Assembly (NCBI RefSeq): GCF_003073045.1
Contig: NC_037600.1
Location: 15,330,352 to 15,394,351, forward strand
Direction of reading: 5' to 3'
Origin: Pomacea canaliculata
Taxonomy: Eukaryota; Mollusca; Gastropoda; Architaenioglossa; Ampullariidae
Length of the DNA: 64,000 nt
In this document: in pieces, positions 1 to 64,000 of the stretch
How the letters are laid out: each line of letters begins with the position of its first letter
Numbering within the stretch: the first letter of the stretch is position 1
Made by a program: the position numbers and the translations under genes
Notes under the pieces: generated by a model
Seen by the model: only the letters and a program-made list of their open reading frames with translations
Databases searched by the model: none
Told to the model about the DNA's origin: nothing

Positions 1-720
1 TATGTTTCTGAGAAAAAGAACTAGTCATTTATGTTTTTTTTTCTGTTCGTGTAGGAGAACTACTGATTGTAGCCTTGGCCTTAGCGATCTTTACTATTCG
101 TGTCGCGCATGACTACTTATAAGAGCAGCAGGGATTTGGGGAATGGGAGGGGACAGCTCAAATTACCCCCATAGGGTGAAGTAAGTATTATTGGCAAACA
201 CTGTGACCGAAGCTTAGTCGTGTTTTCTTTATGGTCAAGTTAAATGTTTACGTGCCAGATGTCACTGTGGCTTTATGGGGTCACAAACATGAGCTTACTG
301 AAGAGGTTATGGGGTGGGGGTAAGTCATTGCCGAGGGGGCAACATGAGGAGGAGATCAAGAAGTAGAGTTGCGGTCCCCAGACCTCGCGGACACTATTTC
401 ATGTTTGTTTTCTGTAGGACACTTCTCCCAGCGCTTTGTAACCAAAGTTTAATATGTGAAACACCTGCGGGTCCTGTACACCATTTTATAATAATAGAAA
501 CAGGACATTGTTCCTTGAGCTCCCCACGTTATTCAAGGGCGACGACTTGTCCTGGCTTCATGACTACGGCCTCTGAGAGTTAGATGTCATACAAGACATG
601 TGTACTCGACGGTATAGCCTTTGTTTTATCTCTATATACATAACAGTCCCCTCCATTTTCAAACTAACTTTTATCTACTGAAACGCTTTACACATAATGC
701 AGTATAAGTTGTTTTTAAAA
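1..720. repeat. End of a preceding tandem-array unit (upstream-flank copy)
   Basis: This stretch is a diverged copy of 14550-15150 and 35095-35640. Shared landmarks are the 'tttctgagaaaaag' stretch, a pyrimidine-rich tract ending in 'gtagga', a 'gcagccttggc' block and a 'gtgccagat' block. In the other two places this sequence lies upstream of a KY-like gene, so the array probably continues beyond the left edge of the window. Short plus-strand open frames here are not conserved as frames between copies, so I do not call a gene. Confidence 0.65.
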
Positions 721-1828
721 ACTGTTTGAATTATTTCTGTTTCTGTTTGAGATGTTTTGTGTTATGTTACTTATGTTAACCCCTACCGCTATCTTTGTCA
801 GGGAAGCGTTCAAATCACACTTTCACACTACTCGCACTCACTGTACGCACACGTCCCCTTACGTGTTCTTTCATTCACAAATCACAAAGATTTGTCGTGG
901 GCAACAAAACTTTTATATCAGTCAACATTAAACTCACACACACGATACTGAGAACTATATATATATAAAGTCTGTAGGTCTTCCACGCCGCGGCCTGTAA
1001 ATCAAAGTTGTATGTTTTTGAATATTTCGTTAAAGTCTTAGTTACTCACACCGCACTGCCTGAAGAGAACATCTGTGAAACCCAAAAATAAAACGTCCTG
1101 GTAAATTCCTCCCTTTCCCTGGTCCAGAAGTTGTGCAGTCTTGGTAACACTTGGCTGATATCCACAAACAAAACTTTTAGGGGAAACCACATACACGTTC
1201 CGGTTCTTAATAGGAGTAAGTGCTGACTTGGCAGACACCTAGTCGACGACTAAGAATAAATTCTCTGGGATCGACACATAAGATCCAAAGTGGACACTCC
1301 ACACTTTCAGTCCTCCTCTCTTCACTGCCCACAGCCGTCTGCTTCCTTCCAAATAATTTTCACGCTACGTCCCTCTAAAATTGCGTCATAAAATGACTTC
1401 GGGTTCTGACGCGAAACATGACGCAACAAAAACACTCTCATACTGGTAAGGGCAATAATCCCTGACTAACAACAGACAGGGGGAACAACCCCCTGTTCCT
1501 AACAATCTTTAGTCTCATTTTTTTAAACAACAGATTGGCATTCTCTCTGGTGATTGCATAATCTACGAATGAAAGCATCAACTGAAGCGTTTTTATACCA
1601 TTAATCCCATCTTTTTAGTCATCATCATCTTTGGGCTACTGATGGACTTTGATGACAAAATGTTTGTTTGGTGTGTACTGCTATATTTAAGGAATAATAG
1701 ACAAGTAATGTTTTAATTTTCCTAGAAGGGCAAAGTCTGCTTAATGCAGAATTATACACTTCACAGTGAACGAGTCATAGTTGACTGTTTGCAGTTTGTT
1801 TGGTGCCTTGTTCCACTTGTGACTAGGT
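721..1828. other. Non-genic spacer
   Basis: No coding signal is seen. The stretch 725-800 matches the left edge of the B downstream flank at 18010-18085, and a short piece near 1505-1530 matches 18095-18115, so B has lost the material between them, or A has gained it. The rest is AT-rich with short simple repeats. Confidence 0.5.
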
Positions 1829-2139
1829 TATTATTATTATTATTAAGGCCCTTCGCCCCTCCTGGGGCATAGGCCATCGACTACAGTCTTAACTGTTGTC
1901 GATGTTTTAGTAGCAAGGATTTGTTTCACGGGGTGGGGGTGCTGGCCCCACGCCCAACCCTCCTCCTTTTTCAGCCGGGCTTGGGACCGTCCTTGGCGGA
2001 GGGCAGCCAGCCCTGTAAACAGATGCCACATGCAGAGAAAGAACAGCATGCCCGAGATGAGAAATGAACTCAGGGCAGCCAACCTTCACTGTATTGGTGA
2101 CAGGCGCTAACAGCGCTAACCGTTGCGCCACCGGGCCGC
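1829..2139 (-). mobile_element. tRNA-derived SINE with 13-bp target-site duplication
   Basis: Read on the minus strand, the element starts with a tRNA-like head. It has an A-box-like 'tggcgcaacggttagcgc' near 2115-2133 and a B-box-like 'gagttcatttctc' near 2061-2073. It ends in an (AAT)n tail at 1829-1845. The direct repeat 'cttgtgactaggt' occurs at 1816-1828 and 2140-2152, which marks a retrotransposed insertion. The 3' half at about 1910-1990 resembles the 5' region of the LINE at 25785-25870. A second, shorter copy of the same family is at 34274-34467. Confidence 0.88.
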
Positions 2140-2279
2140 CTTGTGACTAGGTAACACTAGGAAAATGAAGAAGTGGAGTGGGAAGTCCCCCAAAAAGTCC
2201 AGGTTAGTCAAAAGTTGTGATGTCCAGATACAAGTGCCTGTGCCGGCAGACGAGATTTGAACATAAACTTACGACACTT

Positions 2280-4263
2280 ACAAACCTTACACCTTTGCAA
2301 ACCCACTACGCCACAAATGTAAATAAAAAGTATGTTTATTATTCACTGCAAGAATTTTAAAAAATTCAATTAATAAGGTTTCAGATTAAGCATTAATAAC
2401 ACAAACAAACACACATCTCTGTGAAATCTATATGAAGCAAATATTTTCAAATTTATTACTCTTAATATTTATATGACTACAAATACACGGCTATATTTAC
2501 TTGTTTATGCAAGAAGAAGACACATTTTTACATTTTGTATATATAACTATATCTTGCTACTATCTATAAAAAGTTCTGTTTATAAAAAAAGGTTTATTAA
2601 TACATTTCAAGAATTACAAAACATATTTTCATATTGTCTTGAAATTGAAATGAGAAATGTTATCTAAACAAAAATCACATAGAAAAAATTTTATAAATAT
2701 TATAATCTCCAATTATCATAGTAATAAAAGTTTGCATTTGTGCTTCATATCTTGGCGATGTTTGTGTTTATTTGTTTGAGACAATGACACACGAGTTATC
2801 TTTTACAAAACGTGAAGTCTAGGCTAAAGAAAAGAAAACCCAAATATTTTGTTTATTAAAGCAAATGTAGCATACAATATTATCAAAGTAGCTTTTAGCT
2901 CAATGGTCAATGCCAATGTTAAATATTTGACAACATATTCTAATTTTCAACAAATATATTACTTCTACCACTGCATACAAACACGAGAACTACTGAAAAA
3001 ATGGTTAGACTTTAAATAATTCAAAACATTTCTTTGCGAGTGTGTGTGTGAGAGAAAGAAAGAAAGAAAGAGAGAGTTTAACGATACGATATGATTAATT
3101 AAGTGCTAAAATATCAGAAAAATGACATTAATAATTTTGTTGAAAAAAAGGATCAGTCTGTGTTACCTTCAGTTTAATATTTTATGCACTCACAAAAAAC
3201 CTGTCGTAGACCAGATTTATATTTCGAACAGCAATTTTTTTAGATGGTGTACATGTTAATAAATGTAATGCAGGATGATGTAATAATAAACAAGCTCACT
3301 TAAAGTTCAAATTAGTCAATGGAGCCTGGGAACTTTATTTACAGGACTATGCGTCTTCTGAACCTTCAGTCACGATAGAGAAATGTTTGTCACGTGCTCT
3401 GTGTTTACGCTGAGTAGTAAACAGAGGTCAGTGTCCAATCTTTGTGTGGTCTAATCTAAAATAAACTTCAAAAAAATTCTTAAGTACAGTATCAACGATA
3501 AAATCTTGCGAGAAAGGCGCAGTATACAGTCCAGGAATGCTCTCTTCTTCCACAAAAATGGATTCGTACATACAACGATCGGAAAGCGTTGAAAGAATGC
3601 CAACAAAATGTTTGTATAATAATACAGCAGGCCATTTGACATCATTCAATTATGTCTTTAATCTTGAGTAAAAGTTTTATGCAGCCATCAACATCGCAGA
3701 AATAAAAGTACGCTGGTAGACCGTAGACATTTGAATAATGATCAAGGTATACAGTGTAAAAACGTTTGATAAGATTACCCCACAATAGCTACATACTTAT
3801 TTTCATCAGCTTTTAAAGAAACTTTTCCTAAAATCTTCATTTCAAAGCTGAAGGATAATTTGTCACACTGATCTCGGTGGACGTTGATGTGACAGAAGGT
3901 TCCGTCAATGGTATTCCTATCACTTGCGCTGTTTATCAGCATAGAGAACATCATGCATGAAACCCTACTTGACCATGACAATCAGCTTCAAACGAAAGGT
4001 CCATTTGTAGCCTACACTTTGCAGACACTAACAGACCTTACCAACAGACTGGCATACAACTGAGATTTTCATTAAAAACGTTTTAAAAATTTAAAACTGT
4101 TAAATAATTAGTTGTAAGCATTGATTATTGGTCAATGATCAGTCTCCTCAACTCAAGGTAGTTATCAATTTGTCATCGATGGTGCAGAGAGGGAAAGCAA
4201 AACCAGAGAAGAAGAATTATAACCTTTATCTGAACCTTTTGCTTATCCTTGAGTTTTACGAAG
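2280..4263. repeat. Downstream flank of gene A, duplicated at 18080-20038
   Basis: This is about 2 kb of AT-rich sequence 3' of copy A, closely matching the segment 3' of copy B. It includes a (GA)n-like stretch near 3045-3075. Residual minus-strand reading frames at 3428-3649 and 3775-3981 have counterparts at 19266-19448 and 19441-19698, but they differ in length and frame between the copies. For example, about 23 bases in A near 3815-3840 are absent in B. They may be relics of another exon or 3' untranslated sequence, and I do not recognise a product. The part 2700-3020 also matches 35500-35830, the 3' flank of copy C. Confidence 0.7.
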
Positions 4264-7200
4264 TTAGTTTATGGTGATCTCCTGACTCAGCCGGAAAGTC
4301 GCAATCCTTTCCAAACACTGCAAAAGTGAACAATGATATGAAGGTGTTTTGATCAACATCTTTCACTGTAGTCAAGTTTTTAAAGAAATATAGTTGACGT
4401 GTTATCAGAGAGGTAAGTCTGAGTGACTAGTTATGTGAGCGTGATTCTTAATTAACGTAGATTGCACGTGCTTACCCACAAGTGAAGGCGTGTGATGACG
4501 CCTTCATCGCCAAGCTTCAATTTCTTTAACTTATCTTCTGCAAGATCCACACGTCTTCTTCTCAAATTAGTGTCGTCAAAACTGATCGCCTTGGTAAACA
4601 GTTCATCTTCGCCCGTTTGTTTCAGTTTTTTCCAGATATTTTGCCACGTCTGTTACAAAACACATTGTCAAATTCTTCCAAAGAAAACTTGGATCTTCTG
4701 CAGTTTAGTTTGAGACATGTGGAGTATTACTATTTGAACTGAAAACCCTTTTTTGTTCTTTAAGTATTTCATGTTTAACATAAACTTTCATTGACTGACT
4801 TATCTGTACATGTTTTAAACTTGAGACTTAAAACGTTAAAGGGCTTTCTGAACCCAATAATTAATCTGGGTTTGACGATGTTAAATAAATGGTCACAAGC
4901 AATAACTGTTTATGTGCGAACGTTTGGAATTGTCCTCAATGTTGTGAGCTACATACATAGTTGAGAAAAAACTTGAGAAAAATTGCAATCCTGCTTCATG
5001 GATTAATCACTGTCAATCGTTCTTTATTCACAGAAATGGTTTTGACGATTTTGAGTTAATCATTTAACAGAAATATGCACTGGATCGCATACTTACAGGT
5101 GTATGCATGAAGACCAAGATTATAAGGTTGCGATCGTAACATTTTAATAGCTTTTACTGGATATGCTTTTGTGTGGCTAATTTGTACATGATAAGTCAGA
5201 GTTTTAAAAACAATTACTATTTGCACAACCCAGACAATTAACAGCTGAACTCAATTGTAACACAGTAGGCAAATTATCAAAACCATATTTTATGTGAATC
5301 ACGTGTAACCTGTGATACCTATTTGAAGTAGCTGAGGGAAACCTTATAAGTAAGGCTGACTTTTATGTGTTATTTGCTCGTGCATTCATAATTTTGTTCA
5401 TGAAAGTTTTGTGCAACATTTACTCACATCAAGTTCCTTTTCACTTTCTCCAAGCAGGATATAGGTGGCAAAAAGGACATCAATCACATAGTCTGGAGGT
5501 TTAATCATGTTGGCTCTCTCTTCATCCTTTAGTGACTGTAGATCCTGTCTTTGTCTTTGGAGCCTCTCTAGTCTCCGGTATGCTTCTTGCCCTTTCTGGA
5601 ACCAGGCTTGTTCCCGCACCCATTCACTAATACAGCTATTGGCTGCCTTATCCAGACTTTTATGAAGTTCGTTGGCCTGAAGATTTTTAAGAGCTTGTTT
5701 TACATCTGCAAAGAAAATAAACACAAACAAATATATAGTAATGGCAGGTTTATGCGTCAGTCTATAATTCAACTGGTCAGGATCGCAGCTGGAAGAGCTG
5801 TGTGGTTTTAATACGGAGTAGACGTAAACAACTCAGCTAAAGGGGTAAGTAACAGCACCTAACGTCTCACGAGGCTCGAGTCCTGGTACTCAGTGTTGTC
5901 TAATTTGTCAACACTGCCAGTTTATTAGGCTATGAAACGTTTTTCACCTAAGATGAACTTCTTATTCCTACTTATGCCCTTTTCATTCCTCATCTTTTGC
6001 TGCGTTGGTAGGTGCACAGCTCTGGATGATGGTGATCTTTCTTTGGAGTTGAACCTGGCTGACATGAGTCATGGGAAAACTGGTTCCCATACTATTAGTG
6101 ATCTTGCAGCCTCTGGTGTCATCAGTACTGCTTATCCTTGTGTATGGTCATGGTCAGGGTCTTCATGTCCAGAGCTGATAATAGTATCTCTTGTCTTTTC
6201 TGGCCGCTGCCATTCCACGTGGTCTCGCTCAGGCGAAGGAGCTTGATGTTATAGTTCTCTCTACCTGAACTGATTTTCCTATCTCGTATAGGGTTCTGAT
6301 GTTCCAGGTCCCTCTCCTGGTGTTTGCCTTTGCCGTGAGAAGACGGGTCATATTTTATTTGTTTGTTTTGCCGTCCCTCGTATGTTGTCCATGTTTCGTT
6401 TTTGTTCTTAAGTGCTAAGAGCATGCTCCTTAGGAGTGTGAGTATGAGCTTTACAAATTTTGCATTTTTATTATTGTTATTATTATTGTTATTTTTGTTA
6501 TTGTTATTATTATTATTAAAGAATATTATGCTCGAAAAGAGTGAATGATTTATGTATCTACAAATTAATGTGATTGACTATAAACAACGGCCTAGTTGTC
6601 CCGATTAATGCTGATTGGGAAATAGCATTAGACATGTAATTTTCCTGTCTGACATAAAGAGTTTAGAAAAGAAATTAATTTCCCGATTTTTTGTGTGTTT
6701 CGCTTACCTTCCATTGTGCTACAAACGATTAGGTTTCTATGTTACAAGCTATACTTAATCGAACTTACTAGAAATATCCCATTATTTAAAACAGATTGAA
6801 AAACAAACTAACACGTAAAACCAAAGGCTTCTATCATTGTTTATAACATTTCTTACCTTCTTTGCATTATACTAATGCTACTTTCTTTTAATGCATCACA
6901 ACGATAAGACTTTCATACCGTGCATTATAGCACTAACAGTTTCTTACCTTCCTTGCATAATGCCAACAATACTTTCTTGCCATCTTCTACGTCTCCTCTG
7001 TAATCAAGGTTTGAATCCATGCAGTGTCTCAAGGCAAGATTCAGCCGATCCACGTTTCTATCTCTCGCCGCGGCAAGTACTTCCTGCCGCATGCGACTGA
7101 ACTTTGCCTTCTTTTCTCGAATTTTTCTATTTAATATAGGATCTTTAATATCAGCCATCTCGACGTGAAAGGCAGCTTGTTCTACCAGTCTTTCGTCATC

Positions 7201-10200
7201 CTTGGCAACCCAGTCATAAAGTTCTTCGTAGCACTGTAGAAGTTCCTGGTAAAGGTTTGAACAAAAAGATATTGTTGTTAGTGCCATCACTATCAGTTAA
7301 GCATTTCGATTAGTTACAAGTTTAATAAATGATCAGGTGTGGAAGCTTTAGAGTGTACTTAATTTAACCTTGATTTGGGTATAACTAAATTTTTCTACAT
7401 CGATTATAAAATGTGAGCCAGTTATACGTGTACTTCACCTGCTTGTCTTTGTCCACAATGGCGGCATTGAGTGTTTCATCGCTGGTCAGCAGGTAGCTCA
7501 AAATGTTAGTGAATTTTTGTTTTGAACTTTCATCTGCTAGTCTGTTTTTGATGATATCTATCATTATCGCATACTCTGGTTTCGGGTCATCTTCCGGCAA
7601 TCTTACATTAACTGTCACTCTCTCCTTTTCTTTCTGAACGTCTTGGTTTTTGCGTTTCCCAGTATGGTGGACCAGCGTGGCCATAATGTCGATGTCCTCC
7701 TGAACCGTAAAGCTTAAGTCTATCTCTTCACCCCTTTTCACCGGCACCACTCCCTGTGTGTGGGAAGGCTGAGACAAACCGTTTTTGGCTGCTTCTTCCG
7801 TAAATCCATGTCCGTTCTCTGAACATGGCGGCAAGGGACGTATGTCAGATGGCACGTGCTCACAAACAATCCGAAATTTTACTAAACCGCCATTCACTTC
7901 AAGTTTATAGGTTCCAATCACTGGAAGTCTGGCCATTATTGACTTTGACTGATTTGTCCTCTTCAATCTGACAAGACATTTTTAAGCCAACAAAAAGGAA
8001 ATAATTATAAAGGAATTAATGTAAAACGTTTGACTGTTTCCACTGAAACATAAAACTATCACAAAGCTCAAATTATAGAAGTAATGCCAAATAGACCACA
8101 ATACGAACGTTATTTTCAACTGTATATTGTGGAAAGCGTTTAAAATAAACAACCTATTTATGTTTGTTGCTAACAAATATTCTTATTTGGAAGCTAAAAC
8201 GCTTAGCTTGATACTGTGACTTTACTAATAACAGAAGAAGTAGTAAATGATTCTTACATGGTTACATAATGATCAATTTGTAAATCTTTCGGAAAAGATG
8301 TCCTCGAACGATTTTCATTGAAAAACAGTTCGTATTTGAGTTTAGAACTTGCTGTAGGACTGCAGAAGTTGATGAAGCACCATCCACGTTCAGTCTTGAT
8401 CTCGCATGTCAAAGGGTCGATTAGAGACCATCCAGATGAGAAATAATAATGATTGAAGCAAGGCAAAGCAAGAAATTTTTCTTTTGTCTGTGGTTCAGGC
8501 AACAGCTGATACTCCTTGGTAGGTGTATAACAGATGTATTGCATCATGTCAGGGTCGGTAAGCCAGAAGAATTCATCAAAATCTGATAGTTGACAGCCAT
8601 AATTTGCTGTGAATCTGAATAATATAGATCACCTTAAAGTTCTGTGTTTATAGCATTGCTACTTACTGATTAGATTGAATAATAATAAAAATAATATTAA
8701 TCAACACAAAGCTCAGTATAAGAGTAGAAAGTAAATCAATGGATGAAGGTATGAAGGGATGTAGATACTATAACAGTGTCAGATGGAGTCGTGATATTAT
8801 GGTTAGCATGACAGACAGTATAGCCAGGGAGTTAAGAATAGTAATTCAAGGATAATACTTAGTAAACAGATATGTTTTCAGAGAGCGTGTGAATGTAGCT
8901 TTATAGTCCGAGTGGCGAATGTGATCAAGAGAGTTCCACTGCTTAGAGGAACACAGGGAGGACGTCCGTTGTCCGTATGTGACTGTCTCTGTGGGAGGGA
9001 GGATAGAATGGGGGAGTCTGATGAGAAGCGAAGGTTTCCCGCAGTAGTGTGGACAGACAAGATTTCAGTAAAGTAGTGGTCGAGGAGCCTTCAAAGAATC
9101 CATAGCATAGAGTTGAGAGCTTGTAGTCTATTCTGACTGTAACTGGTAGCTAATGAAGAGAGTGAAGAAGTGGTGTGACACATTCACATTTGAGAGTCCG
9201 AAAAACGAGACAAGCAGCTGACTTTCTGAAGCTTATCAATAAGGTAGTGTGGACAGCCAGCTTGAAGAGAGTTGCAGTAATCTAATTTAGACAGAACAAA
9301 TGAGCAGATATGAATTTTGGTGGTTTTTGAATTTTGGTGGTTGAGATGGACAGAGTATGGCGAATGGAGCCTATATTCATAACATGCAGAACAGATGTGA
9401 GAAACATGCTCATCAAGAGACATGTCATCAGACATTATGTAACCTAAATTACTTTTTGAAGTAACAACAAGAACATTGGCATCGTCACTACTAAAAACGA
9501 AGATGCTCATACGAGCGTAACGAACGGAACACGTGTACATTATATTTTGCACAGCAACGAACTGCACAAAATGTACATACCACCACAGCATCCATAAACA
9601 TTCGCAAAAGTAAAATAAAAAAGAACACTTCCCATGAAATACCGTTGTCTGGAAGCCTCTCCAGAATCTTCAACCAGCATCCATTTTCCTTTCTGGTAGT
9701 AAATTACTGACACAAAGGCCCAGTGAGGAAACACGAAGCGCCAGCTGCCGGCCACGTAAACAACTGCCCAGGTACATTCTCCTCTAATGTCCTCATCACC
9801 AGGGTCGTAAGAAGCACCTTTTGCCTGGCCGTTCACAAGTATGCATGGTATTTTTGCGGCTCTGTGTAAAATGAGAGTGATCATTAGAAACACAGTCTTG
9901 ACACAGAAAGTTTCGGATACTACTACTGTATACTGTAGATGTTATTTTTATGAATATGATAATGAGAACATCTGTCTACAATAAACTCATGCTCAAAGAT
10001 ACACACACACACCATACGAGTTGCTGATACAAAACTTACCTACACATCTTAGCAAACATTTTATTGATGAATGTGTCATCTATGCATGCCTTCTGTAGGT
10101 AATATGTAGGACTCTGCTTATTTTTGCATTCTGATTTCTCTTCTCGACATCCGACCTCTTGATCCCCCATCCACACAAAAATGGATCTTAACTTGTGTAG

Positions 10201-11314
10201 ATCGGTGTCCGCATTCCTAGTAAGATGATTGATAAGTAGATCGAAACTTTCTTTGAGCGAATCCTCTGTCTACAACAAAGTCACGCCCAAAGACACACAC
10301 ACACACACACACATGCAAACATAGTTGTTGACAAGTGACCGTCTTCAAGCAATGCTTTACTATCTAGGCACTATTGCATGCAATGTACACTTTGTAATTT
10401 TATTTGAGATGAACTCTGTATTTTAATGGCTATTCTTGCTATAGCTTTCCTTCCTCTTCTTCTTGGACGTCAGGGTCGTTTTACGTGATCGACCTGATTG
10501 TAAATAAACTTTTCAGAGGCAAACTATAGCTTAACACATCTTTAGCAATTGAAATCTTTTGATACAACGTGCAATACTAAAACACATGTAAAATATTTTT
10601 AAGGCAAAGATGTGAATAATTCTGAAAATGACAAAGAATGTTAATGTTGTAGCCTTAAACTTGTGAACATCTCAGTACGTTTCACACTACTTGCAGGGGA
10701 TTATTAATGTTAGCATGGGGCCCTATAGCATTTATGATAGAAGATGTCAGTATTAATCGCACAGATGTATTACACGTCGAAGGATTGCCATAATGTCACG
10801 TGTTGTTCTCAGAGGTAATTAGGGATAAAAAATTACTAAAATAAATTTCCCTACTTTTTTTTCTAGGAATGATTTTTGTCTTCGTTACATCCTGTAACAA
10901 CTTTTCCTTTTTCTGCTTTCCAAACCATGTTCTTGATCCTTATATTTCCTGTGGACTAGAATTTGGATCTGCGCAGGTAATCGACTATATTGTGCCATTC
11001 GACCTCCTGTTACATGAATTTGCTACATACTTCATCTTACATGTATTCTTTTTCTTATTCTGTGAGTATTTTTAGTGCTAGTGCTATTTGTTAATAGTAA
11101 ATATTTTCGCTCAAACCTCTCTGGCTTCCTCGTCCACCCTCGTAAAGTCTACGTCTCGAAGTAGTTCTTTTTTGGGGATCTCTGGCGGACACAGCGCTGG
11201 GTACCAGTCCTCGGGCTTCCAAAAAACGAGGTCCTCATCGTAGTCCAACAGAGGCCTGGGGATCTGTGGCGGAGGCGGCGGTGGGTTGGAGGAGCCCAAC
11301 AGACTACGAAGAAA
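4264..11314 (-). CDS. KY/hillarin-like transglutaminase-fold pseudoenzyme with dynein-stalk-like tail, copy A
   Basis: Exons, in order of transcription: 11117-11314, 10040-10269, 9643-9861, 8258-8614, 7439-7967, 6948-7245, 5428-5705, 4476-4649 and 4264-4317 (TAA stop). All junctions are GT-AG and the phases agree. They give 778 codons after an upstream start exon, probably 16024-16032. Order of parts: a WYPALCPPE segment, transglutaminase-like core (exons 2-3), KY domains (FFWLTDPDMM and FSSGW in exon 4; VRLP-type start and ENGHGF in exon 5), helical hairpins (exons 6-7), and a dynein-stalk-like end. The core keeps 'WAVVYVAGSWRF', but the expected Cys, His and Asp positions carry Asp, Cys and Phe, so catalysis is unlikely. 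A proline-rich run near residue 15 is unique to this copy. The domain family is clear; the cellular role is not. Confidence 0.8.
5985..6345 (-). mobile_element. LINE remnant in intron 6 of copy A (5' endonuclease part only)
   Basis: This matches the endonuclease-start region of the larger LINE at 25315-25680 in the same intron of copy B. It retains the 'cctctggtgtcatcag' and 'ggttctgatgttccaggt' blocks. The central and 3' parts, about 3 kb in B, are absent here, so copy A suffered an internal deletion after the A/B duplication. It is followed by an (ATT)n-rich stretch at 6465-6520. Confidence 0.75.
8820..9480 (-). mobile_element. CR1/L2-type LINE fragment (3' end of reverse transcriptase ORF), copy A
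   Basis: In minus-strand translation the pieces LDYCNSLQAGCPHYLIDKLQ and, 5' of them, a NLGYIMSDDMSLDEHV block match the conserved C-terminal part of CR1/L2-group LINE polymerases. A homologous fragment sits in the same intron of copy B (29210-29880). There the YGQRTSSL and QWNSL motifs are better preserved. The reading frame is broken and no endonuclease part is present. It was inserted before A and B separated. Confidence 0.75.
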
Positions 11315-14300
11315 CTATGAAGTAAATACATGGCACTGATCAGCAAGTTTACAGCAAACTTCTCACAGGTCTGAGATGTCTTTGCACGTGTATTTGCAAG
11401 GGAATGACCCTTACCCCTATCCCTCACCTTGAAAACACATGCACTCTCTTTTTTTTTCTTTTACTTATACAGTGAAGTAGAACGAATTTAGCCTTTTATT
11501 TCTTTTTTTTTAAAGAATTTTCTAGAAAAAATACCAAAGCATTACACATGTAAAATCAAGTTTTAAGGACACATCCCCTCAAATTTGATTAAAATCGTAG
11601 TTTTCAACCATTTTGAGAAATTAGCATATTACGAAATTTGAACATTTTCTTTGTCCACCCTAAAATTCACCTTTGGTAAAAGCATCTAGAAATATGTAAA
11701 TTTTATCAATAAACACGGTCCCTGATTTCAGAATGCTCCTTATTTTGTTCAGAATTCGTGAAAATAGGAAATGTTTGATACATAGCAACTCAGTCACCCG
11801 TTTGAAAAACTGGGTCCATCTGTGTATCAGCAGAAAGAGAATTCATTGAGCTTTCAAACAAGGGCATATTCAGGGCCAGTGGAAATTTCTACGAGCAGTT
11901 TTGCGCTCTTTTCTAAGCAAGACAAAGAAATGGACATTTCCATATATGGATGAGGCATACACACGCTTTAATAATGCAAAGGCCCGGAAAGGTCGTCTGT
12001 CTCAGGGCCAGTGCTGGCTTTCAGGGTCTCTAAATTCCAGGGAGAAGTTCTCGAACTGTATTTTTCTCTGTGTGCTGAAGGAATTTTAGTGAAAAGCAAG
12101 CAGAAAAAAATACAGTGGCAACATATCATCTGCAAGAATCTATGAATTCTTTTTCTAGACTATAACCAGTCAGACCACTCGCCGTCCTCTTAGGATAAAC
12201 ATCGATTAGCATTGCGTGTGTGTGTATTCCAATGTCGACACAACAACAGCATTCCAGTTCAGTACTAGTCTAACCACAGGTAACAGGAACCTCCACTTGC
12301 AACAGTCAAAGTTGGTCTTTTCTTTGCCCATGTGACTATCCTTGAAAACTATACTTTAAGGTATCTTGGAGGGTAGTAGACACCGGGGTGGCCAGAGGAT
12401 AAACTGGCTTACGAATGTGAAGAAGTAGACTTGTCGTCCAAACAAACCTAAAAAATCAGCTTGCAGAATATCACTCGTTATGGAATCGATAATCTATTGC
12501 TTACTTAGAAGCTGAATCAACCATTACTAATGCTCCATGAAAACTTTAGAGCATAGGATGATAAAAACATGACATCGTATGTAGCTTATATTCACGTAAA
12601 TACTTAATATTGCCCTCATTTTCATTGTCATCACCAAGTCAGTTCAATTATTTGTAGCAATAGATGATAAAGACTGGTGACAGATTGTTTTAAAGACGAG
12701 CAATGAGCGTTCACGACGGTAATACAAATAAATTAAGCTCATCAAGACAATGCCAATTTTTATTCTATATAATGATTTAACCAAAAAAAAAAAAAAAAAA
12801 ATTGAACTTACGAAAAATCAAATGAAGCAAAAAAAAAAAAAAGAAATTATCTTCACCTTCATCCAGCAATTATTAAAGCAACTAAATGTTTGGAACTCAC
12901 CTCAATAACAAACATGTTATTCGCAAGTGTACTGTACCAGCAGGGAACGATAAATATCAAAATGTCACCCAGTCTGATCCTTATATACCCTTGCAGGGTG
13001 TCATGATTAGTTGCTGTAGGACTGGCGGTGTGGCTAAACAAGTCTAAACGTGTTCAGTCATTATTGTATGTTCAGCTGGGCCAGGTACAGAGCTCAGGCT
13101 TGGCTTTGTGATGCTTGGCACGTCGCCCATGAGTAGATCGCAAGACCACGAGAGTATGGGGAGTGGGAGGTGGCTCAGCTCAGATGAGAAAAATATGTAA
13201 ATATATTTATCACAGATTTTTGACAAAGGCTTGTATATGTTTTATTTTGTTTAGTTGTTATTGCTTAGGCACTGTATTTGACTCTAGTTTAAATTGGTAG
13301 ACAAAAGGTTGCTGAAGAGATCCTTGTGTTACCTGTAATCCAGGCAGACAGTTCATGGGAATGTAGGAATCTGCTACAGCCATGTACTTTGTGTGCTCCA
13401 CAAGTGTGAAATGTGTTCGAGAAGGTCAGTAGTACATGTAAAAGGTAAAAGGCGACGACAAGAGAAATGCCTTGTCAAATCTTGAATACTAGATTTTAGA
13501 AAAACAGTGGAGCTTTGGAGAACTTTGCAAGAGGCTAAGCGTTGGTCTCGGCAGACAGATAACAGTCCACCTTTACACGTCCGTGGTCTGACAACACTTC
13601 TGCCCTACTTCCCGTTGGCATGCTACATGTAGTTTACAACTTATCACATTTACTCTCACTTTATTCCTTGCATTTTAAACCAAATTTCACTCGCTAAACC
13701 CTTTAACCATGAAGTGGATGTTAGCAACCGTGCATTGCTCAAGATATTCATTCGAGAGAACTGCATCTTCTGTTATAAAAGAACACAACAACTGCCTTAG
13801 GCTGCCTTCGGTAGTGTGTATTTGCTGTTCTGGGTCAAGAATTTTTAGGAGACAGAACAAGGAAACCAAAGAAATACCCAGAAGACGAGCTTTGTCAAAA
13901 TCTGGGAAATCCACATATAAGTACCTGTGGCCGAGACTAAAGCTGAACTCGGAAACTTGCTTTTTATTGTTGAAGGAGTAACATGTTTGGGTTTTATTTA
14001 GATAGTGGAAGAGCAAAGGGTAAGTTAATATAATTAACTGTCATCGGTCAGTGCTTTACTTCCCAAGGAGACACTGAAAGTGGCGGGATACCAATATAGA
14101 CACACTGTTTGTACAGCACAGGACCATCTGACATCACACTATCATGTCCTTAATATTCCGCCACATAAACTGTTCATTTAATTAAATCCAGGACAGATAT
14201 AAAAGTATGTATGGGACCTAGAGGGTTTAAAAATGTTCGCAAGTTACATGAGCAAATTAACTGGATAATGTTTGATGCAGCTACCCCACAATAGCAACAT

Positions 14301-15247
14301 CTCAACCACATTTTCGTTTGATCTAAAAGTAACATTCATAATAAGCATATACAGAACAATAATACAATAAATTCACATTAAACTTTGCGTTAAATTAGAA
14401 ATAAACAAATTCTTTCAGGCAAAGGGAAATATTTTAGGAAATATATTACCCGGCTTGCTGTAAAGCCTTGTGGATGCCAATCGATGGTTGCTGGGGTGAG
14501 CTCAACATTTCGCTACTGGTGAGTCAGCAGAAAAATAATGCAGCTGTGTTTCTGAGAAAAAGAACTACTCATACATATTTTTTGCTTTCTCCGGTAGGAC
14601 AGCTATTGGTTGCAGCCTTGGCATTGGCGATGTTTACTATTCGCGTGGAGCACGACCACCTTATAAGATCGGCAGATGAAAGGCGAATGAGAGGTGGCTC
14701 AATTAAATTATTCCAAGAAGGAGTGATAAGTATTATGGGTACAAACTGTGACAGAAGTGTAGTTATGTTTTCGTATCTTGCCATTCCAACAGCTTACGTG
14801 CCAGATATTCACTGTAGGATAATGGAGTCACATGAGGTTACTGAAGAGATCAGGGGTCGTAGTCAGGAGGTGAGGGCAAGTCATAGCCGAGGGGCAACGT
14901 GGGAAGGTCAAGGAGGACGACTCTCGGTGCCCAGACTCCGTGGACACTATTCTATGTGTGTTTTCCATAGGACACTTTGTCCACCATCTTATAGCCTTTG
15001 TCAAAGCAAGAACATTTTGTATTTGTGATTCATACCTTGCCGTTGTTTGTGTTCATTTGTTTAAGACAATGCCACTTAAAACTATTTTTAAAACATGTGA
15101 AGTCCTGATAAAGGAAGAAGCCCAGATATTTTTATACTAAAGCAAATGTAACATACAACATTATGAACCATTTTATTATATATATTATATATATTTATTA
15201 TATACCCGACAGTACTTCTCCCGCACTCGAAATAAAGAAAAGGGGAA
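11315..15247. repeat. Duplicated upstream flank, probably inside the long first intron of copy A
   Basis: This matches 31860-35700 block by block: 11480-11870 with 31860-32210, 11970-12170 with 32870-33060, 12880-13480 with 33500-34070, 13690-13860 with 34540-34690 and 14280-15150 with 34800-35640. It holds poly(A) runs at 12782-12800 and 12830-12842. The 13687-13860 part has a minus-strand open frame (LRQLLCSFITE motif). The other copy at 34540-34700 has a related frame with a stop, so coding status is doubtful. No known domain is seen. Confidence 0.65.
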
Positions 15248-15369
15248 TGTAGTGACAAAAGTTATCCCGTGAGGACACATCCGAGGTTTTATGCAGTTCC
15301 ATTGTGCATTTAGCTGGCCGGTTGCGCCATCTTGTTCGTGTTTAATAAATACTGTTTCATCAAACTACA
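15248..15369 (+). mobile_element. LTR retrotransposon fossil: single short LTR with preceding purine tract
   Basis: The stretch starts TGTAGT and ends ACTACA, the inverted ends typical of an LTR. Immediately before it is a purine-rich tract (about 15231-15247) like a polypurine tract, and an AATAAA-type signal lies inside near its end. Only a few tens of bases of internal sequence seem to remain on the left. It is a broken, 5'-truncated remnant, probably of a Ty3/Gypsy-like element. It is absent from the paralogous position near 35690, so it inserted after that duplication. Confidence 0.55.
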
Positions 15370-16023
15370 ACACTGTCTAGTGCTGGTCGTATTGCTTTAA
15401 ACAGAAGCTCAATGTTAAATATTATCTGACTTTCCCAAGAATGATATATTATTGATATTTCTAATGAACTAGAATGTAGCTATGATTCTGCTGCAGGACC
15501 GGTAAAGGATACTGATGCTTACTGGGGAAAGAGTTCACGATTACAGTTAATTACTAATGCAAGGACCTGGAAATGGCATCTGTCCGAGGGCCAGTGCTGA
15601 CCTTCGGGAGCCTTTAATTCCAACTAGAGGCTATACAACTCTGTGTACTGAAGGAATTTCAGTGTAGAGTAGATGGATAAAGTTATATTTGCAAGACCTT
15701 AACCACAAGAAGCCACTAGATGCTCTCTAAGGATACATTGATTGGGCCGTACCACGACAAAGGGTTGTATTCTGCACAGGTTGGAATCAATGTCGCCATG
15801 GCCACAGTACCAGTACCATTCAATCACAACAATAACTGCCAGTGACAACGAGACCAGGTTCTCCCAGCAAGATGTCTTTGTTATGCCTGCCAAAGGATCT
15901 GGACACATTGCGAGGTCTGCGGAACATCGCGCGCCGCACCAGCCAACATTGAAATATTTACACAGTTCTATACACTTGTTTTTTTATTGTCACACAAAAG
16001 CATTGTACACCAAAGAACCAGAC

Positions 16024-16032
16024 CTGAATCAT
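16024..16032 (-). CDS. Candidate start exon of copy A (Met-Ile-Gln then GT donor)
   Basis: On the minus strand 'acaaatgattcag' is followed by a GT donor. This mirrors the start exons of C ('aaatgaatcag', ending at 40986), D ('aaatgaagcag', ending at 55536) and E ('aaatgaatcag', ending at 62203). Each ends in phase 0, and the second coding exon begins in phase 0. If it is used, the first intron of A is about 4.7 kb. The 5' end of this exon is not resolved; several AG dinucleotides lie just upstream. Confidence 0.5.
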
Positions 16033-17162
16033 TTGTGAATATACGAGTTGATACAGAAGCTTTCTTATCTGCTTCTTGAATGTATCTGCTTATGAAGTTA
16101 AAAATCGTTCTCTGGATGACTACAAAGGCTGAAAAACAATTCTTTATATCCCACACACAATTTAGGAATGTAAAAGCATTAAAAGTACATATTTTGAGGC
16201 ATTTTTTTTATTATTTTGAAGCCTTAACTTTACATGTCACTATTTTCATACCTGCTAAATTCAGACTGCCCTCATTTTCATTAAGTAAAGAAACCTCTAA
16301 GTAACTAAAACCATAGATAATAAGGGTGTGACATATTGCTCTTTAAGAGATATAATAAAAATTAATGACAATAATGATCGGTTTAATCTATTAATACAAT
16401 GGAAACTGGTTTTAATTTTAAGTTCTGATTATTTGTTAAAAAAACTGAAACCCACATGACATCGAAAGTAGACAAGTATAACATTATTCTTAGCAAGCAA
16501 AACTGTAATTAAATCGTACAAAGAAACTAAATTTCTGGTACTTAATAACCACAAAAGAGGCATATTGTTTGCAAGTTGAGTGTACCAGCAGTTAATTAAA
16601 TGTTCCCAGTCTGATCCTTGCATGTCGTGATCGAATAGATGCCGGTGTGACCGGCACTGCAGCTAAACAGGTCCACACATGTGAAGCAGAAAAATCCATC
16701 AACATTTCTGAGAAAAACCGTTACATTTATGTTCAGGTAGGGCAGGTACAGAGCTCAGCCTTGGCTTTTGTGATGTTTAGCGCGTCGCTCATGACAACGG
16801 CTCAAGACCAGGACAGGATGGGGAGCGGGAGGTGGCTTAGCTCAGGTAACCATACAATGGGAGGTATTACTCACAGATCGCGACAAAAGTTTAGGTATGT
16901 GTATTCTTTTGTTGTCGTTATCAAGTGTTTAGGCGTTGAATGTCACTTCAGTCGAATAGTATTTACAGACAGAAGGTTACTAAAGAAATCTGTGAGTGAC
17001 TTGTAATCTAAGAAACACAGTTCTATGTAGCTTAGGAGTTCCAGAAGTTCCTGGCTCAAGGAGGCACCAGGCTTTCGTATTTATGAATAAAAGTAAAAGA
17101 TGACCAAAATGAATTGCACATGGCAAACATCAAACACTAGATTCTTAACCAAGGGTACGTAC

Positions 17163-17356
17163 CTGGCGCACGACAGGAAGTCCACAGCAGTCGGACTCAG
17201 TTTTAGCTGATAATAGAAACTGAGGAGACTATTCACAGTTTTCAAACAATCTTCGATTTTGTCTCTTGACCTGAGAACACTTCTGCCTCCCCCACCCATC
17301 TTCATCTTCGTGGCGACAATTTTGCGACACATGCTTTTGAGTTTCCTCAAATTCAT
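17163..17356 (-). other. Unrecognised helical open frame with a splice donor
   Basis: A minus-strand frame of 64 codons starts at ATG (17354-17356) and runs to a GT donor at 17162 (FLSCAR, then gtacgt). It is basic and predicted helical (DKIEDCLKTVNSLLSFYY). Just upstream, 17430-17570, another open stretch (ILNICADKLIKLV) also looks like coding helix but is not in continuous frame. The homologous DNA at 13480-13620 and 34070-34270 does not keep the frame. It is either a relic of an unknown gene or a chance frame. Confidence 0.25.
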
Positions 17357-18019
17357 CGGTTTTATTTAAACCGCACACTGTTTTGATCATTTTGTTATCA
17401 AACTAAATGAGAAAAAGTATCTATTCTTAACGCCCTTAATGCCTTTGTAGTCCCTTTGTTAAACTTCTTGAGGCCCTCAAAATATGTGTTGACCAGTTTA
17501 ATGAGTTTATCTGCACAAATATTCAAGATCTCCTTGGCTACCTTCATGGGCTGTCTCTACAGCTTCACGAGCTTCTTGCTATTATTGCATAAAGCTTACA
17601 ACTTGACAACAATTCTTTACTTCTGTTAACACTTTAAAGGATCGCCTCAATAATAATCCTTTAGATAACACTTTATTTATAAGCAGCTTGTGAGAATGCG
17701 ATTCACATTATTCTATGGCATACAATTAACGACTAGGAACATTAAAAAATTAGGAAAGTACAAAACAAAACAAATAAAGTAACAAATAATAAACATTTAA
17801 ATAAACCACTCTATACTTAATCAGAATTTCGTTGCTTGTGAAATATAAGCACATAATTATGTTTAAAGTTAAAATAAGGGGAGTAAGCATACATGAAATT
17901 TAAGCCTCGTTTGTTACTTCCCTTTTTTGCGATTGAAGTGGCGTCCCATGGGTAACTCAAGATCAGAACTTCTTTGCGAAGAAAGGGCATGTAGTAATCA
18001 TATATAATATTAAAACTGT

Positions 18020-20038
18020 TTTAATTGTTTCTGTTTTTGTTTGAGATGTTTTGTGTTATGTTATTTATACTAACCCCTACCTCTATCTTTATTCTCACTT
18101 TTTTAAACAACAGATGGAAACAACAGACTCAAACCTACGACATGTACAACTCACCTTTGCAAACCCACTACACCACAAATGTAAATAAAAAGTATGTTTA
18201 TTATTCACTAGAAGAATTAAAAAAATTCAATTAACAAAGTTGCAGATTATGTATTAATAACACAAACAAAAACACATCTCTGTGAAATCTATATGAAGCA
18301 AATATTTTCAAATTTATTACTCTTAATTATTATGTGACTACAAACGCACGGCTATATTTACTTGTTTTTGCAAGAAGAAGACACATTTTTACATTTTGTA
18401 TGTATAACTATATCTTGCTACTATCTATAAAAAGGTCTGTTTATAAAAAAAAGGTTTATTTCATGAATTACAAAGCAGGTTTTCATATTGTCTTGAAATT
18501 GAAATGAGAAAGATTATCTAAACAAAAATCACATAGAAAAAATCTTATAAAAATTATAATCTCCAATTATCATAGAAATAAAATTTTGCATTTGTGATTC
18601 ATATCTTGGCGATGTTTTTGTTTATTAGTTTGAGACAATGACGCACGAACTATCTTTTACAAAAAGCAAAGTCTTGGCTAAAGAAAAGAAACCCAAATAT
18701 TTTGTTTATTAAAGCAAATGTAGCATACAACATTATCAAAGTAGCTTTTAGCTTAATGGTCAATGTTAAATTTATGACAACATATTCTAATTTACAACAA
18801 ATATATTACTTCTACCACTGCATACAAACACCAGAACTACTGATTAAATGGTTATACTTTAATTAATACAGAACATTTCTTGCCAGTGTGTGTGTGTGTG
18901 AAAGAAAGAAAGAGAGAGTTTAAGGATATGATATGATTAAGTGTTAAAATATCAGAAAAATGACATTAGTAATTTTGTTGAAAAAAAGGAGCAGTCTGTG
19001 CTACCTTCAGTTTAATAAATCTTTATGCACTCACAAAAAACCTGTCGTCGACCAGATTTATATTTCCAACAACAGATTTGTCTTAGACATTGTACATGTT
19101 AATAAATGTAATGCAGGATGATATAATAATAAACAAACTCACTTAAAGTTCAAATTAGTCAATGGAGCCTGGGAACTTTATCTACAGCATGTCTTCTGAA
19201 CATTCAGTCACGATAGAGAAATGTTTGTCACGTGCTCTGTGTTTACACTGAGTAGTAAACAGAGGTCAGTATCCGATCTCTGTGTGGTCTAATCTAAAAT
19301 ATACTTCAAAATAAATCGCAGTATACAGTCCAGGAATGCTCTCTTCTTCCACAAAAATGTATTTGGTACATACAACGATAGGAAAGCGTTGAAAGAATGC
19401 CAAAAAATGTTTGTATAATAATATAGCAGGCCATTTGACATCATTCAATAATGTCTTTAATCTTGAGTAAAAGTTTTATGCAGCCATCAACATCGCAGAA
19501 ATAAAAGTAAGCTGGCAGACCGTAGACATTTGAATAATGATCAAGGTATACAGTGTAAAAACGTTTGATAAGATTACACAACAATAGCAACATACTTATT
19601 TTCATCAGCTTCATTTCAAAGCTGAAGGGTAATTTGTCACACTGATCTTGGTGGACATTGATGTGAGAGAAGGTGTCCATCAATGATGCTCCTATCACTT
19701 GTGCTGTTCATCATCATAGAGAGCATCATGCATAGAAACCTCAGCGACCATCACACTCCATTTCAAATGAAAGGTCTATTTGTAGCCTACACTTTGCAGA
19801 CACTAGCAGACCTTACCAACAGACTGGCATACAACTGAGATCCTCGTTGAAAATGTTTTAAAAATTTAAAACTGTTAAATAATTAGTTGTAAGCATTGAT
19901 TATTGGTCAATGATCAGTCTCCTGAACTCAAGGTAGTTCTCAATTTGTCATCGATGGTGCAAAGCAGGAAAGCAAAACCAGAGAAGAAGACTTATAGTCT
20001 TGACTTTGACCCTTTGCTAACCCTTGAATTTTACGAAG
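18020..20038. repeat. Downstream flank of gene B, duplicate of 2280-4263
   Basis: This is nearly collinear with the flank 3' of copy A. It begins at a junction near 18020 that also matches 740-800. It contains the same GA-rich microsatellite (18888-18917) and the same residual minus-strand frames (19266-19698). The 258-base frame at 19441-19698 is longer than its A counterpart because of a 23-base length difference. No product is recognised. Confidence 0.7.
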
Positions 20039-23000
20039 TTAGTCTATGATCTCCTGACTCAGCCGGAAAATCGCAATCCTTTCCAAGCACTGCAAAAGTG
20101 AACAATGACATGAACGTACTTGTATCTGATTGGTTTGATCAACATTGTCCACTGTAGTCAAGTTTTAAAGAAACGTAGTTGACGTGTTATCACAGAGCTG
20201 ATAATGAGTATGTCCCTGAGATGCTTTGAAACAATGTTATAATTATTCTTTATTAAATTTCTCATCTCGCTGAGCACATACATGCAATGTAAGTGAATAA
20301 AAATAAATCTTTTAGTTCTTTATCTACTAGCTTCTCTGTTGTCTATAAATTTGCTATTTCTTGAGCACACACGATTAATTGTGTATTTACAAGCTTAAGT
20401 CTGAAAGAAACTGAAAGAAACAGTTGAGATGTTTGGAGCAGCACTTACATTGCCTTTATTTTTACATTTAATATTTAGTGACTAGTTATGTGAGCTTGAC
20501 TTTTTATTAACTTAGATTGCACGTACTTACCCACGAGTGAAGGCGTTTGATGACATCTTCACTGCCAAGCTCACAATTTTTTAACTTCTCTTCTGCAAGA
20601 TCCACACGACTTCTTACCAAATTAGTGTCGGGAAAACGGATCACCCTGGCAAACAGTACATCTTCTCCCATTGATATCAGTTTTTGCCAGATTTTTTGCC
20701 ACGTCTGTTACAACACACATTTTATGGTTGTTAAATTCTTCCAAAGAAAACTTGTACCTGATGCAGTTAAGTTTGAAACATGAGTATTACTATTTGTACC
20801 TTCTTTTTGTTCTTTGATCATTTCACGTTTAATGTAACATTTCATTGACTGACTTATCTGTACATTTTTTTAAACTTAACACTTAAAAGGCTAAATGGCT
20901 TTCTGAACCCAATGATTATTCAGTGTTGGACAATGTTGACAACTTTGAATGAACGGTCACAGGCAATAACTGTTGATGGTCGAACGTTTGGAATTTTCTT
21001 CAATGTTTTGAACTACGCACATAGTTGTTTGTTCTCAACTTGAGAAATAATTGCAATCCTACTGGATGGATTTATCACTGTCAATCCCTCTTTATTCACA
21101 GCAATGGTTATGATGATTTTGAGTAAATCATTGGACAGAAATATGCATTGGATTGTATATTTATAGGTGTATGCATGAACACAAAGATTATAAGAGTATG
21201 ATCCTTACATTTTTAATAGATTTACTGGATATGATTTTGTGTGGCTAATTTATAATTTATACATGATGAGACAGAGTTTTAAAAACAATTACTATTTGCA
21301 CAACCCAGACAATTAAGAGCTGAACTCAATTGTAAAACAGCAGACAAATTATCAATACCACATTTTATGTGAATCACGTGTAACTGTAACGTGTGATACC
21401 TATTTGAAGTAGCTGAGGGAAACTTCACCTTACTAGTAAGGCTGACTTTTATGTGTTATTTGCGCGTCCATACATAATTTTCTGCATGAAAGGTTTGTGC
21501 AACATTTACTCACATCAAGTTCCTTTGGACTTTCTCCAAGCAGGATATAGGTGGCAAAAAGAACAGCAATCTTATAGTCTGGAGGTTTAATCATGTTGGC
21601 TTTCTCTTCACCCCTTAGTGACCGTAGATCCTGTCTTCGTCTTTGGAGCTCCTCTAGTCTCGGGTGTGCTTCTTGCCCTTTCTTGAACCAGGCTTGTTCC
21701 CGCACCAATTCACTAATGCAGGTCTTGGCTGCCTTATCCAGGCTTTTATGAAGTTCGTTGGCCTGAAGATTTTTAAGAGCTTGTTTTACATCTGCAAAGA
21801 AAATAAACGCAAATAGATATAGTAAAGGCAGGTTTATGCATCAGCCTATAGTTCAACTGGCCAGAATTGCATATGGCAGAGCAGTATTGTTTTAATTTAG
21901 AGTCGACGTAAACAACTCAGCCAGTGACAAATTAACCGCACCTAGCGTCTCTTGAGACTCGAGTCCTGGTACTCAGTGCTGTCTAATTGTCAAAACTGCA
22001 ATTTTATTAGGCTGTGGAACGTTTTTCATCCAAGATGAACTTCTTATTCCTTCTCATGTGGAATATAGAACCACAGCCACACCCCACCATAGGACCCGTT
22101 TCTGGGCGTCCCTTTCCTGTAGGGACCATGTCATGCTAGATGTCTCTGCCTCACTGTGGACTGATCTCCTCCATGTCAGTCTGGGTCTCCCAACCCTACG
22201 TCTCCCCTGTGGGTTCTAGCCCAGAGCTTGTCTTGTTAAATTGTTGGCCGTCTTTCGCAGGGTGTGACCGATCCAGCCCCGGTTCCGATTCTTAATGTCT
22301 TGGCTGGCAGGATTTTGGATGGTGTAACGACAACCGTGGTAGATCTGATTTAGGGTAGTGGGCTGGAAGTTGTTTGCCCTTGAGCAAATGACGTAAATTG
22401 TGATGTCAAAATAAAGTGACGAAAAAGATAGAGGAAAATAACGTTAGAGGGAAAAACGGTAACAGAGAGCAGACGGCGGAACAGAAGTTGGAATTGGTGG
22501 TTTTTCTCTGGATTTTCTCGCTACTGCTGCGTCCACGGAATAAGTGTTACCGGGGAAGTAATATTGTGTTTATACTACAGGTGATGTACTTCACTGATCG
22601 TGATTTGCTGTAGTCCGTGTCCTCGCCGTGGGGAGCTCTGTGGCTTGGGCATCCCGCAGTACAGTTTCTTGGTGGGGCCAAGAAGCCACACACTGGTGTG
22701 AGACAGTAAACGACGGATCCAGATCTTGGTGCAAAACTTGCTCACCGACCATCATCCGTCGCCCCGAAAGGACAGTTCCAAACAGCCTGAGATTAAACCG
22801 CCGGTGAAGGGAAGGTTTTCTCTCGGCCTTCAGCTCACCTATCATCATCCTGCTAAACACCCAGGAGGCAACCGCAAGTGCAAGTCCGTGACGTTCTGCT
22901 TGCAAACTGTCGGTATCGTAAAAACACTTTTTTTTAATGATGAATCCACATATAGGAAATAAGATTAGTGTTACTCATAAGAATAGAGGGTTGCAAAGAC

Positions 23001-26000
23001 TATAATATAAAAGGTTTGGGTTTGGTCAAGAACGAACATTTTATACTATAATACAGTGGATATTAACATTGGTAATTCATCAAGAAAGGACAGCACCGGA
23101 GACAGCGGAATACTTTATCAATGACAGTATTTATGTGAATCAACTTTATTGTTAACTCTAATAGTACGTTGGATGAATGATATAATATATTGGTAATATA
23201 TCTTGTGTGGCGAAAGAAGGAGTGAATCTCTGATTGTTGATACTTTGTCCTTTTTTCATTTAAAGTTGTGTTCGAATTCAATAATTATTAGTGCCTCTAA
23301 GGAGGTACGCCCACCCTCAAGCGATCTGATTGTATTGGTTTATGGAGAGAATGCGCGTGTCTGCGGACGGTCTGTGACAGATGGATCTCTCCTGCAGGTC
23401 TGTAATGGAGATCTTCTCGGGCCATCTGAAGTTGATGATGTGGCGCTGTGGCGCTGTGGCGCAGATATCTGTTGACAAATGTTTGAATCTTGTTAGTGAT
23501 GGCTTTTGTCACACACCATGTCTCAGATCCATTTAGGACTGACTTTGCACTTGCACTGCATATAGGAATCTTGGTGTGTAGAGATAAGGCCTTGGAGTTC
23601 CAGATAGGTCGCAGGGTGTGGAATGCAAGCCTGGCTTTGTTTATTCGGCTTCTTGCATCTTCATCTGTACCTCCATCTTTGCTGCCAAGGTAGATGAAAC
23701 AGTCAGACTGTAATACATTCCCCATGGAGTTGTAGTGGGGCTTCTTACTTATTGTTGACCCTCATTAGATCCGTCCTCTTGATGTTGATGGTCAGGACAG
23801 TCATCGCTGCTTCTTCTGAGAGCCGAGTGAGCTTTGTCTGTGTAGGTTGCTGCTTGTGGGACAACAGGCTGATGTCATCCACAAAGTCAAGATCCTCAAG
23901 TTGCCTGGCGAAGGTCCACTGAACGCCCGTGTTGCTGTTAGAGGTTCTTCTTCTCATGATCCAGTCTATGACGATCAGGAAGATAATCGGTGAGAACATA
24001 CAACCTTGCCTCACTCAAGTCCTCGCTGCGAAGGGATCAGTCAGCTTACCGTTGTGGATCACCTGGAATGTAGAGTTTCGACTGCCATTCGATGGACTGT
24101 TTAATGGTAATTCACAATGTAGCGATATGGTCTATGCATGATTTACCCTGCCGAAAACCTGCCTCTTCTTGCCTCAGTCTCTTGTCTAGGGCATTCTTTA
24201 GTCTCTCCAGGATGATTCTTGTCAGCACCTTCCTGGGAATGGACAGTAGAATAATCCATCGCCAATTGCTGCAGTGTGTGAGGTCACCTTGATGGGATAG
24301 CTTTACTCGATGGCCAAGCTTCCAGTCTGCTGGAACTTGCTCCTGTTCCCAAATTTTCTGCAGCAGAGGTTCTAGCATCTCTGCTGCGGCTGTTGGGTCT
24401 GCCTTGAGTGCCTCTGCAGGAATGCCATCTGGGCTTGCCGCCTTCCCATTATTCAGACTTGATTGGCTTGATGATTTCTGCTTTGGTTTGTTGGATGGAG
24501 TTGCTCGGCGGCTGGGGCAATGTCAATCGTGGTTGTTGGTGGTGGCCGGTTCAGTATTTTTTCAAAATGTTCCGCTCAGCGAGATCGTTGTTCTGCATCC
24601 CCGGTAATGATGCTGCTATTCTTCACTGGCCTGTCCGCATTGATGTTTTTCCTTCCTGACAAAATTCTTGTAATTTTGTATAATTTTTTTTCATTATTTT
24701 GCACAGCTGCTTGTTCTGCCTCGTCTGACATTCTGTGTGCGAACTGTCTCTAGTCGCCTCTTGCACTCTTCTTCACTTCTAGGTTCATCTCCAAGTACTT
24801 TGCTCTGAGCTCTTCTTTTTCCTGCTGGTCTTGACATTGAATGATTTTCTGTTTCAGCTCTTTCCTTTCCTGTATCTTTTGCCAGGTCCCTAAAGTCAGC
24901 CATTCCTTGTGTTGTTTTTCTTTCCCAGAATGCGTGTGCAGGCAGTCTTCTAGGTCTCCTGTAACCCTTTCTGGTTGGCCACTGTTTCATCCAGGAGTCT
25001 TTGCAAAGCCACAAAGGGTGATTTATCGTGATAGGTCAGTCTGGTTTACTGTATGTCCATCTATTGAATTCCAGGTGGTCTTGTGCATGGTTTTGTGTGG
25101 AAAAACTATACCTCTGACTAACAAGATTATTGAACAAGCAGAAGTCTGTGAGCAGCTCACCATTTTCATTAAGATTGCTCACATAGAGCTTTCACATTAT
25201 GTGTCCTTCGAGTTGTCATCATCAATGTCACCCATTATGATCTTTACGTCTCGATTTGGAGTACAATCAACCATAGCTTGTAGGGAGTTGTAAATGTCTT
25301 TCTTTTCCTCTTCTTTAGCTTCGTTGGTAGGTGCATAGCACGGGATGATGGTGATCTTTCTTCCTTTAGAGTTAAACGTGGCTGACATGAGTAACGGGTA
25401 AAACGGTCCCCATGCTATTAATGCTCTTGCAGCCTCTGGTGTCATCAGTGCTGCTACTCTTTGAGTTTGGTCATCGTCAGTGTCTTCATGTCCAGAGTTG
25501 ATGATAGTCTCTCTTGACGAAAGTCTTGTCTGGCCACTGCCATTCCACCTTGTCTTGCACAGGTAGCGAAGCTTGATGTTATTACTCTTCATTTCCTGGG
25601 CTACGTGAGCTGATTTTCCTCTCTCGTACAGGGTTCTGATGTTCCAGGTGTTTGCCGTGGCCGTGAGAAGACTGGTCGGCGAGCTGGCTTCCCGAGGGCC
25701 TTCGCAAACACGCGTCATAGGCCCTTCCGAAGAGGGATCTTCCCTTTATGCTCTCATTGTGCTTGTGTTGTATTTGCCATTTGTGTAGCAGGGGTTGTTT
25801 TACAGAGTGGGGATGCTAGCCCCACGCTCAAACCTCCTCCTTCTTCTGGTTTGAGACCGGCAGGTTACCTGGGAGGTTTCCAGGCGTAGTTACCTAAGAC
25901 GAGCAGGTGACTGAAAATCGTAGCAAATTTAAAGTCATGGACAGCGTGTAACCTTTGTGACAGATATCTAAGAAAATGATACACCAAAAGAGCGAATGAT

Positions 26001-29000
26001 CTTTTTCATTACTGCATCTACAAATTAATGTAATTCTATCTATTCTATCTATTCCTCTTCGTGCATCAGGTTGCACATAAGGCCTCAACCAGAGTCCGCC
26101 ACCGATGTTGATCGGCTGAAACCCGCTCTAGGTGACCCCATGTCCAGCCCTTTCCTTTCATCTCCCTTTCCACTGTTCTTCTCCAAGTTTCCTTTGGGCG
26201 GCCTTGTTTTCTTCGGCCGTCTGGAGTCCATCGTAGGGCGACTCTGGAAAGGTCTGCTGTCTGCTGGCGGAGCACATGTCCAATCCATCGCCAACGCCTT
26301 CGTTGAACCTGCGTGGTGATGGACTCGGTTTCAGTTCTTCGGTGGAGTTCTTCGTTGCTGATGGTATTTGGCCAAAAGATGTTAAGTATGCGCCTGAGGC
26401 ATCTGTTTTGGAAGACGTCAAGCTTGTTACTGATGGTTTTGGTCATCTTCCAAGATTCTGATCCGTAAAGGAGGGTGCTGATCACATTTGACTTGAAGAT
26501 TCTCAGTTTGATCTTCTGGCTGATGTTTTTTGCCTTCCATGTGCTCCTGAGTGAGGCGAAGGCCTGGCTGGCTTTCGCCAGTCGGGCTCGAATCTCCACC
26601 TCCGCATCCCCGGTGTTTGACATTTTGGACCCAAGATAGGTGAAACTGTCAACTTCCTCAATCTCTTCTCCATTTAGTTTGATGCTGTCTTGGACTCTGG
26701 CGTTCACTCTCATACTTTTTGTTTTCTTTGTGCTGACCTTCAAGCCAAGGTTTCCAGCTGTTTCTGAGAAGGCCTTTGTTTTTTCATGCATGTCTTGGTG
26801 GCGGTGTGACAGCCTCGTTAATGTAATTGGTTATAAATAATGGCTGAGCTGCCCCGATTAACGCTAATTGGGAAATAGCATTAAACAAGTAATTTTTATG
26901 GCTGACATAAAGAGCTTAGAAAAGTAATAAATTTCCCCAAAAAAGTTTGTTTCGCTTACCTTCTATTGTGCTAGAAGCGATCTTGTTTTTGTGTTACAAA
27001 CCATACTTCACCGAAATTACTAAAAATATCCGACTATTGAAAACAGATTGGAAAACAAATTAACACGCAAAACCAAAGGCTTCTATAAATGTTTTACAGA
27101 TTCTAAACTCCAATACAAACTACTTTTCGATGAAAATCGTTCGAGGACATCTTTTCCGCAAGAAATCCAAGCAGATCGCTATCAAGATGTTCTACAAACA
27201 TTTCTTACTTTTTTTTCATTATACTCATACTACTTTCTTAATGCATTACAACGATAAGACTCTCATGCCTGGCATCATAGCACTAACATTTTCTTACCTT
27301 CCTTGCATAATTCCAATAATACTTTTTTGCCATCTTCTACGTCTCCTCTGTCATTAAGGTTTGAAGCAATGCAGTGTGTCAAGGCAAGATTCAGCTGATC
27401 CACGTTTCTGTCTCTCGCCGCCTCAAGTACTTCCTTTCGCATGCGACTGAACTTTGCCTGCTGCTCTCGAATTTTTCTATTTAATATAGGATCTTTAATA
27501 TCAGCCATCTTGACGCGAAAGGCAACTTTTTCTACCAGTCTTTCGTCATCCTTGGCAACCCAGTCGTAAAGTTCGTTGTAGCACTGTAGAAGTTCCTGGT
27601 AAAGGTTTGTAGAAAAAGATGCATTCCTTATTTTTAATGCCATTGGTATCAGCTAGATGGTCTATTTATTTTAAAAACTACGATTAGTTACAAGTTTAAT
27701 AAATGATCAGGTGTACAAGCTATAGAGTTTACTTTATTGTATAACTAAGTGTTTATATATCTATTATAAAATAAAAGCCAATTATACGTGTACTTTACCT
27801 GCTTGTCCTTGTCCACAATGGCGGCATTCAGTTTGTCATCGCTGGTCAGCAGGTAGCTCAAAATGTTAGTGAATTTTTGTTTTGAACTTTCATCTGCTAG
27901 TCTGTTTTTGATGATATCGATTTGTAACGCATATTCTGGTTTCGGTTCATCTTCCGGCAATCTGAAATGAACTTTCGCTCTCTCGTTTTCTCTCTGAACT
28001 TCAAGGTTTTTGCGTTTCCCAGTATGGTGGACCAGCGTGGCTAAAATGTCGATGTCCTCTTTAACCGTAAAACTAAAGTCTATCTCTTCACCACTTTTCA
28101 CCGGCACAACTCCCTCTGTGTGGGAAGGCTGAGACAAACCAGCTGCGGCTGCTTCTTCCGTAAATCCATGTCCGTTCTCTGAACATGGCGGCAAGGGACG
28201 TATGTCAGATGGCACGTGCTCACAAACAATCTGAAATTCTACTAAACCGCCATTCACCTCAAGTTTATAGGCTCCAATCACTGGAAGTCTGACCATAATT
28301 GACTTTGACTGCTTTGTCCTCTTCAATCTGACAAGATATTTTTGTCAACAAAAATAAAATAATATAAAGGGAGTTAATGTAAAACGTTGACTGTTTCCAC
28401 TGAAAGATAAAACTATCACAGAGCTAAAATTATAGAAGTTGTACCAAAAACACTATAGTAAGAACGATATTTTAACCTTTACATCGGGGAAAGCGTTTAA
28501 AATAAACAATCTATTTATGTTTGTTCTTAACAAAGAACCTTATTTCGAAACTAAATACTTAGCTTGATACTGTGACTTTACTCATAAGAGAAGAAGTAGT
28601 AACTTATCCTTACATGGTTACATAACGATCTGTTTGTCGTTCTTGCGGAAAAGATGTTCTCGAACGATTTTCATCGAAAAACAGTTCGTATTGGAGTTTA
28701 GAACTTGCTGTAGGAGTGCAGAAGTTGATGAAGCACCATCCATGTTCAGGCTTGATCACGCATGTCCACGGGTCGATTAGAGACCATCCAGATGAGAAAT
28801 AATAATGATTGAAGCAAGGCAAAGCGAGAAACTTTTCTTTTGTCTGTGGTTCAGGCAACAGCTGATACTCCTTGTTTGGTGTATAACAGATGTATTGCAT
28901 CATGTCAGGGTCGGTCAGCCAGAAGAAATCAACAAAAGTCGATACTTCACTCCCAGGACGTGCTGTGAATCTGAATAATATAGATAACCTTAAAGTTCTG

Positions 29001-31694
29001 TACTTAAAGTATTGCTACTTAGTGACATATTTAATAATGATAAAAAATAATGATAATAACAAAAACAATAAGTACAAGCACAGCATCACGACCAAGATAG
29101 ATCGCACGCTGCGCTTAGAGTAGAACGTAAAGTAATGGATGAAGGTATGAAGGGACGTAGATACTACAAACAGTGTCAGATGGAGTCGTTTGACGATGGT
29201 TAGCATGACAAACAGTATAGCCAGGGAATTAAGAATAGTAATTCAGGGATAATACTTAGTAAACAGATATGTTTTCAGAGAGCGTGTGAATGTAGCCTTA
29301 TAGTACGAGTGGCGAATATGATCAAGAGAGTTCCACTGCTTAGCGGAACACAGGGAGGACGTCCGTTGTCCGTATGTTGCTGTCTCTGTTGGAGGGAGGA
29401 TAGAATGGGGGAGTCTCTGATGACGAGCGAAGGTTTCCCGCAGTAGTGTGGACAGACACGATTTCAGTAAAGTAGTGGGGGAGGAGCCTTCAAGAATCCA
29501 TAGCATAGAGTTGAGAGCTGGTAGTCTATTCTATCTTTAACTGGTAGCCAATGAAGAGAGTAAAGAAGTGGTGTGACATGTTCTCATTTGAGAGTCCGAA
29601 AAATGAGACGGTCAGCTGACTTTCTGAACTTTATCAATAAGGTAGTGTAGACAGCCAGCTTGAAGAGAGTTGCAGTAGTCTAGTTTACACAGAACAAATC
29701 AGCAGATAAGAATTTTGATGGATGAGATGGACAGAGTATGACGAATGGAGCCTATATTCATAACATGCAGAACAGATGTGAGAAACATGCTCATCAAGAG
29801 ACATGTCATCAGATATTATGTAACCTAAATTACTTTTTGAAGTAACAAAAACAACATCGGCATCGTCACTACTAAAATCCTAGATGCTCAGACGAGCCTA
29901 ACGACCGTAACATGTGTACACTATATTTTGCATAGCAACACAGTACGTAAACTTTACATACCACCACAGCATGCAGAGACATTCGCAAAAAGTAAAATAA
30001 AAAAGAAAGCTTCCCATGAAATACCGTTGTCTGTAAGTCCCTCCAGAATCTTCAACCAGCCTCCAGTTTCCTTTCTGGTAGTAAATTGCTGATACAAAGG
30101 CCCGGTGAGGGAACACGAAGCGCCAGCTGCCGGCCACGTAAACAACTGCCCAGGTACATTCTCTAAGGTAATCATCACCAGTGTCATACGTAGAATCTTT
30201 TGCATGGCCGTTCACAAGTATGCATGGAATTTTTGCGACTCTGTGTAAAATGAGTGTGATTCTTAGAAATGTCGTCACGCAGAAGTTTTATATACCACTA
30301 CTGTATACTATAGATATTCTTTTCATGAATATGATAATGAGAGCATCTGTCTACTTATGCTCAGATACACACACACACAGGAGATGCTAATACAAAACTT
30401 ACCTACACATCTTGGCAAACAATTTACTGATGGTAATCTTATCTTCATATGCCTCCTGTAGGTAATATCTAGGACTGCCTTTTTTGCATCCTGATTTCTC
30501 TTGTCGACATCCGACCTCTTGATGACCCATCCACACAAAAATGGATCTTAACTTGTGTAGATCGGTGTCAGCATTAATAGTAAGATGCTTGATAAGTAGA
30601 TGGAAACTTTCTTTTAGTGAATCCTCTGTCTACATCAAAATCATGCCCAAAGACACACACACACACACACACACACAGACACACAGACAGATGCAAGTAT
30701 AGTTGTTGACAAAACAGACCGTCTTCTAACAATGCTTTAAAGGCACTATTGCATGCTATGTACACTGTGTAACTTTAATTCAGATGAGCTTTTCTTCTTA
30801 TTCTTGTACATCCGGGTCATTTTACATGATAGACCTGATTGTGAATAAACTGTTTGGAGACAAACTATAGCTGAACACATCTTCAGCGATTAGTATCTTC
30901 TAATACAAATACAAAGTACAGGTAAACAAATTTTAATGCGAAGATGTATCAGAGTGAATATTTCTGAGAATGACAAAGAATGTTAATTTTGTAGCCGAAC
31001 ATCTCATTAGGTTTCCCACTACTTGCAGGGAATTATTAATGTTAACAGGTGGTGGCTTTTTAGTTACGGGCTTCTGTGTTTTGAAAGATGGTCACTTTGT
31101 GTGGTGGATGTCTTTACCGTCCAGAATATTTACTGTCTAATGAAGTGTAAACTAGCATGAGGACATATATAATTTATTAAAAAAGAGGCAAGTGTTAATA
31201 ATACAAATATATTACACGTCAAAGGATTGCCATAATCTCACGTGTTGTTCTCAGAGGTAATTAGAGATAAAATATTACTACTTTTTTTTTATCTAGGTGT
31301 CTTTTTTGTATTCGCCATATACCGTAACAACTTTTCCTTTTCTGATATCCAAAACATGTTTTTCATCATTATAGATTCTGTGGACTAGAATTTGGATCTG
31401 TTCACGATAATTTCGTGCCATTCGTCCTCCAGTTACATTAATTTGCCACATCTTCTTCTTTTTCTATTTCTTTTTCTGTGAGTATCTTTAGTGTTACTGC
31501 TATTTGTTAATAGTAAATATTTTCGCTCAAACCTTTCTGGCTTCCTTGTCCACCTTTGTAAAGTCCACGTCTCGAAGTAGTTCTTTTTTGGGGATCTCTG
31601 GCGGACACAGCTCTGGGTACCAGTCCTCGGGCTTCCAGAGGATGTAATCAGGGTTCGACAGATTAACGGAGAATTCCAACGCGTCATTCAGAAC
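20039..31694 (-). CDS. KY/hillarin-like transglutaminase-fold pseudoenzyme with dynein-stalk-like tail, copy B
   Basis: Exons in transcription order: 31533-31694, 30403-30629, 30025-30240, 28614-28970, 27799-28327, 27298-27595, 21514-21791, 20531-20704 and 20039-20089 (TAG/TAA-type stop at 20039-20041). Together they give 763 codons without a start. It is the closest paralogue of copy A, with the same exon lengths except single-codon losses in exons 2 and 3. The core keeps 'TWAVVYVAGSWRF' and has Lys, Cys and Phe where the triad is expected. The last exons carry the KPP, LLGES, TWQKIW and SW signatures of the stalk-like tail. Intron 6 is about 5.5 kb and holds two LINEs. No start exon like those of C, D and E was found upstream. 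The matching interval near 33200-33240 seems deleted, so B may use another start or be dying, although every known exon is open. Confidence 0.78.
22050..25885 (-). mobile_element. Old APE-type LINE (RTE-like), decayed and interrupted, in intron 6 of copy B
   Basis: On the minus strand, from right to left, there is a 5' region at 25730-25885 with a GTGGGG/CCCCAC hairpin. Endonuclease pieces follow at 25200-25720 (NIRTLYERGK, RWNGSGQ, CYAPTNEAK), and reverse transcriptase pieces at 23300-24400 (the FVDDISLL active-site block and YLGSKDG). The C-terminal tail is at 22050-22330 (GWIGHTLRKTANN, GRPRLTWRR). Stops and frame changes are frequent. 22390-23295 does not fit the element and may be a later insertion. 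A remnant in copy A shows that it was present before the A/B duplication. The RTE assignment rests on the C-terminal motifs and is tentative. Confidence 0.8.
22390..23295. other. Unidentified insert splitting the old LINE
   Basis: This lies between the LINE C-terminal tail (left) and the 'RWPEKIS' block (right), where a continuous polymerase frame is expected. The 22600-22905 part is GC-richer than its surroundings and has overlapping open frames without a recognised domain. I saw no clear terminal repeats or target duplication. It could be another transposon or host sequence brought in by rearrangement. Confidence 0.4.
26036..26817 (-). mobile_element. Young 5'-truncated LINE (RTE-like) with 11-bp target-site duplication
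   Basis: The minus-strand frame 26066-26791 (241 codons) encodes the C-terminal part of an LINE polymerase (YLGSKMSNTG, RWRWIGHVLRQQ, GRPKETWRR). It is almost identical to 43965-44700. The 3' end on the minus strand is a GATA-like tail at 26036-26052. The direct repeat 'ttaatgtaatt' flanks it at 26025-26035 and 26818-26828. Copy A has an empty site at the paralogous position (about 6570-6585). The upstream part of the LINE is missing, as usual for incomplete reverse transcription. Confidence 0.92.
29210..29880 (-). mobile_element. CR1/L2-type LINE fragment, copy B
   Basis: Paralogue of 8820-9480, in the same intron (between the exons encoding the core and the first KY domain). The minus-strand frame at 29243-29506 keeps TYGQRTSSL and KQWNSLDHIR, motifs near the C terminus of CR1/L2-group polymerases. 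It lacks a 5' part, and the frame is interrupted. Shared presence in A and B dates the insertion to before their split. Confidence 0.75.
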
Positions 31695-32324
31695 CTAACG
31701 AGTAAATATATGGCACTGATAAGCAAGTGTAAAGAAAACTTATAACAGGAGTGAGATGTTTTTGTAGGTGTATGCGCTACGGAATGACCCCTATCCCTGT
31801 CGTCGGAAACACACACAGATACTCTCTATTTTTCCTTTTTACTTTTTTAGTTTTTCTTGTCTAGAAAAAAATACCAAAGCCCTACACATGTAAAGTCAAG
31901 TTTCAAGGCCAGACACGTCCCCTCAAATTTAACTAAAATCTTTGTTTTCCACCATTTTGTAAAATTAACATATTACGAAATTTCAAAATGTTTTTTAATC
32001 ACCATCAAAGCGATTTTTCATAAAAGCATCTTGAAATATGTAAATTTTGTCAATAAACACGGTCTCTTATTTCAGAATTCTCCTTATTTGTCTAGAATTA
32101 GTGAAAATAGGGAATGTTTGATTCACAGTTTAATTCACAGCAACTCAGTTACCCGTTAGAAAAACTGGGAATATCTGTTAATCAGCAGAAACAGGATTGA
32201 TTCAGCTTTCAAACAAAGGAATGTTAAGGGCCAGTGGAAATTTTAACAATCATTTTAGCTCTCTGTTCTTATCAAGACAAAGAAACGGGAAATTCCATAA
32301 ATGGATGATGCATACACACGCTTT

Positions 32325-32870
32325 GCATACAGCCAATCAAAATTGTTCACCACTGGCCTTGGCCGACAGGTGACACGAACGCGTTTCGGAAATTTTCGGC
32401 TGTCCCAGAACCCACTGCGCTTGTAATTAAATGGATATTTGAATTCAATGGGAACTAGAGGATCTTTCCTTTCCGAGAAGTTCACACTGCACGTTAGAGG
32501 ATCACTGTAATTATCAAACGGTTATTTTTTCTCAAGATGACACGTGTGAAAGGAAGAAAAGGACGACTGTATCTGCAGAGTACAAGAAAGGTTAAAAAAA
32601 ATGAAAGAAATCTGACACACCTGTCAAGAACACTGAAGAAATAGAAACATTGAATTCTGCTGGCAATATCAAGAATGGGTCACCAGCAGGTGTTGCTACT
32701 CTTGAGCTTGGTATTTGTAGAGATCATCTAACAGGTAATGTTGTAGATTTTTGTCTTTTGTTAAAATATTGTCATGCATGTCAACGTGCAGAGGTAAGAG
32801 GACTATCAGCAGCTGGACCAGCTGCTTGGAAAGAAGAGCATGGCCCAGATTGTTGCTTGGGTCACCTCAC
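32325..32870 (+). mobile_element. Possible Mutator-like transposon fragment inserted in the B flank
   Basis: Compared with 11960-11975, copy B has about 540 extra bases. In the plus direction 32650-32860 is open and reads YCHACQRAE followed by AAWKEEHGPDCC, a C-x2-C plus W-x3-H-x3-C pattern. That pattern resembles the zinc-binding lead-in of Mutator-like transposases common in invertebrate genomes. No terminal repeats or full transposase were found. The identification is tentative; the insertion itself is clear from the paralogue comparison. Confidence 0.35.
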
Positions 32871-34273
32871 TACGGCCCAGAAAGGTCGTCTGTCTCAGGG
32901 CCAGTGCTGTCTTCCAGGGTCACTAAATTCCAGGGAGAAGTTCTAGAACTGTTTATTTTTCTGTGTGCTGCAGGAATTTTAGTGAATAGCAAACACAAAA
33001 AATATAGTGGCAACACATCATCTGCAAGAATCTATGAATTTTTTTTCTAGACTAGACTAACCATGACCACTCGCCGTCCTCTTAGGATAAACATATAATA
33101 GGCCGTAGCACTGCGTGTGTTTATTTATAGCAGGTCGTAGTCAATGTCGACATGACAACAGTATTCAGTTCAGTACCAGTCTAACCACATAGACGAGACA
33201 GAATGTAGCTTATAGTCACATTAACACTTAATTTTGCACTCATTTTCATTGTCATTATCAAGTCAGTTCAAGCATTTGTAGCAATAGATGATAAGGACTG
33301 GTGTCAGATTGTTTTGAAGACGAGCAATGAACGTTAACGACGGTAATACAAATACATTAAGCTCATCAAGACAATGTCAGTTGTTATTCTTTACAATGGT
33401 TTAACAAATAATGGAATTAACGAAAGATCAAATGAAACAAAAGAAGAAATTATCTTCATCAAGCGAAGCTATCACTGAGCAATCATTAAAGCAACTAAAT
33501 GTTCGGAAACTCACCTCATAATAAGACATATTATTCGCAAGTGTACTGTGCCAGCAGGTGACGATAAATATCAAAATGTCACCCATTCTGATCATTATAT
33601 ACCCTTGGAGGGTGTCATGATTAGTTGCCGTAGGACTGGCGGTGTGGGTAAACAAGTCTAAACGCGTGCTGTCATTATTTTATGTTCAGGTAGGTACAAA
33701 GCTCAGTTTTGGCTTGCACCCATGACTAGGTCTCAAAAGGAGAGTATGGGGAGCGGGAGGTGGCTCAGCTCAGATTTCCAAAATAAGTAGAGATATTTAT
33801 CACAGATTGTGCCAAAGGTTTGTGTGTGTGTGTGTGTGTTTTCGTTGCTAGTGTTTAGGCACTGTATTTGACTCTAGTTCAAAGGGGTAGACATACTAAA
33901 GGTTGCTGAAGAGATCCGTGTGTTACCTTAATCCAGGCAGACAGTTCATGGGACTGTAGGAATCTGCTACAGCCGTGTACTTTGTGTGTTCCACACGTGT
34001 GAAATGTGTTCGAGAAGGTCAGTAATACCTGTAAAATGTAAAAGGAGACCACAAGAGAAATGCCTTGTCAAATCTTTAATACTAGATCCCAGACAACATG
34101 GTAGCTTCTCTGTTCTAGACACAACAGACCACATAACAGAGCAGTACTCAGTCAGCTGACGATGATAACTCTGTAAAGGAAATCCACGGGAGTTCTTTTA
34201 CTGAAATGTTTCTAAACAATTGACAAATTTGTCTTTTGATATGACAACACTTCTGCTCTACCTCCATTTGGCC

Positions 34274-34467
34274 GAGCGGTCCGGTGGCGCAACGGTTAGC
34301 GCTGTTAGCGCCTGTCACCAATACAGTGAAGGTTGGCTGCCCTGAGTTCATTTCTCGTCTCGGGCACGCTGATCTTTCTCTGCACGTGGCATCTGCTTAC
34401 AGGGCTGGCTGCTTGCCGTAATATAGCCTTAGCTGCTGACACGGCGTAAAACACCAATTCCCCCCCC
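34274..34467 (+). mobile_element. tRNA-derived SINE, short form, with 13-bp target-site duplication
   Basis: The plus-strand head 'ggtggcgcaacggttagcgc' and the B-box-like 'gagttcatttctc' match the SINE at 1829-2139. After the head it jumps to a different end ('gcgtaaaacaccaattc', then a C-run). The target duplication 'cctccatttggcc' is at 34261-34273 and 34468-34480. The A flank at about 13600 has no insertion, so this SINE is younger than the duplication. Confidence 0.88.
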
Positions 34468-35963
34468 CCTCCATTTGGCCTTGTACTTGAAGTTGACAAC
34501 TTTATCACATGAGCTCTCACTATATTCCTTGCATTTTAAAACTAAATTTCACTCTCTAAACACTTTAACCACGAAGTAGTTTTTAGCAACCGTGCGTTGC
34601 TCAAGGCTTTCATTCGAGAGAACTTCCCCTTCTGTCATTAAAGAACACAACAACTGCCTTAGGCTGCCTCAGGTGTGTTTTTGCTGTTCTGGGTCAAGAA
34701 TGTCCTTATTTCTCCGCCAGACAAACTGTTTGTGTAATTAAATCCACGACACAAGTTACATGATGTCATTTCACAATGTAACCTATAATGTTTGATGCGG
34801 TTACCCCACAATAGCAACATCCCAACCACATTTTCGTCACATCTAAAAGTAACATTCATAATAAGCATATACATAACAATAATACAATAAATTCACAATA
34901 CACTTTGCGTTAAATTAGAAGCAAACAGGTTCTTTTTGGCAAAGCGAAATATTTCTGACTCTACAACACGATAGCTCTACTCTATCCAGTGTGCTCGTGA
35001 TATACCCGGCTTATTGTAAAGTCTTGCGTATGGTACTCGATGGTTTCTGGGGTGAGCTCAACATGTCGCAACTTGTGAGTCTGTAGTAAAACAATGCAGC
35101 TATATTTCTGCGAAAAAACTAATACATATTTTTTGTTTGCTCCGGTAGGACAGCTACTGATTGCAGCCTTGGCTTAGCGATGTTTACTATTCGCGTCGCG
35201 CATGACCGCGTTACACGATCGGCAGATGAAAGGCGAATGAGAGTAGGCTCAGTTACATGACCCCAAGAAGGGGTGGTAAGTATTATGGGTACAAACTGTG
35301 ACAGAAGTGTAGTTATGTTTACGTATCTTGTCATTCCAACTGTTTGCGTGCCAGATATTCACTGTAGGTTAATGGAGTCACATGAGGTTACTGAAGAGAT
35401 CAGGGGTCGTAGGCACAAAGTGAGGGTAAGTCATAGCCGAGGGGAAATCAAGGAGGACGACTCTCGGTGCCCAGAATCCGTAGACACTATTCTATGTGTG
35501 TTTTCTGTAGGACACTTTGTCAAAGCAAGAACATTTTGTATTTGTAATTCATACCTTGCCTTTGTAGGTGTTTATCAGTTTAAGACAATGCCACATAAAA
35601 CTATTTTTGCAATATGCAAAGTCTTGGCTAAAGGAAAAAAAAAACCCAGATATTTTTATACTAAAGCAAATGTAACATTCAACATTATAAACCATTTTTC
35701 TAGCTTAATTTACAGTGTTGAATCTATAACAACAAATTCCATCTACAACAAGTATGTTACCTCCACCACTGTAAACAATCAGCACAACTATTTAAAATGA
35801 TTATAATTTAATTTGTATCAAATTTCTTGCTTTTCAGTCGAGACTGTCTCTGAACATCATAGCAGATATCGTTTCGTCATCGGTGTGGAGGAAAAGAAAT
35901 AGAAAGGAGTAGATGACCTATTGACTTGTCCTTGACCTTTGTAAACCCTTTATTTCTATACAG

Positions 35964-38900
35964 CTAGTGTCTTCTGGTGAGCTTCTCTCTCAGTCGGTAA
36001 AAGCTGATCCTCTCCAAGCACTGCAAGTAATCAACAATGGTATGAATGCACCTGTCTCTGTTTAATTACTTTGAAGAACAATCTTTTGCATGACTCTATG
36101 TACAATAACTTTTTTATGCTTTTGTTATCACAAAGTAAGTACGAGAATACAGATATTAAGCTGGCTTTTAGCTCAATGGTATGTATTTTGTTTACTCTGT
36201 ATTTAACTTTCCATTGCAATGGGCTTTAAGATGCAGTCTAAGAAAATTAAAAGCTGCTAGCATTTTTTTTTTAATTTTCTTCTTATAGCTGCCAAATTCT
36301 CAGTTATTTGTCTACTCGGTTGTTTGTCGCAAAATCTTTGCTTTTTGCTGAATTCACACAATAAATTAGTTATAATACCGAAGCAGATTAAAAAGAGATG
36401 ACTACTGAGCAATACAGATTTAAGTAAGACCTGTATGTATTTATCATTATAAAATTTAATGTTTTACGGCTGGTTTTGACAGTGTGATTATTGATGACTA
36501 TAGCTAGTGAATTTACCCATGAGTAAAGGATTTTGATGACTCTTTCATCGCCAAACGTCCCGCCACAGTGCTGCAACTTGTCCTGTGCCAAGTCCACCCG
36601 ATCTTGAGTCAACAAAGAGTCGTCAAAGCTGCTCAGTGTTGTGAACAGTTGTTTTTCGCTAGTTTGGTGCAGTTTTGTCCAGATTTTTTGCCACGTCTGT
36701 CAGAAGGCAAATTTTATAGAAAAACTCTTCCAAAGAAAAAATACATTATGCAGATCAATTGGATGAATCTATTCTCGTTTTAAATTAGGAAATTTGTTAC
36801 TCTTTCATTAATGTAATGTATTTTAGCATCTGTTTCTTTAATATCAGGAACCAGCGAATGCTTTAATTACCATTTAAAAAAATACTTTTAACAATGTGAT
36901 AGTTCTCATGTCCACGTACGTGAGTTTGGGCGTACAGTATTGTATTTGTTATGCCCTCCCCCATATGCACAGAGTATAGATACACAATCTAGTGTGTGAA
37001 GGTTTTATATCGACTTACATCAAGTTCTGTTTGACTTTCTCCGAGCAGAATGAAGGTGGAAAAGATGATGTCGATGACATCGTCTGGAGGTTTAAAGACA
37101 TTCGCCATGTCATCGTCCGTCAACGACTGAACATTCTGTTTTATTTCCTGAAGCTGCTGTAGTCTCCAGTAGACTTCCTCAGCATCCTTGAACCAAGCTT
37201 CTTCCCGCACGGACTCACCGATACAGGTGTTGGATATTTTATCCAGACATTCGTGAAGTTCCTCTACTTTAAGATTTTTAGTAGCTTTTTCTAGCTCTGC
37301 ATAGAATATGAACACAAATAAATGTGGTAAACAAGTTTAAGCACCAGTCCATTACTGAAATGCGATAAAAGATTTACTCTACATACGTGTTAAATAAAGA
37401 CATACACACCATAGTTAACCAAACTAGGGGAAAAATCTTTAAAAATATTGACAAAGGATTTTAAAACAAGTTAGCATGATAAACCAACTTCTAATGTCTC
37501 TTGTCATCTTTCAAGTGAGCTTCTTTGTATGTAATCAAAACTCTCAACAAATTATTTTTATCAGCATTTAGTTTCAATGAATCTTCACAAAGCGCAAGTC
37601 TTCGCTCGTATTTCTCTAAGAAAGCAGTTTTAAAAAATAACATCTTTACCTTCTTTGCATAACTCCAATAATACTTTCTTGGTGTCTTCCACGTCTCCTC
37701 TGTACTCAAGGTTTACAGACATACAGTGTTTCAAGGCAAGACTCAGTCGATCCAAGTTTCTTTCTTCCGCCGCGGCAAGTACTTCCTTTCGCATGTGCTT
37801 GAACTTTGCCTTCTGTCCTCGAATTTTTTCATTCAATATAGGATCTTCAATACCAGCCATCTTGACACGGAAGGCAACCTTTTCTAACAGTCTTGCATCA
37901 TCTTTTGCAATAGAGTCGTAAAATTCTTCATAACACTGTAGATTTTCCTGGAAAGCAAACGATCACCATCAGCATCAATGAAATGGTCCATACATTTTAA
38001 ACACCATGAGTAAAAACAAGTCCAGGAAATAATTGAAGTATTGAATTAGAAACTTGACCTTATTTGACCTGCTATCTTTGCTTATTAACAAGGTTTAATA
38101 GATATTAATTGCATAATTGCAATTATACGAGTACTTTACCTGTTTGCTCTTGTCCACAATGGCGGTATTCAAAGATTTGTTGCTGGTCAGCAAGTAGCTC
38201 AAAGCATTAGTAAATGCTCCTTTCGGTTTATAGAATCCTTGTGAGTTTTTAATGGTATCAATTTGAAGAGAGTATTCCGGTTCCGGGTCATCTGCCGGAA
38301 GTGTCGCAGTAACCGTGGCTTTGGCGTTTTCTCGCCGAACTCTGACACTGTCCCGAAGTTCATCCGTTGCCCGAGTAGAGTGGACCAGTCTGGCCAAGAT
38401 GTCGACATTGGGTTGAACCCTGAAACTCATGTCGATCTCATCGCCACTTTTCACCGGCACAACTCCCTCTGTATGGGAAGGCTCCGACAAACCAGCTTTG
38501 ACTGCTTCTTCTCCAAATCCAAAACCATTCTCCGAACATGGTGGCAAGGGTCGAATGTCAGGCGCCACGTGCTTACAAACGATCCGAAATTCCACGAGCC
38601 TGTGAAGAATATTTTGATGAGAGCCAATCACTTCAAGTTTGTAAGTTCCAGCCTCTGGAAGTCTGACCATGACTGACTTAGTATGCTTTGTCCTCTTTAT
38701 TCTGGAAAAATATTTTTTATGCCAGAATAAATGAAAAATATTTTTGGCAAAAAAAAAATGATGGAAGAAAAACATTACAGACTAAATTTGATAGGCTATA
38801 AAATAAAAGTATGTTTACAAACACACTCAGAAAACGTATCAGAACATAGCAAGCAGATTTTATTGTTTGTTTACAGCATTAACAAATAATTGCTATACTT

Positions 38901-41076
38901 TTTACAAGGAATGTACACAGCCTTATATATTTTTACTTTTGTCTTAAAGGTAGAGATACTGATTGATCCTTACATGGTTACATAAAGATCCATTTGTATT
39001 CCTTTTGGAAAAGTTTTCCCTGATCGAGTTTCATCGAAAAAAAGCTTGTATCTGAGTTTAGAACCTGCCCCTGGACTACTAAAGTCGATGAAGCACCATC
39101 CATCTTCAGGCCTGATCACGCATGTCAGAGGGCTGACCAGGTGCCATCCAGACGAGAAATAGTGCGGGCGGAAGTAAGGCAAAGTAAAAAATTGTTCTTT
39201 GGTCCATGGTTCAGCCAGCAGCTGCTTCTCTTTGTCATGTGGATGACAGATGTAGTTCATCATGTTAGGGTCAGTCAGAAAATAAAATTCGTCGAAGGTA
39301 GATATTTCACTACCATCATTTGCTGCAAACCTAAAAAGTAACAAATTGCCTCAAATTTTTTTTTATTAATGGTATAGTATTTCTATAATCTAGCATTGTT
39401 CTATTGCTATAATATACCATTATGGTATGGCCACAATAAATATAATAAATGGCACATGTATTCCACTGTTCACATCCCAAGCAGTTTGAATTCCTGAGCT
39501 GATCAACAATAATAAAAACTTAGCAAACTAGAAAACAAAACATGCAATGATACACAAACCAAACTCAGACACTAACATGCAGTTCAAAGACAAAATTTGT
39601 CCATCTATGAGGGCTTTTCTGCAAAATCACCTCAAACTTCAATACACTAACGAAGAAGAACAATCGCAGTCTACCTCCATTATTTAATCTACACGCTGGA
39701 ACTTTTATTTCAAAGAGAACAAGCCAAAATACCGTGTTCGTAAAGGATTTCCCGAATCCTCAATGAGCATCCAGTCTTCATTTTGGTAGCCACGGGTTTT
39801 TACAAATGCCCAAAATGGAAACACGAATCTCCAGCTGCCGGCCACGTAAACAACTGCCCAGGTGTTTTCTTCTCTGATGTCTTTGTAACCAGGTTCATAA
39901 GAAACACCTTTTGCCTTGCCGCTCACAAGTATGCATGGGATTCTTGCGGCTCTGTGTCAAATAAATGTGGTTATTAAACAGTAATACATTTAACAGTTTT
40001 TAAATGCCATTAGTGTCTATTGCAGACATTGTTTGTATGGATATAATGATAACAGTCAAGATTTTTTAACGCAGAACTTACCTGCACATCTTGGCAAACA
40101 TTTTGCCGATGAAGACAACATCTGTATATGCCTTCCGTAGGTAATATTTTGGACTGTGTTTATTTTTGAAGCTTGTTGTCTCTTGTCGACATCCGATGTT
40201 TTGTTCAGCCATCCACACGAAAATTGCTCTTAACTTGTGCAGATCGGAGGTGAGATGACTAGTAAGGCTCTCGACAAGATCGCCAAAACTTTCTTTCAAG
40301 GAATCTGGTGTCTGAAACAGCACAGTATGCAAGGCTAAATGATTATTGAAGATAAGATGATAAAGAAATGAAAGATTTGTTTCCCTACCAAGTAACTCAA
40401 TGTCTATCATATTGTAAATGGTTTTCTTTGTCAATATAATTAAAGCGACTGCACTAGCACGTGGTTGTTGATATTTGTACTCTATGACTATTAATGACTA
40501 CATGGTCACTCCTAGTTAGTAATAGTAAAGTTTCTTTAACATACAGCTCTGGCTATCATGTCGATCTCCGTGAAATTTTCATCTTGAACAAGTTCTTTCT
40601 TGAGGATGTCTGGTGGACACAGTGGTGGGTACCAGACCTCGGGCTTCCACAGCTCGTTATCCTTGGAGTGGCGGAAAAGAGCACGAAAACCCTAATGATA
40701 AATATCAAACACTGATTAGCTACAGGGGACCTCTCAGGTGTGAGAAAATTATATGACTGCCAAACAATAATAATAATTATCTAAAATTATTGGGATTTTG
40801 ATGATGAATTGTGGACGACTACTTTGATAATGATAATGACAACCATTACTGATAATTGGTGATTATTCATTTGACCTATCTAATAAAGGTAAACTAGGTC
40901 ATGCACACTGAACGGAGGCGTTCAAATAAATGCTACTACCCAGCTACTACTGTCATTAAGACATATACACATAAATAAACAAGACCTGATTCATTTCCAA
41001 AACGTTCGTTGATGAAAAGCCCGCAACGTCCTCTGTATAGTGCTTGTGGCGATAATGATTCGTTCAGCACGGCAGT
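35964..41076 (-). CDS. KY/hillarin-like transglutaminase-fold pseudoenzyme with dynein-stalk-like tail, copy C
   Basis: Best-resolved copy. Exons: 40986-41076 (ATG at 40992-40994), 40545-40691, 40082-40311, 39733-39951, 38974-39330, 38140-38701, 37650-37947, 37019-37296, 36517-36696 and 35964-36020 (TAG). They give 778 residues, with all junctions GT-AG. Residues 1-52 are a lead with WYPPLCPP. About 53-202 is the transglutaminase-like core (IFVWM, KMCRAARIPCIL, NTWAVVYVAGSWRF). About 202-508 are the KY domains (EFYFLTDPNMM; VRLPEAGTYKLEV; NGFGFGEEAVKAGL). 509-607 are helical hairpins. 608-778 is the stalk-like part (KPPDDVIDIIF, LLGESQ, FDDSLLT, ILYSW). Val, Asn and Phe occupy the expected Cys, His and Asp positions. 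KY-family proteins act at muscle or cytoskeletal structures; a similar scaffold role is an inference. Introns are short and free of transposons. Confidence 0.85.
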
Positions 41077-41852
41077 CTACATACAATAAAATAAAACCAA
41101 ATTATATTTTATGTTCAGCTTTCAAAATTGTCATTAAAGATACATAAAAACACTGGCTTTGCTCATATGGCTAAAATAAAGGGAGGTAATACAAAAGCAC
41201 TTTTTGTTTCCTATTTTATTTCTTCTTATACCTAGCGTCTAGGTGTCCAATGGTGGTGTTGGTACAGGCAAAAGGTTGCTACAGATATCAGAGCTACATG
41301 TGATTCATGTAAACACATTACTGTATTGCTAAGAATCTATCAAAGGCGTGTACGTTGTCTACACCCCGTTACACGATGTCCGTGGTCCCAGACATGGATG
41401 CCTCTTATTTATGAGGACAAATAAAAAGAGGGTGAGGTTTGGCTTGTCAAATATCATATCTTAGATCCTCCAAGCCAAGGGCAATGTTCCATGACTACCA
41501 GTCCACTTAAGAGTGTAGAAAGAGTAAGACCTAGCAGGCGTTAAACAAGTTCTGTAGGTTCACTGTAATCCTTGTCCTTATAAAAACAAATTTGCAAATG
41601 TGCTAAGCTGTGTTCGTTTCTCCAGTATGTGAAAACCAAGATGATATTAACTTACCTTTCTCCTAGCAAACACTTTATATTCTTTATGCTTAACATAATA
41701 ATCATAAGCACAGGAAGACTGGTCGCACAGCATGATTTAGAATTTCAGATATAGTGGTTTTATATTTAGAAATAAAAACTGTTTCTAAACATAGTCATAA
41801 AAAGACACCAAATGCTTGTTACTTACTGGTATAACCTGGATTTGTTCTTCTT
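41077..41852. other. Upstream region of copy C
   Basis: 41225-41500 is a weak copy of the upstream-flank block seen at 16920-17100 and 33840-34080 (shared 'aaaggttgct' and 'cttgtcaaat' landmarks). On the minus strand a strong donor (AAAG followed by GTAAGT) lies at about 41655, a possible end of an upstream untranslated exon. No TATA-like element can be assigned with confidence. Confidence 0.4.
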
Positions 41853-42365
41853 GTGTCTCAGTACCAAGCTTTGAAATGTATTACCGCTAATTCCAGAGCA
41901 AATGAGTGTTCTTTAGGTCTGGTGAGGAGAAGTGAAGGTTGGGGTGTGGGGAAGTTACCTACATACGAACGCATGTTTGCTATGAACATAGATTGTCATG
42001 AAAGAATGTTTTCCTTCCAAGTAGAGCCAGGTGTACATAACGTTTGTACATTTAGCTGCTTAATGTCAATATACTTTAATATACGGGTAGGGGGACCGTT
42101 TGAAATAGCATGTGCTTTGGGTCCCTACTCAATGCCAACCCCTTTCCCTAAACTCTTTCACCGGTTCACCGGGAGAGCGGTGCAGCCCAGAGAGATACTC
42201 GAAGAAGAAAAGAAGTTTATTTACTATGCAAACAGCACGAGACTGTTTGTTCTTGTCTCGTGCCAGTCCAGGTGGGCTGTTCTTTCAAGTACAGAGGCTC
42301 AGCACCACCGTGTCTTATGTCTGTCACGGACAGTCCATGCCTTCTGTGTTTTTCGGACTATTTAA
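41853..42365 (+). other. Unrecognised 170-codon open frame
   Basis: A long plus-strand frame abuts the left inverted repeat at 42520 and overlaps another frame at 42112-42429. The product (motifs YERMFAMNID and FHRFTGRAVQ) matches no family I know. It lacks clear domain structure and has no copy elsewhere in the window. GC content is higher than in the spacers. It could be part of an unrecognised repeat, a gene exon or a chance frame. Confidence 0.2.
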
Positions 42366-42519
42366 CCCTTTGGTGGCTCACGGACTGAAAATGCATGTCG
42401 AGTGTAAGTTGAATGGACGAGAACATTAGTTGGAAAGTGTTAACTGGGACAGAAAGTGTGTAGTGAACGAAGTTGACGAGTAGGTTTTGGACGAAACGAG
42501 TTTTGGGAATTAACTCAGG

Positions 42520-42595
42520 CCCGGTGTCGTGAGCTCAGGAATTGCCCGAGCCCAGGAATTGCATTCTCACAGTGCGCAGGCGCAGGGGTCAACAG
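42520..42595 (+). repeat. Left terminal inverted repeat
   Basis: It pairs with 49743-49819 on the opposite strand. It includes 'cacagtgcgcaggcgca', a GC-rich block unlike the neighbouring AT-rich DNA, and two copies of the 'aggaattgc' motif. A third 'aggaattgc' lies further inside near 42662-42670. Confidence 0.7.
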
Positions 42596-43937
42596 ATGCG
42601 CATGCGCAGACAAGGCAATTTGTGGGCTTGATATTCCGTGAGATGAGAACGTGTCCGAGCTGAGGAATTGCCCATGTGTTAGGACAGAATATGTCTTGAA
42701 TTTAACAACATTGTCAAGTGTGGTAGACTCGCGGATCGAGGACGTGTTGTGATGCAGCTCAATAACAAATCAGCCCTACAAAAATAAGAAGGTAAGTTAC
42801 ATTTTAATTTTTATTCGTGGCTTAGTCGATCGGTTTCTTTGTAAATGTTCGTCTGCTATTTTTTTAGGTATCATCACGAGCTTGTGTCCCCGGTTTATTT
42901 TGTACTCGTCGCTTAGTCGGTTTCTTCGTAGTGTTCCGTCTGTTATTTGTTTTTCTAGGATTGTATTCGTGGCTTTATATAGTATTATAGCGTGCTAATT
43001 AATATAGTGCACACAGGCTTATTTTTAATTCATATGAACGAAACGTGTAATGTGCTTTTGACGTTTAGCGATGCTGAACGACCGATCGTTTATAGAAGTC
43101 CGTGACTGAATCAAGCAAAGTGATTCAGTCGTTTTGACTACTTAGGTTTCATTCTTTATTTCCGCACTACACAGTAAGCACAGTTACAAGATGTAATAAA
43201 ATACTTAAGTTTATGAACATGTACTGTATTATTACTTTAATATGCACACAAACCTTTCCAGATGATGACAAAATGTCACATGATTTGGGTTTTTAAAAGA
43301 ATGGTTGTAAATAAGCAAAAAGTAGACATGGAGAGAAAAGCATGAAGCAGGATTTTAAACTGGACATCATTACCAACTAATTCAAAGAAGTATGTTTGCA
43401 ATAATTAACAAGTTGGCACATTTATATTTGAAGGCATTATAATCAACCACTTTGAATGCAAAATAAAAGTCTTACAATAATAATAAAATTTAATTTTGCT
43501 ACTATTACCTTGTTTTTCTTCTTATGTTGATGTCAATATTAAGATTTATGCATCAGTCAGTCCATAAGTAATGCTTTAGCATATCACGAATAAATATTTA
43601 GTGTTTTCATGCACAGTGTGATCACCACGATTTTCTTTTTCAGTGCAGATCTCCAGAGATGGGAGCTAATTTCCAAAAATTGGGTGCACAAGATTTGCAA
43701 TATAGTACAGTGGAGCAGAAAAAGGGATATCACAATATGGTAAACAGTGTAAAATGCGAATGATGTCAACTGCTGCATTTTTTTCTACCAGCAAATGACA
43801 TTTGAGCTGATTTCACAATGAGGAATAAATATGCTGTTAGTTTAAATTGTAAATTTATGTTTTTTATCATGTACGACAGTACTGTATTTCTCTGATTGCT
43901 TCCAACCCACACAACATGGATTGCCAGCCAAACAACT

Positions 43938-46877
43938 ATCTATCTATCTATTCCTCTTTGTGCATCAGGTTGCACATAAGGCCTCAACCAGAGTCCGCCA
44001 CCGATGTCGATCGGCTGAAACCCGCTCTAGGTGACCCCATGTCCAGCCCTTTCCTTTCATCTCCCTTTCCACTGTTCTTCTCCAAGTTTCCTTTGGGCGG
44101 CCTCGTTTTCTTCGGCCGTCTGGAGTCCATCGTAGGGCGACTCTGGAGAGGTCTGCTGTCTGCTGGCGGAGCACATGTCCAATCCATCGCCAACGCCTTC
44201 GTTGAACCTGCGTGGTGATGGACTCGGTTTCAGTTCTTCGGTGGAGTTCTTCGTTGGTGATGGTGTTTGGCCAAAAGATGTTAAGTATGCGCCTGAGGCA
44301 TCTGTTTTGGAAGACGTCAAGCTTGTTACTGATGGTTTTGGTCATCTTCCAAGATTCTGATCCGTAAAGGAGGGTGCTGATCACATTTGACTTGAAGATT
44401 CTCAGCTTGATCTTCTGGCTGATGTTTTTTGCCTTCCATGTGCTCCTGAGTGAGGCAAAGGCCTGACTGGCTTTCGCCAGTCGGGCTCGAATCTCCACCT
44501 CCGCATCCCCAGTGTTTGACATTTTGGACCCAAGATAGGAGAAACTGTCAACTTCCTCAATCTCTTCTCCATTTAGTTTGATGCTGTCTTGGACTCTGGC
44601 GTTCACTCTCATACTGTTAGTCTTTTTTGTGCTGACCTTCAAGCCAAGGTTTCCAGCTGTTTCTGAGAAGGCCTTTGTTTTTTCCTGCATGTCTTGGTGG
44701 CGGTGTGACAGCAGGGCAATGTCATCAGCAAAGTCCAAGTCTTCCAGTGCTGTTGTTGCTGTCATAGTCATGGTCCATCTGAGCCTCTCCTCTCGCTGTC
44801 GGTGGAAGTCTTCATGATCCAGTCCATGGCCAGGATGAAGAGGAACGGCGACAGAATGCAGCCCTGCTTCACCCGGTACTGACGTTGAAGGGGTCTGTGA
44901 GCTCCGTGTCACAGACAACCTGGGATTTGAAATCGCTGTACAGCATTGCAATGACCTGAACAAGTTTTGCAGGGACTCCGTAATGCCTCAGGATCTTCCA
45001 TAAGGACTCGCGGTGGATGCTGTCAAAAGCCTTCTCCAGGTCGATGAAATTGATGTACAGCGGTGTGTTCCATTCGTTGCTCTGCTCCAGAATCTGTCGC
45101 AGAATGAAGATGTGTTCGGAGCAGGATCGCCCAGGGCGAAATCCTGCTTGCTGTGGTCGGAGGTCTTTCTCAAGAGTTGCCGTCAGTCTTGACAAAACAA
45201 TCTTGCTGAAGACCTTGCTGGTGAGGGAAAGAAGTGTTATGCCCCTCCAATTATTGCAGTCTCCAAGATCTCCTTTCTTGGGTAACTTGAAGATGAGCCC
45301 TTTCTTCCACGCAACAGGGACCTGCCCTGATTCCCAAATTTGCCTGAAGATTTCAGTCAGCTTGGGAGCTGTCACATTCACGTCTGCTTTCAACATCTCT
45401 GCTGTTATTCCATCTGCCCCTGGTGCTTTGCCGCTCTTCATTGTCTTGACTGCTGCTGTCACTTCTTCCAGGCTTGGTGGGTCTGTGCAGATGTCAAGGT
45501 CTATAGCTGCTGGCTGGATGTCTGCAAGCTGAGGGGATCTGGTCTGTTCAGAACTGACTCAAAATGCTCCCTCCAGCGCTGTAGTTTTCCTGCCTCTCCC
45601 TCGACGACATTACCGTTCACGTCTTTCACTGGCACATCACTGTTCTTAAACCCGTTGTTTAGCTGTTTGTTTATCTTGTACAGTGTCTTCAGGTCATTTT
45701 TACTTGCTGCATTTTCTGCTTCATCTGCCAGTTTCTCTATGTGATATCTTTTGTCGGTTCTTGTCATCCTCTTTACCTCTTTGTTCAGTTTTGCATATCT
45801 TTGTCTGTGTTGTTCCTTCAGGCGTTCAGATCTGGTGCTGTTGATTCTTTGTTTGGCTGACTTTCTCTCTTCTATCTTCTTCCATGTCTCTTCTCTGATC
45901 CACTGTTCTTTCTTTTTCCTTTGGAAGCCCAGTATTTTCTCTCCTGATTCCTGTAAGACTCGATTGAAGTCGTCTAAGGTCATCTCTTGTTGGTCTCCTA
46001 GTGCCTGGAACCTGTTCTTTACTTCCATAGCAAAGGCCCTTTCGGTGGCTGGATTTTTTAGTTTGCCGGAGTCCACTCTCTGCTGACGTGCCTGTTCTCC
46101 TCGTGATCGACGCAGCTTCAGAGAAACTGTGGCTATCACAAGAGTGTGGTCACTGGCAATGTCTGCTCCTCTGTAGGCTCTAACATCTTGAAGTGAGCTC
46201 CTCCATCTTCGGTTGCTGATGACAAGGTCTATCTGGTTCTTTGTGATCCCATCTGGTGATGTCCATGTTGCCTTGTGGATGTCTTTGTGTGGGAAGAGTG
46301 TGCCTCCAATCAGTAGGTTGTTTTCTTCACAAAAGTCTGCCAGTCTCTCTCCGTTGTCATTGATGCTTCCGATTCCATGTTTGCCCATGACATGCTCCCT
46401 GCAGGTGTTGTCACTTCCCACCTTGGCATTGAGATCGCCGATAATGAGCAACATGTCGTGGGCTGGAACGCTTTCTGAGGCTGCCTGGAGCTGATCGTAA
46501 AAAGCATCCTTGTCTTCTGCCTCAGAGTCATTTGTTGGTGCATAGCAGGCTAGCACTGTCAGCTTGGTGTACTTGGAATGGAATCTTGCTCTCAAAAGCC
46601 TGGGTCCATAAGGCTTCCATTCCAGCAGTGCCTTTTCCGTTTTCTTGTTGAGGAGTAGAGCTACTCCTTCAGAGTGCTGAGCGTCTGATCTTCCTGAGAA
46701 CAAGATGGTATGTCCTGACGCTAGTCTCCTCTTTCCCGTGCCGGTCCATCTGACCTCACTGACTCCCAGGATGTCCAAGTTGTAGTTGTCAAACTCCTTG
46801 ACTAATTGGAGCATCCTGCCAGTCTGGTACAAGGTCTGGACGTTCCAGCACCCCACCCTCAACTTCTGCCTCGGCTT
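43938..46877 (-). mobile_element. Young APE-type LINE (RTE-like), nearly full ORF, 13-bp target-site duplication
   Basis: The direct repeat 'cagccaaacaact' at 43925-43937 and 46878-46890 brackets the element. Its minus-strand 3' end is a (GATA)n tail at 43938-43951. 45501-46862 encodes the endonuclease: GCWNVQTL, EVRWTGTGKRR, CYAPTND, GDLNAKVG and ASDHTLV (the catalytic Asp-His pair). 44869-45462 holds the first reverse transcriptase blocks (GKAPGADGIT, FIDLEKAFDSI). 43965-44963 holds the FADDIALLSH active-site block and the RWRWIGHVLR tail. Two frame changes separate these three stretches, near 45480-45510 and near 44880. The 5' end is cut just before the endonuclease start. It is nearly identical to 26036-26817, so the family was active recently. 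Confidence 0.93.
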
Positions 46878-46890
46878 CAGCCAAACAACT

Positions 46891-49418
46891 GCACATAGAA
46901 TAAACCCGGGCCCCCTCGCTCATGTGATACATCATCACATTAAGTCAAATGAGAATTAAGAAACATCAAGGGTTTTGCCAAACGTTTCTGTAAAATACAC
47001 ACAAGTTTCATTGTTTTCATTTAACTTCTACTGTTCATGCTGTTATATAAGTGACTTAGTACCCAGATTATGACCCTAGAGTTGTGGGTAAAGCACTGTA
47101 CCAGTGTACATTCATTATTACTCAATAAATCTTAGTTGTCCTTAATGTATAAGGTGAATGTCCATGAAAAATTTGTTGTTTGCACATGCACTTAAAATGG
47201 ACACTTACAACACCTACACTTGGAAATGAATATTTGCCTTACGTTTACATATGTATATATAAGCACACACACATATGTACACCATCCCCTTTCATGTACA
47301 CATGCAGGCACCCTCGCAAAAATAATGTTAATACCACATAATATTAACCCTTATGCTTCATATTGAGATGGGTGTAGCTGCAAACATAAAGAACATATGG
47401 CTGTTCAGATTGTTCATACCAGTGCATAGCTCCTCACAGTGTTACATTGTCCCAGTGTGCAGTGACTATTGTTATTAATAATCTATTTAACTGTAAAAAA
47501 TTTGATGACCAGTGTAAAAATGATTTACCACTTTACTATATTCACAATCCAAATGCTTATAAATTCCAGCCATTATTAACTTTAAAGAAATCAAAAGACC
47601 CTCAGCATATTAGCGAAAGTTGTGAAGATATTACTAAGGATGGTGAACCAGATAAATGAATAAAATGTATATGTGAGATATTGTACATTGCAATGGATGG
47701 GAGTGTGTACCCCTTGGAGGGTGAATAAATAGTAAAGAATACAGAATGTATGTGACAGGAAGAGAGAGAGAGCAAAGGTGTGTTTATCCTGTTTGAGTAT
47801 GCTTTTATTACATATGCAGGTATGAGGCTGGAAGAAGGAAAGAATGAGTGCTACGAAAAATTAGTTGGGATTTTTTATATATATATATAAGCTGTCTGCA
47901 TGGTTTGGTTAAAGCTCTGTGCTTTGAGCTAAAGATTTGCATTGTCATCAAGATCCTAGGTGTGAATGACTTGGGGAAACATGCATTTGCAAGGTACTCT
48001 TGTACTAAGGCTTTTATTGCATGTGCACATTACTTTCAAACATGACTGTCCACTGCAAAGGATTTTATTATAATTAGAAGTCAATGGTTTCTTGCCCTTT
48101 TTATGTGGAAAGTCTTCTTTGTTGTAATTTATCATTACATTGGACCATGTGTGCAATTTTTAAATTCATGAATATACACCTTTCATATTATACCAATTGA
48201 AATGTTTTTGTCGTTTACGGTCAGTTTGTGGAGCACTTTTACTAAGTTAGGTTTTATTTCAACTGATAAGATAGCATAGTATTATGTGGAAATAGTAATC
48301 ACGGTCTTGTAATCACTGCGTTGAGGCATGATGTCTCATTTGCATTCGGGCATTTTATTACATACAATCCAACACATGCAGACATAAATTATTAATGTAT
48401 TGCATACTAATGGGGAATGAACATTCAACACTCATTGGTAAATTATTGCACTCTGTACTACACTTGTACGTGATACAAAAAACATCATTTCACTTCCATT
48501 TCTTTATTGAATAAACTCACACATCACATTGTGCTTAAATTGCCAAATAAATCCATGTACACAGCGCAGTCCTATGCAAACAGAAGATCCATCTGAAACA
48601 ATGAACCACTATGTTAACAAAACCATACCCACATCTCATAAGGAAATTGTCTGACATAAATGTAGGAGAAGTACATACACCACTTACACTATTGTATTAA
48701 TGAAAACAAAAAAGAAAATTTATTTACATCCACATGTGTGTGTGTGTGTGGTTATAATATTATAGTGTATGGCAACCCACACTGGAAATTCAGCACTGCA
48801 TAAGCAACATGCTATAACCCACAAACAATTAGAAGTGCTTATGCAGCAAATCATTCAACTATAAACACAAAGAAAAGAAAGGAAAACGACAACACTTCAC
48901 AAGTGTACTACTCCTGAAACTTTTTGTGCAAAAAATCTTATTATGTCTACCTTTCTTTGGGGAGGAAAACAACAGAATCAAGAAATCAGTAGTCTGTAAA
49001 CCCTATGGGCTTAAAATGTGACATTTACTCCTTTCTATCAACAATGAAACCTAGAGGGTTAAAAGGAATCGAGCAAGACAACACCTCAGCAAAGATTCTC
49101 CTGACTATTCATTCCATACTTAAAAACATAAACATTTTGGGCCAAGTATGCAAATAGTATTATGCAGAGTTCAAAATCTCTTTTGGGAAGATGTGGCTAA
49201 GCAATATTAAAAAATATTTAATGTTTTTCAAAAACTAACATTTGATGTCATGCAATGAAAAAGCAATGATGAAATATTAGACTTCCTATGCTTGGTTCAT
49301 TAATAACTGACATGTAATAATATTTCTTATACTATATTTGTGACAGATTAGATCATAAATAGAATACTTGCCTTCCAGCACATAGTGCTTTGCTTGATGC
49401 CTTATGGTATTCTCACTT
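46891..49418. other. Right interior of the inverted-repeat element
   Basis: AT-rich sequence with a TATA run at 47876-47890 and (TG)n/(CA)n bits at 47262-47275 and 48736-48751. An isolated 70-codon plus frame is at 47447-47659, and the product is not recognised. No transposase motifs are seen. Confidence 0.4.
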
Positions 49419-49514
49419 CTATTTGCACCAACCCAGAATTTTTTTGTAGCGATGAATTAAAGTGCGTAATCTTTCCATCTGTGCGCGCAACTGAGCCATT
49501 TTACCTTCGTCCAT
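49419..49514 (-). other. 31-residue open frame near the right inverted repeat
   Basis: ATG at 49512-49514 and stop at 49419-49421. The peptide is basic and amphipathic (MAQLRAQMERLRTLIHRY), like a short helix. It sits about 230 bases inside the right inverted repeat, where a DNA transposon could carry its first exon. It could equally be chance, and no family is recognised. Confidence 0.2.
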
Positions 49515-49555
49515 CGCTAAAACTAGATTATAGTTAGCAAGAATTTAACGATGGT

Positions 49556-49556
49556 T

Positions 49557-49606
<50 letters not shown>
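49556..49606. repeat. (CAA)n microsatellite
   Basis: About 16 tandem CAA units, ending in a short A run, within the inverted-repeat element. Confidence 0.95.
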
Positions 49607-49742
49607 AAATGCTTAGATCAGTATCGCAATTCGCGAAGTTCAAACATCCGAATAAGCCAATACTGTTCAGTGCGCACTATGACATGGCAATTCCTGGGCT
49701 CAAGGCAATTGGCGGAAATGACCCGTCAGTGGTAAACATGAC

Positions 49743-49819
49743 CTGTTGACCCCTCTGCGCCTGCGCACTGTGAGAAAGCAATTCCTGGGCTCGGCAATTC
49801 GTGAGCTCGTGACACCGGG
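49743..49819 (-). repeat. Right terminal inverted repeat
   Basis: Reverse complement of 42520-42595 with a few mismatches and a 3-base length difference. Its inner neighbour, 49680-49710, carries a further 'attcctgggctcaagg' copy of the subterminal motif in the same orientation. Confidence 0.7.
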
Positions 49820-50633
49820 ATGCCGAGAGAGGGAGGCGTGCCTGAGTCACGTGTGTACATCTCCCGAGTGAGAGTTGTGTAGAGGGTAGTGGACATCGAC
49901 GCGGTACTGACCCCTTGTTGGATTAACCTCGTCTAGACGAGATTTTAATTGTATGGACTGAAAGAGTTGGAGCTCTACTGGATAAAGAAGAATCGCCTCT
50001 CAGGACCATTCTGTGATCAACGTGTTTTGGTTCAGCACCCACAGCACGTGGGCTAGGAGCTCCATGACGTCACCGCGGATTACCTCCCCTGCGACTGCGG
50101 AGTCTACAAATATTCTACAAGTGCCTCGTGTCAACAAACTTTCTCGGGAATGTTAGGACAGCAAACTATGAACACAAGTATATTTACACTCATATAAAAA
50201 AAGAAACAATACATCAACATAAATTGACATTAATTTTTATTCCACTCAACACCAACCATTAATCTCAGCCAGTAGGTCAAAGGGCAATTATTCTTTACAT
50301 GGCATGTTACATAGAAAAGTAAAATAAAAAGTCAATAGCGATATGAGGACCAATATGTTTGAACTGCATACAACTTTATATTGTACTTGACACTCATCAT
50401 GACTACAACATTAAGTATTGAGGTTTTTGGGCCAATGTCTTAGTAGTTGCAATGCAGAGGTTGTTTTCTGTGCTCTTGGTAAGGTACACATAAACAACTT
50501 ATGATGGCGTTAACAAATTGAATAAATATCAACATTATTACTTAATTTAGTTTCTAATTCTGACATTATATAGCACATGGAGTGGGAGTTATAGCCGTTT
50601 TGATCATTGTCGACATCATTTACTTTAATAAAG
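49820..50633. other. Spacer downstream of copy D
   Basis: 49820-50165 is GC-rich compared with its surroundings. 50165-50630 is AT-rich and likely includes the 3' untranslated region of copy D. No gene or recognisable repeat family was found. Confidence 0.4.
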
Positions 50634-53600
50634 CTATTTTATCCCGGTGAATTCCTCTCTCAGTCGGTAGAATTGTATCCTGTCCAAACACTGCAAAAAT
50701 AAATCATGACACACATGTATGTGTTTCTTTCGTTAAGAGCAATAATTTTGGGATGACACTCTCATGTAAAATGTTCTTATATTGCCTCAGTATCTTCAAA
50801 TTGCATCTCAGGATCAGTCGTAAAATCTAATGTTGCTTTTAATCACGCTTTATTAATAATCAACCAAATTGTAGTTTTATCTGCCGAGGAATGTTTGATA
50901 ACAATGAAAATTTTCTGTTATTTTCGAAATTTTTTGCGATTTCTTTTAAATAATAATCTACAATTTTTTTCATCAAATAATTTTAATAAATGTATCAGTG
51001 AACTTCGTTAAGTATTGGTTTATATAGGGTCTACCCATGCGTGAAGATTTCTGATGACTGTATCGTCGCCACACTTTCCATCACACGGCAGCAACATCTC
51101 AGCTGCCAGCTCCACCTGGTGTTTAGTCAGCAGACAGTCGTCAAAACAACTCAGTTTGGTGAAAAGCTGCCCATTGTAAGCTTGGTGCAGTGTTGTCCAC
51201 ACAGCTTCCCACGTCTGCCAACAAACATAATTCAATGTTTTAAGCAAAAATTTCTTGCGAATAAGAGGTTTCTCTGAACAATAAATGAAGGTGATCATTG
51301 CCATCTCGACATTAAGCACTTTATTATGTTTAAATGTATGATAAGTGAGGGTGAGTATTTATGCCCAATTCAATTAAATTTGTGTTTCCATTGGAAACAT
51401 ATTTTACAAGAATATTTGAAAAATTGAAAAAATACACGAATTTTAAAACTCCATTGACACCTCTTATATCAAGTTCTTTTTTGAATATCTTTGATTTTGA
51501 TGAGGCGGTGGGTCGAAAGTTAACAATAGAGTCAATAATGTGTTTGTAACAGAAAGTAATGCCTAGTACAATGTTCTCAAATTACACGATATATAATACA
51601 GAATATAACACAGTATATAAGACTTTGAACTTATAGATAGTGTGTACATTGAACAAGGTATACTTACCTTAAGTTCTGCTTGGCGTTCCCCCAGCAGGAC
51701 GAATGTCGCAGAAATAACTTGAACCACGTGGTCAGGAGGTTTAAACACACTTGCCAAGTCTTCGTCTGTCAGAGACTGTATAATTCGTTTGCTTTCTTGG
51801 AGCTTGTCTAGTTGTTTACACACTTCCTGTGCGTTCTTAAACCAAACCTGTTCCTTTACTGCTTCACCAACCAAGGAACGAGCCACTTTCTCTAGACAAT
51901 ATTGGAGTTCTTGGACTTCCAGATGTTTAAAGACTTTTTCAACTTCTGCAAAGAAACATATTCACAAATATAAGCACAAAGGTTGATGCACATCCTACAT
52001 ACACAGTCAGACACCTAAATCTTTCCTGAACATAATATATACCGCACCATGCTCATGCAAACAGAAAGCATGCAACTAAAAATATTTTCTTACCTTCTTT
52101 ACACAAAGCAAACAGGACGTCCTTTGCTCCCTCTACCTCTGGTGTGTACTGAAGGTTTACAACCAGACAGTGTTGAAGAGCACGATTCAGTCGATCAAAG
52201 TTTTTTTCCTCGGCAGCAGCAATCACTTCCTTTCGTAAGCGTTTGTACTTTGATTTTTTGGATTTTAGTTTTTCATCTAATATTGGATCTTTCAGACCGG
52301 CCATCTTGATGCGAGGGGCAATTTTTTCTAACAGTCGTGCGTTGTCTTCGGCAAGAGCGATGTAAGCGTCTTCATAACACTGTAAGTGTGTCTGAAAAAT
52401 AAGTATTTTGTCATGGTTTTATGATAGATGAATGGTTCATAATTATAGGTCAACATTACTAATGAAACATATGATGACTAATCAGAAGTAGAAGCTTTTA
52501 AACAGTTTACTTATCTTGTCTTCTTGACTTTTAAACATCGACTAAGCTCCAATAGTCAAATGAAAGAGTATGTTATTCACCATGATATCAGTACCTGTTT
52601 GGTCTTGTCAGTTATTATCGAATGCAGTGTTTTATCACAAGTCAGCAAGTAATTTAACACTTGAGCATTAACACAAGGTTCCGTCGGTCCGTGTGAGTTC
52701 TTGATGGTATCAATTTCCAGAGAAAATTCTGGAGCAGGATCGTCTGTGGGCACTTTCACAGTGATTGTCACATTAGCTTCTTCTCGACGCACAAGCACAT
52801 TGTCATGAAGATCATCTGGTTTCCAAAAAAAGTGGATTAGTCTGGGTGAAATGTCCAAGTTGGCTTCAACTTTAAAGTGGATGTTGACCTCTTCACCACG
52901 TTTCACCTCAACGATTCCTTCCGAATGTGAAGGTTCTGACAATCCTGCTTCGGCAGCTGCTTCACCAAAGCCAAAGCCGTTCTTTGGGTGGGTTGGGAAG
53001 GGTCGTGTTTCAGGAGGCACATAATCGCAGTCGATACGAAAATGTAACACCTTGCAGGCATTACCTTTATGAACCCCAGTCAGTTCAAGTTTATAAGTTC
53101 CTGTCTCTGGAAGTCTGACCAAGAGTGATGTGGTTTGCAGTGTCTGACTCAGCCTGAAAGGACATTGAATTTCAAGACACAGAAAACATAATACATAAGG
53201 GGGGGGGGTAAAGGATAAAAATATGTACAATGAAGCTCAGTATACTAAACATATATAGCAGTAGATAAAATTACTGTGTAAAATGTCTGATAAGTGTAAA
53301 ATTTCAACAGGGAACTTACAAAAGTAATCTGATTTAAAATATGTATTGATTATCTTTATTATTTAACAAATAAATATTTAATTTTTTCAGTACATTGCGA
53401 CTTCTCGAGATAAAAAAATAATAAATTGATTCTTACATTATTACATAACGATCCCTTTCTTTCTCTTTTGTAAATGTATTCCCAGAACAACTTTCGTCAA
53501 AAAACAGCTTGTAATCGAGTTTCGAGTCTCCTCCTGGACTAAAGAAGTCGATGGAGCAGCCTCCCATGTGGGTTTTTATAAGACATGTTGCAGGGCTGAG

Positions 53601-55627
53601 CAGATGCCATCCCGAGGAGTAATAAGCATTGCAGAAATGTGGTGAAGCAAAGAACTGTTCTTTTGTCCATGGCTCATGCAGCAGCTGCTTCTCTTTGTCA
53701 TTGGGATGACAGATGTATTTCATGACATCAGGATCCGTTAGAAAATAAAATTCGTCTATATCGGATATGAGTTTACCATCATTGGCTGTGAACCTGAAGA
53801 ACACAGAGAATCTTTAAATACATATCTAAATGCACCCTGGATTGTTCTAGCATCATGTCTCCTCAATCACTCGTCGTCGTCATCATCATAATCCATCATC
53901 CATCACACATCCCCATCCTCATCCCAATCATCATCATCATGACAGAATGATTAATTTGCTAATAAATTACCTTGTTCTTGCAGAATTTCCACAATCCTCA
54001 ACTAACATCCAGTTTCCTTTTTGGTGGCCGCTTGCTTTGACAAAGGCCCAGTGAGGGAACACAAACCGCCAGCTGCCGGCCACGTGTACAACTGCCCAGG
54101 TGGTTTTTGCTTTAATCTCATTGTCACCTGTAGTGTAAGAAGCTCCTTTTGCCACACCCTTCACGAGTATACATGGAATTCTTGCACATCTGTGTGAAAG
54201 AGTGTTTTTAGAGGGCAAATCGTTCACCTGAGTAACACTTCAGAAATAATACCAGAATAAAACCTATTCATTTAGAGTTTAGATCATCAGTATTGCGACC
54301 CACTCTTAGAAATGACTCACGACCACGTGAAAGATATAACAACAAAGAAAACCAGTATGATACTATTTAACAGCTTTATTTCTAACATATAAATAAAAGA
54401 ACTTGAATTTTTGGTGACTGAAGTCACGCTTCGTGAATACAGACTGGTTGATATCCATACTATGACCCCGGAGTTGATGAATTTTAGCGAGTAATAATGG
54501 GGAGGTTTTATCGTACTGTAAATTAATAAATTAGTTTGACACATGTGACTAAGGTAATGACGAAGACCTTTAGTGACACAAAACTTACCTGCACATCTTA
54601 ACGAACAGTTTACCGATGAAAACATGATTTTTGCATGTGTTGTACAGGTAATATCTTGGGCTCTGGTTGTCTTCGCACGTGTCTGTCTCTTGTTGACATC
54701 CGATGTTCTGAGCGCCCATCCACACAAAAATGGATCTTAACTTTTGTAGGTCGGAATTAAAATGACTGGTGAGGTAGTTGATAAGTTCATCAAAATTATT
54801 CTTTAGTGAATCTGGTGTCTGAAACAATAACACAATATTCAAGAAGGTGTATAGGGTATGGTTATAATAATTAATAATAATAATAATAATCATCATCATC
54901 AATCATCAATCATCAATCATCCATCCATCATCCATCCATCATCCATCCATCCTCCATCCATCCTCCATCCATCCTCCATCAATCACCCATCATTCATCAA
55001 TCATCCATCACCATCTATCATCATCATCATCTAGAGACTCTTATATCTCACAATAGCAATCAAGAGGGTAAATAAAGATTTGAACAAAAATCATCAAAAG
55101 TATTAATTCAAATATAATCGAAATGATATGAAATGTAATGTTTTAATAATAATCAAGTGACTGATGGTAAGCAATATTAGCAAGTCTCACTCCTACCTCC
55201 CTGGCCACTTTATCCACCTCTGTAAAGTCCTCCTCTCGAAGTAGTTCCTCCTTAAGGCTCTCGGGGGGACAGAGCGGTGGGTACCAGTCCTCTGACTTCC
55301 ACAGCTCCTCATCCTTTGAGGAATTCAAAAAGAGGTTAATGAAGTTAATGCCACATTAAGAGAGAAATCACTTCATCCAGAGACAAGATTGCAACTAACC
55401 ATCCACTTGATTGGTGAAAACTCTTTGAGAAAATACACGAAATAACTACTCATACACACTCCTTGCGATAAATCACATTCACACACATATTAGAGCCATT
55501 CACAACATAAGTCTGTAAGCTACATGGGTTCTGACCTGCTTCATTTGAGGTGTCGGTAACTCAGAATAAGCTTGGCTCCTAGAATTCCCCGTGTTTGGGC
55601 AAGTTGTGTCAGACAATATGTCTGATT
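50634..55627 (-). CDS. KY/hillarin-like transglutaminase-fold pseudoenzyme with dynein-stalk-like tail, copy D
   Basis: Exons: 55536-55627 (ATG at 55542-55544), 55197-55313, 54589-54818, 53971-54189, 53437-53793, 52595-53153, 52094-52391, 51668-51945, 51035-51214 and 50634-50690 (TAG). They give about 767 residues. The 5' edge of exon 2 is placed at AAG|GAT because no closer AG exists. The frame would also run further upstream. It is the most diverged full copy, yet all exon phases are kept. The core reads 'TTWAVVHVAGSWRF' with His, Thr and Phe at the triad positions. KY segments: FYFLTDPDVM, YYSSGW, VRLPETGTYKLEL, NGFGFGEAAAEAGL. The tail keeps KPPDHVVQVISA, LLGERQ, FDDCLLT and LHAW. The last exon reads CLDRIQFYRLREEF. 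Intron 2 carries a (CATC)n array. Confidence 0.84.
54868..55032. repeat. (AAT)n / (CATC)n compound microsatellite in intron 2 of copy D
   Basis: A run of AAT units passes into imperfect CATC/CATCAAT units with variants such as 'ccatcctccatc'. A related ATC-rich stretch lies at 53870-53940 in another intron of the same gene. Confidence 0.93.
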
Positions 55628-55629
55628 CT

Positions 55630-58260
55630 ATAATAAGAAAATATTTTACTAAATAAGTACAGAAAAAAAAATAACTGCATCTATCCTTTCATAAATTTGT
55701 TTTGTAAATAACTGTCAAGATTATTTTGTCTTATGTATTAAGGTGAATTAAGCAACATTTTTTGTATCTACATGTATTTAAAATTGTAACGAACATATCT
55801 GATGTGATGCAGAGAAATTAAATTTAATTTGACTTTTTGAATTATTTTAAGGTACATCTACAAGGGAGATTTGATTAACATGAGTGGCCATCCAGCAGGA
55901 CCAGGAGTAAATGTGAATCTCATCTGTTATCAGTGTGCTCGGAGTCAGTCATCTGTCAACAAGGCCCATAATTGACCTTTAAGGGGTCAGGCTCCTTGAG
56001 GATAGGAAACCGAGGAATTAATGTTTAAATACTTGTATGTTACAGTGATTTATTGTTAAAAGAAAAAACGCCAAGAAAACAAAAGAAACTACAGTACTTA
56101 CTTGAGTTTACCTTCAAAGAGAGAATAAATCGTTTCATTCACAAGCCTCTTGTGCGTACAATAGTTTATCTCAGCCTGATGATATATCCTCGATAAGGCG
56201 ATTCACCTGACTCAAAGCTATGTTCACATAAATAGCTTACATTCGTTACTGGGTTTAGTTCTCCAAATCTCACAAAATCTCAGCAAATAATATTGTTCCG
56301 TGACTTACATTATAGACACAGATGCGTTCAAACCTAAAAGAATTGCCGTGAGTTCAACAAAGGTGGGCTGCTATCAAATCACACTGAAGTTCCTGTCACT
56401 GGTGGAGGACTTAAAATTTCGGTCAGTCTCCATTACCAGCTCCTCAAAATAAAACAAAACTAAACAAAAATTCGATTCGGGATGAGACAGTGACTTCGAA
56501 ACATTCGCGACTGTCGTCTAATCATGTCAACACCAGTGCAACTGTCTGTTTGTAAAACATAACTGAAATATGTCCGGGTTATCAGCTCAAGTTACACACA
56601 TCTGGTGTTTCGAAGTGTAAGTCGGGAACAGCACAGACATCAGTCAAATACAAGATTTTTTCTTGTTTATCGCATGGCTTATCACGACCGCTCTTAAGTG
56701 TGGCGAACGATAGGTTGTAAAGGCTCTGAACGAGCATGAGGACCTAATCGAAAAATATAACTGATGTGATGTTTACTGCAGGGTTTTGTTTTCTTCTGTG
56801 CCATGTCGGGAATTTTGCAACTGAGGGAGCTGGAAGTTTAAGGACTCCGCACATATGATGAGGAACACATCTTAAAGGTCTTTTTCTTGTCCAGGAAAAA
56901 AGCTTCACAAATACATTCAAAATATTTCTTACAATAACACAATAACACTGCACATGTCCATTGTCCGTGATGGTGGTGTGTGTTGTGTGCTCGGCAAAAC
57001 TCGAGGGCATTGACAGCAATAGTAGTTATCTCACTAGATAACTTGCTTGAATAGGGAAACAGAAACTCACCCGAGTGTTACGAGCACCTTAAATATCTCA
57101 AATTCTTAAAATGGAGGTTATTCAATGGATCTATTGTTCCAAAGAAATATTTTTAACTTGTCAAAAGGGACGTAAACGATATTTTAAATTATCTCATTAG
57201 TTATTTCCTCTTTTATACCAGGAGTGTTGCTGGTATTCCCCTTTAAATGAACTGACGCGAGGTATAAACCTTGGGACTCCGGTAATGATAATAGTAACGT
57301 GTAAAGATTATCTTTCATACAGATTTGTATTTTATTTTATCTCGTTATTATCTATCTCACAATGTTGCTGGAAGGTCAGGTCATGTTGAGGCCAGTGATT
57401 GCAGGGTATATGCTACTTGAACTTGATGCTAAAGCTTATACCCAGGGTATCCATCAAGAATTTAGTCTGAAAATATGTTGTCATTTTTTCGTGTGAGGGA
57501 GAGGAGTTCAGGTTCGTTTTACGCGATGATATTCTTCGTCTTCAGAAAACTAATCTATGCTAACTGACCTGACCTAGTTAAGGCGCCCCGTACAGGTGTG
57601 CGACACATTGTTGTAACCCCAGTAGATGTCTGAGGTTGTATTTCTGTGCGTAAATGAATGATACATAAGGGAGAAAACACTGTAATATTTAGGAATTGTT
57701 CCACTATTGATTACTTCCCTTTAGATCCCGAAAAAGTCAACCAATCAGGAATTTCTCTCGTATAGAGATGTGTGTAGGCCACTTAAAAAAAATAGAAAAA
57801 AACCGACTGTCTATATGTAATATTTATATTTTGAAACCATTTAAATGAACCAAATACATTATAGGATGTTAAGAGATCGTAGAAATATTAAAGATTTATT
57901 TTAAAATACAATGCGATTACCTTTTTCATGAAGAGTATACGTGGACTGACATAAAATTAAACAAATAATTAGAGGTCTTAGCGTCGAGCATGTTCTAATG
58001 AGGCTCCATCCAGTCAGGGAATTTGATCTTGAAGTAAATATCCGAAGATAATAGCTCCGATCTGACTGCTACAGATCCTTGTACTCGAGGCAACGAGTGA
58101 GGATGTTCTGACAAATACGTAGACGTAAAATGGTATTGCCCTGTACTCTCGGTAACATTTCTTACCACCCACAACTAAATCACAAATAAGGACCGTCCAC
58201 CCTGCCAGCATGCAGACCATTGTGTTTGTCCACGTGGACACCGCTTACAGCTCTGTTCTG
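55630..58260. other. Upstream region of copy D without recognisable gene
   Basis: Minus-strand donor-like sites near 56100-56116, 56308 and 57070 could end untranslated exons of copy D, but no coding exon is supported. The open frames at 56744-57019 and 58014-58241 have no known domain and no counterpart in the other copies. Confidence 0.4.
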
Positions 58261-58442
58261 TGTCCTGTTTGTATTTTTCTCCCGACCGACTTTAAGTACT
58301 CTGTGGCTAATAAATTGTCGGTGACATTGGCAGTCATGTGATGTCCTCAAGGTGCGTGTCCTGTTTGTATTTTTCTCTCAACCGACTTTAAGTACTATGT
58401 GACTAATAAATTGTCGGTGAGATTGGCAGTCACGTGATGTCA
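58261..58442. repeat. Two-unit tandem duplication, period 96 bp
   Basis: An 86-base block starting 'tgtcctgtttgtattttt' at 58261 recurs at 58357 with about eight differences, separated by about 10 unrelated bases. It ends 'gcagtcatgtgatgtc' / 'gcagtcacgtgatgtc'. Each unit includes an AATAAA hexamer (within 'taataaattgtcgg'). Confidence 0.9.
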
Positions 58443-59479
58443 AGTACATAGAAACCTCCAGTTACAAGAAGTGACGTTCATTCGCCTAGCTAGCATGATA
58501 TCTGCATTTTATCACTTCCCTGGAATAGTTCTTATTATGGGTCTGCCAAGCCATTGTGCATTTTGTTGCGCTGTACATTTGTGTTTTTGACTGGTCTATG
58601 AATGCATGAAAGACATTTACACACGTGGACTACATCATTGAATAATGGTCTTCGTAGCCTGCAGTTTGTCTGAATGATCTTGTCCAAGGGATTTTTTGTG
58701 TGGTGGACTACTTGTCTCCTCACTGCAATTTTACCTTGTTATTTTTGATCTTCTATAAGTCATTACCTTCGTCGTAATTTCGATATTATTTTCATTTTTA
58801 TCTGCGACTGGACTTTGCAAAATTAATGTAGAATAAAATGAAAAGGCAGTTCCAATAACAGTGAACTGTCCCCAGACGTTCAGCCCTCTAACCGCTGTCC
58901 AGCATCATCTGCCTTCACCCTCCATCAACACACTTCATACTTCTTGCACAATATTTTTTGCCTTATTGTCAAGTATGACTTTGAATATACTGTTGTCTCT
59001 GTTTGTAGAATTTTACTGTCGCAACTCCTTTCAATGGTTTAACGCAGCTGCTCTTGAAATATCTTCATCACTGCCCAACGTCTACAACTTTTACAGGATC
59101 AGAGCCATGTGTTAAGTAGTTAAACAAAAACTCCGTTGAGGATATAATAGATTAGGAGGACTATTCTTTATTCCCAAGCACACTTTCTGTAAGTCAGCTC
59201 TAGAACACATAAAAAAATTATGTGACAGAAATACCAAGTTTTCATCGGTTAAAACTATATTTCATGCGCAATAAATATTTTTTTAAAATTTCAATGAAGT
59301 CTTTTTCTGTTGTCTGTTGTACTCTGGCTCTTTCAAATAGCAATTAGTTGAGAATAGCTAACATTTTAAATATTATGATCTAGGAATTTTAAATTGTCTA
59401 AATGGTGATGCGGAAATAATACAATTAGCACACATGATGAAAACGCAGCAAACAGTGACAGATGTGTACATGAAAACAA
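58443..59479. other. Spacer without recognisable gene
   Basis: AT-rich; the short frame at 58861-59115 is not recognised. No repeats are shared with other parts of the window. Confidence 0.45.
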
Positions 59480-59935
59480 AAGAACACAACTCTTAGTTGA
59501 CTCGTGTTACGAAATATACAGAAAGTTTGTAAAGTAGAGATTTATTACAATAATGTGTAAAAATTCTACCTATAATAATTAACTAAGAGTCAAAGCACTT
59601 GTTACTTTGTCATGAGTAAGGGAGACATGGCGCAGCCTCTACCTACATCGTTGATATTCACGGGCATCGTACTCTGTATGAAAACAACAAAAAAAAAAAA
59701 AAAAACAACTCTTTGTAGGTTTGTGGTGACAAACAATACGGAAAATCTGTAAAGTAAAGAGTCACTGAAATAAGTTGTAAAATATTTCCTAAAGTAATTG
59801 ATTAGGAGTCAGTTTTTCATCAAAGCATTCATCACTTCGTCATGAGTAAGGGAAACAAGTCGAAGTTTCTTGATGTACTGTTGATACTCTTTATGAGTTA
59901 GTTTCTCTTCATACATGGCTATGTGGTACAAGCTT
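59480..59935 (-). other. Locally duplicated terminal exon-like segment of copy E
   Basis: 59500-59680 and 59740-59910 are direct repeats of each other. On the minus strand the right one is open and reads LYHIAMYEEKLTHKEYQQ, ending VMNALMKN and a TGA at 59814-59816. It occupies the place of the last exon of copies A-D (ISFYRLREKL) but extends it by about 25 residues. The left unit has the same backbone (HVSLTHDK) but is broken. In copy E an in-frame stop in the preceding exon (60037) would come first, so use of this exon is uncertain. Confidence 0.4.
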
Positions 59936-61409
59936 TTACTAGATTTGGGCAGTGGGGTTTAATTTAATACGGTTTGTAGGTTTACCTCTTTCTTGAAAGT
60001 TTCTGTTGGTCTGTGCTCGCCAAACGTCCCGCCAGCTCACCCCAGCTTCTTTTTGACCAGATCCACCTGATCTGGAGTCAGTAAAGAGCAGTCCAAACTG
60101 CGAACTTTGTTCATAAGTTGTTGTTTGCTTATTTCCTTCAGTTTTGCATTGACCTTCTGCCATGTCTGGAACCCAAATATAATGTTGCTCACATATAAAT
60201 TGTCGCAAGGAGAACCTCCAAGACATCCGTATAATGTTACAAGTTGAACACACCGCCATGACTTTTGCTGCGAGTTAAATATAATATTATACATCTGTTT
60301 GATTCTTCAGTGCTCCAGGAACATTCTGAGCTCCTCAATGACTAACATTATTATGCAAGAATTATCTTACTTTACTTTTAACACGAACACTAAAATTTAG
60401 ATTAAAAGATTTACAGGTGTAAAGTTCACACCCAAAAATTAGATTTTACAGTTTGCTGACAATAAAGCAATGAAATAATTAATAAAATCTTGATCAGTAG
60501 AGTAAGATAGCTCAAAGCTACAAAAATGTTTTGAGTAATATTTTTAAGCTGTTTGTATATTAAAGAAATTAGCTTAGTATTAAGTGTATTTTAAATTACA
60601 TTACCCTTGTGAAAATAACGACAACAAAAATCATGAAGAAAGTAAGGTGTATCTTAACGATTGTTATACTTATTTTCTGCACTGCAGCCTGATTTTTGCA
60701 GTGTAACTAAAAACTGAACACGTACACAATAATTGAAGGGTAAAACATATAAACCTGCATCCTGTACATTTATATACACCGTGTACTCACATCAACTTCC
60801 TCCTCGCTTACTCCAACCATAATGAAGGCTGCAACGATGACGTTAATGACATGGTCTGAAGGTCTGTCACCATCGACCTCATCGTTACTCCTCATGGCCT
60901 CGATCATCGCTTTCTCGCCCAGCTCTCGTTTCCATAATAATTCCTTGCCCTTTCTGAACCAAGCCTGTTGTTGCACCATGTCCCCGACACAGGTGTTCTC
61001 TATTTTCTTGATGCACTCACGGAGCTCTTCCCAGTTTTTTCTTTGAACGGCCCCTTCCATTTCTGCACATAAAAATTTACAGACACATGTACCCACATTC
61101 ACACACACACACACGAAAACAGCCACGTGTACCAGCTACCTGAGTCCCTAGTGTCATGTCTGTAATCGTATAGCGTCCACACAAAAGCAAAAGATTTATT
61201 TAGCTTTAAAAACTTTTTTTTTCACACCTTCCTGACACAAGGCCATTAGTTGTATTTTAGCGTCCTCTATCTCTCTTTTGTTCTGAAGGTTGACAGCCAT
61301 GCAGTCCGTTAGCGCTTTATTCATCTGATCCAAGTTTCTTTCTCGTGCAGCGGTGAGCATTTCCTCTCGCTACGAAGGACATAAAAGAGGACGCATACAA
61401 ACTACTGTT

Positions 61410-61420
61410 GATTTTTTTTT

Positions 61421-61452
<32 letters not shown>
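61410..61452. repeat. Poly(T) tract
   Basis: A T-run of about 40 bases broken by one C lies just upstream (in gene sense) of the shortened helical exon of copy E. It could be the tail of a lost minus-strand retrotransposed sequence, or a simple repeat. Confidence 0.85.
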
Positions 61453-61454
<2 letters not shown>

Positions 61455-61639
61455 AAAAATTAAAGTAGTTTCATCAAAGAAACCCAGCTAAAACAAACTC
61501 TAATGTATATTATAAAAGCCATTACATCATTGGGGTTACCAAAATTAATGCATATTCTGACAGTTTGATTTTGTGAGCTTTTCATACAAATGTCATTAAG
61601 ATTTTCTATTTAAAATTTTTTCTATACTACGTCTTACTC

Positions 61640-61805
61640 ACATAATATCATTCGAAGTGTCATTACAATCTGATACATGTCTGTGTTTAATGCAAACAGT
61701 ACTTCATCGCTGATCAGCAAGTAATTCAGAACATGATCAATAAACAATGTTTTCTCGATTTCTTTCTTTCTTTTATGTTTTCTATAGTATCGATTTCAAA
61801 GAGTG
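61640..61805 (-). pseudogene. Remnant of the second KY-domain exon in copy E
   Basis: Minus-strand pieces FEIDTIENIK and VLNYLLISDEVL match the end of the corresponding exon in copy D (SLEIDTIKNS, VLNYLLTCDKTL). They lie in different frames, so the exon is broken, and no further upstream part is recognisable. It shows that copy E descends from a full-length ancestor. Confidence 0.75.
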
Positions 61806-62286
61806 GGTGCATTGAACATGTTTATGTACATTTTAACAATTGGCTTTGTTTATAGCTCAAAACACACTGCATTCATTGTCATTAAAAGTGTTAGTACATT
61901 TTGGACACACTGGAGTCTTATAAAAAGTTTCTATACTGGCAAAATTTTCTCCAGCCTAGAGTCGAGATTTAAGGCTATGATCAAAACTTTCTTGCTGGGT
62001 CCTAGAGGAGGGCATGACAGTTCAGGTTTTTTGTTTGTTTGTTTGTTGTTGTTTTTTTGTTTTTGTTATTGTTTTTGTTTTTGTTTTTTTTGATTGGGTG
62101 GACAGTTGTAGTACACACACAAACATACATTTTAACAAATCATACACACAGACGCAAAAGAATTATCAAGCGTAAAAATAGTAAAGTCACATGACTTCTA
62201 ACCTGATTCATTTGAGAAGTGTTGGTAATCGAGAACTCTTACAATTCTTGGTACTTCAGGCAGAGACTTCCAGAAATATGGTTGGT

Positions 62287-64000
62287 CTGGAATCAGAAAA
62301 TTGTTTGTTGTTGATAATGATAATTCCAAACGTACGTGATCACTTCTTCTAGAAATAACACGGTAAATAGTCTTTTACCTAATCAAGACAGATCCTGGTA
62401 AACCAGGTTTACTCCTACATGTCTATCAGTGTGATAAATAGTATTTTTTCTAAGTGGAAATGTGGGATGTTAAAACTGCTGTAGCGAAAAAAGAATAATT
62501 CAACACTACTCCTGAAAAAACTGATTTGGTGAGACTACAGGTGTTATTCGGGGTAATTAACGCCATCATTTGTGTGCAAAGAAACAAAAATTTCAAAGGT
62601 AACAACGATGATCGATTCAGTCCAGTTGAATAAAATCTCTGTAAACAATACAGTGAGGCCCAGGTCTGTTAACATCAAAAGAAGATTAGTTTTGGTCATT
62701 TGAATAAAAGCATTTTATGAAATAAAGGGAAGAACCCCAGAATGGTGTAGTAGGAATGTACTCACCGCTGAGCTTACGATGTCACATCTGTGTCGCTTCC
62801 TGTTCAAATCGTCGTTTAAATACAGGTAACTGAGACCTGGGTACCTGTCACTAATGACTGAGTAATATGATAGTTTTAAAGGACTAGTAAAGTAAAAATG
62901 TTTTAAGTGTTAGACTAAGAATGAGCACACCATGTTACTTCAGGAAATTGTTGTTTAAACGAACACTTTGAGGACTACAAACATCAACATGCCCAGAAAG
63001 AGATCTGCTGTAAGAATTGTACATGGGTATGTAAATGTTATCTAAGTTTAGAGGGCGAGCTGGGACCATTAGAGGTATCTGTGTCAAAATGTCATGTCAC
63101 CACACTGACCTTTCTGTGTATGGTGATATTTGTAGGGATGTACTTCGAGCACAAAAGGGGTGTGTATACATCTCACATTGTGATTGTACTTGATTAATTA
63201 GACAAACATGCATCAAACTAACCATTTAACAGGTCAGCTTAGGTAACAGGATGAACAAAGGCTACATAGAAGACATAATTATACCATACCCACCTTCTGC
63301 GAAACGGATTCCTGCGATGCAGGGGTTGTCTTTCGATGAAATGATTAACTTTGATAAGCTTGAATAACTTGTCTGATAGTGTGACTTGACTTGGTGTGAC
63401 TTTAGTATCAGTCCAGCGACAGTCAGTTAAACCCTGTCATCTTCTTCTCACTAAGGGAAAACGACCTCAGAGTGTCAGGACTTTACTGAGTCTGGACTCT
63501 TAAACTTACCTGGGATTATAGAAATTCTATTTTTTTATTATCTCTGAACTTTCACACCTATAGATGGTTATACTTAAGTCATTATTTACGAATTTGCATC
63601 AATGTTTTGTTTGAAGTATCTATAGAAAGCTTGTTTGGGTATTTCATTACTTAATTGTTGGCAAAAATGCAGTTTAAAGGCTCCGAGGTAAAATATTTTA
63701 CAATAACAAGGGATCGACACTTTTTTTGTTACGTTGGCCCTTTTCTTCTTACTTCAATATGGTGTTAATGAGAGCCATCAGCTAAATTGTAGTCAGTTTG
63801 TGGCACAGAAGCTTATAATGTAGTGTTTCTAAGTCATTCTGTCCCCTCCCAATCACCCCCTGACTTTGTTCTGCTTGTCCATATCCTGTCTGGCTTTGTT
63901 CCCACCCAGTACACTAGGCCAAGTCACGTGCTGTGTGTTAATGAAGTGTAGATAAAATAGTTGCAGGACTTCTGGGTGAACATTGAAATATACAAGTTTT
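62287..64000. other. Region upstream of copy E without recognisable gene
   Basis: Minus-strand donor-like sites occur near 62765 (GCG|GTGAGT), 63293 (AAG|GTGGGT) and 63509 (CAG|GTAAGT) and could belong to untranslated first exons. I see no coding exon, transposon or RNA gene. Confidence 0.4.

What the first reader, a model, noticed from the sequence alone, without database searches (positions are those of the whole stretch)
35964..41076. A KY/hillarin-type protein fused to a dynein-stalk-like tail
Seen: exons 7-9 (37019-37296, 36517-36696, 35964-36020) encode the order short coiled coil, KPP-x2-V, small-residue helix ending LLGES, W-x3-W-x2-L, FDDSLLT, then a helix ending in SW. Known: this order resembles the segment after the stalk of dynein heavy chains, where a PP-x-V motif is followed by an LL-G turn, a W-containing helix, an 'NFDK' turn and a C-S/K-W helix. 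Known KY proteins, as I recall, do not carry it. Inference: a domain fusion giving a KY scaffold a microtubule- or motor-like helical module. The similarity is in motif order, not long identity.
Basis: partly seen in the sequence, partly recalled or inferred. Interest (0 to 1): 0.75.

Follow-up and report, generated by a model that had tools for sequence, protein, structure and literature searches.

The report
Snail KY protein, dynein stalk-head-like tail
A snail gene family joins an apparently inactive protease-like scaffold to a tail that resembles the part of the dynein motor that grips microtubules, but with key gripping residues gone, so a motor part may have been reused as an ordinary binding module.

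Summary
Gene C is intact on the minus strand (778 aa, GT..AG introns) and its last three exons encode the described motif order. The dynein resemblance is statistically real. A profile of 18 tail copies matches a profile of 16 dynein stalk sequences (HHalign probability 96%, P 4.6e-9, 94 collinear columns; score 57.2, best of 200 column shuffles 21.7). A dynein HMM ranks 19 of 19 tails above 174 of 174 E. coli fragments. The two tail halves match the two dynein halves separately.

[quoted passage not shown] It lacks the returning coiled coil CC2. Of seven tubulin-contact columns, the three most conserved in 17 dyneins are lost in 19 of 19 tails, two of them mostly by a gap; four are partly kept. 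Motor-like microtubule binding is therefore doubtful. Pfam's PF12777 was not seen for any tail, and no structure could be predicted.

The tail is old in this KY subfamily: 24 exon-8 matches in one array plus a diverged relative 15 Mb away.

The parts
40986..41076 (-). exon 1 of gene C; 5' end with proposed ATG at 40994
   Evidence: the start codon is inferred
40082..40691 (-). exons 2-3 (40691-40545, 40311-40082): start of the transglutaminase-like KY domain
39733..39951 (-). exon 4: rest of the transglutaminase-like domain; His and Asp of the triad look replaced
38974..39330 (-). exon 5: Ig-like_KY domain, first part
38140..38701 (-). exon 6: end of Ig-like_KY and following KY region
37650..37947 (-). 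exon 7: start of the tail, not dynein-like (background scores against dynein)
37094..37297 (-). exon 8, first part: segment before KPP, in the place of dynein CC1 and H1; no clear similarity of its own (37297 is the g of the acceptor, used to complete the codon)
37019..37093 (-). exon 8, last part: KPPDDVIDIIFSTFILLGESQTELD, dynein-MTBD-like (PP-x2-V segment)
36517..36696 (-). exon 9: TWQKIW...FDDSLL...LYSW, dynein-MTBD-like
35964..36020 (-). exon 10: CLERISFYRLREKLTRRH and stop; end of the dynein-like segment, no CC2 follows
4473..11251 (-). copy A (paralog), tail exons 5706-5428 and 4649-4476
20531..31655 (-). copy B (paralog), tail exons 21792-21514 and 20704-20531
51035..55346 (-). copy D (paralog), tail exons 51946-51668 and 51214-51035
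60010..61369 (-). copy E, remnant: parts of exons 7-9 with a stop in exon 9; no significant match to exons 2-6 in the rest of the window

Best explanation
Gene C is one of a tandem family of KY proteins (transglutaminase-like domain plus Ig-like_KY domain) whose C-terminal tail shares ancestry with the dynein microtubule-binding domain (similarity shown at profile level; ancestry inferred from it). The module was probably acquired once, before the array expanded, because a diverged KY gene 15 Mb away carries the tail exon 8 (shown) and what looks by eye like exon 9. In these proteins the module has lost the returning coiled coil CC2 and the most conserved tubulin-contacting residues, and the KY part seems to lack the catalytic His and Asp. 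The most likely working mode (inferred) is a non-enzymatic scaffold: the KY/Ig-like part holds one partner and the MTBD-derived tail is a protein-binding or self-association module that no longer grips microtubules the way dynein does.
For: Profile-profile: P 4.6e-9, probability 96%, 94 columns from the PP motif to the end helix. Controls: 300 and 200 column shuffles reach at most 22.0 and 21.7 against 48.1 and 57.2; reversed profiles 14-15. 15 of 16 single dynein sequences score above the best of 174 E. coli fragments with the tail profile. Dynein HMM ranks 19 of 19 tails above 174 of 174 fragments, E 2.1e-6 to 0.087; the reverse search puts 13 of 16 dyneins above every fragment. Exon 8 alone (P 9.9e-6) and exons 9-10 alone (P 1.3e-4) each match the corresponding dynein half in order. 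Adding cytoplasmic dyneins raised the score (48.1 to 57.2). Exon 7 of the same proteins scores at background, 11-12. The remote paralog matches the tail exon-8 HMM at E 8.6e-14. Contact columns E3304, R3306 and R3337: Glu, Lys/Arg and Lys/Arg in 17 of 17 dyneins, 0 of 19 tails. KY triad: FAP246 reads NHCW and VDPT where copy C reads ENTW and VFPF. Tail exons 8-9 are constrained in older pairs: dN/dS 0.22 (C-D, near saturation) and 0.38 (C-A), like the KY half.
Against: Pfam's own dynein-stalk model was not seen for any tail: full-length C, 18 members (25 of 36 families printed), 4 further queries. HMMER searches of the PDB returned no dynein with copy C or the tail profile, although 84 distinct sequences there match a snail dynein segment. 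The 9 KKQ-type copies are weaker alone (P 6.3e-5), and the tail against the two cytoplasmic sequences alone reaches only P 4.7e-4 over 39 columns. As single sequences, copies B and R15448 are at background. The remote paralog alone gives only P 0.0086 over the first half (score 20.9, best of 200 shuffles 16.2), and adding it lowered the family score from 57.2 to 55.7. In the exon 9-10 half only 5 of 16 single dyneins exceed the best E. coli fragment. Against the claim of lost contacts: the R3382 column is Lys/Arg in 9 of 19 tails (10 of 17 dyneins), K3299 in 7 of 19, R3342 in 4 of 19, K3334 in 2 of 19, and the gap at E3304/R3306 could be placed otherwise. Intron positions differ from those in the snail's dyneins. 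The pair A-B has dN/dS 2.0 in exons 8-9. Identity is about 16-18%.
Confidence: 0.6

Rival explanations
1. The tail is a functional, altered microtubule-binding domain: the KY scaffold is tethered to microtubules by a dynein-type head using other basic residues (for example the RRH/KRRN ends and the basic RKK segment of part of the 9-copy group).
For: Same similarity as above; Lys/Arg at the R3382 column in 9 of 19 tails and Lys at K3299 in 7 of 19, and basic C-termini such as REKLTRRH and KGSLKRRN. A KY-like domain occurs in FAP246, which has solved structures (E 0.006; that it is axonemal is recalled).
Against: Columns E3304, R3306 and R3337, kept in 17 of 17 dyneins, are lost in 19 of 19 tails; helix H1 appears shortened by about four residues in 18 of 19 (gap placement there is uncertain). 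No CC2.
Confidence: 0.2
2. The tail is an unrelated helical bundle that converged on a similar motif order, or the profile score is inflated by small, related alignments.
For: PF12777 and PDB HMMER searches are negative; low identity; the consensus query also gives weak unrelated Pfam hits such as Pex19 at E 0.003.
Against: Shuffled, reversed, E. coli and same-protein controls stay at 22 or below while dynein reaches 57; both halves match independently and in order; 19 of 19 tails outrank 174 decoys.
Confidence: 0.15
3. The exons are not part of the working gene: transcripts end earlier and exons 8-10 are decaying relics.
For: Copy E has a stop in exon 9, and exon 8 near 15566 kb is only a weak match; dN/dS 2.0 for A-B in exons 8-9. 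No RNA data were available.
Against: Open exons 8 and 9 with AG/GT junctions in 18 copies; dN/dS 0.22-0.38 in the older pairs; invariant residues across 18 copies.
Confidence: 0.05

Closest known systems
KY / kyphoscoliosis peptidase-hillarin family (Pfam Transglut_core plus Ig-like_KY)
   Same: Both domains found in order above the curated cut-offs.
   Different: Adds about 270 aa of tail with an MTBD-like end; tail searches (E up to 0.001 and up to 10) returned places on C11 only, none by the Ig-like_KY matches on contigs C2, C3, C4, C5, C10 and C13. His and Asp of the triad look replaced. That vertebrate KY lacks such a tail is recalled.
Dynein heavy chain microtubule-binding domain (part of Pfam PF12777)
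   Same: Collinear profile match over the PP-x2-V segment, W segment, F-D turn and final W segment.
   Different: About 16-18% identity, no CC2, no AAA+ motor, three conserved tubulin-contact columns lost, PF12777 itself not reached.
FAP246 (PDB 7n6g, 7sqc)
   Same: Best match in the PDB by sequence for the transglutaminase-like region, E 0.006 over 58 residues.
   Different: FAP246 has NHCW/VDPT where copy C has ENTW/VFPF; whether FAP246 has an MTBD-like part was not tested.

Membership tests
KY / hillarin-type protein | Transglut_core domain | tested here: met
   E 1.1e-5, 26.1 bits, cut-off 23
KY / hillarin-type protein | Ig-like_KY domain after it | tested here: met
   E 2.6e-26
KY / hillarin-type protein | Cys-His-Asp catalytic triad | tested here: inconclusive
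   Against FAP246, the His and Asp positions read Asn and Phe; that these are the catalytic places, and the missing Cys, are judged from recall of the motif; activity untested
Dynein microtubule-binding domain | Profile similarity along the MTBD | tested here: met
   P 4.6e-9, 94 columns; HMM ranks 19 of 19 tails above 174 decoys
Dynein microtubule-binding domain | Match to Pfam PF12777 above cut-off | tested here: not met
   No PF12777 listed for C, for 18 members (25 of 36 families printed), or for 4 further queries
Dynein microtubule-binding domain | Antiparallel stalk: CC1 before and CC2 after, each with its conserved proline | tested here: not met
   First proline pair present in most copies; the protein ends after the last segment, with no proline or CC2 in the 14 copies whose exon 10 was read. 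That conserved prolines bound the MTBD: passage of PMC6629372
Dynein microtubule-binding domain | Tubulin-contact residues on H1, H3, H6 | tested here: not met
   E3304, R3306, R3337 columns: 17 of 17 dyneins, 0 of 19 tails; four other columns partly kept, R3382 basic in 9 of 19. Contacts from passages of PMC7042235, R3337 recalled
Dynein microtubule-binding domain | Six-helix MTBD fold | not testable with these tools
   Structure tool busy, one job interrupted, then switched off
Dynein heavy chain | AAA+ motor ring | tested here: not met
   Pfam scan of the whole 778 aa lists only the two KY domains at E up to 1

The most novel reading that the evidence does not exclude
A dynein stalk head was captured outside dynein and still works as a microtubule- or tubulin-binding module on a KY scaffold in a snail, expanded to about two dozen tandem genes.
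Probability: 0.18. Interest if true: 0.85.

Novelty: new variant of a known kind. Interest (0 to 1): 0.62.

Why it matters
As recalled, the MTBD is treated as a part found only in dynein heavy chains. A second protein family with a derived copy would show what the fold can do without motor, stalk or full tubulin contacts, and would give a natural set of altered MTBDs for structure-function work. I saw no report of it: nine paper searches on the dynein MTBD, its use outside dynein, KY peptidase and hillarin listed none. Only capped listings and the starts of abstracts were read, plus passages of two papers, and most subscription papers are not in that library.

Tried and rejected
HMMER of copy C's tail against the PDB gave only DOCK5 (E 0.013 and 0.022), and the tail profile gave Myosin X and DOCK5 (E 0.33-1.2); both were rejected as chance because the profile weakened them to insignificance. 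Weak Pfam hits (RMC1_C, Sey1_3HB, EspA, Cdc37_C, DRC7_C, Pex19) were rejected: different families for different members, those with printed scores below cut-off. Extending dynein upstream into CC1 did not raise the score (52.0 against 52.7 for the MTBD alone with the same setting), so similarity is not claimed for the coiled coil. An internal repeat between exons 7 and 8 was not found (score 12.2). Exon 10 of the remote paralog was not found. By eye, counted back from the W without a gap, the remote paralog's second exon shares S-x2-A-x2-L-x2-W with the last helix of several dyneins, but MAFFT places it one residue off, so this is not counted as evidence. I first took the PP-x2-V segment for dynein H1; placing the residue numbers of PMC7042235 on the coordinates showed that H1 lies before the prolines.

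Rows dropped: of 24 exon-8 copies, 18 entered alignment A1; E, R15593, R15494, R15421, R15406 and R15400 were left out for a stop or because exon 9 was not read in the DNA held. The remote paralog was added as a nineteenth only.
Full report
What is there. The window lies at G000:C11:15330352-15394351 in a 440 Mb genome of 24 contigs. The size fits the apple snail Pomacea canaliculata (its 440-Mb genome: start of the abstract of PMC6129957); the identification is an inference. Gene C on the minus strand has ten exons with GT..AG introns and encodes 778 aa. Pfam finds Transglut_core at 64-170 and Ig-like_KY at 247-374, and nothing significant in the tail.

The family. tblastn with C finds copies A, B, D and a remnant E in the window. 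A genome search with the tail (E up to 0.001) finds 47 exon matches, all on C11 between 15.26 and 15.61 Mb, among them 24 of exon 8. Reading the exons by hand gave 18 usable copies with corresponding exon 8 and exon 9 borders; exon 10 was read in 14 and exon 7 in 16 of them. Two exon-8 end residues were corrected. A search with the most diverged of these (E up to 10) found one more place at C11:106607-106894 (E 1.22). The DNA around it holds KY-like exons, an exon that matches the tail exon-8 HMM (E 8.6e-14) and, 1.2-1.4 kb on, an exon that reads EWSNV...LLLEW. That second exon was recognised by eye: the exon-9 HMM gave it only E 0.16, as its top hit. Ig-like_KY matches also occur on C2, C3, C4, C5, C10 and C13; the tail searches returned nothing on those contigs.

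Is it dynein-like? The dynein set was built from snail loci found by PF12777 or by a mouse probe and from PDB sequences printed. HHalign of the 18-copy tail with 14 dynein sequences gave probability 93.6, P 2.1e-7, score 48.1 over 97 columns; 300 column-shuffled dynein profiles reached at most 21.95, reversed profiles 15.3 and 14.3. With two snail cytoplasmic dynein sequences added: probability 96.0, P 4.6e-9, score 57.2; 200 shuffles at most 21.7. For real decoys, 41 E. coli proteins were cut into 174 fragments: the best scored 18.2 against the tail profile, and 15 of 16 single dynein sequences scored higher. With HMMER and filters off, a dynein HMM ranked 19 of 19 tails above 174 of 174 fragments, and a tail HMM ranked 13 of 16 dyneins above every fragment. 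Exon 7 of the same proteins scored 11-12. Split in two, exon 8 matches dynein columns 12-40 (P 9.9e-6) and exons 9-10 match columns 40-111 (P 1.3e-4), each above 150 shuffles (scores 34.9 and 28.6, shuffle maxima 17.7 and 17.0). The second half is the weaker: only 5 of 16 single dyneins beat the best fragment there.

What speaks against. PF12777 was not listed for any tail (one search printed 25 of 36 families), and HMMER searches of the PDB with one tail or the profile do not return dynein. The 9 copies with the KKQ end give P 6.3e-5 alone, the tail against the cytoplasmic sequences alone P 4.7e-4, and copies B and R15448 as single sequences are at background. The remote paralog alone gives P 0.0086 and does not raise the family score (57.2 to 55.7). 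No structure could be obtained: the prediction service was busy, interrupted one job and was then switched off. Even that job would have covered only exon 8.

Which part of dynein. The PP-x2-V motif to the final W segment lies in the microtubule-binding domain at the stalk tip. PMC6629372 (passages) describes that domain as delineated by universally conserved prolines; PMC7042235 (passages) describes six helices with CC1 and CC2 and names the yeast residues that contact tubulin. Placed on the alignment, the tail has the first proline pair and the segments after it but ends where CC2 would begin. The columns equivalent to mouse E3304, R3306 and R3337 hold Glu, Lys/Arg and Lys/Arg in 17 of 17 dyneins and in 0 of 19 tails; at the first two columns 18 of 19 tails have a gap. 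Four other contact columns are partly kept: R3382 Lys/Arg in 9 of 19 tails and 10 of 17 dyneins, K3299 in 7 of 19, R3342 in 4 of 19 and K3334 in 2 of 19 (7 of 17 dyneins each for the last two). Mouse numbers other than 3334 and 3342 are mine or recalled, R3337 as a contact is recalled, and the gap before KPP could be placed differently.

Function. The transglutaminase-like region aligns with FAP246 (E 0.006), where NHCW and VDPT stand against ENTW and VFPF in copy C, so the His and Asp places read Asn and Phe. The KY part is therefore probably not an enzyme; which residues are catalytic, and the missing Cys, are judged by recall. dN/dS in exons 8-9 is 0.22 (C-D) and 0.38 (C-A), like the KY half (0.24 and 0.41), and 0.39, 0.61 and 2.0 in three younger pairs. 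The tail is therefore kept in the long run and more loosely constrained among young copies. The best explanation is a non-enzymatic scaffold with a reused, altered MTBD as a binding module. Intron positions in the tail and in the snail's dyneins differ, which argues against a recent capture from them.

Verdict. It is a new variant of a known kind, with structure and microtubule binding as the open tests.

Noticed in passing
L052 (G000:C8:1997638-1997833 and 1998211-1998406): The snail's cytoplasmic dynein gene has two neighbouring exons of equal length (196 nt), same phase and AG/GT borders, both encoding the first half of the microtubule-binding domain (41 of 65 residues identical): candidate mutually exclusive exons that could change microtubule grip (one paper search on splicing, read as a listing only).
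   Followed up: partly
60010-61369: Copy E looks like a pseudogene remnant: stop in exon 9, exon 7 partial, no significant match to exons 2-6 up to the window end.
   Followed up: partly
27090-27197: A fragment of KY exon 5 on the plus strand lies about 100 bases from copy B's exon 7, opposite to the gene.
   Followed up: no
G000:C11:15.26-15.61 Mb: Array of two dozen KY genes with the tail, two of the copies read on the plus strand; two subgroups differ in exon 8 length and in the exon 9 end (W or KKQ).
   Followed up: partly
39733-40311: The transglutaminase-like region's best PDB match is FAP246 (axonemal by recall), a second possible link between KY-type domains and microtubule structures.
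   Followed up: no
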